DNA of 64,000 bases, taken from assembly GCA_037783415.1 (NCBI GenBank), contig JAZGTN010000038.1, forward strand, positions 1,178,001 through 1,242,000, given 5' to 3'. The stretch is from Leptasterias polaris (lineage: Eukaryota; Echinodermata; Asteroidea; Forcipulatida; Asteriidae). The notes under the pieces are model-generated. The model was not told the origin of the DNA, did not search any database, and was given only the letters and a program-made list of their open reading frames with translations. The position numbers were made by a program, and so were the translations under genes. Positions 1 to 64,000 of the stretch are shown piece after piece; positions within the stretch are counted from its first letter, which is position 1; each line of letters begins with the position of its first letter.

Positions 1-88
1 CGTATGTTGCTATCCCATTATACGTGTAGTTCTCATACCGTGGAAGAGACAATCGGTGCCGAAGCTCATCGTCAAACTCCGGCGGCGT
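1..88 (-). CDS. Gene A exon 7 (partial), flytrap lobe 2
   Basis: The acceptor CAG lies at 91-89. The exon reads TPPEFDDELRHRL and then ENYTYNGIATY before the window edge. It matches gene B exon 59328-59482 ([13 protein letters not shown] and [12 protein letters not shown]), which fixes frame and acceptor. It is too short to stand out as an open frame and was found by comparing the paralogues. Confidence 0.8.
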
Positions 89-3000
89 CTGCGGACATTT
101 TCACAGAAATAAAATATATAAACAAATAAAAAAATCTTATTAGACATCAAGGCACACAAAGCACGTCTTGTTTTATATTTTATAAAAATAATTGTAAAAA
201 AGCAAACAAATAAATAAATAAATAAACGGATTTGTAGCTTGATGGTGACCAAGCAGTTAGGAGCACTTTTAAGGTCGTGGCACTTGTGTCCTCAAGAAAT
301 ATACTTTTTCCATAATTGCTCTGTCCTTCGGATGGGACAGTAAGCCGTAGGTCCCGTGTACAAAGGACTTGTACAGTACGTAAAAGAACCAAGAACACTT
401 ATCGCAGGAGAGTATAATTATGAGTTAATCCTGGAGCTTCTGATTCACATAGCAACACCCTTGTTTACAGGTTTCCACAGGCTTGCGAGATATACCGTGA
501 TTAGGTACAATTATGTGGTATCCTAGGTTTCATTACCAACAATAAAAAATTTCAATTTTTTCAATTATCTTTGCAGCATTTAAGTATTTTCCACCTTTGG
601 AACCGGATTCGAAGCAATTATCTCATATAGACAATAACTTCTAATACTTTTAAGGTGATGATCAAAGTTTAATTTAACACAATCCTAGAATAGGTCTAGC
701 ATACTGAAACGAAACTATGATTTAATGGAGGAGGTTTTTTAATTTCAATTACATTTATTTCATCAATTAAATTGAGCGGGAAAAACAAATTTTTAACATA
801 CAATTCCAGCAACCGTTTTTGCGTTGTCTTTCCCGAAGACAACGCTCTCAGTAGCTATGTAGAATGAGCCCTCCACTGCCTTAACGATCTCCGCGTGGGT
901 GCACTTTCCCGCCCACTCGTCATCGAAAGTCCACCAACGATAACTCCACCAGCCAATTACGAACCACACGTAACCGGGACCAGTCAATCCCTGCTTCCAG
1001 GCCTGGTAAACGGGGGATTATTTATTTATTTGTTAAGAAGAAAAATGTAAAAAACAAAAATATTTAAAGGGAAAATATAATTAGCTGTTGCAAACTGCTA
1101 ACCAACCATGGTATAATTAGAATTTTTTTTAATGGCCTGACGTTTTGGCTTAACAAAAGAAGTCAAGTGGAAAGAAATTAAAAGAGAGAGAGGCAGGAAG
1201 CGCACAGCTTTAACAAAAATAACAGTACATTTTTAGGGGGGGGGGGGGGCCGAGAAAGGGAATTAACCTGACAAATAATAAATTGTGATTTGAATGATTT
1301 CGAGGACTATTTAAGTCAAGTGAAGTGCCGTATATAAAGCTTACCTCACAGAAAACGCGTCTTGCTTTGCTTTCGTAGGTGTTGCTTATAATTACTCGTG
1401 CATCCAGAAGCTGTGAAATAATTCGCACAAGCGAAAGTATTTAATTGTGATTACTAGATGTCAAAATGCTAAGTTAGTAGAGAACTATACATGTTGGACG
1501 TGGACGCAGAAATTGGGGAGGAGAGCCTCGCAGAGCACTGCGGGAGTCTTAGCGTCTGGGCTGTTCCTTGATATCTTAGATTGGACCAATCCTGATAAGC
1601 AAGAGGGGGTCAGGTCCCATAATTGAGTGATTTATTTTTATTTTTATTTTCATTTATTGAGTGTAGAAACCATTTTTGGAGTCTTTTGATTTAGTGCAAT
1701 ATCCCATGTCAAATACAGACCTACCCAGTTCAAATCCCCTGATAAGTGGTTCTATCTGTTTTTGTCACTAATTAAAACATACTTATTTAAACAAAGAAAA
1801 TTAAGGCTAATATCATCTTAGGCAATAGCTGGGCGTGTAAGAAAGTCACCTAGATGTAAAATAATATTTGGAAATGCAAAAAAAATTGTAAAATGTATAT
1901 TGGATGGTGCATAGGCAAATATTTGAACCCTCTAGCGTTGGGATACAGTCTAGGGATGCCACGCCCTTAAGATAAACCCAATAATGTTTTAATGAATTAT
2001 AACTTTTACTTTACCGTCTTATGAAAAAAGGCAGCGACACATTGCTCACAAATACCTGATACGAGTTAAAAAATCTCCATTACGAAGATTGTTCATTCGA
2101 CAACCTTGACTTTTTTCAGTAAGCGACTGGTGACTATTTTCGGTACAAGCAATTCATTATGGACAAGCTCGACAAACTGGGTTTTAAAACGGCAGAAGGA
2201 ATGCTTCCTTAATCGACTGACAACAAGCAACAAACAACGCGGGATGCTGGAATTCGTTTATTCGCGCTCTTATTGACGCATTTTGGAAACAATTCTCAGC
2301 TGGCACTTCCCGTTTCAAATTAGGTTCGTGACTTGAACGCCTTTTCAATCCGGGACTGTGATTGTTAAATTTGTCCTACATAGTCGTAAGCATGGGGGGG
2401 GGGGGGGGGGACAGGAAGAAAGGACAATCTTTAAAGACACTCAATCTCGTTCACTGCTCACTTTTGCTCTTGTACTTCTTCTTCTTCTTCTTCTTCTTCT
2501 TAAAGACAAAACCAATTGTACATCAGATGGAAGAAGCCTTGCAAAATAGACAATTATGTGTAAAGTTTTGAGTCCGGTGCCACGACACGGCAATAATATC
2601 ATACTGTACCTTAAGATTCGCAATTTGATTGGTTGGATCTTCATCAAATGACTCTGAAGATATGACGGTGATGTTATCAGCCTTCAACAGGTTGATCATA
2701 TCATTGATTGCCTAAAACAAAGAAAGACTGACGAATAATTTCAGAAATTGTGGTATTTTTTTATTCTAATCCTTTGTTCCTCTAATCACACGCTAAAAAC
2801 TCCTGGATCAGAATTGACCCGGATCCGGGTACCGTCCGGGTCAGAATTGACCCGGATCCGGGTACCGTCTGGGTCAGAATTGGCCCGGATCCGGGTACCG
2901 TCTGGGTCAGAATTGACCCGGACCCGGATACTGTCTGGGTCAGAATTGACCCGGATCCTGGTACCGTCTGGGTCAGAATTGACCCGGACCCGGGTACCGT

Positions 3001-6000
3001 CTGGGTCAGAATTGACCCGGATCCGGGTACCGTCTGGGTTAGAATTGACCCGGATCCGGGTACCGTCTTGGTCAGGGTAACCCGGAATATATGTCAAAAT
3101 AACCAAGACAGGGTCCGAATTGACGCAGAACCTGTGTGAAAATCCCTTGTTTTACCAGTTTGTGGTCAGCCTAGCCTCCTGGGACCCGGAATTTAATCAA
3201 GATGAAGAACTGTTCAGTTCTGGATGTGGGGAAGGAACACCAACAGAGGGAAAAGTTACGTAACCAGATAGGGACCGAATACTCAATCCATGTCCGAGAC
3301 TCCGGTTTGAGACCAGTTTCTACTCGGAGTCTACAAAGGTGTCAGGCACGGTAAAGATATCACTAAGCAATTTTAATCCTGCCCTCTAAGAATTACCGGG
3401 ATACAATTTTCTTGCCTATACGGGTTACGGTGCTAGTCGCACTCGAGGACAACACTGTATGTCTATACCGCACAAGTTTAACCAAAGCTACTTGACGTTT
3501 CGACCAGTATGATTGTATTCAAAGCCATCTGAAGACCAATAGAGCATACTGAATGAAACGTCAAGTTATGTCACCACCCCCTCCTTTTAGAGCCTGCACA
3601 ATTCCTACAACAAAAAATGTTAATTCTTTCTGTGATCAAACAAATATCGTTTAAAAGTGTGGTTATTTGTGAACATTTGACAAAGGCCTGTACATCATTT
3701 CTAGACAATAGTGTAAAACAGAATCAGCAGAACTAGATATCTATCATGAAGCAAGATGTTTATAATATTGACAGAATGCAGGACGAATGGATACTTGATT
3801 CCACGGCATCTAAAGCTTTAAATACAAGAACCAACTTTATGGGTGTCAAATATCAGCAAGAACAAATAGGCTTAAGGGCAAACAGGCAAGGTCGACTGTT
3901 TGGTTATATTGTGTATTGTCAAATGAATTTCAATGTTGCAGTGTTATAAGTAAGGAGTGGACGCTCAAGCATGGGGCAGAAGATGCTGACATTTTGTTAA
4001 TTCGTTTCACAAACAGGCACTTGTTTACCAACTCGAAAAAGACCGGTTATCCCACTTAGTAGGAGGTATAAAAAGAAGTATAATGACCTGTATTTGTTTT
4101 AACCTGTAACCTTAACGAATTTTTTAAAGTGAAATAGTGTGAACACAAAAACTGTTTGTGTTTTTATTCACAAGTCAACATTTTAATTCGTTGTCTTTAT
4201 GGGGAAATGTTGAAGTCATGTTTTTTACAATTAAATGGCCAGTTGCTCAACAACATGCAGCAGTTTTTTCATCCAAAACATCTGCTAAAACCACCCCTAT
4301 CAACTGAATGCAGTGATCCAGCCATAGTTTGTAGAAGAACTTGCAAATACCACAAATCATATAGCTTTGCTTGTTAATAACGGTATACGTGTATCTTTAA
4401 AGGCAAAGTATACCATTTGGTTTTTGGAACCGTTTGATTGTATATAAATGTAGGTATATACAATAAAACTAACCTGTGAAAATTTCATTTCAAAAGGTGA
4501 TCGCGTTTTTTTAGATATCACCGAAAAACCGGAGCGAATATTTCCACGCAGGAAAAATATTCCTTACGGCCGTATAACGCTTCTCAGATTCAAATTTTGG
4601 GGGATAAAAAGTGATATATTTTTCCATAACCGCAGTACTTCGAAGTGAAAAGTTTCTCAAAAGGCATTATACCTACTATCCAAAGCTGCTGTACTTCTAA
4701 CCAAGTAAGTTTTTATTGCTATTAATTTTCAGGGTCATTACCAAACGTATACAGACCCTTTAACCAAAAATGTTTTATAATTAGCTTAATGTTCAGGCAA
4801 AAGGGAATGAAAAGCTTTTTGCAAATGCCAAATTCTGCTTCCGATTGAAGGTTGTTTATGCTTCGCGCGGCTCACACAAACCCACATACAAATCGTAGTC
4901 CAGAATAAGCAGGTAATTTTCTCCCAAACGGGCTTTGTGATTTGACACAAAAAGTGCCCCTCTTTCTGATCTAAATTTCTGCAATTTTGTGAGTGAGTTT
5001 GCTTTTCAATTTAGTTGGACATCCCCTAAGAAAATTACTAAATGTGGCGTGACCTTCAATTAAACTGAAATTTCTTGTCAAAGGCTGCGTACCTTTTTGA
5101 ATTTAAAGTGCCCCCTTTGTCGTATCTTAATTAAAAAGATTTTTTATTAAAAAACATTTTTAGGGAAGGGGAATATAATTATTACGCTATGCATTGCCGA
5201 GTGACTTGACATGTTTAACAGATATACCTTCTCGAAACAGAGGAAAATGTCTCCCGAGTGCGTGAATTTGAATAATAATAATAATAATAATACTCAGTTC
5301 TTATATAGCGCTTTATCACATCCCTAGGAGCGTATCAAAGCGCTCAGTATTTTTTCCTGCAAGGTATGTGGAGCTACGTTTTGAAGTATGAGACCTATTC
5401 CTTTACATAGCACCATGTAATGGTTTACAAGGTGCTGTGGCGCAATATGCAGCCAATCAAACCAGGAACACCGGGGCGAACCCCTTCTCTTTTCGATAAG
5501 TGCACTGGGTTCTTTTACGTGCATTACACAACACACGGGACCAACGAATTTACGTCCCATCCGAAGGACGAAGCAATAATGGTTAAGTGTCTTGCTTAAG
5601 GACACAGGTGTCACGACCGGGACTCGAACCCACACTCTGCTGATCTGAAACACCAGAGCTTGGGTCCGGTGCTCTTATCCACTCGGCCACGACACGCCAC
5701 CAAATTTGAAGGGAATTTCAAAACATCGCCGTGAAAGGCGTAGGTAGAGCAGGGGAGCGCTCTCCCCCCCCCCCCCTCCCCCTTCTTTATCTATCGCCCC
5801 CCCCCCTCTCTCTCTCTCTAGTCGACCGAAGTCAGAAACATAATTACATTTGCCAATTCTTGTCTATTTCTCATTAAGTTGGGAAGATCAGTTGGAAGCA
5901 ACCCTTTGACCCTGGCAACTACATATTATGTACAGCTGAGCTTTTGTCTTCCCCTATTTCTCCTTCCATGTTTCAGTGACCAGGTGATAAGCCGAGAGAC

Positions 6001-9000
6001 AGGTTTGACGGTGTTTCTCTGTATGAGTTCTTTGCTAGTCTCAGACGACGCTGTTGTATTTTATGAATAATAACACTACAAAAATACGACAGTCTAGGGT
6101 TTATATAGCGCTAAAAATCATGAAAACACAAACAGCAACAAATTTGTACTAACCAGTGCAAAAAGGTCATGATTCTCATTAATTGTGGCAACTCGTTTCC
6201 AGCCGAAATCTCGAATGATCCGCATTCGGGCCCTGTTCAGCATAGTATCTGGCATGTAGGTGCGGTAGAAGTACGGAAACACCACACGGTTTGACAAAGC
6301 CGAGGAGGCTGCCGAATAAGACATCTGCAACAACAACACAAGGAAATGACTAATTTGATATTGGACATTGGACATTCACATACGTTTCTACAGTGAATGT
6401 CTACTTTCTATTTCATTATTAGACATTGGCTAATTACATGGTTTGTATAACTTTGGACAGTGAACGTTTATGTTCTATTTTAATATTGGACATTGGATAA
6501 TGGAGGCCAAGCACTATTGTTCACTAAGTGTCCGTGGATTTCACAAAGAGTTAGGACTGATCTTATCTCGAGTTAGGACGAGTTTTGTGAAATCGATCTT
6601 AGAATCGATCTTAGCTAGGATCGATCCTATGTCTAGGACTAGTCCTAACTCCTAGGACTATAGTCCTAACTCCTAGGACTAGTCCTAAGTTAGAACTATC
6701 CTTTGTGAAATCCTCCCCAGGTACTACGTTGCTAGTTTTAAATGTTGTGGGTGCAAAAAGTGATTTGACAGAAGAACCAAAAAAAAAAAAAAAAATTGCA
6801 GCCGTGTTAATCTCCCATAGCTGTTTGCTCAGAGGTGCCCGGAAGCTCAATGGTGACCATATCGTCACGATAACTACACGGTATGCAAAATTGGTCGGAT
6901 ACAATTTGCCCCAATCGGTCTAGGGACAAAATGATCCGTAATGCACGCGGGACTTCAAGGTCATATTCCGAAGTGAAATTTGCCAAAGTTTTGGTTCCGT
7001 CGACACTTCCCAAATCATTGTGTATTGTCTTACCGTGAAGTAAAACACCCCACACCTTGCACAAAACTCCTGGGTCAACATTTTTCCAGATTATGGATAT
7101 CGGGGGCCTGATTAGCTTAATACGGGTCAGGCTGACCTGGAAATGGGTCAGACACCAAGGGGCGCGGAATCCAGGTCAATCGCACCCACACGCCGGGCTA
7201 CCTGCAGTTCCCAACACACGCTCTCTAAAACAAGCACAGCTTACCGTGATGAGATTCCAGTAGAATGACGTTTGGGCCACGGCCTGCGCAGAAGTGGAAC
7301 AAGCTGGACCAATCAGCATCAACTTCTGAGGAGGTTCATGTATCTGCTCGAAGAAGTGTTGGGTACCCAGTCCCGCATCACACTTTACAAAATACAAACG
7401 AATTACATTAAAACGGGCAGCATACGATCACAGTAAGTTATTCATCATATACCATGCCCGATGGGGTAGAGGCTATCCCCCAGTGTTTTCATACTTGAAC
7501 ACACTACTTTGCTCTTGTTAATATTAATAGGTATCCCTCCCCCTGAAATCCTCTAAAGAATTCCGGAGATTGTCGGGTACGTTCACACGAGTAGCTAGCT
7601 TCGCTGCTAACTTCGCTTGTAGCTAACAGCGAAAATGTCGACCGTGTGAACGCAAAAAGTAGCTAACTTATAAGTTATACGCTAACTTAACTGCAATCGA
7701 GCACCAAATGTATAATCAAATCACTACGGCAGTTAGGTGATGGGATTGTGCCTTATGATACAAGTGTGGAACTTTGCACACAGAGAAGAACTGTGAATTG
7801 AGAGAGTTTCGAAATAGAGGAACCAGTTTTCTTTTGTCGCGTGGTTGCTGGACGCAATTTTCGGTCCAAATGCAGCACAACCCAGTGGGCAGATTAGTCT
7901 CGCATCCTTTATTTGCCAAAATGCGGATTTAAAAATAAATAAAAATAAAATGCTTCTAATCGCAAGTTTTTGCAACTCTCTCTATAATATACGGCTCTGA
8001 GTCAGATTATAATCATGAGAAAGATATTTGATTAAGTGTCACCGCTTACGAATCTAGCCAGCAGACCGACTTTCACAATGGTGATCACGGTTCTAAAACT
8101 CAAACCCAAGTGACAGACAGAAATGAATCACAAGGAAACTATTCACTATATTAATGTAACACACACACAAACTGACTCTGTGCAAATGAATTTAAAACTT
8201 GAAAGAACCACTTTTAATGACCTTCATAGCTCTTTCTTCAAGAAGATAACAAACTTTAACTTTTAGCTTAAATGCAAAATACAATAAAACATGAACAGCT
8301 GTATACTAAATATTGGCCAACACAAAATCTCAATACACCAGGATCCTGGATTTATCGTTCAGTCCACTGAGAGTTCAAATCCGCGATTATCAAGGATACA
8401 AGAACTGTTAAATACTCCTCCACTTGACACCTTGCAGGTACATGTAGGTACGTGTAGGTCAATGACAATAGTTCAGAGTTCACCTTGAAAATTGGCGCAG
8501 CTATATGTACGTGTAGATCAACAGTTCAGGATTCAACTTGAAACTTGCTGCAGCTAGGTAGTAGGTCCTATGCCGTGTGCGGATTCCCTCACCAACAGTC
8601 CAGACAGCGAGTCCAGAGTTCACTTTGAACGCTTGCTGCAGCTAGCATGTGTAGGTCCTACCAACATGCAGTGCATCTTCATTCATCACCAACAGTTCAG
8701 AGTTCATTAACTTGAAAAGCTGAGATCATTCAGAGAAAATCTAAAATCGTAGATCTGAGATCCAACAACTGCCATCAATAATCTTTAATGATGCTGGAAG
8801 AAATCCTGTCAACAGGAAGTTACTATTTCTTCCCCAAAACTATTTAGTTTCTGAACAAAACGATGATTAAAACTTTTACATGACAACAAACATGTCTGCC
8901 ACCAAAACACTGTCACATGGCCTGGACACATCCTGCCGTTTGAGGGCGCTATCTCCTTTTATGCTCTGTGCTACATCCTCCCCTTCTAAACTTGCTGCAT

Positions 9001-12000
9001 CGTCCCGATGCACTCATTTCGTCTGGTCCCAAACAAAAACCTGCTTAGTGCTGGAACGAAATCTCCAAATGTAGGGGTAACTGACAAACTGTAGGTAGGC
9101 TGACCCAGCGTATCGTAAGTGAATCGCTGAGGGAGTTTTCGTACTCTTGAGGGGCGGGAACTCGGGAATGTACCTTGGTCATCCTCAAGACTTTCCGATT
9201 CAACCTCATCCACAACCTGTTCCACAGAGATATCCGATGGCAATGTAGCATCAGGTAGGCTAAGATCAGGCTGTGACGAAATCGGGCTTTGATTGACATT
9301 TTCCTCAGTAATCTCAACAGGTGTAGTCTCGACATGGGGTTCATGGGGTTCATGATCATCAGCATTGCTGCCAATCCCTTCAGGGTCCATACTATTACCA
9401 GGTGGGTGGTCGGATACTGCAAGGTCATCTGCTGGTATCTGCTTGAGATCATCCTCGCTGGAAGTTAAACCACTGCTCTGGACATCATGACTGCTGGCGC
9501 AAACATTGCCTTCATCCATCTCATTCATTGAAGGAAGTGACAATGTGTCCCCCTCAACACTGGGGTCTAGTGCGACAGGAACACCATCATCGTGGACATC
9601 GTCAACGGGTTTCAGCAGACCGTCTTCAAGGCAGGAGTTCACATTCGCTTCGGTATCACTAAAGGGTTCGGCTTGGGTGTCCAAATCAGGTGTCTTCTCA
9701 GCAGGATCCATAATCGAACATCTTTCAGAGTTCAACAACTGGGAATAAGGAACAAATTCCTCCGCCGATTCTCTCAATGTCGAATCCACTTCAACTGAAG
9801 AATTTCCATCAAGTGCACTAACCTGTGGTCCAAAATCAATTGAACCTTCATCCATCAGGATGTTCTGTACACTAGATTGGGTATCAGGCTGTGAAGTGGA
9901 GTCTCGCTTCTTGGGCCACACAACAACTACATCAGATTCCTCGGAGTCTGACTCTATGTGTTCAAGTTCTCTTTCTGGATCATCGGGGTCAGACTGGACA
10001 GTTTCGGGTTTCTTTGACTTTCTTGTTATGGGTCGATGTACCTTCTCAGAGGGTGGCTGCTTGTGTTCACTTGTAAGCATTCCAATAGGAAGAATCATGT
10101 TCCTGTGAAGTGTCTTACTCTTACCCTCACCAGCTTCTGGTTTGAGCTGATACACTGGTATATTGTCACTATGTCTGCAAACAACGAGGTACACATCTTG
10201 TCCCCATTTATCAGCTAGCTTATGAGTACCTTTCAAACCAACATTCCTGATAAGGACACGGTCTCCCTTCTGAAGTTCATTTCCTCGCACTTTCAGGTCA
10301 TACCTTCGCTTGTTTGCTGTTGCCGACTTGGCTGACTCTTCTGATGCTCGTCTAAATGCGCTTTCTAGATTACTTCGCAACTCTTGAACATACTTTGAGT
10401 GGTCCTTGTTCGTCACACAATCAGGAGAAGTACCAAAGGAAACATCAATAGGAAGCCTGGCTTCCCTTCCAAACATGATGAAGTATGGGGAGAATCCAGT
10501 GCTATCATTTCGAGTGCAATTGTAAGCATGTACCAGGGAGCTAACATGCTTACTCCAGTGCTGCTTGTCTTCATTCTGCAAAGTTCCCATCATACTCAAC
10601 AGTGTCCGGTTAAACCTCTCAGGTTGAGGGTCACCCTGAGGGTGGTAGGGTGTAGTCCGTGATTTGCTTATACCCAACATACCAGTCAGTTCCTTGATGA
10701 GTTTGTTGTCAAATTCACGTCCTTGATCTGAATGCAATCTGGTAGGCAGACCATAATGCAAAAAGTACTTCTCCCATAGCAACCTGGCGACTGTTCGAGA
10801 TGATTTGTCCTTTGTCGGATGTGCTTGAGCGTACCGAGAGAAATGATCAGTGATGACTAGAATGTACTGAGCACCACTTCGGTCCTGTTCCAGTTTCAAA
10901 AAGTCTATGCAAACCAACTCCAACGGGTAAGTAGTCGAGATGTTGACCAAAGGAGCGGAGATCTTGGTGGGTGTCTTATGCGTCACACATCTTTCGCAAC
11001 ATCTGATCCACTCCTCCACATCAGACACCATCTTTGGCCAGTAGAATCTTGGTCTAACCAAAGTGACTGCTCTCTCCACACCAAGATGTCCGAGGTCATT
11101 GTGTAGGCCTCTCATTGCTTTGGCTCTATAGTTCTTGGGTAATACCAACTGAAATCTGGCAAGACCGTTGGAATCAATTGATCTTCGATGCAATATTTCA
11201 TCTCTCAGAACAAGACGATTGAATTGGCCAAGCATAATGTTCTAGTCCTTGGAGAAATCATCAGATCTCTTGGGTCGTACCCCTTCTTTGACAAATTTGA
11301 TAAGTTGACTAATATCTGCATCAGCTTCTTGCTCCTTCCTCCAATCAACATTATCCAGAGCAACCACCTTTGTTTCAGTGTCTGGATTGCAGTAGTTTGA
11401 CGGAACAGCTTCGGCACTCATTGCCATGGAGTACACGAGGGGTAGATCATCAACAGAGGCAGAGTTTGAAGATGGACTGAAAACATCGCCTGCAAGATAT
11501 CGAGCACAGATCGCATCAACATGTTCCTTGCCACAGGTTTGGTATTTCTCCTCGCTGTCCACTTTCAATCGTGCCTGAAGATCACAGATCATCTCGGTCT
11601 GGTTAAACTCTCCACCACCGACAGAATTTGGGTCAGGTCTCCGTGATAGAGCATCAGCATCCTGGTTGCAGTGCCCGGGCTTGTAGTGAATTGTAAAATC
11701 AAATGTGGCCAGTGCTGCTAGCCACCTGTGCCCGGTCGCATCTAATTTAGCTGAGGTAAGTATATACGTGAGCGGGTTGTTATCTGTGTAGATCCTGGTA
11801 CCCCGGGCCGAGTACAAGTAGTCTTTAAATTTTTCAGTTACGGCCCACTTGAGGGCGAGGTACTCCAACTTGTGAGCAGGGTAGTTTTTCTCCGCCGGGC
11901 TCAAACTGCGGCTAGCATATGATATAGGTCGTACTTTGTGATCTATTTCCTGACAGAGAACTGCTCCTAGGCCGTCACGACTGGCATCTGTATGTAGAAT

Positions 12001-15000
12001 AAAAGGACTGGCCATATCTGCGAACGCCAACACAGGTGCAGTACAAAGCCGCTCTTTCAAGGTTTGAAATGCTGTTTCACAATCTGGTGTCCAACGTGGT
12101 CCAAATGGAGCCCTTGGGTTGACAGAATTTTCCTTAGTCACAGAGTCCTTCTTCTGAACACCCCCCGTCAGCTGAAAAAGAGGTTTAGCCACAACAGAAA
12201 ACCCTTCAATGAATCTACGATAATAACTCGCAAACCCTAAAAAGGATCGCAGTTGACGGACATTCTCTGGACGAGCCCAAGTTTTCAACGCCTCTACCTT
12301 CGCAGGGTCAGTCTGAACTCCCTCTCCAGAGACAATATGACCGAGGTATCGCACAGAGGTACAACAAAACTGGCATTTGTTTGGCGAAACCTTCAAGCCA
12401 AACTCTGCAAGACGGTCGAACACCTTAGCAAGTCGCTCTTCCATTTGCTCCAACGTTGAAGAAAATACAATAATGTCGTCCATGTACACCAAAACTTCCG
12501 ACATGTTCAAACCAGCCATACACCTCTCCATCAACCTTTGGAAAGTTGCAGGAGCCCCTTTTACACCTTGCGGCATCCTCTCAAACTGGTAAAACCCGAC
12601 GGGGCACGTAAAGGCTGTCTTCTCTTTGTCGTCAGGGTTCATTGGTATTTGATAATATCCGGACTTGAGATCAATGACGGAGAACCAGTTACATCCATGT
12701 AGGCAGTCTAACGCTTCATGAACAAGTGGAACTGCATATTGGTCTGGAATAGTTCGTGCATTCAAGGTCCTATAGTCGATACACAGGCGTATTTGGCCAT
12801 TCTTCTTACGGACAATAACAATGGGTGAGGCATATCTACTTCTCGACTCTGTGATCACTCCTATGTCAACTAAACTCTGGATGTGTTCTCGAAGATCCTG
12901 CAAATCCCTTGGAGCAACCCGTCGAGATCTTTCACGAAACGGCTCATCATTGTTCAGTCGAATTTCATGATACGCCTCAGTAGTCACACCAATGTCCCAC
13001 TCATGTGTAGAGAAAACTTCAGATCTCTGGAATGCAATCTTTAGTAGTCGGTCTTTCTCCTTGGCATCTATCGGTCCCCAATCAAAGGGTAGTTTCCGGA
13101 ATTCCTCCTCTGTGATTGAACAATTTTGGCTCTGTGAAGTCTGGTTCGCTGTCCTCACTGTTGACGACGTCACCTTACATTGTGCCACTCCAGATGAAGA
13201 TGGATTCGGAACATCACTGGTTTCGCTGCTTGTGTCACTTACCCATGATGTCAGGTAAGCCCCCGCTACAATACATCTTCGAGACAAAATAACAGGCCTG
13301 TTGTTCTGGTTTTGATTTGTGAGGCAGACCTTTACTTTACTAAACCCTCTTTTGATGGTACAAAGCGAGCAAGAAACCTCTATCCCTCCAGGTAGCTTAT
13401 TTGGGACAAATGAATCCAGTAATCCGTTAACAGACTTCCCACATTTATTTCTGATCACTCCAACCACTTGTTTGGTTGATCCCGCTGGAATTTCCACTCT
13501 ACCTCTGGCTTTGAGTTTGACATACCCAAGTAAACCATCGGGGCCTGCTTTTGTCGAACATCTAATATCTTCGTAGATTTTATCACAAACTGCATCAATC
13601 GTCACTTCACTTGAGTCACGCTGCACTTCTGAGTAGCAGTCCTTGAATACTCCAGCATTTGTACCAACTATCAACTGGTAATCAACAGCACTTTTGCTAT
13701 CAGGGACCACCAGAGCAAGGGTTCGAAACATCTTTCGTGTACCACAGAATTTCTCGTTGAAACCAAGGTTGATTTCAGTCCATCCTAAGTATGGCATAAG
13801 ATCATCACCACCATGCCACAACACTAAATCTTTAAGTGGGTACAGTGATCTATCGAGGGTGTCAAAAAACTTCTTGTAAATAAGTGTCACTTGGGAACCA
13901 CTATCTACAAGTGCACTCGCATCTACCCCATCCACCTTGCATGTCCTGATGGTCAGTCCCCCAATCAACCCCTCTGGAATGTCGGTGTCGGCTTGACATC
14001 GAAAGCTTGGTTGAGTACTGCATGGCCTTAGTTCTGTTGGGGCATCACATCGGCCTCTTTGGAATGCCCTTTCCCGTTTCCCTGAAGATAGAATTGGATA
14101 AACCTTTCGCTGACTTTATCTGGGTCAGACGGATTGGCACATTTGGGACGGTAGTGGCCTTCCAAACCGCACTTGAAACAAAAGTTTGGACGCTGATTTG
14201 CTCTGCCTTTATCACATCTCTGGTCAAACTTACAACTTTTGGCCTGTGGTTTGGGTTGTTGTTGTGGGATGGAGACTGGACATGGGTTGGAAACAGCCTC
14301 GGGCTCTCTATGGCTGATCTTTTCTGCTTGTTCGGCCTCTTCCCTCCTCACCATCTGAAGAAGAGATAGATACTTAGGTGGCGTTTTCACTTTATCCTTC
14401 AGTCTGAGGTTGATAAGCATCATGTCGTTGTATAGTGTTCCCCGAATGAACTGAGACAACAGCAGTGAGTTTGCTGAATCCAGTGGTGCACCCCCTTTTC
14501 GAATCAGCTTCCTAAGGAGACCTTGAAGGCGTGTCAGAAAGTCAGAGGGCTTTTCTTCTTTCTTCTGATGTAGCTGATGAAACTTGATTTCCAACTCCTC
14601 TGCTGATTGTGTGTCACCAAATGCAAGTTCTAAAGCTGTTAGGTAATCAGCTGCTGTGGCTTGTGGGTTGTCTCTCCTATAGTCTGTGATCAGATTTGCA
14701 GCTGGGGCACGCAGTGCTTCTCTTAGTCTTTTTCTCTTCTCTCCTTCATCGCTTTCCTCTTCTAATTGACCATGGACGATTTCCACCCACAGATCAAAGG
14801 TTTCTTCATCTCGTGCTGGCTGCTTAGATCCAGAAAAAGAAGGAAGTCTTCGGCTGTTTGATATTTTGCACATAGACAGCGCCTCTCTCAACCCCACTGC
14901 CACATCCTTGGATCCATTGGCTGCAGATTTCTTTTCCTCTCCATGATCTTCGGGTTGTTTCTCTGCTGAGGATGGCATGTCTTTGGAAGATGATGGCAGC

Positions 15001-18000
15001 AAACCTCTGGACATTAAGTCGGCTATGGTCACCTTTTCACGGGGGGATCCAAACTGATGAATCATGAACACAACTTGCTCATCATAAATGTTCAATCTGA
15101 TCCTCCCATCATGCGGAAGTGTGACATCCTTCACAGCTTGGTCGAACTCAATGAGAAGGAGAGTTTGATTGCCTTTGTCATGGCGTGAAACACTGGTGAG
15201 ATGGTTGACAGTCTGGTAAAGCGCCAGGGCTATGGTGTCTGTGGGAGCATGTATAGTGTCTGCACTTACGAGAAGAAAGCAATGAGTATGACGCAGATCT
15301 TCCTTTTTACACCACGATAGACCAAATTCACGAAGTTCTGGTGAACAGTCAGGCATGTTGTATTTTTACGATTGAATGAAAGCAAAACGAATTTTCAATA
15401 TAATCAATTTTTCACTCAAAAAGCGCTTGCATGCTGCGGCACATTTGAATTTGACAATGCACAAATTTCATGCAACACACAAATCAGTTGTTGGCTCTCA
15501 CAATAAATCACTAAAATTAAACTTGTTAAACACCAGCTATGAAGAACACTAAAATATTTAATAAAATTCAACTTGCACAAGCAGATGTTTTGTTGTTTCA
15601 GGGCTTCTACTTTTCGAGTAGGTCCTGGCAAGATCGCCAATTATGTAACACACACACAAACTGACTCTGTGCAAATGAATTTAAAACTTGAAAGAACCAC
15701 TTTTAATGACCTTCATAGCTCTTTCTTCAAGAAGATAACAAACTTTAACTTTTAGCTTAAATGCAAAATACAATAAAACATGAACAGCTGTATACTAAAT
15801 ATTGGCCAACACAAAATCTCAATACACCAGGATCCTGGATTTATCGTTCAGTCCACTGAGAGTTCAAATCCGCGATTATCAAGGATACAAGAACTGTTAA
15901 ATACTCCTCCACTTGACACCTTGCAGGTACATGTAGGTACGTGTAGGTCAATGACAATAGTTCAGAGTTCACCTTGAAAATTGGCGCAGCTATATGTACG
16001 TGTAGATCAACAGTTCAGGATTCAACTTGAAACTTGCTGCAGCTAGGTAGTAGGTCCTATGCCGTGTGCGGATTCCCTCACCAACAGTCCAGACAGCGAG
16101 TCCAGAGTTCACTTTGAACGCTTGCTGCAGCTAGCATGTGTAGGTCCTACCAACATGCAGTGCATCTTCATTCATCACCAACAGTTCAGAGTTCATTAAC
16201 TTGAAAAGCTGAGATCATTCAGAGAAAATCTAAAATCGTAGATCTGAGATCCAACAACTGCCATCAATAATCTTTAATGATGCTGGAAGAAATCCTGTCA
16301 ACAGGAAGTTACTATTTCTTCCCCAAAACTATTTAGTTTCTGAACAAAACGATGATTAAAACTTTTACATGACAACAAACATGTCTGCCACCAAAACACT
16401 GTCACATGGCCTGGACACATCCTGCCGTTTGAGGGCGCTATCTCCTTTTATGCTCTGTGCTACATTAATATATTTGAAATGTCAACCATAGGTTTTCCCG
16501 GCCGACTTCAATAAAAATCCCTTAATTTTAACTCCCGGTTCATTCAGTTTTGTTCGATAATGAATGCCCGTTGAATTAGCATTCAACAGTCAAAAGGAGT
16601 AATTCAATACACCAGTTTTGCATCCACTGGTCAAAGAAGTAATTCAATTTCATTACGCCGCAAGACTCGTTTAATTTCTTAAAAGCCAGCTGCAAGGAAG
16701 AGCAGGCCCAATTCACGGCTCTGCTTACCGTAAGCAAAGAATCGGCGCTTTACGAAAGCAGGGAACTCTGCGCTTACGTCAAGCGTATTAATTTAACGGG
16801 TTAGCAGTGGGGGGTTTTCTTGTGTGCGTGCGTACTCCATGTTACAAGGCATTCTTCGCTTACACAGCTAGCGCAGAAATTTGGCGCTACCAATTACCAA
16901 ACCTTCATTGAAAAATACCTCACTGAGTGATGGATTTGAGCGCTATTAAAAGAAGCCACTTTTATATTATAAGGGTGATTACATTTTTGTTTTGTCTATA
17001 ATTTCTATAGACATATATAATTGCAATCTTCTGGACAGTCAACATTTATTTTTTATTTTATTTTTTTATAGTATCCAACAAATAAGCCAAATCTTCATTG
17101 AAATCACCCGATACTCCACATTTCTGTTAGTAGTTAACCACAAAAAGGGTCAACGAGTGTCAGCTCTTACCAACACAGATTACTACCTCGTCTCCCAGGT
17201 TACTACCTCTGTTGGTAGGTAATAGACCTTTCTTTTGTTGATAAACAAAGTGCGCCGGATGGCATGGCCGGCTGAATTCAACATTTTCTGTAAAGATTCA
17301 TGAACGGAAATACCTTCCATGATGGTTTGATTTGTTTCCAACAAATTCAACACTATTTTTGAATATTTGTGTAACACTGCTTCAAACTGTGGCAATCTGT
17401 TTTTGATTTGCAGTTATGGCTTTCTGTACTTTTCCAACCTGGGTTGGCAAAAACTCGGGCTGTGACGTTGCAAAAGAAAGGTCTATTACAGGAATGTAAT
17501 CTGTATATGGGGCCTCCACATTTCTGTTAGTAGTTAACCACAAAAAAGGGTCAACGAGTGTCAGCTCTTACCAACACAGATTACTACCTCGTCTCCCAGA
17601 AATGTGGAGTATCGGGTGTTGAAATATACCCCAGTGAATTTGAGCGCTATAAGCGGCCACTATTATATCATAAGGGTCATTGCATTTGTGGTTTGTCTAT
17701 CATTTCTAAAGAAAGACAATATTTCAGTCTCCAACAGAATACAACTTATCTATTTATAGAGTATAATTCCTTAAAATATTCTTAATCTACAATGTTATAT
17801 GAAGTTGTTATAATGAAGTTGCTACTTAGATTTCAAGTAGACGTAAAAAGGATTTTTTCTCCTTATGGGGAGCGGTCCCTTTGGAGTTCAACATAGTACA
17901 GCCTGTTCAGCAGCTCTCAACAGTAAATTAGACTCTAATGGAAACTGGTTATAAGGTCAAGGTAAACCATATTAGGCCTATCTGTTCGTAAATCCCAAAA

Positions 18001-21000
18001 GCCATTCTTCAAAATATGTTATATAATTATTCAAATTGATCATGCATGTCATAAAAAAATGTCATTACTCAATACAATTGGCATTTCTAATGAAGAGAAG
18101 CTGCATAGCAACCTGCGTACGGATTAATGCCATTGTGGAATAGTAAACCACATGCAGCTTTGTGAATATAAGTGTATGCTTAATAGGTGACATAGTACAC
18201 AAAGTTTTATATATCATGAAGTTGTGATTCTGTATAATATTTACTATTTCAATAATATAGCTGCGTCCCCTCAACGCAATCTAATATCTTGACTATATCA
18301 AAAGACACTGGGTAGATTTTTCTGAGTGAATCCCCACCTCCTAATGGTGAAAGTGTCATCTCGCTAACATGAGGCTTCAAAGATGGACGGGATCATTGGA
18401 TTTGATTTACATGATTATCCTCGAGTTACTTGCTTCCTTTCTGTTTTTGTAGTGCAGGTGGCTCTCTGATTGTAGCTTACCAAAATGGATTACCGAAAAC
18501 CACTGTATAATGGCGAAGTCTCTAAGAATCTCAATACTTTTCCATCTGTATGGGATAGTGGATGACTAGTCTGACGGGTCTGCGGTCCCTAAATAAAGCC
18601 TGATCCTAAATGTAGTCCCAACCTTAATGTAGACACGAACTTGTACCTAAATGTAGCCCTGAGGTACTTGTAGCTCAAAAAGGTTAGCAATTGACAAATT
18701 TCTGAAACGCCGACTCTGATGTGTAGTCTTTAAATTGTTTTGAAGGTGGAGTGGAAATTTTTTCTGGGGGAAAAACAGGCTGTAAAAGCTTTCAATCTTT
18801 ATTTAGTTGTTCTTAGTCACAAATAATGACCACATTATTAGTTGTTTATCATAGAAAGTATGATGGATGTTCAGTCTAAAATTACTCAATACTCAATTAC
18901 TCAGTTACTCAATACAACCACCGCCATTACTACCACGGACACTTTTTACTAGGCTGTTTACCTCTGTGAGTTGGGCTTCCCGTTGTTAAACATCAATTAA
19001 AGCACATGTGTCACATTGGTAATAGTGAACAAACCAGTATCCACACTAGCCTTGCTCAAGGCGGTCGAAGTTTTCACTCCGAAAAAGACGCCGTAAAAAC
19101 CAACCCGTAGCTGTGCGTAAAATGACTGTGTACACAGCGCACGACGCCCGTACTACTATACTGTGCGCAGGTCATCCGCAGTCGTATTACTGTGCGCATG
19201 CGGAGGCCGTTAGAACAGCTCACACCACGCATGCACTGCGCTACACATGCATGTGCACACATCCAGGGCCTGCACATAGCTCGCGTGGGTAGCACAATGG
19301 CGCGATAGCGCAAAGGGAAAACCATAATCAAAAAACAAAGTAATAAATGAAAATAAAGCTCCAACGCCTTGGTCCAACATATACATGAAATAAAAACCTG
19401 TGAAAGTTGAAGCTCAATCATGGAATCACGAGATAAAAAGTGGGGAAAAACCTTAAATGATTCACTGTTTTCAACTGCCATCAAAACTAATGGTTTTATC
19501 ATTTCTCTAAAACTACAGCATTTCAAGCAAACGTTTTTGAAAGGGATTCTCCCACCACGACCATCTTTATACAGTGTTAGTTATGCGTGAGTCTGTGAAC
19601 CCTTTTCTATTTTTACTCTTACCAATGTTACAAACACCCTTTAACGGCAGTGTACTCGCTCCGCTCCCTGCATTATTCATCTGTGAAATTATTATAATCT
19701 CTAAAATTATTACCTAATGACCACGATTTACGAACTAGGCTTTAAGTATTTTCCTTCAAGGCTGATATTTTAATCATAACGGAACATTGCGATCATTTGC
19801 GTTGTGTTTGTTTTCATGTGCCAAAATACGCATAAAACTAACTTTTAAAACACAGAATTTCCGAGAAAATCCATAATATCTCGAGATCGCGACAAGCAAA
19901 TTTCATGGATCGTTCACTTTTAATAAGAAAAAATACACTCATTCAATTCATATCATTATTTTACTGTTTGTTAATAGGGAACAAATTGCCATTTTGATTT
20001 AAACACATTGACTTTCTTTCACGCGCCTATGGCAGAAGGTGAAAAAACAGAGAAAATGGCAGTGCTCTCGCAGCATAACTTCCCATAACTCGCACATTGC
20101 GCAACGCATTCACCTGGATCGCGCTGCTTCTTCAAGCTGAATAATTTCTTTATCGATTCATATAACATGAAAGATGATTGGTTAATTGAAACCAGTTGCC
20201 ATTGTACAGGACATAAAATCACATCTAATGAAAATGACTGTTTCATAGCATGTGTTATACGTTAGAGGTCAGATCAGAATACTCGGTGTGTGTGCGTGCA
20301 CATATGTATGCACGCACACAGCGCATCATTATTTGAGCGCTTCTCATGCACTATGTTCCGTTATGACTCACTCACTGGTACCGTTTGTATTTTTTGTCTT
20401 AGTAATCGTGTTTTCCTAGGTCTCATATTGTTGGAACCTTCTCGCTACAGTACCTTTCTTTCTGAAGTGAACGACTAATTCGGTGTTACCCTGCATATAC
20501 CAAAAACTGATTGAAATGCCAACCTCACTCAACCATTCATTTTAGAGGCAAAGCATCATTTCAAAAGGTGGTTGCGTTTTTGAGATAATAGGGAGGTTTC
20601 GCATACGAACGGATACGGTTAATGCGACGGATACGTCATCATTATGACGTCATACGCTACTCGCTATCCGCTATACGTGCAGACGACACTGATATCCCGC
20701 TTGCTACACGTAAGTAAAAAACACGTAGGAAGACTCGAACTTCTAGTAATTCTCCTGTATTTGTTTCCAAATATGTATGAATAGTATCAAAATAAATGAA
20801 TCACTGAACATGTACGTGTCATTTTGTTGATTTCTAAAGACTTTGAAATACAAAAAATGCACTGTTTCTTCGTCATTTTCCTCTAAAGCTATGAACATAA
20901 TAAGCTCGTCTGTGGAGGATGCCATGTTGAACAGCGCCACCAAGTGCTGTGCTGGAACAGCGAACAGTGCCACCAAAACGCTGGGATTGCAAAACAACAG

Positions 21001-24000
21001 AAAGGCTGCTAACGGTTACGGATAGCTAAACGTATGCGTATGCGTATCCGTTCGCGTGCGAAACCTCCCTAATGCAGAAAGTCCGGAACGATTAAGTTCA
21101 TGCAGGAAGAATAACCAAAACAGGAAAACACGATCTGAGAAACGTATCTGGCGTTTCTCAGATTCAAATTTTGGGGTAAAAAAACTGATATCTTTTTACA
21201 TAATCACACTATTTTGATATGAAATGTTTCTCAAAACGCTATATACTCTCGAAAGCTGCTGTACTTCTAACCAAGTAAGTTTGTATTGCCATTCATTTTA
21301 AGAGTGATTACCAAACGTAGAACGCAAATAGCAGTCACTACATATTAATAATACAGACTACAATGGTTTCAAAGAGATGAATAATGCAGGTGGGTGGCCA
21401 GTACACTGCGTACATGATGCTCATGTTTGTGACTAAATAAAGAATGTTGACTTTATGACAGCCCTTTTTCCAAGAATAAAAACTCTATTCTACCTTTAAA
21501 AACAATTCAAAGGAAACTCAGTATCTTCATGTCAAAATATTTTCAACTAACCTTAAAGGCGCAGCTGTACAAAGTTTTTGGGCTACATATAGGACTGGAC
21601 ACATCTAGGTACATTTGGGTCGGAGTTACGTTTAGGCACAAGTTTTGAGCTACAATTAGGTCAGGGCAACATTGAGATACACCTTTTGGGCTACATTTAG
21701 CGTTCGGGCTACATTTAGGGGCCCCGCAGACGGGAGATGTTAACCATCAACCAAAGCCTCAAGGCAGGGCAAACTTTTGATATATCTATGAGAAACGACT
21801 CCCAATGCAGTTTTAGAGAAAATGGGAAATTTTAACCAAACAATATTTGATACTGAGAAAGCCTTTCACAGGTTTGTTATTTTATGCGAATGTTGGGATA
21901 CAACAAGTCATGATTATTGTCTTTGACTATCACCAAAAGACTGCCAAAAGTGAGCCAAAAGTATGTTATTTTTATAATTGCCTATTTTTATTTCCATGGT
22001 TTTTTTGTGCTAAGTGAAGAAGTGTAATAAAAATAAAAATATTTAAAAAAATAATTACATATAAAAACATATGAAAACATCCAACTTTTAAGGTCGTTGA
22101 GTACGTTTTGCACTTGTTACTTATGCTTTATTATTTTTTTTTAGAAAATAGAATTAGCTGTTGCAAACTGCTTACCGACTAAAACGATGGTATTGATGCA
22201 AAAGTTAGTCTTTCTCGACACAAAACAACAAAACAACACACACAAAAAGGTATACTGGTGTAACAAAAGCAGTCAAGTGGAAAGAGATGACAGATAAAAG
22301 CACACAGAAAAAGCAAGGGATGAACGAAGAGGAGGGTGACAAAAGGGGGTAGGGGAAGGGGCTGGTTTGACCACAAGAGGTGGGGAACACCTAAGACAAA
22401 TTCAATGATGGGAAGTGAGAGAAAAAAGAAATTAATTAGTGAATGAGGCAGACTATGAAGGGAGGATATCTGAGGTAAAAAGGAGAAGGCAAACACAAAA
22501 ACTGTTAAAATGTTTGCACTCTTTTCCATCATTTTTCTTCTCAACCTCTTTTCACCTCAAGTCAAACAATCGCTACGGAAAGCTCCCGCACATTTCTTTG
22601 TTAGTCATTGAAACAATCTAAAAGAGACTTTAATAAAGATGGGTCTCCTTTAACTTACTCTTCGCATGTCTCTTGAGTACTACTTTACTCGACATTTATT
22701 ATTATTTTATAGAAGCATGTTGTTCATCGTCTGGCGATGATATAAAATTTGTTAATGCCACATTTCGTCTGTAAACGATTGTATCCAAAATTAATCCACT
22801 AAGCCTTGCATAATTTAATGGTCGCATAATTTGAGGCAGGAACATGTTTATGGCACGGTGAAGCTTAATTTCACTGTGCAAAGGTATGTTGCCTGGGATT
22901 GGGCGATTGGGGCTATAAAAACGTTTGAAGACGTTCGTTATTAAATGAATATAGCTAGACAGATTTGTATTTTAAATTTAAGTAGAACATAATGATCAAA
23001 AATGCTCGATATGCCTCGAAAACGATTTCCACGTCACATACACATCACAAAGCGCCACATGATTAAGAAATACAGATAAAAAACACCGTTAAAACAAAAG
23101 ACAAGTAATTAAAAATACAACTATTTCGCTTTTGCCATGCAATTTGGAGGAAATCACAGAAGTACAACTCTCAGTTTTAGACACAATTAAACATAATCAA
23201 GAATGTATAAATGATAAAAAAATGATTTTTTTAAAAGGTGTTTTTTTAGGAGCTTTTAAAACTGTCAAGGGTATCGTCAGATAGGACTGACTTCAGCAGC
23301 CCATTCTACAAACGGGAGGCAAATAATTGTGAACTGTCGATCGCCATTTTAGTTTTGCCAAGTGGCTGCTGTAATGATAACATGGGATGTCGACTGCGAA
23401 GCGCGTGAAGTTGATTTCACACTTAGAAGCTCGCAAAGACATCCTGGAGCTGTTTCCATTAGAATCTCGTGAAAAAAAGACACACAATTTAAAATTCCAA
23501 ACGATTATTTATTAGATGCCAATGTAACCTTTTCAGCACTGATGCTCAATTGTTGTTGTTCTAGTAAGAAGGCGTTGATTTTGAATGGAATGTATTTTAA
23601 ATTCCTTAATTCCAGCAGGCCAAAATTCAAGTTTCGGACTCAGACGTACAGATAAGTGAATGACCGGTGAAATTGCAATCGACCTTTCCCATGAAATACG
23701 TATATTGCACTGACATAATATACTGGTTGACAAAAAAGAGAACATCACACCTTTTGTATTGGGCTGATGGTGGAGTGACGCAAACGCGTTCGTGCGCAAC
23801 TCTTTGGCGTTTGCCAGCTAATCAGGTCGATACGCATGCGTGAATATGTTCAGCATATTTCTTATGAAAGGCTAAAAATGTACTGTTTAAACGAACAACG
23901 TATCTATTAGTATTACTGTGCACGCAATTTGGGGAAATCAAAGAAGTAGAGCTCTCAGTTTTAGCCACAACGATGAAAAAAAAACCTTAATTGCTCACAT

Positions 24001-27000
24001 TTCATTAGAGTTGAATGCACATTTAATGACGGTGGTAAATGGCAGAGTATGTCATTCATTACACAAAGTAAGCTGTATACATAGCTTAGACTTGTAGCGT
24101 AATGATCTCATAAAAGTGTCTGTTATGAAATTAATATGGTTGAAAAAGATATTTTTTAAAAGACGAATATACTGATTCCCGATCCCTTGAAATTGTGTGG
24201 TTCTTAATATTAATATTAATAATAATAGTAACGGGCAGTTCTTTTATAGTGTTTTACACACCCGATGGGCGTCTCAAAGTGATCGGTATTTTTTTTCCTG
24301 CAAGGTATGCGGAGCTACGTTTTGAAGTATGAAACCTATTCCTCAACATAGCATCATATAATAGTTTACAAGGTGCTGTGGCGCAATATGCAGCCAATCA
24401 AACCAGGAACATCGGGGCGAACCCCTTCTCTTTACGACAAGTGCACTGGGTTCTTATACGTGCATTACACAACACACAGGACCTACGGCTTTACGTCTCA
24501 TTCAAAGGACACAGCAATAACGGTTAAGTGTATTGCTTAAGTACACACAAGTGCCACGAACGGGACTCGAACCCACACTCCGCTGATCAGAAACAACAGA
24601 GCTTGAGTCCAGCGCTATTTTGTAGATCCAAATTTTGACTCCACAAAATGACGAACCGTATAAAATGACGGACCGTATAATCCACAGGTAATAATTATGA
24701 TAAGTGTTTTTTGTCGTAAATACCGCGTGCATTTAATTGTTAATTTGTAAATTAAGTGCAAACATAATTAATGGCCCGACGTTTTGATCCGAGCAGAGTC
24801 TTTCTCGATGGCTAAATGACAACACAAAACACATAAACGTCCGACCATTATCTGTTTTTTGTTGTTATTAATTTAGTTTTTCATTTACACCGTAGATTTC
24901 TTTGGTTGGTGAGCAGTTTTCCATAGCTAGTTATTTTTCTTAGTTGTGAGATTTTTGAGATTTGTGCCCCCTTTGTTCCTTTCAAAAGTATAACAATCAG
25001 ACCGTATAATATCCCATTAATTGTTTTCTTCCATTGAGCTATGTACAAATCGTGCCTGTAGGAAGTCCAGACTCTTTGACTTTCTTTGTTTAAATATGAT
25101 ATCACAGTTTAGACGGGCTTAGTTCAGATAAGAACTTGTCCTGATCTTTAACATGCATTGGATAAGACTCGGGGAAAACTAGTCAGTTCTGATATTGTCC
25201 CACTTTTTGTCTATTGCTGCGAAGGAGATTTAAAAACCAGGACACAAAGCTTCATTTTTTCTCACTCATTTATAATTTTTTTATTTCAAGTTTTATTTAT
25301 GCAAAACATGACCAGTGTCCGGAGACCACCATTCTACATTATCAAGTTTGACCAATTTCATAGAACACGTACAGCAGGCGTTTCCTGTTGACGGGCATTC
25401 CCGTTAGATAATTTGTACTAACTGCACCAAACTCAAAAGGTTAGATTGCCGGTAGTTCTTGCTGAGCAATATGAATGACACAACAATGCAAATCAATTGT
25501 GGTCGCGCACAATACCCCCGTCAAATTATCTTAATTATTGTTCAAGCATACATAATGTGGTAAAGGAAAATAATTATTTGTGTATGAAATTGGCCCCATG
25601 GATTTCCTGAAGCAGGACAGTAATTTCATTGTCTTTCACAACAACCTCGTCTTACAAAAATAAGGTGTAATTTGTAATATAAAACCTCAAATGAAGCACC
25701 AGCAATATTTCTCGTTCAACCTTTAAAGGCACTGAACACTATTGGTAATTACTCAAAATAATTGTTAGCATAAAAACCTACCTAGTAACAAGCAATGGAG
25801 AGCTGTTGATAGTATAAAACATTGTGAGAAACGACTCCTTCTGAAGTAACGTAGTTTTTGAGAAATAAGAGGTAATTTCTCACTCAAATAATAAAAGACT
25901 TCTTGCTGAAGCCTTTTATTATTGGCATCTGAAAGCACACAAAGTTGTGCAACGAGGGTGTTTTTTCTTTCATTATTTTCTTGCAACTGCGATGACCAAT
26001 TGAGTCCAAATTTTCACAGATTTGTTATTTATGCATATGATGGGATACACCAAGTGAGAATACTGGTCTTTGACAATTACCAAAGGTGTCCAGTGCCTTT
26101 AAAGGCTGAGATAGAGGTCAGTTATACTGATGTGTAGTATTACGAAATAAACATGCATTATTAATTATTAATGGTGTATTGTCGAAATGTGTTTTTGGCC
26201 ACTGGGGACGAAGACTTCGACATGTTACATGGAAAGGGAATGTACGCAATGTACATTTTGCCTGGTGGTATATCGCTGAATAGTCCTTGCTCTATGCGGA
26301 CTGCCTGTACCGTATTTCAACTCTTTTCAGAGCACTGATATTTTCCTCTCTTTCATAAAATCCCTGCAGTGAGGGCCGCTATCAGCACGTGCTGACTTAA
26401 TCTTATTCTTATTCTTCTTTTTTCATAAAAGTACCTACTCAATTGGTGCATGAAGGCAAATGCAGTAAGTTACAGTGTAGTTAAAAAACAAAAAACATGA
26501 TGGTTGGATCTACAATTCAGCTGATTATCCCTCAGAGCTGCCTTAAAGGCACTGAACACGTTTTGTAATTGTCGAAGACCAGTATTCTCACTTGGTGTAT
26601 CCCAACATATGCATAAAATAACATACCTGTGGAAATTTGGGCTCAATTGGTCATTGAAGTTGCAAGAAAATGATGAAAGAAAAAACACCCTTGTTGTACA
26701 TAATAGTGTGCTTTCAGATAGGAATAAAAGGCTTCAGCAAGAAGTCTTTTATTATTTGAGTGAGAAATTACCTCTTTCTCAAAAACTACGTTACTTCAGA
26801 GGGAGTCGTTTTTCACAATGTTTTATACTATCAACAGCTCTCCATTGCTCGTTACCAAGTAAGTTTTTATGCTAACAATTATTTTGAGTAATTACCAATG
26901 GTGTTCAGTGCCTTTAAAGGTGTCGAGAGATGAGTACATAGCTGGATCCTTCTGTAGGTTGTTCCAATCCCGGATGGTGCGAGGGGAGAAGGAGTTAGTG

Positions 27001-30000
27001 TACGCTGATGAGCTGGTCTGAGGAATCCTGAAGCGGGAGCTGTGACCTCTAGTTACAGATGAAAGAGGAGTGAGGTAGAGGTCTTCATTGATGTCGACTA
27101 GGTTGTGATGGATTATGTAATTCTCCCGTTGTCTTAACCACATTGTACACACTGGTCAGCTTTTATAATGCCATGGTATCCACGGTATCCTAAGCCGGAC
27201 CATGTCAAACGTTCTATAGGGTGGTTTCATTTAACAGGAGTCAGTGATTTTGTTAGAAGGGGCAGGACAAAACTCTGCCAGAGTATCCTTTGTTCACGAA
27301 GGATTGTCAATTTGTAATGGTAGCTGAAACCTAAGTACCAAACTTAATTAATTTAGCAAAACATTAAGCGTAAAAATAACCCAGGCAATACCTAGACATG
27401 TAACAACACACTGAGATAAAAAACAAATAGTTGACAAACGCAACCCTCTTGATTAAACTACTGACAAGGCTTGGAAGATGTTCTGACCGTGTGTTGTGAC
27501 CAAACAGGTCCCTCGCTTGAGGGCTTTGATAGTCCTTGTAAACAGAATTGACCCAGAATTCCGGGTCCTGTGTTTCCTGATAAATTTCTGGATTTTCATG
27601 ACCTAGAATCTGTGTCAAAATGACATAGAAAAGGGTCAAACTGACGGAAGCCAGAGTGACCCAGTGACCCTCAATTTTGTTATTTGTTGCTCTCCTATTA
27701 CTGCATGTTTGGGTTTAGTTTTTCTTAGATATGTCCCATCTGGGTTTGTACATGAAAGCGAAGCGATGCATCCTCACTCCGTCGGAACACCCGGATCCTC
27801 GGTTTGAATGGGTATATCCCCGCACACACAGCTCTGTGTTGAATCCACTCTGTGGACAATCCTTTGTTCTGCACACTCAAGGAAAAACCATTCTTCAACA
27901 CTAAAACAACACTGTGTGGACGTGTGCAAGTCCACATTGTGTTTCAAGTCCCAACAATATGTTGACGTCTTTTCGTCGCATTTTTCTCACAGTGACGAAT
28001 CAGCAATTTTTAGCAAATTGAGGTTTTTGCAGTTTTAGGGTTAGTTTGTCTTCTGAATTCATTTCTGAAGGTTTTGAACCAAAATAATGTCTAATTTTAA
28101 AGATATAAAGACACCATGTTGGCGAATATGTTTGAAGGCTAATAAATGTTTCTTTACATACTGACGAATAAGTGATTCGCCACTCCGTAAACAAATAAAT
28201 AGACCCTTTTGTTTTTTACAAAGTGACGAATAGGCAAATGCGCTGGTAACCACTCCAGTTATGAGTGACTTATCAATGAAATGCCAGGTACCATCAGTTT
28301 CTCTTAAATACAACACAGTATTGATTTGCCGACTCCACTAGCTTGTCTTCAATATGCAGTCAAAAAGGTAATTATACTGTAGACAGATGTAAATTTATTT
28401 AATTTTGTTTGCCACAAGTATAAAAAATTTCCTTGTGTTCGTGTTTGAAAAAGTACACACTGGCGCCGTACTACTTTAACCATCTAGTCACTGCACCGCC
28501 CGAGTTTGCTGAAACGATGTTCAGTTTTCCAAGACTCTTACAGTAAATTACTAGAACCGTGGTTCAAATTTTCAAAAGACACCATTTAAAAGGCAAATTA
28601 TGTAGGCCCTATGTACAGTTTTCGTATATTTTGTAAATATTGTCATTGAATAAGATTATTATTTCCAATTCGAAGGTGATAAATCCCTAGGGAACAATAA
28701 CTGCCTCTCGTTAACGGCTACCGGAAATTTTCCTGACGATTATTTTTCATAAGGTTAAAATGAACACAATAGTTTTGAAGCCTTTTATCTGGCATCAAAT
28801 GCTCATAGTGATTAATTGCCGAGTCATTAGTTTTTGATAGTATCATCATGATGAAAGAAAATTAATTTTTGTTTGGTTACAAATGAGCATGTTGTTGGTG
28901 AAAGCTACAAAATTTCATCATCATTAGCGTTACCATCTTTACAAGTCATCTGTGAAGGGGAGTGAATTAAACACTATTATCTAAACTATTGCCATTGACT
29001 TGGCCAACTGGCCATATATTTATATTTTTATGTTTTGGGGTGTTTTTATGTTATTTTGTTTGTTTTATCGCAATACACAAGCTTGTGAGTTTTTCCTTCT
29101 ACCGCATGTTACGGTTTATCGATTTTGGCGGCTGGGCGGTCCAGTGGCTAAAAGGTTAATAAAGGCCACACACAACGATACACATTAACGTTATACATAG
29201 AGGTCAAGTTAACAGTCACACACAACGTTCAAGTTAACACTAACACTAACAGTCACTGTTAACTTGCATGTTGTGTCTGCTGGTAAACCTAACATGCACA
29301 ATAATCGTGTATCAGTTTTGACCTACATAGAACAACGTATGTGGAACTAAACGTGACAACTGATCATACACACTCCACTTTTATTTTACGCTTGCATGAT
29401 ATTAATACAACGTATTTTTGTATACAAGGCCTAACACGAAACAGCTTATTTATGCTAAGACTACATGCGCTAAATGTATAGCCTAAATTACCAAAAAAGG
29501 CTTCATGTGTTTGATTTATTGCTTAACAGTTATGGCCCAATTAAAACTACAGAAAAAGACAAACCTACAGCACTTATCAGTTACATGAGATCAAGTGTGT
29601 ATGTTCCTTGAAGTAATATGTAACGCTATGTGCTAGTATTGGTAAGCATGATCAAAAGTAGCTTAAATAGTTTTTGTTGTCTAGTGTCGTAGAAGGTTAT
29701 AATCTGGCTCTTAAAAATTAAGTTTTGTTGATGTAACATTATCTAAATGAGTTAATGTTGCAAATATAAAACGTTTAAGAGACCCTTCCCTTAGTCTATA
29801 CTGTCCTCCATCAGTACGCCTAGTGGTGAATGATTTAGTTATGTTTATGTGGGTGTAGGCAAGTGAGACTCTAGCAATACATAGATCCCTATTACTTCAG
29901 TATGTTCATTACGGGTTCGCATAACTATTCGTAAATGTTGGTCATGCAAAGTTTAAATTAAACAATTGTTTTTATATTGGCGTTAATAATCAAGTCATTT

Positions 30001-33000
30001 CCATGAACATCATTTTCAAATCCATTCAATATTCAATATTCGATATACTACACTTAGTGCAAGATAGTTGACAAGATAGTTGACAAGATAGTTGACAAGA
30101 TAGTTGACAGAATGTCTGAATGCTTTTGCTTATCTTGAAATGTTCTTTTTGTTACTTAGAATAACCTACCCCAGCCCAGGATCTGACGTGCTGGTGAAAT
30201 GGGAGGATGGTTCGACCAATGTAGTCAAGGTGGAGGAATTGCGAGCAGAAGCAAGCGATGTCCTCAAAAAGAGAAGCATTGTTAAAATGTGGTGGAAGCC
30301 ACAAAATAAATGGTGGATGGCAAAAGTCATTGCATTCGAAGGTGACGACTACAGCAGTGAAGATGAACTTCACGAAGACGACGACAACATACCCCTCGCT
30401 CGCCTCTTTGAGACATTACAAAAGCAGCATGAAGATACTCCCTGTTGTGAAACAGTAAATTGCACTTCAGAAGTATGGGCAGCTTGTTTAACCTGTCAGT
30501 GTTTCCTCTGCTTCCAGCACTTCGAGGAAAGTCCACCATGCCACCTTCACAATAAGTGGGTACCTGCTCCTGCTCCACAGAAGCCCAACTGCGCTGTTGT
30601 CGATCTTGAAGACGTTCCGCTCTACAAAATTTTAAGCGACAACACTGACCCGTCACAAGGCGTAGACATTGAAAACCTCCATGCAAACATAGTTACCTTG
30701 TTCTCAAACGTTCCGGCATCTGTTTGTGATGAGGATACACCAGAACCTACCTCTTTTGTTACCATTGAAGACCAATAACAAAGAGTACCAGTCAATCCCT
30801 TATCTCCTCAACCAGAAGATTTTATTGTTGAAGGCAGCCAACACGAGGATCTCGACACTATGCCCAGTATTAAAGATAGTGCTTTGTCAACTAAAACAAC
30901 ACGAAAAATCCTCAGAAATATGGGTATGTCATACACAAATGCATCCAACAAGGTTTGTCCCATCCCGTCGAGGACTTAAACCCACCTGCAGTGGAGTTAT
31001 GTGCTCTAAGAAAAACTTGGCCTGTTCATCATTTTCTTTAACGCGTAGACAAAATAATTATTCAAAGTGCGTTTTTGACTTGGTTAATCTAAAGGACCAG
31101 AGGGCTTGGTTGTCAAGACATGTGCAACACTCATCCACGAAAAGCAGATGGGACCCGTAAAAAACGAACACTTCATTACAATCTTCCTGATGACCAGGGT
31201 ATCTCTAAAATAGTTTGTCGGATAATGTTTCTCAACACACTAGGTGTTAGTGAGCGTCAAGTAAGAACAGCTTTGAGCAAAACAAGTTATGATGGAGTAA
31301 TGGAGTCTGAAAAACGTGGTGGTGTAAAAGGATCTCGTAAAAAAATACAAGAAGAATTGAAAAACGCAGCAAAAGTGCACATTAATAAGTTCCCAAGAAC
31401 GGAATCTCATTATTGCCGAAAAAACAACACCAGACAATACCTGGCACCTGAACTTACAGTGAGGAAAATGTACGAGATGTACAAGGAGGAAAATAACCCA
31501 CCTCATTCATTTAGTTTGTACTACTCAGTGTTTTCCTCGATGGATTTCAAGTTTCATAGACCCAAAAAGGACATGTGCGGTCTTTGCCAAACATATCATG
31601 AATCTAAGCACAACGATAGGGAGCTCCTTCAAGGAAGATACGAGACACATATTGCTGAAAAAACAAAGTGAGAGAAATTAAATCTGACCTCAAGGAAAAA
31701 ACATTGACAGACCCAAAACTTCGAGTAGCAGTCTTTGATTTACAACAAGTAATTTTTTTACCCCTGAGTAATAGAAGTGAACTCTTTTACAAGCGCCGTC
31801 TCTCATGCTATAACTTCACCGTCTACGTATTGGATAGCAAGTTCTGTCAATGTTATCTTTGGCATGAGGGTATTGCAAACGAAATAGCATCTCATTTATA
31901 CAACTTTTTGTTGGAAGCTGATTCAGACGGAACCGAAGAAGTTGCTTTATTTGCGGACGGTTGCGCTGGACAAAACAAAAATTCAATTATTCTCTCCATG
32001 ATGCTAAGATTTGTTAACAATGCCAAAAATGTAAAGCAAACAACCATGCATTACTTTGAAACAGCACACGGTCAAAGTGAAGGAGATTCGGCACACAGTA
32101 CTATAGAACGTGCCTTGAAGAGAGCAGGAGAGATGTTTTTACCTTCACAATTGGCAACTGTCATACGGCTTGCAAGAACAACTCCCTACGACGTTGTACA
32201 AGTCCAGAAGAAGGACATTCTGGACTGGAAACAATACTCAGAGCAACTTGGAGTATTGAGAGTTCGCTCCTTATCAAACGGAGAGCCAATAAACTGGACA
32301 AAACTGAAGCAGTTTAGGGTTAAGCACAATCAACCGAAAACGTTGCATGTGAAGATGTCACACCTGGACAATAGCTTCAGTATGTTACAACTTGATGATC
32401 ATCAACGTCGATCGTCTGGTAGCACTCAGTCACTAAGTCATCCAAAGAGAGCGTACTTCTTAGATCTTCCGAAGTTGTCAAGCGCAAAGTACAATGACTT
32501 AATAAAATTATGCCAAGGTAACACACCTGTTGTTAGACACCCCGAACATCAACAATTCTACAAGGAGCTACCCCACTAAATAATCACGGACCCAACCTAG
32601 ACAAAAACTGGTTTCCATGATAATTTTGAAAATATCATTTAATACTTAAAGTTTAACCTGAAATCTCACAATTTTTCCCGTCATAAATTAAATTTAACAT
32701 AGTACAGGTTAATTTCCAAGTATAATTTTTATTTGGTTTACAGTTACGATTAAAATGACAACAAAAATCTGATTTGTAAATATACTTGGTCGTAATTGTA
32801 CTTGTAGATAAAACGCAAATTTTTATTAATTAGTATTCACATGAACTAAACAATTTCAAGTACGAAAAATGAATTGTTGAATATGGTACCATAATCGTTT
32901 ACATGGTTAAGTCTAAATGATGATGCTCATGATGTGTACTTTTTGCCAGGATTTGTTTTTATTTAAGAATGAATAATGTTTTTACTGTTTCATGATACAA

Positions 33001-36000
33001 TTAGTGGCAACTTTGAGTGAAACCTCTAGTCTGGGTGGAAGAAACTCAACAGTATGAATTTATAAACCAGTGGCTTTACCAATAAATGTTTTGGAGCATA
33101 TAATAAAATTCCTATTTCGCAAATCAGAATTTACAAAATTATTGGTGTAAACAAGGTTTTGATTGTTAAATGAAATCCTTCAAAACTAGTGCCAACAAAA
33201 TCAAATGATTATTCTAAAAGTGCAAACATTGTTTATAAAATAGTTTTAAGTTTGTTTATGCTTATACACCAAATTAGTTCAATTAAAAAATAAAAATACT
33301 TGTTATTTCAATTAGTGTCTTGACGGGTATTTATTTTTTTGTATTTTTTTTTTTTTTTAACCCGGTCTGAATTTACTTTAAAGCTCCCCTCCCCTCCAAT
33401 CCAGATGCCAACAACAACCATCCCGTCCGACCCAATCCACCCCACAAAACCCACTCTCTCCTCCCCACTCAAAAAAGAAGGAATTCTGGATCAGTGCTTC
33501 ACTCAGGATTTTACCGTGAAATATCATGTTTAAGACAAATGAAAATCTAAGGCGTGTTAAAAAAAATGCATTAGGCCTAATGGTGATATTACTGACGAAT
33601 AAGCCCTAGAGCGTTGATTTGTTTTTTTACAGACTGACGAATTGGGCACAAAAGTGACGAATAAGCCCCAGAGCGTAGATTTATTTTTTTACAGACTGAC
33701 GAATTGGGCACAAAAAGTGACGAACAAGCGCGTAAAAGACAACAATGTTTTTTACATACTGACGAATAGGTTTATGAGGTTATAATTGTTTATTCAGATC
33801 GTTTCATTTTGAATAACATAAACAAATGTGAAGAAGAACTACTTAAAAACATACCTTCTAATTGGCAAGTGATAACGTAGGATAATAAGGTATGAAAGCA
33901 ACGAATGAATACATGTCCAACTTCAAAGTGAATTTACTCAAAATGCACTTTTTTCTGATTCGTCACTATGAGAAAAATGCGACGTTTTGTTCTCAGGTTC
34001 ACGCTTCATGTAGCGTTTTAAACATTGTTCCGGTATTGGCACTACTTTATTCAAACCGTTTTCTTGTTTAATTAGTCAACAATCTCTCAAACGGAGTCTG
34101 CTCCAAGTACATAACTTCGTTTGTTATGTTTTTATTCATGGCATTTTATGGAATGCTTGTATTCGAACCAGTTTTGTCACTGAACACAGATTTTAAAAAA
34201 ATGCAGAGATGTTCGAGGATTACAGGTAAGGCTTGAACCATTGTAAAACCAACTGCCACAGTGTCAACAATTTTGAAAAATATCGATGTATAAGTAAGTG
34301 TTTGATATTATAGAAACATCCTGAAATACTCGTTTTGTTTGAGTGAGAAGAGTAAGGAGTCGGGCTGCCTTTTGGCTGTTAACTTTGAAACTTTGAAGTG
34401 GTGTTTGAAGCTTTGCATGGTGAAAATAAGAAGTAACTATAAGTAAATAAATAGTAAACTTGCGGTTACAACCAAGTATTAAATCTCTTTTGTGGAAGTG
34501 TTAGCTCTGAAAAGAGCCGGTGTGGTCTCGACGTTTTGGTTTCTACAACTTAAAGGGAGCGTTCAATTATGTTAATCCTAAATAAATGTAGATATATAAA
34601 ATAAAACTAATATATGAACATTTTATTTCAAAAGTGCTAGCATTTTTGAGATATAGCCGAAATCCGGAGCGGTATGTTCACGCAGGAACAATAGTCAGTG
34701 TTTGGAATACACAATCTGAGAAACGTATCTGACTCTATTTTCTCAGATTTAAACTCTGTGGGATAAAAACTTATATCTTTTTCCGTAACCACATTACTTC
34801 GAGGTGTAATGATTCTCAAAATGCTTTATGCTATCGAAAGCTGCTGTACTTCTAACCAAGTGAGTTTGTATTGCCATTAATCGTCAACCTTATCTTTAAA
34901 ACCTACCCGTGTAACACCGGACTGTGGATAGAATAGAGATCGTGGTATTTTTGTCGCACTAGAGTATTGTCTCATCCTTTGTTTAAGCCCCCATCACACC
35001 AAACTCGTTCTCACTGCGTTCTGAAAAATGTAGCTAAACGGGCTTGAACTGTGTGCAAACGGAGTGGACGTAGTAGCAACTTTTTACGGTCTGTTTACGA
35101 ACTTCATGGACGGGCTCGGACGGGTTTGATCGGGAATGGTGCTCCAGAACTTTGAGCCTACTCAAAATTTACGGGCGACCATCCCGTCCTGCAATTAGAC
35201 GGAATGGCAACGTACTTAAAACGAGATGGACGTACTACGAACGGAATTGCCGTACTGGGAACGAAGTAGAACTAGTTACGAACCGGTTTAAACTGACTAC
35301 AGACGGGCTTGGACTGAGGTGAACGGGCAATTTTCCCCTATCTGAAATTGATATAAACGGACAGCAGACGGGATAAAGACGAGATGGACGGGGTCACATT
35401 AAAGACATTGTCCGGCCAAAGCTATACGTTCTAGCCAGACCACAACCCGTTTTACGATATTTTTAGGACGGGTTCGGACGTTTTGAGAACTAGTTTGTTG
35501 TGACTGAGGCTATAGTAGACTGTGCTGAACTGACGTAAACCTTGGTTGAAGTTGTTTTTCTCCCTTGCATCTGATGAGATAGTTGTTGCGAGGAAAGCTT
35601 ATGCGGATATTTCTTACTAATTAGTTTATTTACCTTTCTGAACTTACCCGTGTGTCACTCCAGACCATTTTAAGCTCATAGTCTGCCAGTATGTTTCCGT
35701 CTTTGTTGATGTGGTCCAGAGCCATCTCTACTGCCACCAAAACCCCACTGCCATCCCAGCCCCCGCCGGGCAGAGCGAAAAACCCGCCGAGGTACAAGGG
35801 TATTTTCCCAGGTGGCTTCGAGACTCCAGACCTGCTCTCTACTTCCTCACGATCATCGGTGGTGTTAAGGATTACACCGGTTGTTTGCACTCCCCAAGTC
35901 TCATCTGTTGTTGAATAACCAGTCGTAGTTTCTGAGTTTATAGTCAACGGTAATTCTAAAATGTTGACAGCGACCAGAACAAACAAGAGACGAACTGTTT

Positions 36001-36004
36001 CCAT
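1..36004 (-). CDS. Gene A: GABA-B receptor subunit 2-like, 5' part (runs off the left edge)
   Basis: Seven exons join in frame: 35648-36004, 7245-7382, 6154-6324, 2610-2711, 1345-1410, 802-1002 and 1-88 (continuing off the edge). They give 374 residues with every visible intron in phase 0 and GT-AG borders. The protein opens with a hydrophobic signal peptide, a Thr/Ser-rich linker of about 45 residues, then the class C GPCR Venus-flytrap domain (starts near residue 67 with LYLGGFF; later ALSNRVVFPYF, FGWKRVATI, ARRVFCE, YVWFVIGWW). By recall of human proteins it resembles GABBR2 more than GABBR1 (for example ESF-DP-NLK and GW-WW blocks). The GABA-contacting His of the GABBR1 RTH motif is Tyr here (RTY), so GABA binding is doubtful. 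The seven-helix half should lie left of the window. Gene B lies upstream in the same orientation. Intron 1 is 28.3 kb and holds most of the mobile elements. Confidence 0.88.
268..415 (+). repeat. Diverged SINE fragment (same family as 5272-5697)
   Basis: The block around 'tgtccttcggatgggac', with flanking 'gtcgtggcacttgtgtcc' and 'acgtaaaagaacc', is the reverse complement of the body of the tRNA-headed SINE at 5272-5697, with clear divergence and small indels. It lies in the intron between gene A exons 7 and 6. The rest of 89-801 shows nothing else recognisable. Confidence 0.55.
802..1002 (-). CDS. Gene A exon 6, flytrap lobe 2
   Basis: 67 codons, acceptor CAG before GCC TGG, donor GTATGT after ATT. 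It contains GPGYVWFVIGWW, the conserved GABA-B receptor strand with the ligand-pocket Trp, and a KCTHAEIVKAVEG helix that parallels CTVDEM-EAVEG of vertebrate receptors. Confidence 0.9.
1345..1410 (-). CDS. Gene A exon 5, flytrap
   Basis: 22 codons ([20 protein letters not shown] after LL). Acceptor CACAG, donor GTAAGC. It has the same length and borders as gene B exon 60759-60824 ([20 protein letters not shown]), which supports recent paralogy. Confidence 0.9.
2474..2502 (+). repeat. (CTT)n microsatellite
   Basis: About nine CTT triplets in the intron between gene A exons 4 and 3's downstream flank. A poly-G tract lies at 2394-2410. Confidence 0.8.
2610..2711 (-). CDS. Gene A exon 4, flytrap
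   Basis: 34 codons between TTTTAG and GTACAG, reading AINDMINLLKADNITVISS then ESFDEDPTNQIANLK. The ESF-x-x-DP-x6-LK pattern is that of GABBR2 lobe 2 (recalled). No equivalent exon of gene B was found inside the window. Confidence 0.85.
2795..3100 (+). repeat. 33-bp tandem array derived from a GGGTCA MITE
   Basis: About eight copies of a 33-bp unit containing GGGTCAGAATTGACCC followed by GGATCCGGGTACCGTCT. The array begins with 'aaaaactcctgg', the same end as the dispersed GGGTCA foldback elements (for example 44439-44862), so it looks like an expansion of that element's terminal repeat. The unit length is a multiple of three, so both strands stay open by chance. It lies in a gene A intron. 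Confidence 0.85.
3110..4395. other. Intronic stretch, no gene seen
   Basis: Only a short inverted repeat around 3490-3566 (CTTGACGTTTCG and its complement) is recognisable. Short open frames here show no family features. Confidence 0.4.
4396..4763. mobile_element. MITE with TTTAAAGG ends
   Basis: Starts TTTAAAGGCAAAGTATACC and ends with the near-complement GTATACAGACCCTTTAA. Related copies lie at 34549-34890 and 20483-21330, sharing 'tttcaaaagg', 'gctgctgtacttctaacc' and the CGGAGCG core. It is non-coding. A TTAA-type target site is suggested but not proven. Confidence 0.6.
5272..5697 (-). mobile_element. SINE with tRNA-like head
   Basis: On the minus strand, 5695-5609 folds as a Leu/Ser-type tRNA-like head with box A (GGCCGAGTGG) and box B (GGTTCGAGTCCC). 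A body follows, ending in an (ATT)n tail at 5272-5293. A second copy lies at 24205-24616 and a scrap at 268-415. The long variable arm and degenerate stems argue against a working tRNA gene. Confidence 0.75.
5764..5820 (+). repeat. Poly-C and CT-rich tract
   Basis: Two runs of C separated by a short spacer, followed by (CT)n. It is low complexity inside a gene A intron and is a likely assembly or length-variation hotspot. Confidence 0.7.
6154..6324 (-). CDS. Gene A exon 3, flytrap lobe 1
   Basis: 57 codons, acceptor TTGCAG, donor GTTAGT. It reads SYSAASSALSNRVVFPYFYR and later DFGWKRVATINENHD. The SY-x4-S-ALS segment is the ligand-facing loop in GABBR1. Alignment from memory puts Ala-Ala in place of part of the Ser cluster and Tyr in place of the RTH histidine. 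Confidence 0.93.
6536..6713. mobile_element. Hairpin MITE rich in TTAGGACTAGTCCTAA
   Basis: Terminal inverted repeats GGATTTCACAAAG and CTTTGTGAAATCC enclose repeated palindromes of GGACTAGTCC. It is a non-coding foldback element of about 178 bp in the intron between gene A exons 4 and 3. Confidence 0.7.
7245..7382 (-). CDS. Gene A exon 2, flytrap lobe 1
   Basis: 46 codons, acceptor AAAG, donor GTAAGC. It begins CDAGLGTQHFFEQI and contains LMLIGPACSTSAQ and SFYWNLIT. This follows directly on exon 1 (ends WSDTR), as CD-x-G follows in vertebrate GABA-B receptors, so no exon is missing across the 28.3-kb intron. Confidence 0.92.
8155..8975 (-). repeat. 3' LTR of the Gypsy element
   Basis: 821 bp, TG...CA ends. 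It appears identical to 15644-16464 by line-by-line reading. Confidence 0.95.
8976..8987 (-). other. Polypurine tract of the Gypsy element
   Basis: Minus strand AGAAGGGGAGGA directly abuts the 3' LTR, the expected plus-strand primer position. Confidence 0.85.
8986..11241 (-). CDS. Gypsy integrase region with long acidic C-terminal extension
   Basis: This frame is the direct continuation of pol, separated only by the TAG at 11242-11244. It begins with the HHCC zinc-binding segment (HNDLGHLG ... CCERC), then the DDE core: Asp in VCIDFLKLE, Asp in HSDQGREF and Glu in PERFNRTLLSMM. A GPY/F-like module follows (KLADKWGQDVY, HRNMILPI). From about residue 385 to the end a tail of roughly 360 residues is rich in Asp, Glu, Ser and Pro and has no domain I recognise, except a basic patch near the end (RPSRVRKLPQRFTYDTLGQP). 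The first Met (11235) is internal to the integrase sequence, so an independent start there is unlikely. Expression needs readthrough of the TAG. Confidence 0.93.
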   Translation of the reverse strand, partial: NIMLGQFNRLVLRDEILHRRSIDSNGLARFQLVLPKNYRAKAMRGLHNDLGHLGVERAVTLVRPRFYWPKMVSDVEEWIRCCERCVTHKTPTKISAPLVNISTTYPLELVCIDFLKLEQDRSGAQYILVITDHFSRYAQAHPTKDKSSRTVARLLWEKYFLHYGLPTRLHSDQGREFDNKLIKELTGMLGISKSRTTPYHPQGDPQPERFNRTLLSMMGTLQNEDKQHWSKHVSSLVHAYNCTRNDSTGFSPYFIMFGREARLPIDVSFGTSPDCVTNKDHSKYVQELRSNLESAFRRASEESAKSATANKRRYDLKVRGNELQKGDRVLIRNVGLKGTHKLADKWGQDVYLVVCRHSDNIPVYQLKPEAGEGKSKTLHRNMILPIGMLTSEHKQPPSEKVHRPITRKSKKPETVQSDPDDPERELEHIESDSEESDVVVVWPKKRDSTSQPDTQSSVQNILMDEGSIDFGPQVSALDGNSSVEVDSTLRESAEEFVPYSQLLNSERCSIMDPAEKTPDLDTQAEPFSDTEANVNSCLEDGLLKPVDDVHDDGVPVALDPSVEGDTLSLPSMNEMDEGNVCASSHDVQSSGLTSSEDDLKQIPADDLAVSDHPPGNSMDPEGIGSNADDHEPHEPHVETTPVEITEENVNQSPISSQPDLSLPDATLPSDISVEQVVDEVESESLEDDQGTFPSSRPSRVRKLPQRFTYDTLGQPTYSLSVTPTFGDFVPALSRFLFGTRRNECIGTMQQV
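11242..13968 (-). CDS. Gypsy pol: protease, reverse transcriptase, RNase H
   Basis: Retroviral-type aspartic protease motif ALVDSGSQVTLI near the start, then RT with FSVIDLKSGYYQIP, FERMPQGVKGAP and the catalytic YMDDIIVF. RNase H follows, with HTDASRDGLGAVL, the EYLAL glutamate, TDNNPL and DADALSRR. The frame stays open upstream of 13968 without a stop back through the end of gag, in the -1 frame, so pol probably begins by frameshifting at 14076-14082 and not at an initiator codon. It ends at an in-frame TAG (11242-11244) directly before integrase. Confidence 0.95.
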   Translation of the reverse strand: MIGGLTIRTCKVDGVDASALVDSGSQVTLIYKKFFDTLDRSLYPLKDLVLWHGGDDLMPYLGWTEINLGFNEKFCGTRKMFRTLALVVPDSKSAVDYQLIVGTNAGVFKDCYSEVQRDSSEVTIDAVCDKIYEDIRCSTKAGPDGLLGYVKLKARGRVEIPAGSTKQVVGVIRNKCGKSVNGLLDSFVPNKLPGGIEVSCSLCTIKRGFSKVKVCLTNQNQNNRPVILSRRCIVAGAYLTSWVSDTSSETSDVPNPSSSGVAQCKVTSSTVRTANQTSQSQNCSITEEEFRKLPFDWGPIDAKEKDRLLKIAFQRSEVFSTHEWDIGVTTEAYHEIRLNNDEPFRERSRRVAPRDLQDLREHIQSLVDIGVITESRSRYASPIVIVRKKNGQIRLCIDYRTLNARTIPDQYAVPLVHEALDCLHGCNWFSVIDLKSGYYQIPMNPDDKEKTAFTCPVGFYQFERMPQGVKGAPATFQRLMERCMAGLNMSEVLVYMDDIIVFSSTLEQMEERLAKVFDRLAEFGLKVSPNKCQFCCTSVRYLGHIVSGEGVQTDPAKVEALKTWARPENVRQLRSFLGFASYYRRFIEGFSVVAKPLFQLTGGVQKKDSVTKENSVNPRAPFGPRWTPDCETAFQTLKERLCTAPVLAFADMASPFILHTDASRDGLGAVLCQEIDHKVRPISYASRSLSPAEKNYPAHKLEYLALKWAVTEKFKDYLYSARGTRIYTDNNPLTYILTSAKLDATGHRWLAALATFDFTIHYKPGHCNQDADALSRRPDPNSVGGGEFNQTEMICDLQARLKVDSEEKYQTCGKEHVDAICARYLAGDVFSPSSNSASVDDLPLVYSMAMSAEAVPSNYCNPDTETKVVALDNVDWRKEQEADADISQLIKFVKEGVRPKRSDDFSKD
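14028..15356 (-). CDS. Gypsy gag with CCHC zinc knuckle
   Basis: 442 residues from ATG at 15356. The N-terminal third is unfamiliar. The middle (SFSGSKQPARDEETFDLWVE onward, with LREALRAPAANLI and LALELAFG-like helices) resembles the capsid of PNMA-type proteins, which are known domesticated Ty3/Gypsy gags; this is similarity by eye. Near the C terminus CFKCGLEGHYRPKC is a CX2CX4HX4C nucleocapsid knuckle. It overlaps pol by at least 80 nt in the -1 frame. Confidence 0.92.
   Translation of the reverse strand: MPDCSPELREFGLSWCKKEDLRHTHCFLLVSADTIHAPTDTIALALYQTVNHLTSVSRHDKGNQTLLLIEFDQAVKDVTLPHDGRIRLNIYDEQVVFMIHQFGSPREKVTIADLMSRGLLPSSSKDMPSSAEKQPEDHGEEKKSAANGSKDVAVGLREALSMCKISNSRRLPSFSGSKQPARDEETFDLWVEIVHGQLEEESDEGEKRKRLREALRAPAANLITDYRRDNPQATAADYLTALELAFGDTQSAEELEIKFHQLHQKKEEKPSDFLTRLQGLLRKLIRKGGAPLDSANSLLLSQFIRGTLYNDMMLINLRLKDKVKTPPKYLSLLQMVRREEAEQAEKISHREPEAVSNPCPVSIPQQQPKPQAKSCKFDQRCDKGRANQRPNFCFKCGLEGHYRPKCANPSDPDKVSERFIQFYLQGNGKGHSKEADVMPQQN
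14040..14082 (-). promoter_or_regulatory. -1 programmed frameshift signal between gag and pol
   Basis: On the minus strand GGGAAAC (14082-14076) lies in the gag frame as G GGA AAC, the X XXY YYZ form. After a 6-nt spacer a 6-bp stem can form (GGGCAT at 14069-14064 with ATGCCC at 14045-14040), with an 18-nt loop whose GGCC can pair with a GGCC just past the gag stop. Slipping by -1 enters the pol frame exactly. Confidence 0.85.
15622..15639 (-). other. Possible primer-binding site of the Gypsy element
   Basis: Four bases inside the 5' LTR the minus strand reads TGGCGATCTTGCCAGGAC, starting with TGG as expected for pairing to a tRNA 3' end. The tRNA was not identified. Confidence 0.4.
15644..16464 (-). 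repeat. 5' LTR of the Gypsy element
   Basis: 821 bp, apparently identical to 8155-8975. In element orientation this is the promoter-bearing copy. No TATA box was assigned with confidence. Confidence 0.95.
17098..17625. mobile_element. MITE with CACCCGATACTCC ends and a nested element
   Basis: Terminal inverted repeats of about 22 bp (CACCCGATACTCCACATTTC at 17105 and its complement ending 17618) are flanked by TTGAAAT at 17098-17104 and 17619-17625, a 7-bp duplication close to the 8 bp of hAT elements. Inside, a segment of about 85 bp is repeated directly near both ends, and a second element with TIR AATAGACCTTTCTTTTG occupies about 17220-17488. Confidence 0.7.
17220..17488. mobile_element. 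Nested MITE, ATAGACC-type ends
   Basis: TAATAGACCTTTCTTTTG at 17220-17237 and its exact complement at 17471-17488. The outer TA may be the target duplication. Elements with similar ATAGACC ends lie at 47652-47744 and 49693-49870. Confidence 0.65.
17771..20482. other. Intronic stretch, no gene; short CCTAAATGTAGCCC repeat
   Basis: 18578-18685 carries several degenerate copies of CCTAAATGTAGCCC. The same family lies inverted at 21585-21735. No coding similarity was recognised. Confidence 0.45.
20483..21330. mobile_element. TTTAAAGG-family MITE interrupted by another MITE
   Basis: Left part (20483-20590) and right part (21071-21330) resemble the copies at 4396-4763 and 34549-34890. They are split by the element at 20591-21069. 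Confidence 0.6.
20591..21069. mobile_element. Nested MITE with GGGAGGTTTCGCATACGAAC ends
   Basis: GGGAGGTTTCGC at the left and GCGAAACCTCCC at the right, continuing imperfectly through CCGTTCG. It is non-coding, about 480 bp. Flanks give a short A/T-rich duplication (TA to TAAT) that cannot be resolved exactly. Confidence 0.7.
21331..24204. other. Intronic stretch, no gene seen
   Basis: AT-rich sequence with the CCTAAATGTAGCCC-type repeat at 21585-21735 and G/A-rich low complexity near 22310-22520. The open frames present have no family features. Confidence 0.4.
24205..24616 (-). mobile_element. SINE copy truncated in its tRNA-like head
   Basis: Same family as 5272-5697 (shared 'caaggtatgcggagctacg', 'gctgtggcgcaatatgcagcc', 'gggttctta-acgtgcattacacaacaca'). 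Similarity stops near 24616 inside the head. Confidence 0.7.
25722..26104. mobile_element. TTTAAAGGCACTG-family MITE, copy 1
   Basis: Ends TTTAAAGGCACTGAACAC and GTGTCCAGTGCCTTTAAAG, about 383 bp. The core carries 'gttgatagtataaaacattgtgag'. A second copy lies inverted at 26542-26920. A TTAA target site is plausible. Confidence 0.75.
26542..26920. mobile_element. TTTAAAGGCACTG-family MITE, copy 2 (inverted)
   Basis: Reverse-complement relative of 25722-26104 over nearly its full length, with scattered substitutions. The pair could form a long hairpin in a transcript. Confidence 0.75.
26925..27152 (-). pseudogene. LINE reverse transcriptase C-terminal fragment
   Basis: Minus-strand translation contains IHHNLVDINEDLYLTP, RGHSSRFRIPQT and NSFSPRTIRDWNNL, the typical end of CR1/L2-type LINE ORF2 proteins. 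Only about 70 residues remain, abutting the MITE at 26542-26920. Confidence 0.8.
30061..30110 (+). repeat. 12-bp tandem repeat x4
   Basis: Four copies of GACAAGATAGTT just upstream of the transposase-like open frame. Confidence 0.85.
30104..32579 (+). pseudogene. Broken transposase-like gene (D-G-x-x-G-Q-N-K-N family)
   Basis: Pieces in order: a Tudor/SH3-like start (VLVKWEDGSTNVVKVEEL, then MWWKPQNKWWMAKVI); a Cys/His cluster (CLTCQCFLCFQHF); a middle part with ESHYCRKNNTRQYLAPEL and FKFHRPKKDMCGLC; and a C-terminal part with RVAVFDLQQV, LFADGCAGQNKN and GQSEGDSAHSTIE. This order matches a large family of uncharacterised invertebrate proteins (DUF7869-like, by recall). The two Asp and the Glu are candidates for a DDE-type triad; that is inference. 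Lesions: in-frame TAA at 30776-30778, TAA at 30977-30979 with a frame change, a frame change near 31120-31150, and another at about 31668 where AAGTG seems to lack one base. Introns cannot be fully excluded for some of these. Confidence 0.8.
34549..34890. mobile_element. TTTAAAGG-family MITE copy
   Basis: Shares 'attttatttcaaaagtgctagc', 'gagatatagccgaaatccggagcgg' and 'gctgctgtacttctaaccaag' motifs with 4396-4763. The right end is less well conserved. Confidence 0.55.
34986..35511. mobile_element. Probable MITE rich in GGACGGG motifs
   Basis: Imperfect inverted ends (AGCCCCCATCACACCAAACT and the complement of AGTTTGTTGTGACTGAGGCT) enclose about 525 bp with many GACGG/CGTCC words. It is non-coding and lies 140 bp downstream of gene A exon 1. 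Confidence 0.4.
35648..36004 (-). CDS. Gene A exon 1: signal peptide and start of flytrap domain
   Basis: ATG at 36004 in the context ATCATGG. Residues 1-25 (hydrophobic RLLFVLVAVNILELPL) form a signal peptide. A linker rich in Thr/Ser and acidic residues follows, then LYLGGFFALPGGGWDGSG, VAVEMALDHIN and LADYELKMVWSDTR. Donor GTAAGT follows 119 full codons. The GGGW tryptophan corresponds to the pocket Trp of GABBR1. Confidence 0.93.
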
Positions 36005-39000
36005 GATGTGTACAGCATTTATGTTTTAGATAAAATGCCGACAATCGACAAACACGAGACGAGCGAGAGTCGCTGACACTGAACACAGCGACAATATCTC
36101 CGTGTCTTTTCTTCGTGAGTGATGCTCTTCTATTGGGCATGCGTGATGTTTTTCCTCCAATTATAATTTCCTTTGCGGTTATTTGGTGGCTTGACTATTG
36201 TGTGGGGTTTTTTCCCCAAGAAACTACCGAAAAGTGTTGTTTTAAGATAATAGAGCGGTCAGCAATTGTGTTACGTAACCTCTTTCGCAATTATCATTAA
36301 GTTTGGCGTCATTATCGAAGGAGTGGAAGCAATGACTGCCTGTGATATTCTTAAATTGCATTTTGAATGATCTGAAAATCTACAGACCATCCGTAAATGC
36401 AAATTACTTGTAAAAAAATACCTTTTTTAGCAACAACAAATAAATCGAACAAGGGCACACTAATATAAACGACAAATAAAGTGATTTTTTAAAAGCGCTA
36501 GGGTTTAATAGACATACAAAGTTTTGTTTTTAGTAGTTGTTTTTTAGGCTTTGAGTCTCGTACTTATATTTTTTAATGACTAGTTTCTTGGGGCATGTAT
36601 TTTGGCTAGCTGTTTACTTCCTTTCTTGCTTCTGTTTTGATCTGTGAAATTCCTTGAGGCCTTCACTTAAGGCGCTCTATAAATACTTTAATTGTCTTAT
36701 AAATAACGATTTGGTCAAGTGTAAAATTAAGAAAATATCTTTTATCTATAAGTATTTGGAATATTTTGAAAAACATGGGTAGCCTCTGCAGCAAAATACG
36801 ATTCGAGGTATGGCGGAAACAGTTTTTTTTGATACAATGAGATGATACGCGGGCCGAATTCTCCTCCAACATAAACAGGCAGAAAAAAAACGAAACCACG
36901 GTGACGCAAGATGCCTTTCGTCACAAGAAACCCCAAAATACTGAACTATAGCTTTAGTTACTGTCCACTAGTTTCAACAGACTTCTTACATACAAATACA
37001 CCAGTTTCCAAAAGTAAACTTACAGAGCGCAAAACAAATCTAGAATAAACACGTTTTGTTTCTAGAAAGTTTAATTCATAAAAGCATCGTAAACCCGACT
37101 CTTATGGGGGCAACAAACGGTCACGCACAGATTATCTCTTATAGCTTACAAACGAGGCAGATATAGGGGAAAGATTTTTGAGAAAGTGCGTCCCTTGTGA
37201 TTCCAATATGGAATTTTGCACATGATCAGAGTGTGTAACGATAATTATATTTGGCTTAAAGGCCCTGTACACTATTGGTAAGGTCGAAAAACACAAAAGT
37301 TCACAGATTCACACATAACTTACATGATTTAAAGTAAGTAATGGTAGAAAGGGTTCCTTAAAATAGTTCTGCCTAAAATGCTATCGTTTCTGAGAAATTA
37401 GTAAAACAATAGTTTTTATCGCGCGCGATAATAACCTCGATGTTTGAAAAACAGAAAACACATCAGGTCTCTTTTCACTATTTTCTCGTGACCTCGATGA
37501 CCAATTGAGCTCACATTTTCACAGGTTTGTTATTTCATGTAGGCCCCTACGTGGTTGATTACACAAAACATGAACACTGTCTGTGATTATTTTGTCAGCT
37601 CACCAATCCTGTATAATACCTTTAAGGGCAATCGCAGATTTGAATTTCGAAAAAAAAAAAAAAAATTAGGTAGAAAAACAAGTAACATTGAAATTTTCAA
37701 AATGGCTGACATTGCTTGTACTACCTATGAAAAAGATTTTCAACGTACAAATCTGCGACGGCCCTGAAGCCAAATACCTTTCTCATGACATACTCTGGCT
37801 GTGTGCCTCTTTATGCGTGTATCGTTAAAGCCAAATCACCTAAGCGTACCTGTCGTATTACTGACACAATCAACAAGGGTTTTTTAAAATTGCCTGGCGC
37901 ACATTTGTAGCGTTAAATCATTAGTCGAGATGGTGTCAAAGCTGTCAACTCATCCACCTCCACTGCTGGCTGTGATGCTTTGAATTAAGCATTGGATTAC
38001 GGTCTACTGAAAGCAGTCTATATTAGATAATTGATTCTTGGACGAGTAATTTCACTGTCATTCTCTCTTTCATATAGCAAGTACTTTGATTTCATCGCAC
38101 CTTCCAACAAATCAATGACAAAATTTCGTCAGATGAGATGATCATGACCAGAAACTGTTTTTCAGAGGTTTGGGTGGCTGTACATTTTTTAAACTCTGAT
38201 AGTATTTCCCAAACTAACATACTCCCTATAAATTCACAAAAACCTGTTCAACATTTTTTGTAAAAGCTCAAACGCCGCAAATTGAGACATGTTCAGGCGT
38301 ATGGCAAACGCAAACCACTTACAAGCAACTTGGCTCCCAACACTTGGCAAACAGTAGCGTCATTGCGAGGGGGTATGAAACTTTGCTTGGTGGGAGTATA
38401 ATCAGGTTAGGTTTGCGGTTACATCATGTTCAAATCTCCTTAAGTAAATCTCCTTCCTCCTGAATGAGACCAGGGCATACTGATCGAATAGTCAAATTGT
38501 CAACAACTGGTTCTTCTCAGAGCCACCATTACCCAAAAGATATGTACACACGGTGTCACCGCAAACCTCATCTAACCTTAGTCAACCAAAGACCCGAGCA
38601 TTAGGTGGGTAATTTTCAAGTCATTTGAGGGTCTTTGTAATATTCTGTGCAGTTTTAGATTTTGATACAGCCTGTTTTTAGAACCTATCGTGAATCTAAA
38701 GCCATAACTTTGCTAGACGAACAGCTGAACTTCGTAATCATCGATTGCTATAAATTAAACCATGAAGTGACTCAAACCTACCTAACAGATAATGTCATTG
38801 ACAAACAAATAAGATCAATAAAATAACTGTTTATCTAAAGACGCAATTGGATATTATAAACAATATCAACATTCTTCAATTTATTCAAATTCATATTTAA
38901 ACAAAGAACAAAGAGCAGTATTCAGCAAACAATTTTGTACAGTAACACACAAATCCTTGTCAGGATTTGAAAAAAAATCATTTCCATAAATAAGTTTGAT

Positions 39001-39526
39001 TTTTTTATCGAAAACGTCAAAATGGTATATAGATCGAAAACTTCATTTCAGCAGTGAAATATGCAAACAACTGTACTTTTTTCGTCGTTCTATGGAAACA
39101 AACATACAATAAAATACTATTATAGTCTTTGCAACCGACGACTGGGTAAACATTGTGAAAATGTGCACATATACTTCTGAAAGAGGGACTTGAAGGCTAA
39201 ATTTATTTATGTGATGCACTCATTTTCCAAAACAATGAGTCCGTATGACTATCGGGAAACATTACTAGTCTCTAACCTCATCTTAAATTGGAGTAAAATG
39301 TCAATATAGTTGATACTCTTCAAGATCAAAATTTGAAATATGACGTAATCGGACAACACAAACAAGAAGAGAACTGTTTGTGCCCGTCAACAAGAGGTCA
39401 AATTCAATGCTGTTTAGATTAAATATCATCAAAACTCAGAAATAAACTGAACATTGTCTGCTCAAAAATAAACATTCCGCGTATTTGAAATGTGTCGTCA
39501 TCGAATGTGTTTGGATGTTGGCAATA
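36005..39526. other. Upstream region of gene A; one MITE, no gene
   Basis: Intergenic space towards gene B. A MITE of the TTAAAGGCCCTG type spans about 37256-37627 (ends TTAAAGGCCCTGTACAC and GTATAATACCTTTAA), related to the partial copy at about 45750-46041. No promoter motif could be assigned with confidence. Nothing else is recognised. Confidence 0.45.
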
Positions 39527-39995
39527 ATTGCACTGGAAGGGTTTCAAATACAGTGGCATTTTACAACATTTTACGTGAGGTTAGAGACTTGTAATTGCAC
39601 TGGAAGGGTTTCAAACACAGTGGCATTTTACAACATTTTACGTGAGGTTAGAGACTTGTAATTGCACTGGAAGGGTTTCAAACACAGTGGCATTTTACAA
39701 CATTTTACGTGAGGTTAGAGACTTGTAATTGCACTGGAAGTGTTTCAAACACAGTGGCATTTTACAACATTTTACGTGAGGTTAGAGACTTGTAATTGCA
39801 CTGGAAGGGTTTCAAACACAGTGGCATTTTACAACATTTTACGTGAGGTTAGAGACTTGTAATTGCACTGGAAGGGTTTCAAACACAGTGGCATTTTACA
39901 ACATTTTACGTGAGGTTAGAGACTTGTAATTGCACTGGAAGGGTTTCAAACACAGTGGCATTTTACAACATTTTACGTGAGGTTAGAGACTTGTA
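39527..39995. repeat. 67-bp minisatellite, 7 copies
   Basis: Exactly seven 67-bp units (starts 39527, 39594, 39661, 39728, 39795, 39862, 39929), nearly identical: unit 1 differs at one site (AAATACAG) and unit 4 at one (GGAAGTG). Each contains CATTTTACAACATTTTACG. It lies between genes A and B. Confidence 0.97.
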
Positions 39996-40909
39996 AGTTT
40001 CCCACATTTTTAAAAGGACTCGATCGAAATTCAAGTGGATCAGAAAACTGAATTTGACCTTAGATTTCATCTTTAAATATTAATAATTATGACTACCTCT
40101 TATGTCTTACCTCCCATATATTGATTAATTTGCTGAATAAAAGCTTTTACACAAAAACAGTTAACACTTTCAAATCGGAGTGACATGAAATCGTGGGCAA
40201 TCAAAGACATGACATTCGTACTACATTGAGCAATAATCATAAATCAAAAGGCGAAACATCAATTTGTAGACGAACTGTGTCCTTCAAACAGATATGCCTT
40301 TTCTGGTGGGAACAGCTTTATCAATACCGACAACCCTTTAAAACATTCTTTAAAATAAACTCATTGGCCTGTACAGATTATTTAAAGAAACCAAAAAGGG
40401 CTTTTCCCATTGATTTTGAGTTTGCACAATCGTCGACAATTCTTGGTGCATAGAAAGTGAAAGTGTAAAGTGATAGTTTGATTTGAAAGAGTAGAAGCCA
40501 GAAACTTCTACAAGAGCCAATTCAATCACAAGAGGACTCAGCTTTAGACTGTTCAAACCAAGACTTGACAAATCACAGTAAAGACTTTTACTCACAGTGA
40601 ATTGTCAACGTCTATGGAATGATATCCCAATGAAATTTGTTTGAGCCAAAAGTACTTCCTTCTAAAATGAGCTGGATGTATATTGGAGAAACAAGGGGGA
40701 ACTTACAAATGCAAAGCCTATCATTTCACATTAAATGGAAGGTGTGAGTGATATCTTTTCAGGTAACTTTTCGAAGCAGGTTGTGTTAATCTGGCATCAT
40801 AAATAGTGCTTGACAAAATGAGAGGCATGTTACAGCCCTGTCCAAATACGTCTATTGTACGGAGCTTCAGGAGTTCCACGCCGTTTTCTCAGTTAACGAA
40901 ATCATTTAT

Positions 40910-41375
40910 CTAGCTGAGACGCTTTGAGCCTAAGAAGTTGACTTGTCCAGATAATCTCGTCAATACGTCTTACTGAATTGACATTGAGAGGTCGACTTAC
41001 CATCTTAGATTCAGTAAATTTGACTCGGTGAGATAAATTATCATGGTAAGTCGACAGCAAGTCGACTGTTTCAGATAAATTATCATGGTAAGTCGACAAT
41101 AAGTTGACTGGGCCAGATAACGGATTTCGACATCTTCGTTTCAGTAAGTCGACTCATCTAGATAAATTATCTTAGTTCAGTAAGTCGGCCAAATAAATTA
41201 TCATGGTGAGTCGACATCTTACTTTCAGTAACTCGACTTGGCCAGACAAATTATCATGGTAAGTCGACAGTAAATCTACTGGGCCATCATGGTAATTCGA
41301 CATCTTAGTTTCAGTGAAATCGACTGGGCCAGACAAATTATCTTAGTTTCAGTAAGTCGACTTGGTGAGATCAAT
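40910..41375. repeat. Degenerate array of GTCGACTT / AAATTATCATGGTAA motifs
   Basis: About ten imperfect copies of a unit combining 'aaattatcatggtaagtcgac' parts and 'agtcgactggccag' parts, in both orientations of the GTCGAC palindrome. Spacing is irregular and copies are diverged. Confidence 0.65.
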
Positions 41376-41466
41376 TATCACTTTGTGTAAATAAGTGCGG
41401 TATGGCACATTGAGGTCTTCACTATCGACATCATCTCACTAGGAATTTGAGTATATAACATCAAAT

Positions 41467-42101
41467 AAATCGTCACGCGTACCACGAAGTGACCTATCTG
41501 TCAAAATTATTAAATTTTTGCAAATCGGGTTTTATACAAATTATTAATATACTCATTACTGTTAACATTTTCAGCAAGTTTGAATACCTAATACTTAATA
41601 GTTTCGTAATTACACTAATTAGTAAAAACGACGTGTCACTAGATTTGCCGTCCTATCTCGACGCGCCACTTCACCAATGATATACGAAGCGTTACACACA
41701 CAGTTCAGCGCGCGTGTGTGACATTTCGCATTTTCACGAAGTGACCTATCTGGAAGCGTAGTATTTTCACGAAGTGACCTATCGCGATATGTCTCAATAT
41801 GCAATGTGTTTGTACACAACGCGCGCGCTGTGGGCAATACTCGCTTTCATTTTCACGGAGTGACGTATGTGTTTAGGACTGTATTACTAATTAAAATAGT
41901 TGCAAGAATGAAAACACTCTGACAGTTATGCACGAATAAAGTATTCAGCTTTATTTTTGTCTTAAAAAATGAAACAAACTTGTTAAGAATACCCTGAAGC
42001 AGCAGTTTGAAAAATAGTGCAACTTCAATCGCGATTTTCTCCAAACACGTTTTTGGGGGCTGTGAACAAGATAGGTCACTTCGTGGTACGCGTGACGAAA
42101 T
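41467..42101. mobile_element. 627-bp MITE with CGTC ends and AAAT duplication
   Basis: Perfect 29-bp inverted ends (41471-41499 and 42069-42097) flanked by AAAT at 41467-41470 and 42098-42101. Internal CACGAAGTGACCTATC repeats lie near 41735, 41770 and (variant) 41855. It is non-coding. End architecture matches the 6-kb element at 27974-33984. Confidence 0.9.
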
Positions 42102-43947
42102 GTCGTCACAAATCAAACCTTCATCATAGCTCGACGACTAAACCATGCAGAAACAAAAAAGGTTAGACGTATTCCAGTCGTGCAATATTCAACACCAAAT
42201 GCACATAAATTGTATAAAAGAATGCACCCTGTCAGTGGAACATTTAATTAACAAGAAGATAAGTGCAATTGAGAGACACATTGTTTTGGATGCTCATAAT
42301 TTTGTATATGTTCTATTCACCTAACATTCATTCCTTATGTCACCTGACTTCACTAAATAAGCGTGAAAATATACATTGCATTATATTATGTATGTGAAAA
42401 CTGACAATCATTCACGTGTTGGACGGAAGAATATTTTTGTTGTTGTATATATACAGTTGTACTTTTAAAACGTTAGCATGACAGCAACCTGTGCTTCATG
42501 CGGAATGAACATTGCGTCGCAAACCGAAAATAGACCATTTTAACATTTGTTTACAAAATAAGTGATATTGTACAATTCAATGCCTTTCTGGCAGGCAAGA
42601 CACTTTAATGGTGTATGGTAAAAATTACATTTTGTGTCACGATTTCCACATGAATTCAAATGTTTAAAAAATAATAGCTCAACAATTTTCGAGATGTGCA
42701 TTCATTCCTTCTTTAAATGAAAAGTTGATACAAATCAGACAGTGCAATCTCTATCAAATTTAATATAAGTATTATCTTCTATGGAGCTGTGTAGGATTTT
42801 GAGTGCCTGCAGGAATTGCAGAGGCCGCTGTCACAAAGATTTAAGATCGATTTTATATGTTTATCAAAATTGTTAACCAAAGTGTGGTGTCAAATACAAA
42901 TCGCTATGGCATTAATACTGACAACTCATCTTAAAGTTCAATAAGATTCTTTGTGATCCAACCTACCCTCTTAACCCTCAAATGTTCAGAATCACTAAGG
43001 CAGGGTCCGACAACTATGTCTCAAGACCAACGGTTTAAGAATTCCTTTCTACCTAGCGCAATTAACATTTTTTACAGCAGTTGGTAGAGATAAGGTGGTT
43101 CATGCCTTAAATATTTTGTACATTCTTGTGTATTTTACGTATAATATGCCCTCGACCCTTTTTATTACTGTAATATTATAAATTTTAATTCTTGTTGTCT
43201 ATTGTTTTTTATGCATTTACTTGACTGTATTGATTCTCCTTATACACAGGGAAGACAAATTTAATGCTTTTTATCATGATGACAATAAATATTTTGAATC
43301 TTGAATCTTGAATCTAAAGATGAATCTCAGTTGTTTGTGAAATCGAACCCAGGATCTGTGGCTTATTTGTGAGCATGTGACTTCACAAATACATAGTCTA
43401 CAGGCAAGACATGTGGTTTTCTTAGTTAGTTTTACTGGTTAAATCATGTTTACTGATCAACACTAAACATGAACAATTTGCTAGACTTGACCCAAATCGG
43501 ACTTCCTAGGTTATGTAAATCCATCTTCTCGCATAACTCATCTCCAGGACGGTGATCCCAAACGTCCATGCAACATCAGCTATTAACAGACTCCTGAATT
43601 AGGCGTTTCTTATAACAATATACATGTAAGAACACATGTAATACGTGTACGTATATTGTTACGGATTAAGCAATCAGGAGTCCCGGCGACTTGAGCAAAG
43701 ACTACCCAACGATATGCCTACTCCTATGGCAAAGTCTTATGCTACTACTCAATGTCGACTTCACACAAACGGTAAAAGCATCGCCATGAAACGGCATGCT
43801 TTATTCTTTTAGATGAAATCCTTTTAAAAACCCTTATATTAAAACCACTTTAAATTTCATTTTTAAGGCAATTAGTTCCGTCTATGAAAAAAATAGAATT
43901 GGTTCTGTTTTTGCTTTTTGGTTTTAAAGTTGTTTGGGTTGTTGTTT
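42102..43947. other. Region between MITE and gene B stop; probable LINE 3' tail
   Basis: 43260-43315 ends with AATAAATATTTTGAATC followed by three TTGAATC units, a form common at LINE 3' ends. A minus-strand AATAAA at 43805-43800 lies about 145 nt past the gene B stop and is a candidate polyadenylation signal for gene B. Nothing else is recognised. Confidence 0.45.
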
Positions 43948-44166
43948 CTACACGCTCGCTGTGGCTAGGGTTGAAGGCCCCGAGGTGTCAGCGGGGTTGT
44001 TGTGGGACTCTTGTTGATCGGAGCTCGTCTCGGTGAGGTAGCCTTTTTCCCTTGATGGGTTGCAACCGCACACCATTCCACACGACCAGAAACCGCACCC
44101 TTTACCGTTACCGGGTGGCGAAGAAGATGTGGAATTCTTTTTGATTTTGTGGATTTCGTCCTCAAG
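43948..44166 (-). CDS. Gene B last exon: coiled-coil end and C-terminal tail
   Basis: 72 codons plus stop at 43948-43950, acceptor [17 protein letters not shown] continues the heptads of the previous exon (Leu/Ile at 7-residue spacing). A Gly/Cys-rich segment with four cysteines (possible palmitoylation, inference) and a Ser/Thr-rich end follow. No RSRR-type retention signal is seen. Confidence 0.85.
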   Translation of the reverse strand, partial: LEDEIHKIKKNSTSSSPPGNGKGCGFWSCGMVCGCNPSREKGYLTETSSDQQESHNNPADTSGPSTLATASV

Positions 44167-47100
44167 CTGTGAGCAGGGAAATGAACAGAGAACAATTGGA
44201 AAAAGAAGAAAGGAGTTGAGCTTTGTTTTCAGGTCTTTCACCGAGTTTAGTTTTGAACTTTGACTCGTGGATTCATAATTTGATGGAATAATTGCTCGTG
44301 TAGGTTGACACAATTTTGGATTGGCACCCAAATCTGTCATTTATGGGTTGCTAGTTCAGAGAGTAGGACATTAAATGATACGGAACATTAAAGTACATTT
44401 AAAAAAAGACCTTTTAGGCCTAAAAGCGGCTGCTGGCATAAAAACCCTTCCAGATCAGAATTTACCCGAATTTGAGTCCCTTTGAGCCTGACCTATTTCG
44501 ACCTAAAATCTGTGCCAAAATGACCCAGTAGTGAATCTTAATCACGCAGAGTCAAGTTCAAATCCAATTTGTAACAACATTCCAGGGCCCAATTTCATAG
44601 AGCTGCTTAAGCAGAAAATATTGCTTAACGATTGTCTGCTAAGCAGAAATGAGCAGGATACCAGTCAAAAAGTGTACATGTGACAAGGTAGTTTGGCTCA
44701 GGTAACCTTATTCTGGCAAGCAAAATATTGTTGTGCTTAGCGACTTTTTGTGTTTAAGCAGCTCTATGAAATTGGGCTCAGGTCAGGCTGACCCGGAAAT
44801 GGTTTTGGCCCCATGGGACCAAGAATCCGGGTCAATTCTGACCCTGGAGTTTTTATAGTGTATTGCCTTGCAAAGATCTCTGCCAAGCGATGTATGGACA
44901 CCTTTGTAGTACCTTCACATGGCCTGACTACTTCATGGAGGCAAGGCCTAAATGTGACCATAAGCCGCACTTAAAGATGTAACCGTGGCTGGGCCGAAAT
45001 GTAGCCACAACAAAGTGCATAAGTGTAGCATTGGCCAAAATTTAGCCTCAATTTTGTACCTCAATGAGTACAGGCGCAAGCTCAGATATTATTTTATATG
45101 CTGGGCAACATTCAAGTACAGAGACATTACGTTCTCGGGCTACATTAATAGTTCCTGCGCAGACACCAGTCGCAACAATGGATTTGGCTATTCAATTGTT
45201 TCTGCTGTTTGTGTAAAAATTGTTCAAGAACTGGCCCTGGCCAAAACCCAGAACTCATCATTTTGCATTCGAGAACACTAAAATAAGTTTATATCGAAGC
45301 AAATATTACCGAGTGTTAGAATACGTTGTTTTGTTTGTAAATTTGGATAATTACACTCACGTCCTGAATGGTACTTTTAAGTTCTTTGTTCTCCTTGAGT
45401 AGATTTCCACCACCACCTGATGTCTCGCTAATATTATTGGTTCGACTCATGGTCTTGGGCTGGTTGGGGTCACCGTCTGGGTACTTTACTACTGCAATGA
45501 TCTGTTGGTCGATACATAAATCCAATATAGGGAGATGAAATCATAGCATTATAGTATTAATTTATAGTATATACAGCTCAAAATCAGTGTCCACATTTTG
45601 TGTGATTCAACATATGCATAAAACGTTTCTCTTCCAAGAACACTATCAGTCATAGCTCAAACATTGACTCCATCTACAACTTTCTTCTTAAAGCGCTTAG
45701 AGGCTGGCATGCAGTAGGCGCTATACAAATACGTTATATTATCATTATTATTATATGCATGAACAAACAAACCTGTGAAAGTTTGAGCTCAATTGGTCAT
45801 AGAGGTCACGAGAAATAGTGAAAAGAGACCATTATGTGTTTTCTGTTTTTCAAACATCGAGTTAATTATCACGCGTGATAAAAACTATTGTTTTACTCAT
45901 TTCTTAGAAACGATAGCATTTTAGGCAGAAATATTTTAAGGAACTCTTTCTACCATTACTTACTTTAAATCATGTAAGTTATGTGTGAATCTGTGAACAT
46001 TGTGTTTTTCGATCTTACCAATAGTGTACAGGGCATTTAAACATCAAAAATGGTTGGTGTACGTGCTGATGGGACTGTTCTTTTGTGTGCGTTTTGTTTT
46101 TGTGAGTTTTGTTATGTTTTTTGTTCCTTTGCTTGTCTTTCATCTATGGTCGCCTTCTCAGTTTGGAGAGGTATATCCCAGGCATTGCAAAGAGTGCTTC
46201 CATGCGAGTTGGTTGTCTTTATTGGGCTCGGAAGTGCTTGGCTCCTGATGCTACTCTGTAGTACCTTTACACCTGCTTTACAAGACTACTCTAGGTCCCC
46301 TAATGGAGTACCGTTGTCACATTTGAGATGGAGCTTCTGCCTGTCATTTATCCTTAAGAGATAAAGTGCAGGTCAGTGTATTGTTAATCTTGTTGGTGAT
46401 GGGTTGGGATCAGCGTTACAACCTCTTTCCCACCATCGGCCTTTAGCAAGCATCTGTCTTTTCTACATATATTTTCATAGTAAATGTGCCACCAGTGTGT
46501 CCGACCTGGTCCCTCCTATCAGGATGATTGGGAGTGAAACCAGGACTTTGGGCTTGTTCTCACCCAACACACTCTTGATTTGTTGAGATGTGGAACAAAG
46601 AGCCATTCCAACAGCTTTATTCCACGTACTGCATCTCTTTTAAATTCTTTGCCTGGTGCATGTTTCCCTCCGTCCTACAATATAGACAGAGGAATGTATA
46701 CTCATACATTCACCATTCCTGAGTTGTTCTTCTTGTAGCCCCTCACAAAGAGTGGCCTTTAGACTTGTCTCAGGCACAAACATTTATGTAAGAATCCGCA
46801 AACAATATCATTCTCGGTGATTAAGTTCATTCACTTGCCTTCGGGACAAACACCACCGTGAGTGTGATACTTGTACAGAAGAGAATGATGCACGACACGA
46901 ACAGGAATAGTGCTTCCGGGTTATTGTTGATGACGACACTGACTGCTACACCAATCAGACACAAGATGACGACGTTATAGACGCTGATGCCGATCAGCTT
47001 GCTGTCGTTCAAACCGGGAATTGTCACCTGGGGGAAGGTGATAACGTTTGGGTTTAATTTGGTAATAATCGTCGAAATTAAGATTGTCAGTTACCTGAGG

Positions 47101-50100
47101 GTGTTTTAGTCTTTTGTATTAACTTGGCACAATGCCAATATTGTCTAGAGAAAGTCTTGTATATAAAATAACAACATTCACTTTGTTATTAGCCTGCAAC
47201 ATTCACTTTGTTATTAGCCTGCAGCGTTTGATTGCAACTCCCCTGTGGTACGTTGTCAGCACTTGCTTCCAATTCTGTTTCATAGAATGATAGGGTTTGT
47301 TTCCTCTCTTTTTTCAGTTATATCTTTTTTTCAATTATATTTAAAAACTGCAGATATTTAAATGGGCACATGAAGTAGACACGTTTCAATATATTAGAAG
47401 TTAAAATGGTCCAACCTTGGGACTGTTGTTGAAAACTTTACTGTGGAAACCTTATTGTTATTCGACTTTTAAACCGATGCATACCTGTCGTGTTTCCCAA
47501 GCTAGGAATGTGCCGAATATCAAGAGCAGACCCTTGTAGCCATACAAAGCTCCAAGCCAAATGGTTAACGTGTCACATGAACAGAAGCGAATAAACGGCT
47601 GTATGTATTTATTCTCTGTTTCCGGATCTTCCTGTAACAGTTAGACATACAATAGACCTTATGACGTCAATTGAGTAGGGCGCCCTCGCCTAGAGGAAGA
47701 TGTTCTAAGATGGCGGCTTGGTGACGTCAATGCATAAGGTCTATAGGAAAGTGATGTACTCAAATTCATCAGAGGAAGAACGTAATATACTCTGAGGATT
47801 TTGCAGCGTTCATTTGAATAGATTGGGCCTTATTTGGTTTGATGCACACTGATGATTTTGGTACACACTGAAGGAGCTTGCAACGTTCATTATAATGGCT
47901 TGGGCCTTATTTGGTCTGGTATACACACAAAGGATGTTGCAGTGCTTAATGCATCGGGCCTTATTACACGCTAATTAGTGATGGTGGTGCTTCTAATATG
48001 TTCATTGTCTTTGAATTAAGACATTAAGTATGAGGTTTGGGTTACATTTAAATATGAGGTTGGGGCTTCGTGTAAGTATGATGTTGGGCCAACATTTGGG
48101 TATAAGTTTTAGGCTACAAAAGTCAGGGCTATAATTGGGGGACGCACAGACGTCTGTATGTCACATACAGATCAATATTTCTCTGCCTGGAATGGTGTAA
48201 GCTTTGGAACAGCGAAGCCGCGCCTACAACTCCCCACTCCCACAGCCTCTTGGAAAACTCTGGTGCTAACCGGTTTACTTAGGATAGGCCCATATGTAAA
48301 AAGTAACTTTTAGTCATCTGCTGGCGGGACAGACGTATCCCCATACTATGGTTTGGAGACTGGCGTAGTGACCAGTCTTTTTTTGTTCATCATTTGCTAT
48401 CATTTTGTGCATTTTAGAAAGTGGTTTTCATTTCTGATCATTTTTATGTAAGGGGCGCAGTATACTTTTCATTATTATTAGTACTTACCCGCCGAGGAAA
48501 TAAATCCAAAGTGGTCATTTTAAGTGGATCGATAAGTTGCCAAAGTGACAGAATAACAACATCAACGAGTAAGAGAAAAAAGACCATGATGAAAAGCTGA
48601 CTGTCTGTCACAATCTATTAGATGAAAAAAAGAAGAAAAAACTATTAAAATATCACACAATGAAAACTTCGTCTTGAAAATGGAGTGAAAAGCCACTTTT
48701 TTCATTGAAATTGTATCCCCCTTGTGCCCACCTAAAATGTTACCGGAGTTTCGGCACTGGAATAGGCAGGTGAAAAAACAGGGGGTTTTCTTCTTGAAAA
48801 GGCTTGTCATGGTTTCTCAAGGAAATCAGTAAAAAAGTATTACCCTTCGTTTCGGCGTCTTAAAGGCTGCTACTCGATGAATCCGCCACGTCTTACTAAA
48901 CAAAGCGCCGAACGCGAGCACAAAACCAACAGAGAGAATCCAGGTTTTCATCTGTAAAATAAGAAAATTAAGTTTATTTCGGATTAAAATGATGCGAGAA
49001 TACTGTTTTGTATTTATGACCTCATGGAACTTTGAACGATGACATAATTTAATCGAAAAGCTAACGAGCGTTTTCGCAGGAAATTTTCTTGTAGCATAAA
49101 ACGTGATCGTCAAAGGTTAATTACATACAATATTAATGTAGGGAGACGGGAAGGAGTCAGGCCCGTAGGGAGACGGGAAGGAGTCCGGCCCGTAGGGAGA
49201 CGGGAAGGAGTCCGGCACGTAGGGAGACGGGAAGGAGTCCGGCACGTAGGGAGACGGGAAGGAGTCCGGCACGTAGGGAGACGGGAAGGAGGCCGGCCCG
49301 TAGGGAGACGGGAAGGAGTCCGGCCCGTAGGGAGACGGGAAGGAGGCCGGCCCGTAGGGAAACGGGAAGGAGGCCGGCTCTCTAATTAAAAAGGACGAGC
49401 ATTCACCCAAAAATACCACAATATAAAATACACACGCTCACGTCTACAATAAAAAGTGATCTCATGCACTTAAACTGATTTTAATCCTCCTGCTTAGCAC
49501 ACAATGAAAATAGTACAACACAGTCAGTACCAAATTTTAAGAAGGGCACAAGGTCAACACGAGGCTGGCTACGTCACATACACGTTTACGATGCCCGATT
49601 CAGATAGCCCTTAAGATTACAATGATTCTCTTATCAAACGAAGAGTTAAATAAGAGAGAGCATTAGGATGTTATCCCTCCCAGATGATAAGTATAGACCC
49701 CTTGCATATGACATCACACGCTAAAAAAGCGCCCTCACTGAGGCCAAAAAGCGCCCTCACTGAGGTCAAAGGAGGCAGATGATTGGACGATAGGTGTTCT
49801 TTGTGCGTAAAATAGTGTGCGTGACCTCGGGGTCCATTTAGCGTTCCGCGTTTAATGCAAGGGGTCTATTAGGAGCATGGCCAGAGACATGCTCCCTACA
49901 CTAAATAGACAGAAATACCTACAGAAAATATATGTGCTGTCTACCCCTCAAAGCTAAAATGGAAAAAGAGAGCGAGTCCACAGGTCGCGATCCCAAAGTA
50001 AACTTTGTACAATATGTACACTGAGGGCGCACTTGGACTCCCTACATTAACTTTAGCAAAAACATTACACAAGTATAACTTTGTGAACCATACAAACTAA

Positions 50101-53100
50101 AGCACAAAGGTTTTCCTTAAGACTGTTTCTGTCATCATGCTGATTTCCCCTTTCCATTTGAAATTGTTGTAGACTGAAATCAACCTGGTCCCCTTGAATT
50201 GTTATTGTGTTTTCGGGGTACAAGTCAAAGATTGCTGCATTCACTTCCCTCTAACTAATATAGACTTCTCGCGTACGTCACATTTCTATAGCAACGCTAT
50301 CAAAAGCAGCGTGCCGTATCGACATGAGCGAACAGCGGGTGCTTGAGAAAAAATGGATACGAGTTTGGTAGGCGACATACGCGTAGGACTATAACAAGCG
50401 TTGCGTTTCGTAGCAAATTTTGTTTGTTTTAGGTTTTTTTGTTTATGTTGGTACGTATGTGTGACGTGTACGCTCACACATTCTTGTTAGAGTAGACGAG
50501 CGATAAAAATAATGACGTCATCTGAGAAATGCCTTTATTTTAGCCTGTCAAAAGAGTATACAGCAATCCTTCACCGATCTTGAACTCTTGGTGGCAGCAG
50601 ACATGCCTCCATTACTGCGGTGGTACCTGGGTGGTACTGCGCTGCCTAGCGACTGGTATAAGGTTTGGGCTACACGGCGATCATTTGATCAGTCACGGGT
50701 TATTGGACTTTTACTTTGCAAATCGCTTAAACCCGTCGCTAGGCAGAGCAGTACCACCCAGGTACCACTGCAATAATGGCGGTATCTGCTGCCACCAAGA
50801 GTTCAAGATCGGTGAAGGATTGCTGTATAGACCCACTTGCTCTTACGTCATGCACGGCTACTCTCAAAACTTATAGCTTGGGGATGCATGGCAAACCATG
50901 ATGGCACGAGTCTATGAATGGAAGTTCCTTAGAATGGTCATAGCACTACCAAAAGTTTCTCCATTACTGGAGCTAGAACTACCAATTAGGAATACTCTAT
51001 TCGGAACAACCAATCGACACTGCAAATTCGTGCATTTCAGAACCACCATGGGTTCCAATGGTAGTACAGTGTTACGTATAATATGCAGTGAGAGAGCTAG
51101 AGAGAAGCCTGTTATAAATATGTATGAAGTAGTCGACGTCAGCATACAAGATATTGCGCGGGATTGGCTGAGATCGGGTCCTGTGGCAATTTTCATGTAC
51201 GGAAAAAATTCGCTCTCAGCCCATGTCTGCCATTTTGGGAGCATGTAAAGATATTGCGTGTGCTTTTTACCGAGCACATGTTACTTATTATCATGTGCAG
51301 TGAGCTGTAAAAGCATTCAGTATAGCTGGACCAATAATTTGGAACAATCTTCCTCCTGTCATTAATAATGAACAAATAATGAAGGCGACGAAAGCAGAGA
51401 TTGAAGATTTTCTTACGTAACATAAGACGCCGAACGTGTCTTCAGAGACGAGGTTTGTGTCAAGTCCTGAAACGACAACGAACATATACACCAATATACC
51501 GCCAAGGATGATGAGGTTGTTCAGATTGGGGCTCGACATCTTCACGTGTCTGAAGAGAAATATCACATCAAACAATAAATAACAAATGGATATTAAAGAT
51601 CAATTTGAATGAATTGACATTATTGTTCCTTGTTAAAGAAAGGTGACCGAGTGTGTAATGATTACATAATTATTATTGAGTGAAACTTAATAAAATAGTT
51701 TCATTATGTACACCAAAACAAAAACCCACAATTGTATCAGTGTCATGCTGGGCACATTTGCCGAGTTTCACGAAAAGCCCCTCAGCGCCTCGGCATCAAA
51801 ACAGCTCTGTGATGTCACACAACAGACTCGATCCAAACAAGACAATGAAAAATGCATAGCAATGAAGATAAACAACCGCCATCCAGTCCGTGTTGTGTTG
51901 CATTTAACGGCACAACACGGACTGGTTTTACGCTGGTACTTCTGATGTACTGGTATTTCTGTTCGCACAGGACTTCAAATGGTCAAGTTGCCCTTGCTAT
52001 GTTAGTTTATTGGGGAAAAGTCCGATGCGAACACGGTCTTACCTCTGTTGACGGTATTTGACGTTAAAACCTAAGAAGAAGAGCGACAGAATAACACAGC
52101 ACGTGGTCACCCCACATATGCTGAAGTACAGAATAGGCGCCAGACCCTGGTACTCCCTTACTACAATCATCCTTATCTCCGGGGTTCTATCTAGAGGAGG
52201 ACCATCTCCTGTAAAATTGAAAAATGCAATTATTGTTAGAAATTGTTTTAAGTTGCGTGGGCCCAAGGGTTTAACTTGAAGAGACGACCCTTAGTGGCCT
52301 AATTAGTTAGTGTTTCAGTTTCCAGTGCAGAGGGTAGGGCATAGTATCGTAGTCACTGCGGATTTTTTTCCGTGCCCCGCAGATGCTAAAGGATTAACTT
52401 GACTTACCTGGCCAGACAATATCCTTCCGCCATTCCAGTGTGTCATCAACGGCACTATAAAGAGCAACTTGTTGTTCAAAAAACTCTGGAAGGTAAAGAT
52501 GGAAAATAAAGAAACATTAATTGACCGTTTTGGTTTTGTGTCTTGGGGTTGGGTTTTTTATTCAATATCTTAAAACATGTTTGCCTTTCATAATATATTA
52601 TGTTATAGCTCAGTTCGTGAAAACAAAAGAGTTCAGTAGCGCACTCGTTGTTATAAAAAATAATAAGGTAGATATAGTTCTAGTTTTACCTGCGAGGGTA
52701 CGACAAATGAATGGCAAACGTCTATTGCAATCTGCGGTTTGCCATTCACCGTCTTTAAGAAAATCCACGTAGGTGCAATGGATGCTGTCAGCCATATTGG
52801 TCGAACTATCAGAAGAAGACCGTAATGATGAGTTCGACTCGTCTCTGGTATTTATCCACCTATTAAGCGAGGGTACATAAAGATATAATGTTCAACTAGG
52901 GTTTTTCCTTCTAAACACCCCCGGCTCAGAATCGACCCAGTTCCGGGTCAGAATTGACCCAGTCCCGGAACAGAATTGAGCCAATCCCGGCTCAGAATCG
53001 ACCCAATCTTGGGTCAGATTTGACCCAGTCCCTGGTCAGAATTGAGCCAATCCCGGCTCAGAATCGACCCAGTACAGGGTCAGAATTGACCCAGTCCCGG

Positions 53101-56100
53101 GTCAGAATTGACCCAGTCCCGGGTCAGAATTGACCCAGTCCCGGAACAAAATTTAGCAAATACCGGCTCAGAATCGACCCAGTCCTAGCTCAGAATCGAA
53201 CAAGCCCCGGGTCAGAATCGACCCAGTCCCGGGTCAGAATCGACCCAGTCCCGGGTCAGAATTTACCCAGACCCGGGACCCGTATAGGGCCTCATCCATA
53301 TTGGGGTCAGTATGGCCTGGAAGCTACGTCGAAATTACCCAGAAATTTGTAAAATTGATGCAGAATTTTTCCCACCCTTTCTTGGAGTCCCAAAATGGCG
53401 GAAATGATGGACACGCATTGAGTGGGGTGCGTTGTGCGTTTTGCGTCGTGCATGTGGGCCAATAGCGCTCAGTGTAGGCGATGAAGCGCGTTTACACGCC
53501 CAACAAGTCTTACCATGCAACTTGACTCACTGTGGGCAGACAGTGGCCGCGTGTGACGTCAATCAAAAAATTCATTGGTGTTTGTTTCTCACAAAAACGT
53601 CCACAAAAAAGAATAATTCCCAGCAGAGCTAATTTGTTGGTTGTGTACGTACCATTGTGCCGGAAGGTTACCAGAGTTGTTCATCCATGTTTCAAGGAGG
53701 AACTGCAGCTCATTATCGCCGTCAATATAGGCTAAGAAGGCCCCTGGGTACGAGGAAGCACAGCTCGATTTAGCTTCTTCAACAGGGACCGAAGGATCAG
53801 ACACGAACCGAAAACACGATGACCGATAATTGTGCCATCCTTCCTCGCACGTACCTTGAAAGCAACAAAGACAAAACATGTGAAAAGGTAGAACTTGTTT
53901 TGCACAACATCGACTTTGGCTTTCCCATGGCAGTTAATTGTCTCGCACGTTTCAAGGTTTCATGTGTACACCATTTCCATAACAAAGCTTTCCAGTGCAA
54001 AATGACAACAACAAAATTACGGAACAGTCGCTTTTAGACTAAATAATATTACATAGCTTTAGATTGTTGAAGACGGACATCATGAAAAGTTAACGCCAAA
54101 GGGCTCAGCATTTAATGTGCAAAATGTGTTTCAAGACGATGCGTGTGAACGTTTGATTGGTTTCCTGTTATGTATAAGTCATTTTGGGAAGTTTTTTTTT
54201 CTGCATATAACTTGTTTGTCCGAGCAAATTTATTGCTTACGGCCTTTTGTTACGGGGAAACTAAAGAACACTTTGTGTGCTTCGAAGAAGAGCTTGGGCC
54301 CTAGGCCCTTCATCTAGGTACAAGACGAAATAATGATTTCAAGCTCTCTCATGTTCAAACCATACACACCGTCGAAAAACTGCTATACATAGCTCAACGA
54401 GATGAAAGAAAAAAAACATTCAATTGCGACCTCATCATAAGACTTTAAGCAAGTTATTCCAAAAATAATTGGTAACAACTGTGTACGGAGTTCCATTCCA
54501 CTTATCCACATAAATCATCATCATCATCATCATCATCATGCTCTGTATCCATCATGGGACGTAGAGCCACCCAACCAATGCGATTTGATGCGGATTGCCA
54601 CAGCTGCCGTGCCTGAGACTCGAAGTCTGCTTCCAGCTGACACACCCAGGTGTTACGATGTCGGCCTCTTGGTCTCTTCCAGGCTGGGCTGGGGCGGGAT
54701 CCTCCCCGCACGTCGACGCTCAACTTGAGGGCAACATTGGCAGGCGTATCCTCTGGGAGCCGTCTGACATGGCCAAAGAGGGAGTGGCGTCTCCGGGAAA
54801 TAGTCACGCGGATGTCCTCAATGCCGGTGGTCTCCGAGATTGTTGCATTAGTGATGAAATCGGACCACCGGACGCCAAGAATGCGTCGTTGACACCTGAG
54901 GTTGAAGGCTTGGAGCCTCCGTGTGTCGTCAGCTCGGAGTGTCCATGTTTCTGGACCATAGAGTAGGACAGGGAGGACGCACGTTGTAAATATCCTCAGC
55001 TTGGTTGCGAGCTTGAGGCGTCTGTTCCTCCAGACACGATCTAGTTGGCCGAAGGTGGATGAAGCAAGCCCAAGACGTCGAAGAATGTCGGGGGAGGAGT
55101 AGCCTGAGGAATGGTTGTCGCAGCCGAGGTACCTGAACTTCTGTGTGATTTCGACAGATTTACCCTCAACGGTGACTGAGGCGGGTGTTGGGCCAAGGCT
55201 GGTACAGTTCTGTATCTTGGTTTTGGCCCATGATGTATGCATCCCCATCGTCCCAGCTTCTTCCTCGAATCTTTGGAGTGAGACAGGCCACTGGGTGGGC
55301 TCTCCTAGGAACAGTACGGCATCGTCAGCATATTAAATGGATATATTTTAATCTCGTGACAAGTCATTAACTGGATAAGAATAGTGTCATGCTTTATGCT
55401 CCGTAGTTTTCTAATTAAAACATTATCTTACCTTGTAACTGTTCAATTTGTGTAATACCTACTCGATCGCTGCCCTTAAAGCCTACAGGTCCCTGTTGCA
55501 AATAAACAAAATTACTATATCAGGAAACAAACTTGTTAAGTCTAAAAACAAAAAGACAGAATTGAACCTGGGTCAAAATGACACAGAATGGCCAAACTGA
55601 CGCAGAATCCAATTTAAAACCCTTGTTTTGTTCGGTTCAGACTGACCAACAAATGGGTCAACCCCTGGGACCCGGAATCCGGGTCAACTCTGACCTGGGC
55701 CCAATTTCATAGAGCTGCTTAAGCAGAAAATATTGCTTAACAGTTGTCTGCTAAGCAGAAATGCGCAGGATACCAGTCAACAATTGTACATGTGACATGG
55801 TAGTTTAACTGGTAACCTTATTCTGGTAAGCGAAATGTTGCTTAGCTACTTTTTGTGCTTAAGCAGCTCTATGAAATTGGCGGCTGGTTCTGAAAACAAA
55901 AATTATTTGCTTTCAAAACTGTAACAACCCCGGGGTCAGAATTGACTCAGTTCCGTCACCCAGGGGCCTGACCCATTTCTGTTTCAGTGTGACCCGGAAT
56001 ATGTTTGAAAAAGATCTAGAAATGGGTCGAACTGACGCTGAATTTGTGGCTAGTACGAAACGTACAGTTGACGATCGTTGACGTCCTTTATATTATGAAT

Positions 56101-59100
56101 CTTCTGAGCGTCCATGTCTTCACAAAATGAAACTAAGTCCATTATAGAGGGCGCTGTTCATTATGTGTGTTGGTCTTTTGTATATTAGTTTTGGGGCCTT
56201 TTGGGGTATCTGTTTATGTAATTGCCGTTTGTCCTTAAGATATTCTTTTTCGATCCTTTATATATTTTCGGTGGTCTTTTAAGTATTGGATCCTTACATA
56301 TCGCCCCATGGTTTAATCCAAATGTTTTTGCCATGGCTTTGCCCATGTATGGTTTTGCTCCTGTATGGTTTTGCTCCAATATGTATGGTTTTGCTTTTAT
56401 ATAATTACATGGGTTCGCCCTTATGGTTTTGCCTTAAAATGTATGGTTTTGCTCTTTGGTTTTGCTTTTGAATATATATGGGTTTAGTTTAACACATGTA
56501 TACAATTTTGGAGACAGAAATTGCAATTGTCGTCATAACATACAACGTTAACAGCAATTACTTAATTTGTTAACCTAAAGGAGCACTGTGTAACAAAATA
56601 TAAGTTTTAAAACATGCAAAGCAAAAATCTCGTGAAATTTACATTTAGGTATGGAATTGAGGCTGTTAAGGTCCCTTTAACTATAGCCCCCTTTAATGTC
56701 ATGGAAAATCAGTCACTGGTGCCCGTTACAAAAACAAAAATTTCAAATCGCCGCAAATTGTTTTCCCCCGAAATTTTCGTGGTGGTCAAAACTTTGATAG
56801 AAAATTTGCCCTTTATGTAAGTTTTGTAATGGTGCATAATGTTAACCGGTTTCTTGAGAAGTAAACTAGTCATTTCACCCTAGACAACTGCAAAATTGCC
56901 AAACGAGGGTCGAGTTTAAAAGGGCTGCACTGATGTGCTCTTCTCTTATCGCCACCATCAGTGCAACCATAAGGACGCTTGAACGACATGGCTAGTTTTT
57001 GTCCTCGAATACTCACAGAGACCCCGGGAAACTCCGTCTCGTTTAGAAGCGTGAAGAACAAGTCCGCCATCTCACGGTCATCGTAGGTAAAATCTTCTAG
57101 ACTCTTCATGCTTCCGTCAGAAAACCTTTTGCGGACAGAAACAAGCAAAATGCTCTTGATAAGCCTTTAAAGTTGGACACACCTTTGACGATGTAATTGT
57201 AGAAAGGGTAAGAACGGGAACCTTGCAAAGGTTAGGCTATAATTGACTTGTAGCCCCAACGTAATAAGAAAAAACATGCGCAAGTCTAAACCGATACGTC
57301 TTGCAATTTACGCAAGCTACGCCAAATCTTCCACAAAATGTCATTGGATACAAAATGTCATTAATAATTCTATTTGAAGACAAAGTGTGGAAAATACAGT
57401 ATTTGTTCAGAAGCATCCCTTTGAAAATATTGTGCCCTAATTTCGGCGCTACATGAAATGTCTTCTTGAATAACGTATACTAATGAAGACGTCTACATTA
57501 TTGCTCGTTGAGCCTTAATTAACATGAGGTCTGACTCAATTCCTGATTATACAACGTGTCTATTGAAAAATATCCTGATCGAGATGAACACCTAATTGTC
57601 TTTTTTCATTACTAATCCGTACATTCTTCAGAGACCATGCTGGGTCTTGCCTTTTTCCGAGCAACGTGGCAAAACCCTTGAATTATGGTGCAATTAGGGC
57701 AGCAAGGTTTCAAAACGTATTATAAATAATACACAGGTTCAGTGTTATTCAGCATGTTCATAATCAGTCGCGAACAAAGCATTTATTATTTGGGGAAAAG
57801 CATTTTTCAGGCAGTTCTTCAATATTGTTGTTTATTTTCGATTTGTACTTGGGTTTTTTAGTTTGTTTTTGTTTTACTTTTTTATTCAACTGTTGTCATC
57901 TTTCTTATTACTTTTTTTCAAGGGTTGAGGTAGGGATTGGGGGAAGGCTCCTGTGCAGGGGCTCCCACCAAGTCAACTCCCCTTGCTGGGCCAAATGTCA
58001 TAGAGCTACTTAGGCAGAAAATATTGCTTACCAACGTTTTGCTGGGCAGAAATTAGCATGATACCAGTCACAAAATAAACATGTCTTGGTAGTTTAGCTG
58101 TTAACCTTTTCCTAGTAAGCACATTTTTGTTGCGCTTACCTACCACTTGTGCTAAAACTAAATTGGCAACGCCACTGTTCGTATCGACCTTCTTGTGTGA
58201 GTGTGAGTGTGAGTGATTGATATTAAAAACAACAGCTCCTTATGATTTCAATTATTCGGCCTGCCGAGCAATTCCAGTCAAAGGTGATTGTTGGGTTGTT
58301 GTTTTTTTTCAATCCAAGAGATTGAAGCATTTATCTTTCAAATTATTTAATATTACTGTCACCCTCTTCACATCAAAGCACAGAGAAAGCCTCACCGACA
58401 AACTTCACATTCAGGTAAAAATGAAAAAAAATAAACATAAGATCATCAATGCCAATATTTTATATTTAAAAAACCCTCTCTTTTTCCCCTTTTTCAGCAA
58501 AAGTATTTACCCAATCTAAAGACAGTTCAAGGTTTCTTTCACCACAGGGTATATCAAAAAAGCGATAGAAGCAGTATGACGTCCCAAGAAAAATGGGAGA
58601 AATGACAAAATAACAACAGTCGTCTTAAATGATGCAGTTTTTAATTTGGGTTGAGGAAATGTTATTTAACTTTTAACCCAATGCCAGTGTATGAATGAGC
58701 AGTCCCTATAAACTATCGAGTACTTGCAGCCTTTTGTACCAGCAAGCTGCGGGAAATTTATAGACCTTTTTATTGCAACGTCACGGCCCGAGTTTTTCCT
58801 ATGGGAAGCCCCCAATGCAAAGCAAAGATGGATAGCCACAGTTTGAAACAATGTGACACAAATATTCAAAAACTGTGTTGAATTTGTTGGGAAAAAAGCA
58901 ACCAATCATGAGATGGTTTGTTTTTTATGATTCGAAGTATTGCTAACATTCGTCCTTCCATTTAAACTAGGGCGGTTTGTTATATATCAACAGTTGTTAA
59001 GGTTTTCAGCCCATTTGCAATGCCGCCATGTTTGATGTCAAACAATGAGAACGTACATTCAGTGGGTTTACAATAGTTTGACTACAAAAATGGCGCCATG

Positions 59101-60824
59101 TGGGCAGAATGTAACCGCCTGTGACGTCAGCGCAAGGGGTCTTGCAGACAGCGATTTGATCATCAATCGTCTGCTCCAATCTGCTTTGAATTCTCCTGTT
59201 TAATGACGGGGGTTCTTTTGGTTGTCCGTTTTTAGCACACCGTTCTCAATGGAAGTCAGCATTCCACAAAGCTTACTCTAATCATCAATATATTATAGAA
59301 CCCCCCAAAACGGGAAAAGAACGGTACCTTTTTGTCTTTAAAACACCAACAGCTTTGTCCAGAGCAAGAGCGATGGCCCACGTGGCATCGTAACCATATG
59401 GGGCCAGACTGTTCCATACGTAGCCTCGGTTCTCCGGTTGTTTCATACGCTCTCGAAGCAGAGATTCATACTCGCCAGGCGTCTGGTTGTTATTGTAAGA
59501 GAGAAAAATATTTGTGTTCAATTCAATACAACTGACAACATACGTTTCCCCGCAGTTTTATTGAAAAGCATACAGTCAAACTTTAGTCACAGCTTAGATT
59601 AGTAAAGGGGGGAAAATGAGAATACAGAAAACTATGACGGGTATAAATGCTAGCTTAAAGTGGTAAGTTTCACCGGGTAGCAAGGAATTTCATGCGATTG
59701 TGTGTAACTTTTTGTAATTTTTAAGTATAAAACGTACATATCGCCGCAGCATGATAATTAGTAAGCATTACTCGTACACGTTTAGCTTGTAGGGACAATT
59801 CTAATTAGTGAAAAGGAAGGAGTTTTTCAGCGCTTGGCAGTGGCTTGCGCGCGCTTGCAGTAACTGGAGTGAGTTTATGTACAGAAAACAAAAACTTGCT
59901 TTGACCATGACAGTGTCCCTTTAAGTAATTGGTTTCAATGAAGTATTCTCACTATGCCTGCAATTGTAGGCTCCGGTGACGTACTCAGCTGAAGACTCTC
60001 CGTTGCGAAATACTGAACGCCCGCTACGGCAAGCTGCATCTCATCCAATGTGCAGCTGACCTTGGAGTCTTTCTCTTTCCACCACTTCGGCTGGTACCAG
60101 CCGATGATCATCCAAACGTAGTCAGGTCCCGTGAGCTTCTGTTTGTAGGCCTATTATTAGAGTAGATAGGGGAACTAGGATTGTAGATTAGAAAAAGTTT
60201 CAGTAAAATTACATTGACTGAAAGTTGTTCCAAATTCCCGGTTCCTTATTGCTGTACCTTTACTCATGAACAGGTAACCAGCTTAAAATGACAAGAAACC
60301 TTGCCATGCAAAAGTGAAACCTGTTGGTACTTTTATAAGTTTTGTACAACGTGTTATTTCCCAGATTGCCAAATTCCCGGTTCACCATTGCTGTACCCTT
60401 ACTCCTGAATAAGTAACCAGCTACAAATGACAAAAACATTGGCTGACAACTGTTTGGTATTACAACTGAACAGTGAAACCTGCCGGTAGAGTTGTACAAG
60501 ATGTAACTTTCTAATTCGTATTTTTATCAGGTCTAAAAAGAAAAAAAACGTCATCCCTCTTTAAACCATTGATGTAGAACAACATAGCACCATCGGAGTC
60601 ATAGGATTCTATGGTTGTATTTGACACGACATATTGCATATACAAACAACGACATCTGAAGAACAAACCTAATTACACAACATTCTCACCGGAACCGGGG
60701 CACACGCAGAAAGAGTATTTAATTTGATCGTGGAAAGGACGGCATAACGCTTGCTTACCTCGCAGAACACTCGTCTTGCCTTGTCCTCATACATGTTACT
60801 GATGATAATCTTAGCGTCTTGGCT
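43948..60824 (-). CDS. Gene B: GABA-B receptor subunit 2-like with inserted C-type lectin domain
   Basis: Sixteen exons join in matching phase without a stop and encode 755 residues; the 5' exons (about 256 residues by gene A) lie beyond the right edge. Order within this part: flytrap lobe 2 (1-197), CTLD (198-320), juxtamembrane (321-367), seven helices (about 368-632), coiled coil (about 668-696), tail with four close cysteines ([12 protein letters not shown]) to 755. Helices read like GABBR2 ([44 protein letters not shown]). The receptor should couple extracellular ligand sensing to G proteins at the plasma membrane, probably as a dimer through the coiled coil. The CTLD lies between IEQLQG and [19 protein letters not shown], in the final strand region of the flytrap. 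One donor (exon 46839-47027) is GC. Confidence 0.92.
44439..44862. mobile_element. GGGTCA foldback MITE with another MITE nested in it
   Basis: Ends ATAAAAACCCTTCCAG and its near-complement CTGGAGTTTTTAT. The interior has repeated GGGTCA/TGACCC words. 44586-44777 is a nested MITE with GGGCCCAATTTCATAGAGC ends and an inner GCTGCTTAAGC stem. Relatives of the outer element: 7050-7190, 27535-27670, 55560-56060. Confidence 0.7.
45361..45501 (-). CDS. Gene B exon: cytoplasmic tail and start of coiled coil
   Basis: 47 codons, acceptor CAACAG, donor GTGAGT. It contains [17 protein letters not shown] then [15 protein letters not shown], parallel to the STNNN...LLEKENRELEKII region of vertebrate GABBR1. 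Confidence 0.87.
45750..46041. mobile_element. Partial MITE, TTAAAGGCCCTG family
   Basis: Reverse-orientation relative of 37256-37627 ('acaaacctgtgaaagttt', 'cgtgataaaaactattg', 'accaatagtgtacaggg'). Confidence 0.6.
46360..46690 (+). pseudogene. LINE ORF2 C-terminal fragment with frame change
   Basis: Plus-strand pieces [20 protein letters not shown] and [13 protein letters not shown] in one frame, then [20 protein letters not shown] and [14 protein letters not shown] in another, match the end of L2/CR1-type LINE proteins. It lies in a gene B intron, antisense. Confidence 0.78.
46839..47027 (-). CDS. Gene B exon: transmembrane helices 6 and 7
   Basis: 63 codons, acceptor [26 protein letters not shown] begins TM6 and [20 protein letters not shown] is TM7. 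The reading frame ends at AAG followed by GCAAGTG, a GC donor that joins in phase 0 to exon 45361-45501. Confidence 0.93.
47485..47631 (-). CDS. Gene B exon: second extracellular loop and helix 5
   Basis: 49 codons. [19 protein letters not shown] and [15 protein letters not shown] match GABBR2 TM5. A loop Cys probably pairs with the Cys before TM3 (exon 51417-51549). Confidence 0.93.
47652..47744. mobile_element. 93-bp MITE with two TGACGTCA sites
   Basis: ATAGACCTTATGACGTCA at one end and TGACGTCAATGCATAAGGTCTAT at the other. It ends 20 nt upstream of the gene B exon 47485-47631 acceptor. Confidence 0.7.
48489..48614 (-). CDS. Gene B exon: transmembrane helix 4
   Basis: 42 codons, acceptor AATAG, donor [26 protein letters not shown] then LIDPLK: the D-x5-WQ-x-DPL pattern is diagnostic of GABA-B receptors. 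Confidence 0.93.
48844..48951 (-). CDS. Gene B exon: transmembrane helix 3
   Basis: 36 codons, acceptor TTACAG, donor [26 protein letters not shown] then TWRIHRV matches the TM3 and second intracellular loop of GABBR2. Confidence 0.93.
49139..49380. repeat. 27-bp minisatellite, 9 copies
   Basis: Unit GTAGGGAGACGGGAAGGAGT plus CCGGCCC or CCGGCAC. It stays open on the minus strand as SFPSPYGPD repeats because 27 is divisible by three. It lies in the TM2-TM3 intron of gene B. Confidence 0.95.
49693..49870. mobile_element. MITE with ATAGACCCCTTGCAT ends
   Basis: TATAGACCCCTTGCAT at the left and ATGCAAGGGGTCTATT at the right, about 178 bp, with an internal 'agcgccctcactgagg' duplication. Confidence 0.65.
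50557..50830. mobile_element. Foldback element with arms of about 95 bp
   Basis: 50558-50653 and 50735-50829 are near-perfect complements (TATACAGCAATCCTTCACC ... GGTGAAGGATTGCTGTATA; inner GCTGCCTAGCGAC/GTCGCTAGGCAG) around an 80-bp loop. It lies in the same gene B intron as the 27-bp array. Confidence 0.85.
51304..51414 (+). pseudogene. Short LINE C-terminal scrap
   Basis: Translates to [20 protein letters not shown] followed by a Lys/Glu-rich end, the 'AFSVAGP-WNSLP' terminus of LINE ORF2. It stops at the splice donor of the antisense gene B exon. Confidence 0.6.
51417..51549 (-). CDS. Gene B exon: first intracellular loop and helix 2
   Basis: Acceptor CTTCAG, donor GTAAGA, phase 2 in and 0 out. 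[20 protein letters not shown] then [19 protein letters not shown] follows GABBR2 closely. Confidence 0.93.
52043..52208 (-). CDS. Gene B exon: juxtamembrane stalk and helix 1
   Basis: Phase 1 in, 2 out. [19 protein letters not shown] is the stalk (compare the PP-DRT/PPKDKT of GABA-B receptors). [20 protein letters not shown] begins TM1. Confidence 0.93.
52408..52485 (-). CDS. Gene B exon: last flytrap strand after the lectin domain
   Basis: Phase 1 in and 1 out. [20 protein letters not shown] matches the GEYNAVADTLE segment of GABBR2, so receptor sequence resumes directly after the CTLD. Confidence 0.92.
52690..52859 (-). CDS. Gene B exon: C-type lectin domain, second half
   Basis: Phase 2 in, 1 out. 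It starts [11 protein letters not shown] and ends with [26 protein letters not shown]. Three cysteines occupy the C2, C3 and C4 positions of a CTLD. EPN/QPD and WND calcium-site motifs are absent and the long loop is a Ser-rich stretch, so sugar binding through calcium is unlikely. The acceptor TTAATAG was chosen because it gives W-W in frame with the previous exon. Confidence 0.88.
52905..53290. repeat. 22-bp array of GGGTCAGAATTGACCC-type units
   Basis: About sixteen diverged copies of a 22-bp unit (CGGGTCAGAATTGACCCAGTCC). It starts with 'aacacccccggctcagaatcgaccc', like the ends of the GGGTCA MITE. It lies in the intron that splits the CTLD. Confidence 0.85.
53653..53854 (-). CDS. Gene B exon: C-type lectin domain, first half
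   Basis: Phase 1 in, 2 out, acceptor [23 protein letters not shown] gives the N-terminal hairpin cysteines of the long-form [24 protein letters not shown] and [12 protein letters not shown] follow, as in helix 1 to helix 2 of CTLDs. Confidence 0.92.
54502..55335 (-). pseudogene. 5'-truncated RTE-like non-LTR retrotransposon
   Basis: Translation starts inside the reverse transcriptase catalytic motif ([11 protein letters not shown] at about 55333) and continues about 270 residues: [45 protein letters not shown] and GRHRNTW. The 3' end carries a (GAT)n tail at 54540-54513, typical of RTE-type elements. It lies in a gene B intron, same strand. Confidence 0.88.
55432..55492 (-). CDS. Gene B exon: flytrap lobe 1-2 strand before the lectin insert
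   Basis: Phase 0 in, 1 out. [20 protein letters not shown] matches G-VVF...R-G...I-QLQ of GABA-B receptors. It is short and absent from simple open-frame lists, but forced by phase and homology. Confidence 0.9.
55560..56060. mobile_element. GGGTCA MITE remnants with nested 185-bp MITE
   Basis: GGGTCA/TGACCC-rich segments at 55560-55697 and 55920-56060. 55698-55882 is the GGGCCCAATTTCATAGAGC element also found nested at 44586-44777 and alone at about 57988-58165 and 61231-61420. Confidence 0.65.
57017..57125 (-). CDS. Gene B exon: flytrap segment
   Basis: Phase 2 in, 0 out; donor GTGAGT chosen over an upstream GT because it leaves EFPGVS joined to GPVGF, as in SSFEGVSGHVVF of GABBR1. It contains [20 protein letters not shown]. 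Confidence 0.9.
57988..58165. mobile_element. CCCAATTTCATAGAGC-family MITE
   Basis: Diverged copy ('tgtcatagagctacttaggcagaaaatattgctta') of the nested elements at 44586-44777 and 55698-55882. Confidence 0.6.
58170..59327. other. Intronic stretch of gene B, no gene seen
   Basis: Only a (GAGTGT)n-like run near 58197-58214 and a possible ATAGACC-type end near 58762 are notable. Confidence 0.4.
59328..59482 (-). CDS. Gene B exon: flytrap segment
   Basis: Acceptor ACCAG, phase 2 out at [25 protein letters not shown] and [19 protein letters not shown]: the YDA-WA-ALAL-K helix is a GABA-B hallmark. The pocket Glu of GABBR1 (before AP-AYDA) is not conserved. Confidence 0.93.
59953..60150 (-). CDS. 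Gene B exon: flytrap segment with GW-WW motif
   Basis: 66 codons, acceptor AATAG, donor GTGAGA placed by comparison with gene A exon 802-1002 (both end AGI). It reads [20 protein letters not shown], close to the GWYEPSWW of GABBR2, then [13 protein letters not shown]. Confidence 0.9.
60759..60824 (-). CDS. Gene B first exon in the window: flytrap segment
   Basis: 22 codons, acceptor ATCTAG, donor GTAAGC, phase 0 both sides, same length as gene A exon 1345-1410. Upstream exons were not found between 60825 and 64000. Confidence 0.9.
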
Positions 60825-62741
60825 CTAGATAAGGAAAAATGGCCGAATGGTTCGTAAATAACTTGCCATGAAATATTAGTTCGTTGTACAGTTTTGTAAA
60901 TTGGTGTTTTACTGATGTCTTTATTTCACTTTTGAGGCACTGTATAATAAGGTATCATTGTATAAGTTAGATTTGAGGGCATTGTATGGTGAGGTATCAA
61001 ATACACAATGTATATTCAGTTTTCGGAAACACCATGTGAAAAGCAGTTATACAAATTGTTTCACCACAAACTAAATAATTATACACTATTATGTGTTTAA
61101 AACCCAAAACATGCCATTCGAGAAGTTGCTCTTTTATTAGTACAGATCAGCTTAATTTTTTTTTGATTTGATTCAGTTTACTTAATAACATGATATGTTT
61201 GCAGTGATGTTGTAGAACGGTTGAATCAAAGCCCAATTTTGTAAAGCTGCTTAAGCACGAAATATTGCTTAACATTTTTCTGCTAAGTGAAAGTGAGCCG
61301 CATACCAGTCAAAAGTGGTACATGTGACATGGTATTCGGGCTGGTAAATATATTCTGGTAAGCATAGTTATGTTGTGCTTTAGCTACCTTTTGTGCTCCA
61401 GCAGCTTCATGAAATTGGGCACAGAGCTTTCTGATGCTTATGACTGATTCGTTTCGACCCACAGGATCCGCTCTTTTTGCTGACAGTTACTCTGTTCACT
61501 GCCTTTAAGGAAAAACACGAGTGACGGCCCATAAGGTGTCAGTGTTTCCCACGCACCAGAACCTCGCTTTTCCATATGGTGATTTTTTAACCCTGTGTGA
61601 TGCCATGGCTCACTTATTGAGTAACAGTTTTTATTTAACAAGTCAGTAATCCGCCATTTTATGTTTTTGTTATATCTAAAACTCATATTCACTAACTAAA
61701 CCTAGCCAAATAGCATGCCAACTGTCTTGTTACCATCGGGGTTGTTTTTCACACACACAAAAATACACCAAGGACCTGCTCTCCCGATTTTCCCATAGGA
61801 ATTGTAAAGCAGTTACTTAGCCTTGGACCTAATTACCACTAATAGGTGAAATAAACCATTTTGTATAGACTATAAATAGAGACAGATATGGGCTAATTTC
61901 AAAGGAAATTGTTTTGGCTATAATTTATTTTATTTAGTCACAAGGGCCTATATCTAATGGTTTTGGCGATTTAAAAGTGAATATGTTCTCCCCAAAATCG
62001 TATTACACGGAAATATCAACCTGTCACTAAAAAGTGCGCGATGGTGTAACTGTGTGATTTTTTTTGATGCTGTCACCGAGTGTTTTAAGTTAAAGAATTA
62101 AGATGAAATTTAGAAGTTAGTTGACGAATTTGCTCCCTCGTCCCGTCCAACTTGTATTACCATTATGCGTCTATAGTTAGTTCCATTGCTCAAACAACTG
62201 ATTTCAAGCCCTTCTGGCGAGCATTTCAACCCAAGTGGACGGAGAGCACGCTCTCTCTGATGACTCGCCTCTTTCACGTTGACGTTGTGTCTATTTATAC
62301 TGTGTCAATATTTCGTGCAGACATTTTCTTGTATTTGCAGAGTGTCCTGTCGTTGTGGAAACTGGGGTGCATATATGACTACTCCACTCTTGAAACATGT
62401 ATAAGAACATACCCCGGGACATCTTTACCCGTCCATACAGACCGAATTATTTGCTTTTTAAAACGAAGACGGCAGTTCAGAACGTTAAAAGCCCACTCCA
62501 GTCATTATTGATTTTTTTTTTTTTATTCAACCCCAAATTATTCAAATTTACACAGTCAGTTTCCTTTGTGGTTTACAAACTTGATTTTTGATAGAAAAAC
62601 AATCGCATCCCCTATTAAAGGTTATCACTGGCTGCCGCTTCGCCCGTTGTATCGTAAACGTGGGGGTGTGATCCCTGGCTACACGGCAGCTATTAACGGT
62701 TGTATGACTTCTGACTGACGCCCCAAGCAAAATGATTGACT
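60825..62741. other. Gene B intron, no exon recognised; one MITE
   Basis: 61231-61420 is another CCCAATTT...GCTGCTTAAGC MITE. Open frames here lack family features. I looked on the minus strand for the expected 34-codon flytrap exon and did not find it. Confidence 0.4.
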
Positions 62742-62840
62742 ACTGGGCTAGATAAATAGCTCAGTTGGTAGAGCGCCGGCACGATAAACCAGAGGTCGTT
62801 GGTTCAAATCCCGCTCTAGTAATTGTTTCTTTGTTCAACC
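62742..62840 (+). mobile_element. tRNA-derived SINE head
   Basis: Box A TAGCTCAGTTGGTAGAGCG and box B GGTTCAAATCC are intact, but acceptor and anticodon stems mismatch and the anticodon loop lacks the usual T. This fits a SINE rather than a working tRNA. 'ttgtttctttgttcaaccc' follows. Confidence 0.6.
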
Positions 62841-62851
62841 CAAAACTTTAA

Positions 62852-63876
62852 TATAGGTTTTCTCGGTCAATTTCGGCAAATGAGCAGCCGATTTCATTTT
62901 CGTGCGTTCGAATTAAAGCTATTTTGCCTCTCCAGTTGTTACTGCGTTTCAAATTCAAAATTCGGGCATTCAATTTCGTATTGAGGCATTCAAATTCCTT
63001 TTGCACTGTGTTCAATTTAGCATATCGTCATTCTTTTTCGTGACGCACAATCATCATTCAATTTAGCAAAGCTGGTTCGACTGGAGATTTTACTGGTTTA
63101 TTTTTTTTCAATTTCGTAAAGAGGCAATCAATTTCGCTAAATGAGAATTCAAATAAGTACGACTAAAGAAATACGAATAAACAGATAATCTGTATTAGGC
63201 AACTGTTTCGTATCTTCACTTTAATTCAGGCAAACCTTATTTTCTTTATTTATGGTTCCAGGAGACTTTACATGGGGCCCATGATGTTTTTTCTTCTTTG
63301 TTTTCTCCTATATTCTTTTTTGGGGGATCTTTATTGGTTAACTGGCCTAATTTTGTATTGTGTTTGAATGGGGTGTTTCTTTATGTTTTTTCTGGTTTTT
63401 GTTGTTTATGTTGTTTCTTCCTCAACCATCAATCTATTGGCGTGCCAGACATCTTGGCGTATATGTTTAGGTATGGTTGTACCACAAGCTGCAAACTTAT
63501 TGAAATATGCGTGTAAAACTGTAGCAAAAGCTCGTCTTCGAAGTACAAAGTGACTCAAGTGCAAATAAGTGAACCGTATATGCCTTATTAACAAAGCGTT
63601 TTTTAGATTGCACAAATTACAGAAATGACTGCCCAAAAATGAATTTGAATGACTAAACACACGCCTCAAAAAGCTCCGGCGAATTTGAATGCTGCTTTGA
63701 TGAATCGTTAAATTGAATGATTATTTTGTTAAATCGAATGACGCAACAGTACATTTGACTAGTCATAAAACGAAATCGAATTACCCTTTTCAGTAGCATT
63801 CGATTTCACGCGAAATAGAATAGCGTGGTGGTTAAATTGGCTGCTCATTTGCCGAAATTGACCGAGAAAACCTATA
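62852..63876. mobile_element. 1.0-kb non-autonomous DNA element with 38-bp inverted ends
   Basis: 62852-62889 (TATAGGTTTTCTCGGTCAAT...) and 63839-63876 are exact complements over about 38 bp. The outermost TA on each side may be the target duplication, as in Tc1/mariner-type MITEs. The interior is filled with variants of CATTCAATTTCG and CAAATGAGCATTC. No coding frame is recognised. It begins just after the SINE at 62742. Confidence 0.85.
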
Positions 63877-64000
63877 ATAATAATATTGGGAATTTATAAT
63901 GCGATGGTATCTGTCTTTGAAATGTTCATGGCGCAACGACATATATCAATAGAGGGGAATGTTTATGCAGTCCTCATTAGGTGAGCCTTGAGGGAAGTTT

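Follow-up and report, generated by a model that had tools for sequence, protein, structure and literature searches.

A region of the Leptasterias polaris genome, lying in a stretch of 64,000 nucleotides (hereafter the window), is predicted to be part of one starfish gene encoding a GABA-B-like receptor of class C, with a complete long-form C-type-lectin-like domain (CTLD) in its flytrap. That flytrap and CTLD form one fused receptor protein is, from the sequence comparisons below, nearly certain. Judged from predicted proteins of relatives, the insertion extends beyond this genome to a subfamily represented in 12 named ambulacrarian species.

The minus-strand model of 15 exons is open for 683 aa, and profile matches give the domain order ANF_receptor (E 1.9e-13), Lectin_C, 7tm_3 (E 2.1e-54). 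Its exons and a probable last coding exon are listed here; the evidence is splice borders, frame and tblastn with the starfish relative P0001, unless given otherwise in brackets.

60759..60824, minus strand, receptor exon A (flytrap), phase 0-0
59953..60150, minus strand, receptor exon B (flytrap), phase 0-0
59328..59482, minus strand, receptor exon C (flytrap), phase 0-2
57017..57125, minus strand, receptor exon D (flytrap), phase 2-0
55432..55492, minus strand, receptor exon E, ending in IEQLQ plus one base, phase 0-1 (splice borders, frame, human GABBR1/2 alignment)
53653..53854, minus strand, CTLD exon 1, phase 1-2 (splice borders, frame, Lectin_C match, tblastn with P0001)
52690..52859, minus strand, CTLD exon 2, phase 2-1 (splice borders, frame, Lectin_C match, tblastn with P0001)
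52408..52485, minus strand, receptor exon F, where the flytrap strand resumes, phase 1-1 (splice borders, frame, human GABBR1/2 alignment)
52043..52208, minus strand, receptor exon G (stalk and TM1), phase 1-2 (borders, frame, human alignment, tblastn with P0001)
51417..51549, minus strand, receptor exon H (7TM), phase 2-0
48844..48951, minus strand, receptor exon I (7TM)
48489..48614, minus strand, receptor exon J (7TM)
47485..47631, minus strand, receptor exon K (7TM)
46839..47027, minus strand, receptor exon L (7TM), followed by a GC donor
45361..45501, minus strand, receptor exon M (tail; predicted helix in a relative) (borders, frame, tblastn with P0001, structure prediction)
43948..44166, minus strand, probable last coding exon with stop codon and a tail with a cysteine motif (tblastn with P0001 residues 987-1058; frame open to the stop)

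For the cysteine motif of the tail, a crude pattern found 12 of 28, but it passed over variants that can be seen in starfish. An intronic ORF remnant of mobile-element type (54502-55248) adjoins the CTLD exons. Rfam and tRNA scans of the 64-kb window gave no matches.

An earlier note on this DNA had proposed that the CTLD is set between receptor exons by a symmetric phase 1-1 cassette. The junctions bear this out: the four exons from E to F lie where the note had placed them and have AG acceptors and GT donors with phases 0 to 1, 1 to 2, 2 to 1 and 1 to 1, and the cassette consists of the exons 53854-53653 and 52859-52690. The joined frame of the four exons is open, with many stops in both other frames. 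The note had further held the interrupted receptor sequence to be contiguous in human GABBR1/2, and indeed, without the two CTLD exons, the alignment to human GABBR1 and GABBR2 is free of gaps across the join, gaps occurring only further downstream. The CTLD opens a short flytrap turn, no receptor sequence is deleted, and the fused and the exon-skipped forms are both in frame. Symmetric intron phases flanking a domain, a mark of exon shuffling, are 1-1 here; shuffling would be their natural reading, the phases being known from the window only.

The domain itself matches Lectin_C with 35.5 bits (E 1.8e-8) when taken alone and with 30.6 bits within the 683-aa model, the curated cut-off being 22.6 bits. 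Six cysteines were counted in it, in agreement with the complete six-cysteine CTLD claimed before; Lectin_C similarity combined with six cysteines identifies the long form. Six cysteines are present in 32 of the 34 inserts that we compared, the first being insert residue 3 in 34/34 and the second residue 14, 15 or 21. The CTLDs are much diverged between members (median identity 25%), and such fast sequence change might equally reflect weak constraint. No more than 19 of 24 members have a Lectin_C match at E 0.01, and P0001 scores 19.4 bits, below the curated cut-off; a profile built from 14 inserts recognises the other 12 that were tested. With the window CTLD, the Asterias amurensis protein shares 91 of 114 residues (80%). 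The matches listed by Foldseek and VIA were flytrap and 7TM matches.

The canonical motifs of calcium-dependent sugar binding are a long-loop EPN or QPD, together with a WND that precedes the fifth cysteine. Neither is found in the window CTLD. WND before the fifth cysteine occurs in 0 of 34 inserts (P0035 has five cysteines, and another one may have been taken for the fifth), and an EPN string in two of them (P0020 and P0044), by eye near the long loop only in P0044. A reading as a canonical calcium-dependent sugar-binding lectin was marked down on account of these missing motifs. As the motifs are missing, lectin activity is not implied, and "lectin" is here, as far as motifs tell, a fold name only.

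A protein with flytrap, Lectin_C and 7tm_3 in this order, for which the earlier note had proposed to search, is present in echinoderms and hemichordates, and the interruption of a GABA-B-type receptor by a CTLD recurs at the same site in 33 database proteins from 12 species. Among 159 aligned rows, an insert of 97-151 aa is located at exactly this site in 34 (the window and the 33 proteins, all ambulacrarian); 116 are without insert and have 0-3 residues there (once 8), three are partial at the site, and six do not cover it. The carriers belong to other starfish, brittle stars, sea urchins, sea cucumbers and acorn worms, and are called "GABA-B receptor subunit 1/2-like" or uncharacterized in the databases; all relatives are predicted proteins, so that shared annotation habits could matter. 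Both ANF_receptor and 7tm_3 were detected in 24/24 relatives. The Asterias amurensis protein is 87% identical to the fused model over 100% of the model's length, an agreement far beyond chance, and the insert is present in the proteins listed for each of the starfish relatives P0001-P0004 (cluster representatives). Some brittle-star proteins stand inside the carrier group without the insert, and in these the CTLD is therefore dispensable. A search with P0007 residues 385-585 (CTLD and flanks) yielded nine proteins, seven already-known CTLD receptors plus P0163 and P0060, two receptors that have no insert. As this search does not extend past close relatives, it tests the absence of the insert outside the Ambulacraria weakly. 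Two of the three protein searches reach mainly close relatives, and the limits of the distribution are thus weakly probed.

In a 45-row tree all carriers fall into a single group (100/100), within which a brittle star shows two apparent losses, and the group has 98 SH-aLRT in a 66-row tree; the root was not inferred in these trees. The group is separate from the GABBR1, GABBR2 and GABBR3-like rows of the sample, and is placed within neither the GABBR1 nor the GABBR2 clade. The sole crinoid row (P0156), a very long branch beside the group with weak support (79), does not cover the insert site. The insert label needs three changes on the trees, a kind of count that cannot separate gain from loss. 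We regard a single ancient origin of the insert as highly probable: one ancestral exon-shuffling event would have preceded the split of echinoderms and hemichordates, with later loss in some brittle-star copies.

The order of a 7tm_3 domain preceded by an ANF_receptor flytrap is that of class C GPCRs. An excerpt of PMC7411975 describes the GABA-B-like branch of this class as having a short linker that lacks the cysteine-rich domain found in other receptors of the class. The window model agrees with this branch: no NCD3G match was listed for it or its relatives, and the translation has no cysteine between the CTLD and the TM1 stretch of exon G. The GABA-site positions were placed by motif, using what we take to be the GABBR1 numbering. 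Among carriers that have a residue at the respective position, His170 is conserved in 0 of 29, Glu349 in 1 of 33 (Asp in three) and Ser153 in 9 of 29, compared with 9/9 for each in nine GABBR1 rows; the full residue set of GABBR1 is not found in the carriers. Since His170 and Glu349 are nearly always replaced, GABA is doubtful as the carriers' ligand. "GABA-B" is, as the sequences suggest, the name of a fold family here and does not imply GABA binding, because the carriers are placed outside the GABBR1, GABBR2 and GABBR3-like rows and are without the GABA-site residues. In the predicted structure the flytrap stays GABBR1-like and the CTLD sits between two strands; the last flytrap hairpin presumably belongs to lobe 2, by analogy with mGluRs.

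Compared with GABBR1, in which the His170/Glu349 set is complete, the carriers have these residues nearly always replaced, are placed apart on the tree and have the CTLD nested in the flytrap. Their 7TM is closer to GABBR2, P0001 showing 47-51% identity to six GABBR2 rows versus 38-41% to four GABBR1 rows. In the flytrap, however, identity to GABBR2 is only 34-38%, most ligand residues that are retained in the carriers are lacking from the GABBR2 rows, and no CTLD is present in the GABBR2 rows examined. To our knowledge, the accessory modules of GABA-B receptors all sit at the chain end. The sushi domains of GABBR1a, which according to an excerpt of PMC6430795 bind protein partners, resemble the CTLD in that they add an extracellular module to a GABA-B receptor, but are N-terminal and of a different fold, whereas the CTLD is nested in the flytrap. 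The P0007 CTLD matches those of DEC-205 (lymphocyte antigen 75; E 8.7e-21), PLA2R (3.5e-15) and aggrecan (1.5e-10), which are other protein classes; the carriers differ in lacking WND (34/34). A table in PMC8687355 gives Lectin_C with 7tm_2 in "GPRX", and Sushi and ANF_receptor as the extra domains of GABA_B. Such class B receptors likewise combine a 7TM with a CTLD, but belong to another receptor class and are without a flytrap. The word "lectin" occurs in one table of that paper and 0 times in PMC7042368 and PMC10603993, and among the titles and abstract openings of the open-access matches listed, no description of a CTLD in a GABA-B receptor was found.

Taken as a whole, we consider likely the explanation of a CTLD-bearing flytrap receptor of ancient origin, with a ligand other than GABA and the CTLD as a partner-binding side module. 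The flytrap would close on a small ligand partly held by the GABBR1-type positions Trp65, Ser130, Tyr250 and Trp278, but, given the replacement of His170 and Glu349, would not bind GABA in its usual manner, and the 7TM, in sequence closer to GABBR2 than to GABBR1, would couple to a G protein. The CTLD, on the last flytrap hairpin (putatively lobe 2), would be a side module for a partner, most likely a protein bound without the usual calcium site, and may thereby place the receptor or bias lobe movement. The partner-binding role taken by itself is a reasonable possibility that falls somewhat short of even. We tentatively put forward a wider proposal, according to which these would be ambulacrarian orphan receptors of class C in which each chain takes two extracellular inputs: a flytrap for a small non-GABA ligand, and a fast-evolving CTLD in the moving lobe, whose task would be to recognise a protein or surface partner and to gate the receptor or target it. 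They would derive from a single exon-shuffling origin before echinoderms and hemichordates diverged, and have multiplied thereafter.

It is hardly conceivable that the CTLD exons represent a separate or nested gene, or stray intronic exons. The adjoining mobile-element-type remnant (54502-55248) implies that insertions do occur here, but phases and borders fit, the match of the Asterias amurensis protein extends over the entire fused model, which argues against a separate gene, and this reading was ruled out by the recurrence of the fusion in other species (33 database proteins, 12 species, same site). The exons could also be an optional cassette, skipped in most transcripts, with the fused form as a minor or tissue-specific isoform. 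Both forms are in frame, the skipped one is gap-free against GABBR1/2, and brittle-star relatives manage without the insert; yet the proteins listed for starfish P0001-P0004 contain it, and six cysteines kept in 32/34 inserts mean that the exons are constrained in some product, and we hold this reading to be unlikely.

Insertion at the same turn more than once, in separate lineages, is quite improbable. It could account for the three label changes, in which gain and loss are not separable, and for the low median CTLD identity of 25%, but carriers and brittle-star non-carriers share one side of the 100/100 branch, the site is the same throughout, the first two cysteines keep their places (residue 3 in 34/34; residue 14, 15 or 21), and the 14-insert profile recognises the other 12 tested. 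The CTLD might finally be a weakly constrained passenger that folds without specific function, as its fast change, the losses in a brittle star and the missing sugar and calcium motifs would allow. Decay would be expected of a passenger, whereas CTLD and cysteines are kept across echinoderm classes and hemichordates, which leaves this reading on the unlikely side.

With carriers among starfish, brittle stars, sea urchins, sea cucumbers and also acorn worms, the fused design looks old and shared. A whole CTLD nested in a ligand-binding domain and kept in two phyla shows that one turn of the flytrap can accommodate a large insertion, and is a case of recombination between a signalling receptor and a recognition fold. 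The starfish carriers and brittle-star non-carriers are natural pairs with and without the CTLD, which may provide a handle on ligand choice, dimer packing and trafficking. Database entries named "GABA-B receptor subunit 1/2-like" thus conceal a family that is distinct and, in all probability, non-GABA.

All four exons of the minus-strand receptor gene from which the lectin cassette had been proposed are bordered by AG and GT, and when joined they are open in one frame, the remaining two frames not being open:

55432-55492, minus strand, receptor exon E, borders ACAG/GGACCT...TACAAG/GTAA
53653-53854, minus strand, exon 1 of the C-type-lectin-like domain (CTLD), borders CAAG/GTACGT...ACAATG/GTAC
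52690-52859, minus strand, CTLD exon 2, borders ATAG/GTGGAT...TCGCAG/GTAA
52408-52485, minus strand, receptor exon F, borders CCAG/AGTTTT...GGCCAG/GTAA

Both outer borders of the CTLD fall after the first base of a codon, which makes its two exons together a phase 1-1 cassette, as the earlier note had stated. Its claim that the CTLD interrupts contiguous receptor sequence was likewise borne out, as omission of the CTLD gave a gap-free alignment across the join with human GABBR1 and GABBR2. Judged from sequence, the insertion opened a short turn and removed no receptor sequence; conservation is the argument that the CTLD exons would be in use.

Lengthening of the gene model in both directions from open segments and splice borders gave 15 exons from 60824 to 45361 (minus strand, 683 aa), with three Pfam domains:

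model residues 3-197, ANF_receptor
model residues 220-317, Lectin_C
model residues 374-636, 7tm_3

The sole GC donor is that of exon L (46839-47027, 7TM part), with an apparent GC-AG intron (AAG/GCAAGT) at 46838. A probable last exon at 44166-43948 was located by comparison with the Asterias amurensis relative, P0001. The gene probably starts outside the window, since the first 312 residues of P0001 had no match above 26 bits in 60824-64000. The tail encoded at 43948-44166 carries a 13-residue motif, a possible lipid-attachment site, with similar motifs in the tails of many CTLD receptors (alignment A1); of 28 tails, 12 fitted a crude pattern for it.

The window contains the following further features:

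36004-2, minus strand (as the CTLD gene), second GABA-B-like gene, exons near 36004-35648, 7385-7239, 6333-6136, 2711-2610, 1407-1345, 1005-802 and 88-2
8986-15356, minus strand, Ty3/gypsy-like retroelement within a 28-kb intron of the second gene
54502-55248, minus strand, intronic open frame (exon E to CTLD exon 1), sole Pfam match DUF6451 (28.2 bits)
52920-53277, 22-bp tandem array, about 16 copies, in the intron splitting the CTLD
2803-3075, similar 33-bp array, 50 kb distant
39525-39996, repeat, seven 67-bp units, 99% identity
49138-49378, repeat, 27-bp unit, about nine copies, 96% identity
30104-32579, plus strand, overlapping open frames

The second gene is closest to the CTLD-bearing proteins P0021 and P0019 of A. 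rubens and P0017 of Patiria, and leaves the window short of its own CTLD site. Of the three open frames of the retroelement, one corresponds to integrase and one to reverse transcriptase with RNase H; the frame in Gag position has a match to the PNMA family (E 1.2e-33). By eye, the 54502-55248 frame resembles the final part of a LINE-type reverse transcriptase protein; units related to the 22-bp and 33-bp arrays also occur in the intron that precedes exon E. The plus-strand frames are probably mobile-element-like: 31668-32579 matches DUF7869 (28.7 bits against 26), and for 30104-30778 no match was found.

Matches listed in a database search with the model include P0001 at 87% identity and P0002-P0004, from Acanthaster and Patiria, at 66-68%. 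P0001 is itself fused and spans 100% of the model, and the reading that the CTLD exons belong to a separate gene was thus not borne out. Our site survey comprised 159 aligned rows, i.e. the window model and 158 of 162 proteins. An insert of 97-151 aa lies at exactly the CTLD site in 34 rows (the carriers); three have a partial insert, 116 have at most 8 residues there, and six do not cover the site. Six cysteines are present in 32 of the 34 inserts, seven in one and five in one. Among the matches listed, the 33 database carriers come from at least 12 species, echinoderms or hemichordates throughout: Asterias amurensis, A. rubens, Acanthaster planci, Patiria miniata, Amphiura filiformis, Lytechinus variegatus, Diadema antillarum, Holothuria leucospilota, Apostichopus japonicus, Saccoglossus kowalevskii, Ptychodera flava and Glandiceps talaboti. 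No chordate, protostome or cnidarian row of the alignment has the insert, the match lists behind it being capped (the best 120 of 469 in the search with the model) and favouring close relatives. On this comparison the fusion is not a one-genome accident.

Of 24 members scanned for Lectin_C, 19 reach E 0.01; P0001 scores under the curated cut-off. A profile built from 14 inserts gave 32.7 to 87.3 bits on 12 others, the window and weak members among them, versus a maximum of 12.5 on 2400 shuffled inserts. Since these scores lie above shuffled sequence and all six cysteines are invariant in 24/24 aligned members, the weak members tested are diverged CTLDs.

In unrooted trees built without the CTLD columns (a quick one of 66 rows, a careful one of 45), the carriers form one group (98 SH-aLRT and 100/100, respectively), separate from GABBR1, GABBR2 and coral receptors in both and from GABBR3-like rows, which only the 66-row tree includes. 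Nested in this group, on two branches, are Amphiura proteins lacking the insert (seven rows in the larger tree, six in the smaller). The carrier label requires three changes, a count blind to gain versus loss; because the insertion site is shared, one gain and two losses would be the simplest reading. The brittle-star non-carriers are A. filiformis P0026-P0030, P0033, P0034, P0040 and P0043 (plus P0058, P0143 and P0154); several list a contig of the same size (67502775), a hint of a single tandem cluster.

The sequences themselves are not new, as carrier proteins are already in public databases, named GABA-B or uncharacterized, and for some of them Lectin_C is precomputed. Searches of an open-access library listed no description of the combination; what appears to be new is the nesting of a CTLD within the flytrap of a class C receptor.

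Ligand residues were located in the rows by motif, and each count covers the rows that have a residue there. Of the GABA-site residues described, Trp65, Ser130, Ser153, His170 and Glu349 belong to lobe 1, and lobe 2 provides Tyr250 and Trp278 (PMC7411975, PMC6429233, PMC7997371). In carriers we found Trp65 in 23/26, Ser130 in 26/27, Ser153 in 9/29, His170 in 0/29 and Glu349 in 1/33 (Asp in three), with Tyr250 in 32/33 and Trp278 in 33/33. Nine GABBR1-looking arthropod and tardigrade rows have Trp65 in 7/7 and each of the other six in 9/9. Ordinary GABA binding by carriers is doubtful, because Glu349, which in a docking result from PMC6429233 forms a salt bridge to the agonist amine, is nearly always replaced; the retained Trp65, Ser130, Tyr250 and Trp278 positions suggest that a small ligand may still be bound. 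A simple tie between the CTLD and these losses is disfavoured, since His170 is also missing from seven CTLD-free receptors of corals, worms and hemichordates (0/7; Glu349 7/7) and Amphiura non-carriers have mostly lost Glu349 (kept in 2/9).

The flytrap of P0001 is 38-44% identical to GABBR1 (four rows) and 34-38% to GABBR2 (six rows), whereas its 7TM part is closer to GABBR2 (47-51%, six rows) than to GABBR1 (38-41%, four rows). Such mixed likeness would allow binding and signalling by a single chain.

Neither EPN/QPD nor WND motifs are present in the window CTLD. Over 403 pairs, median identity is 25% for the CTLD, 49% for the flytrap and 54% for the 7TM part, the CTLD being lower than the flytrap in 399 pairs and lower than the 7TM part in all 403. 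Fixed cysteines combined with a fast surface would suit a CTLD that recognises a changing partner; the plain alternative is that this fast change reflects weak constraint. A precedent for a partner-binding extra module on a GABA-B receptor is the sushi domain of GABBR1a, which, as summarized in PMC6430795, binds APP, AJAP-1 and PIANP, loss of APP impairing axonal receptor expression; a statement in a later paper holds that receptor activity is not regulated by soluble APP peptide (PMC9917443).
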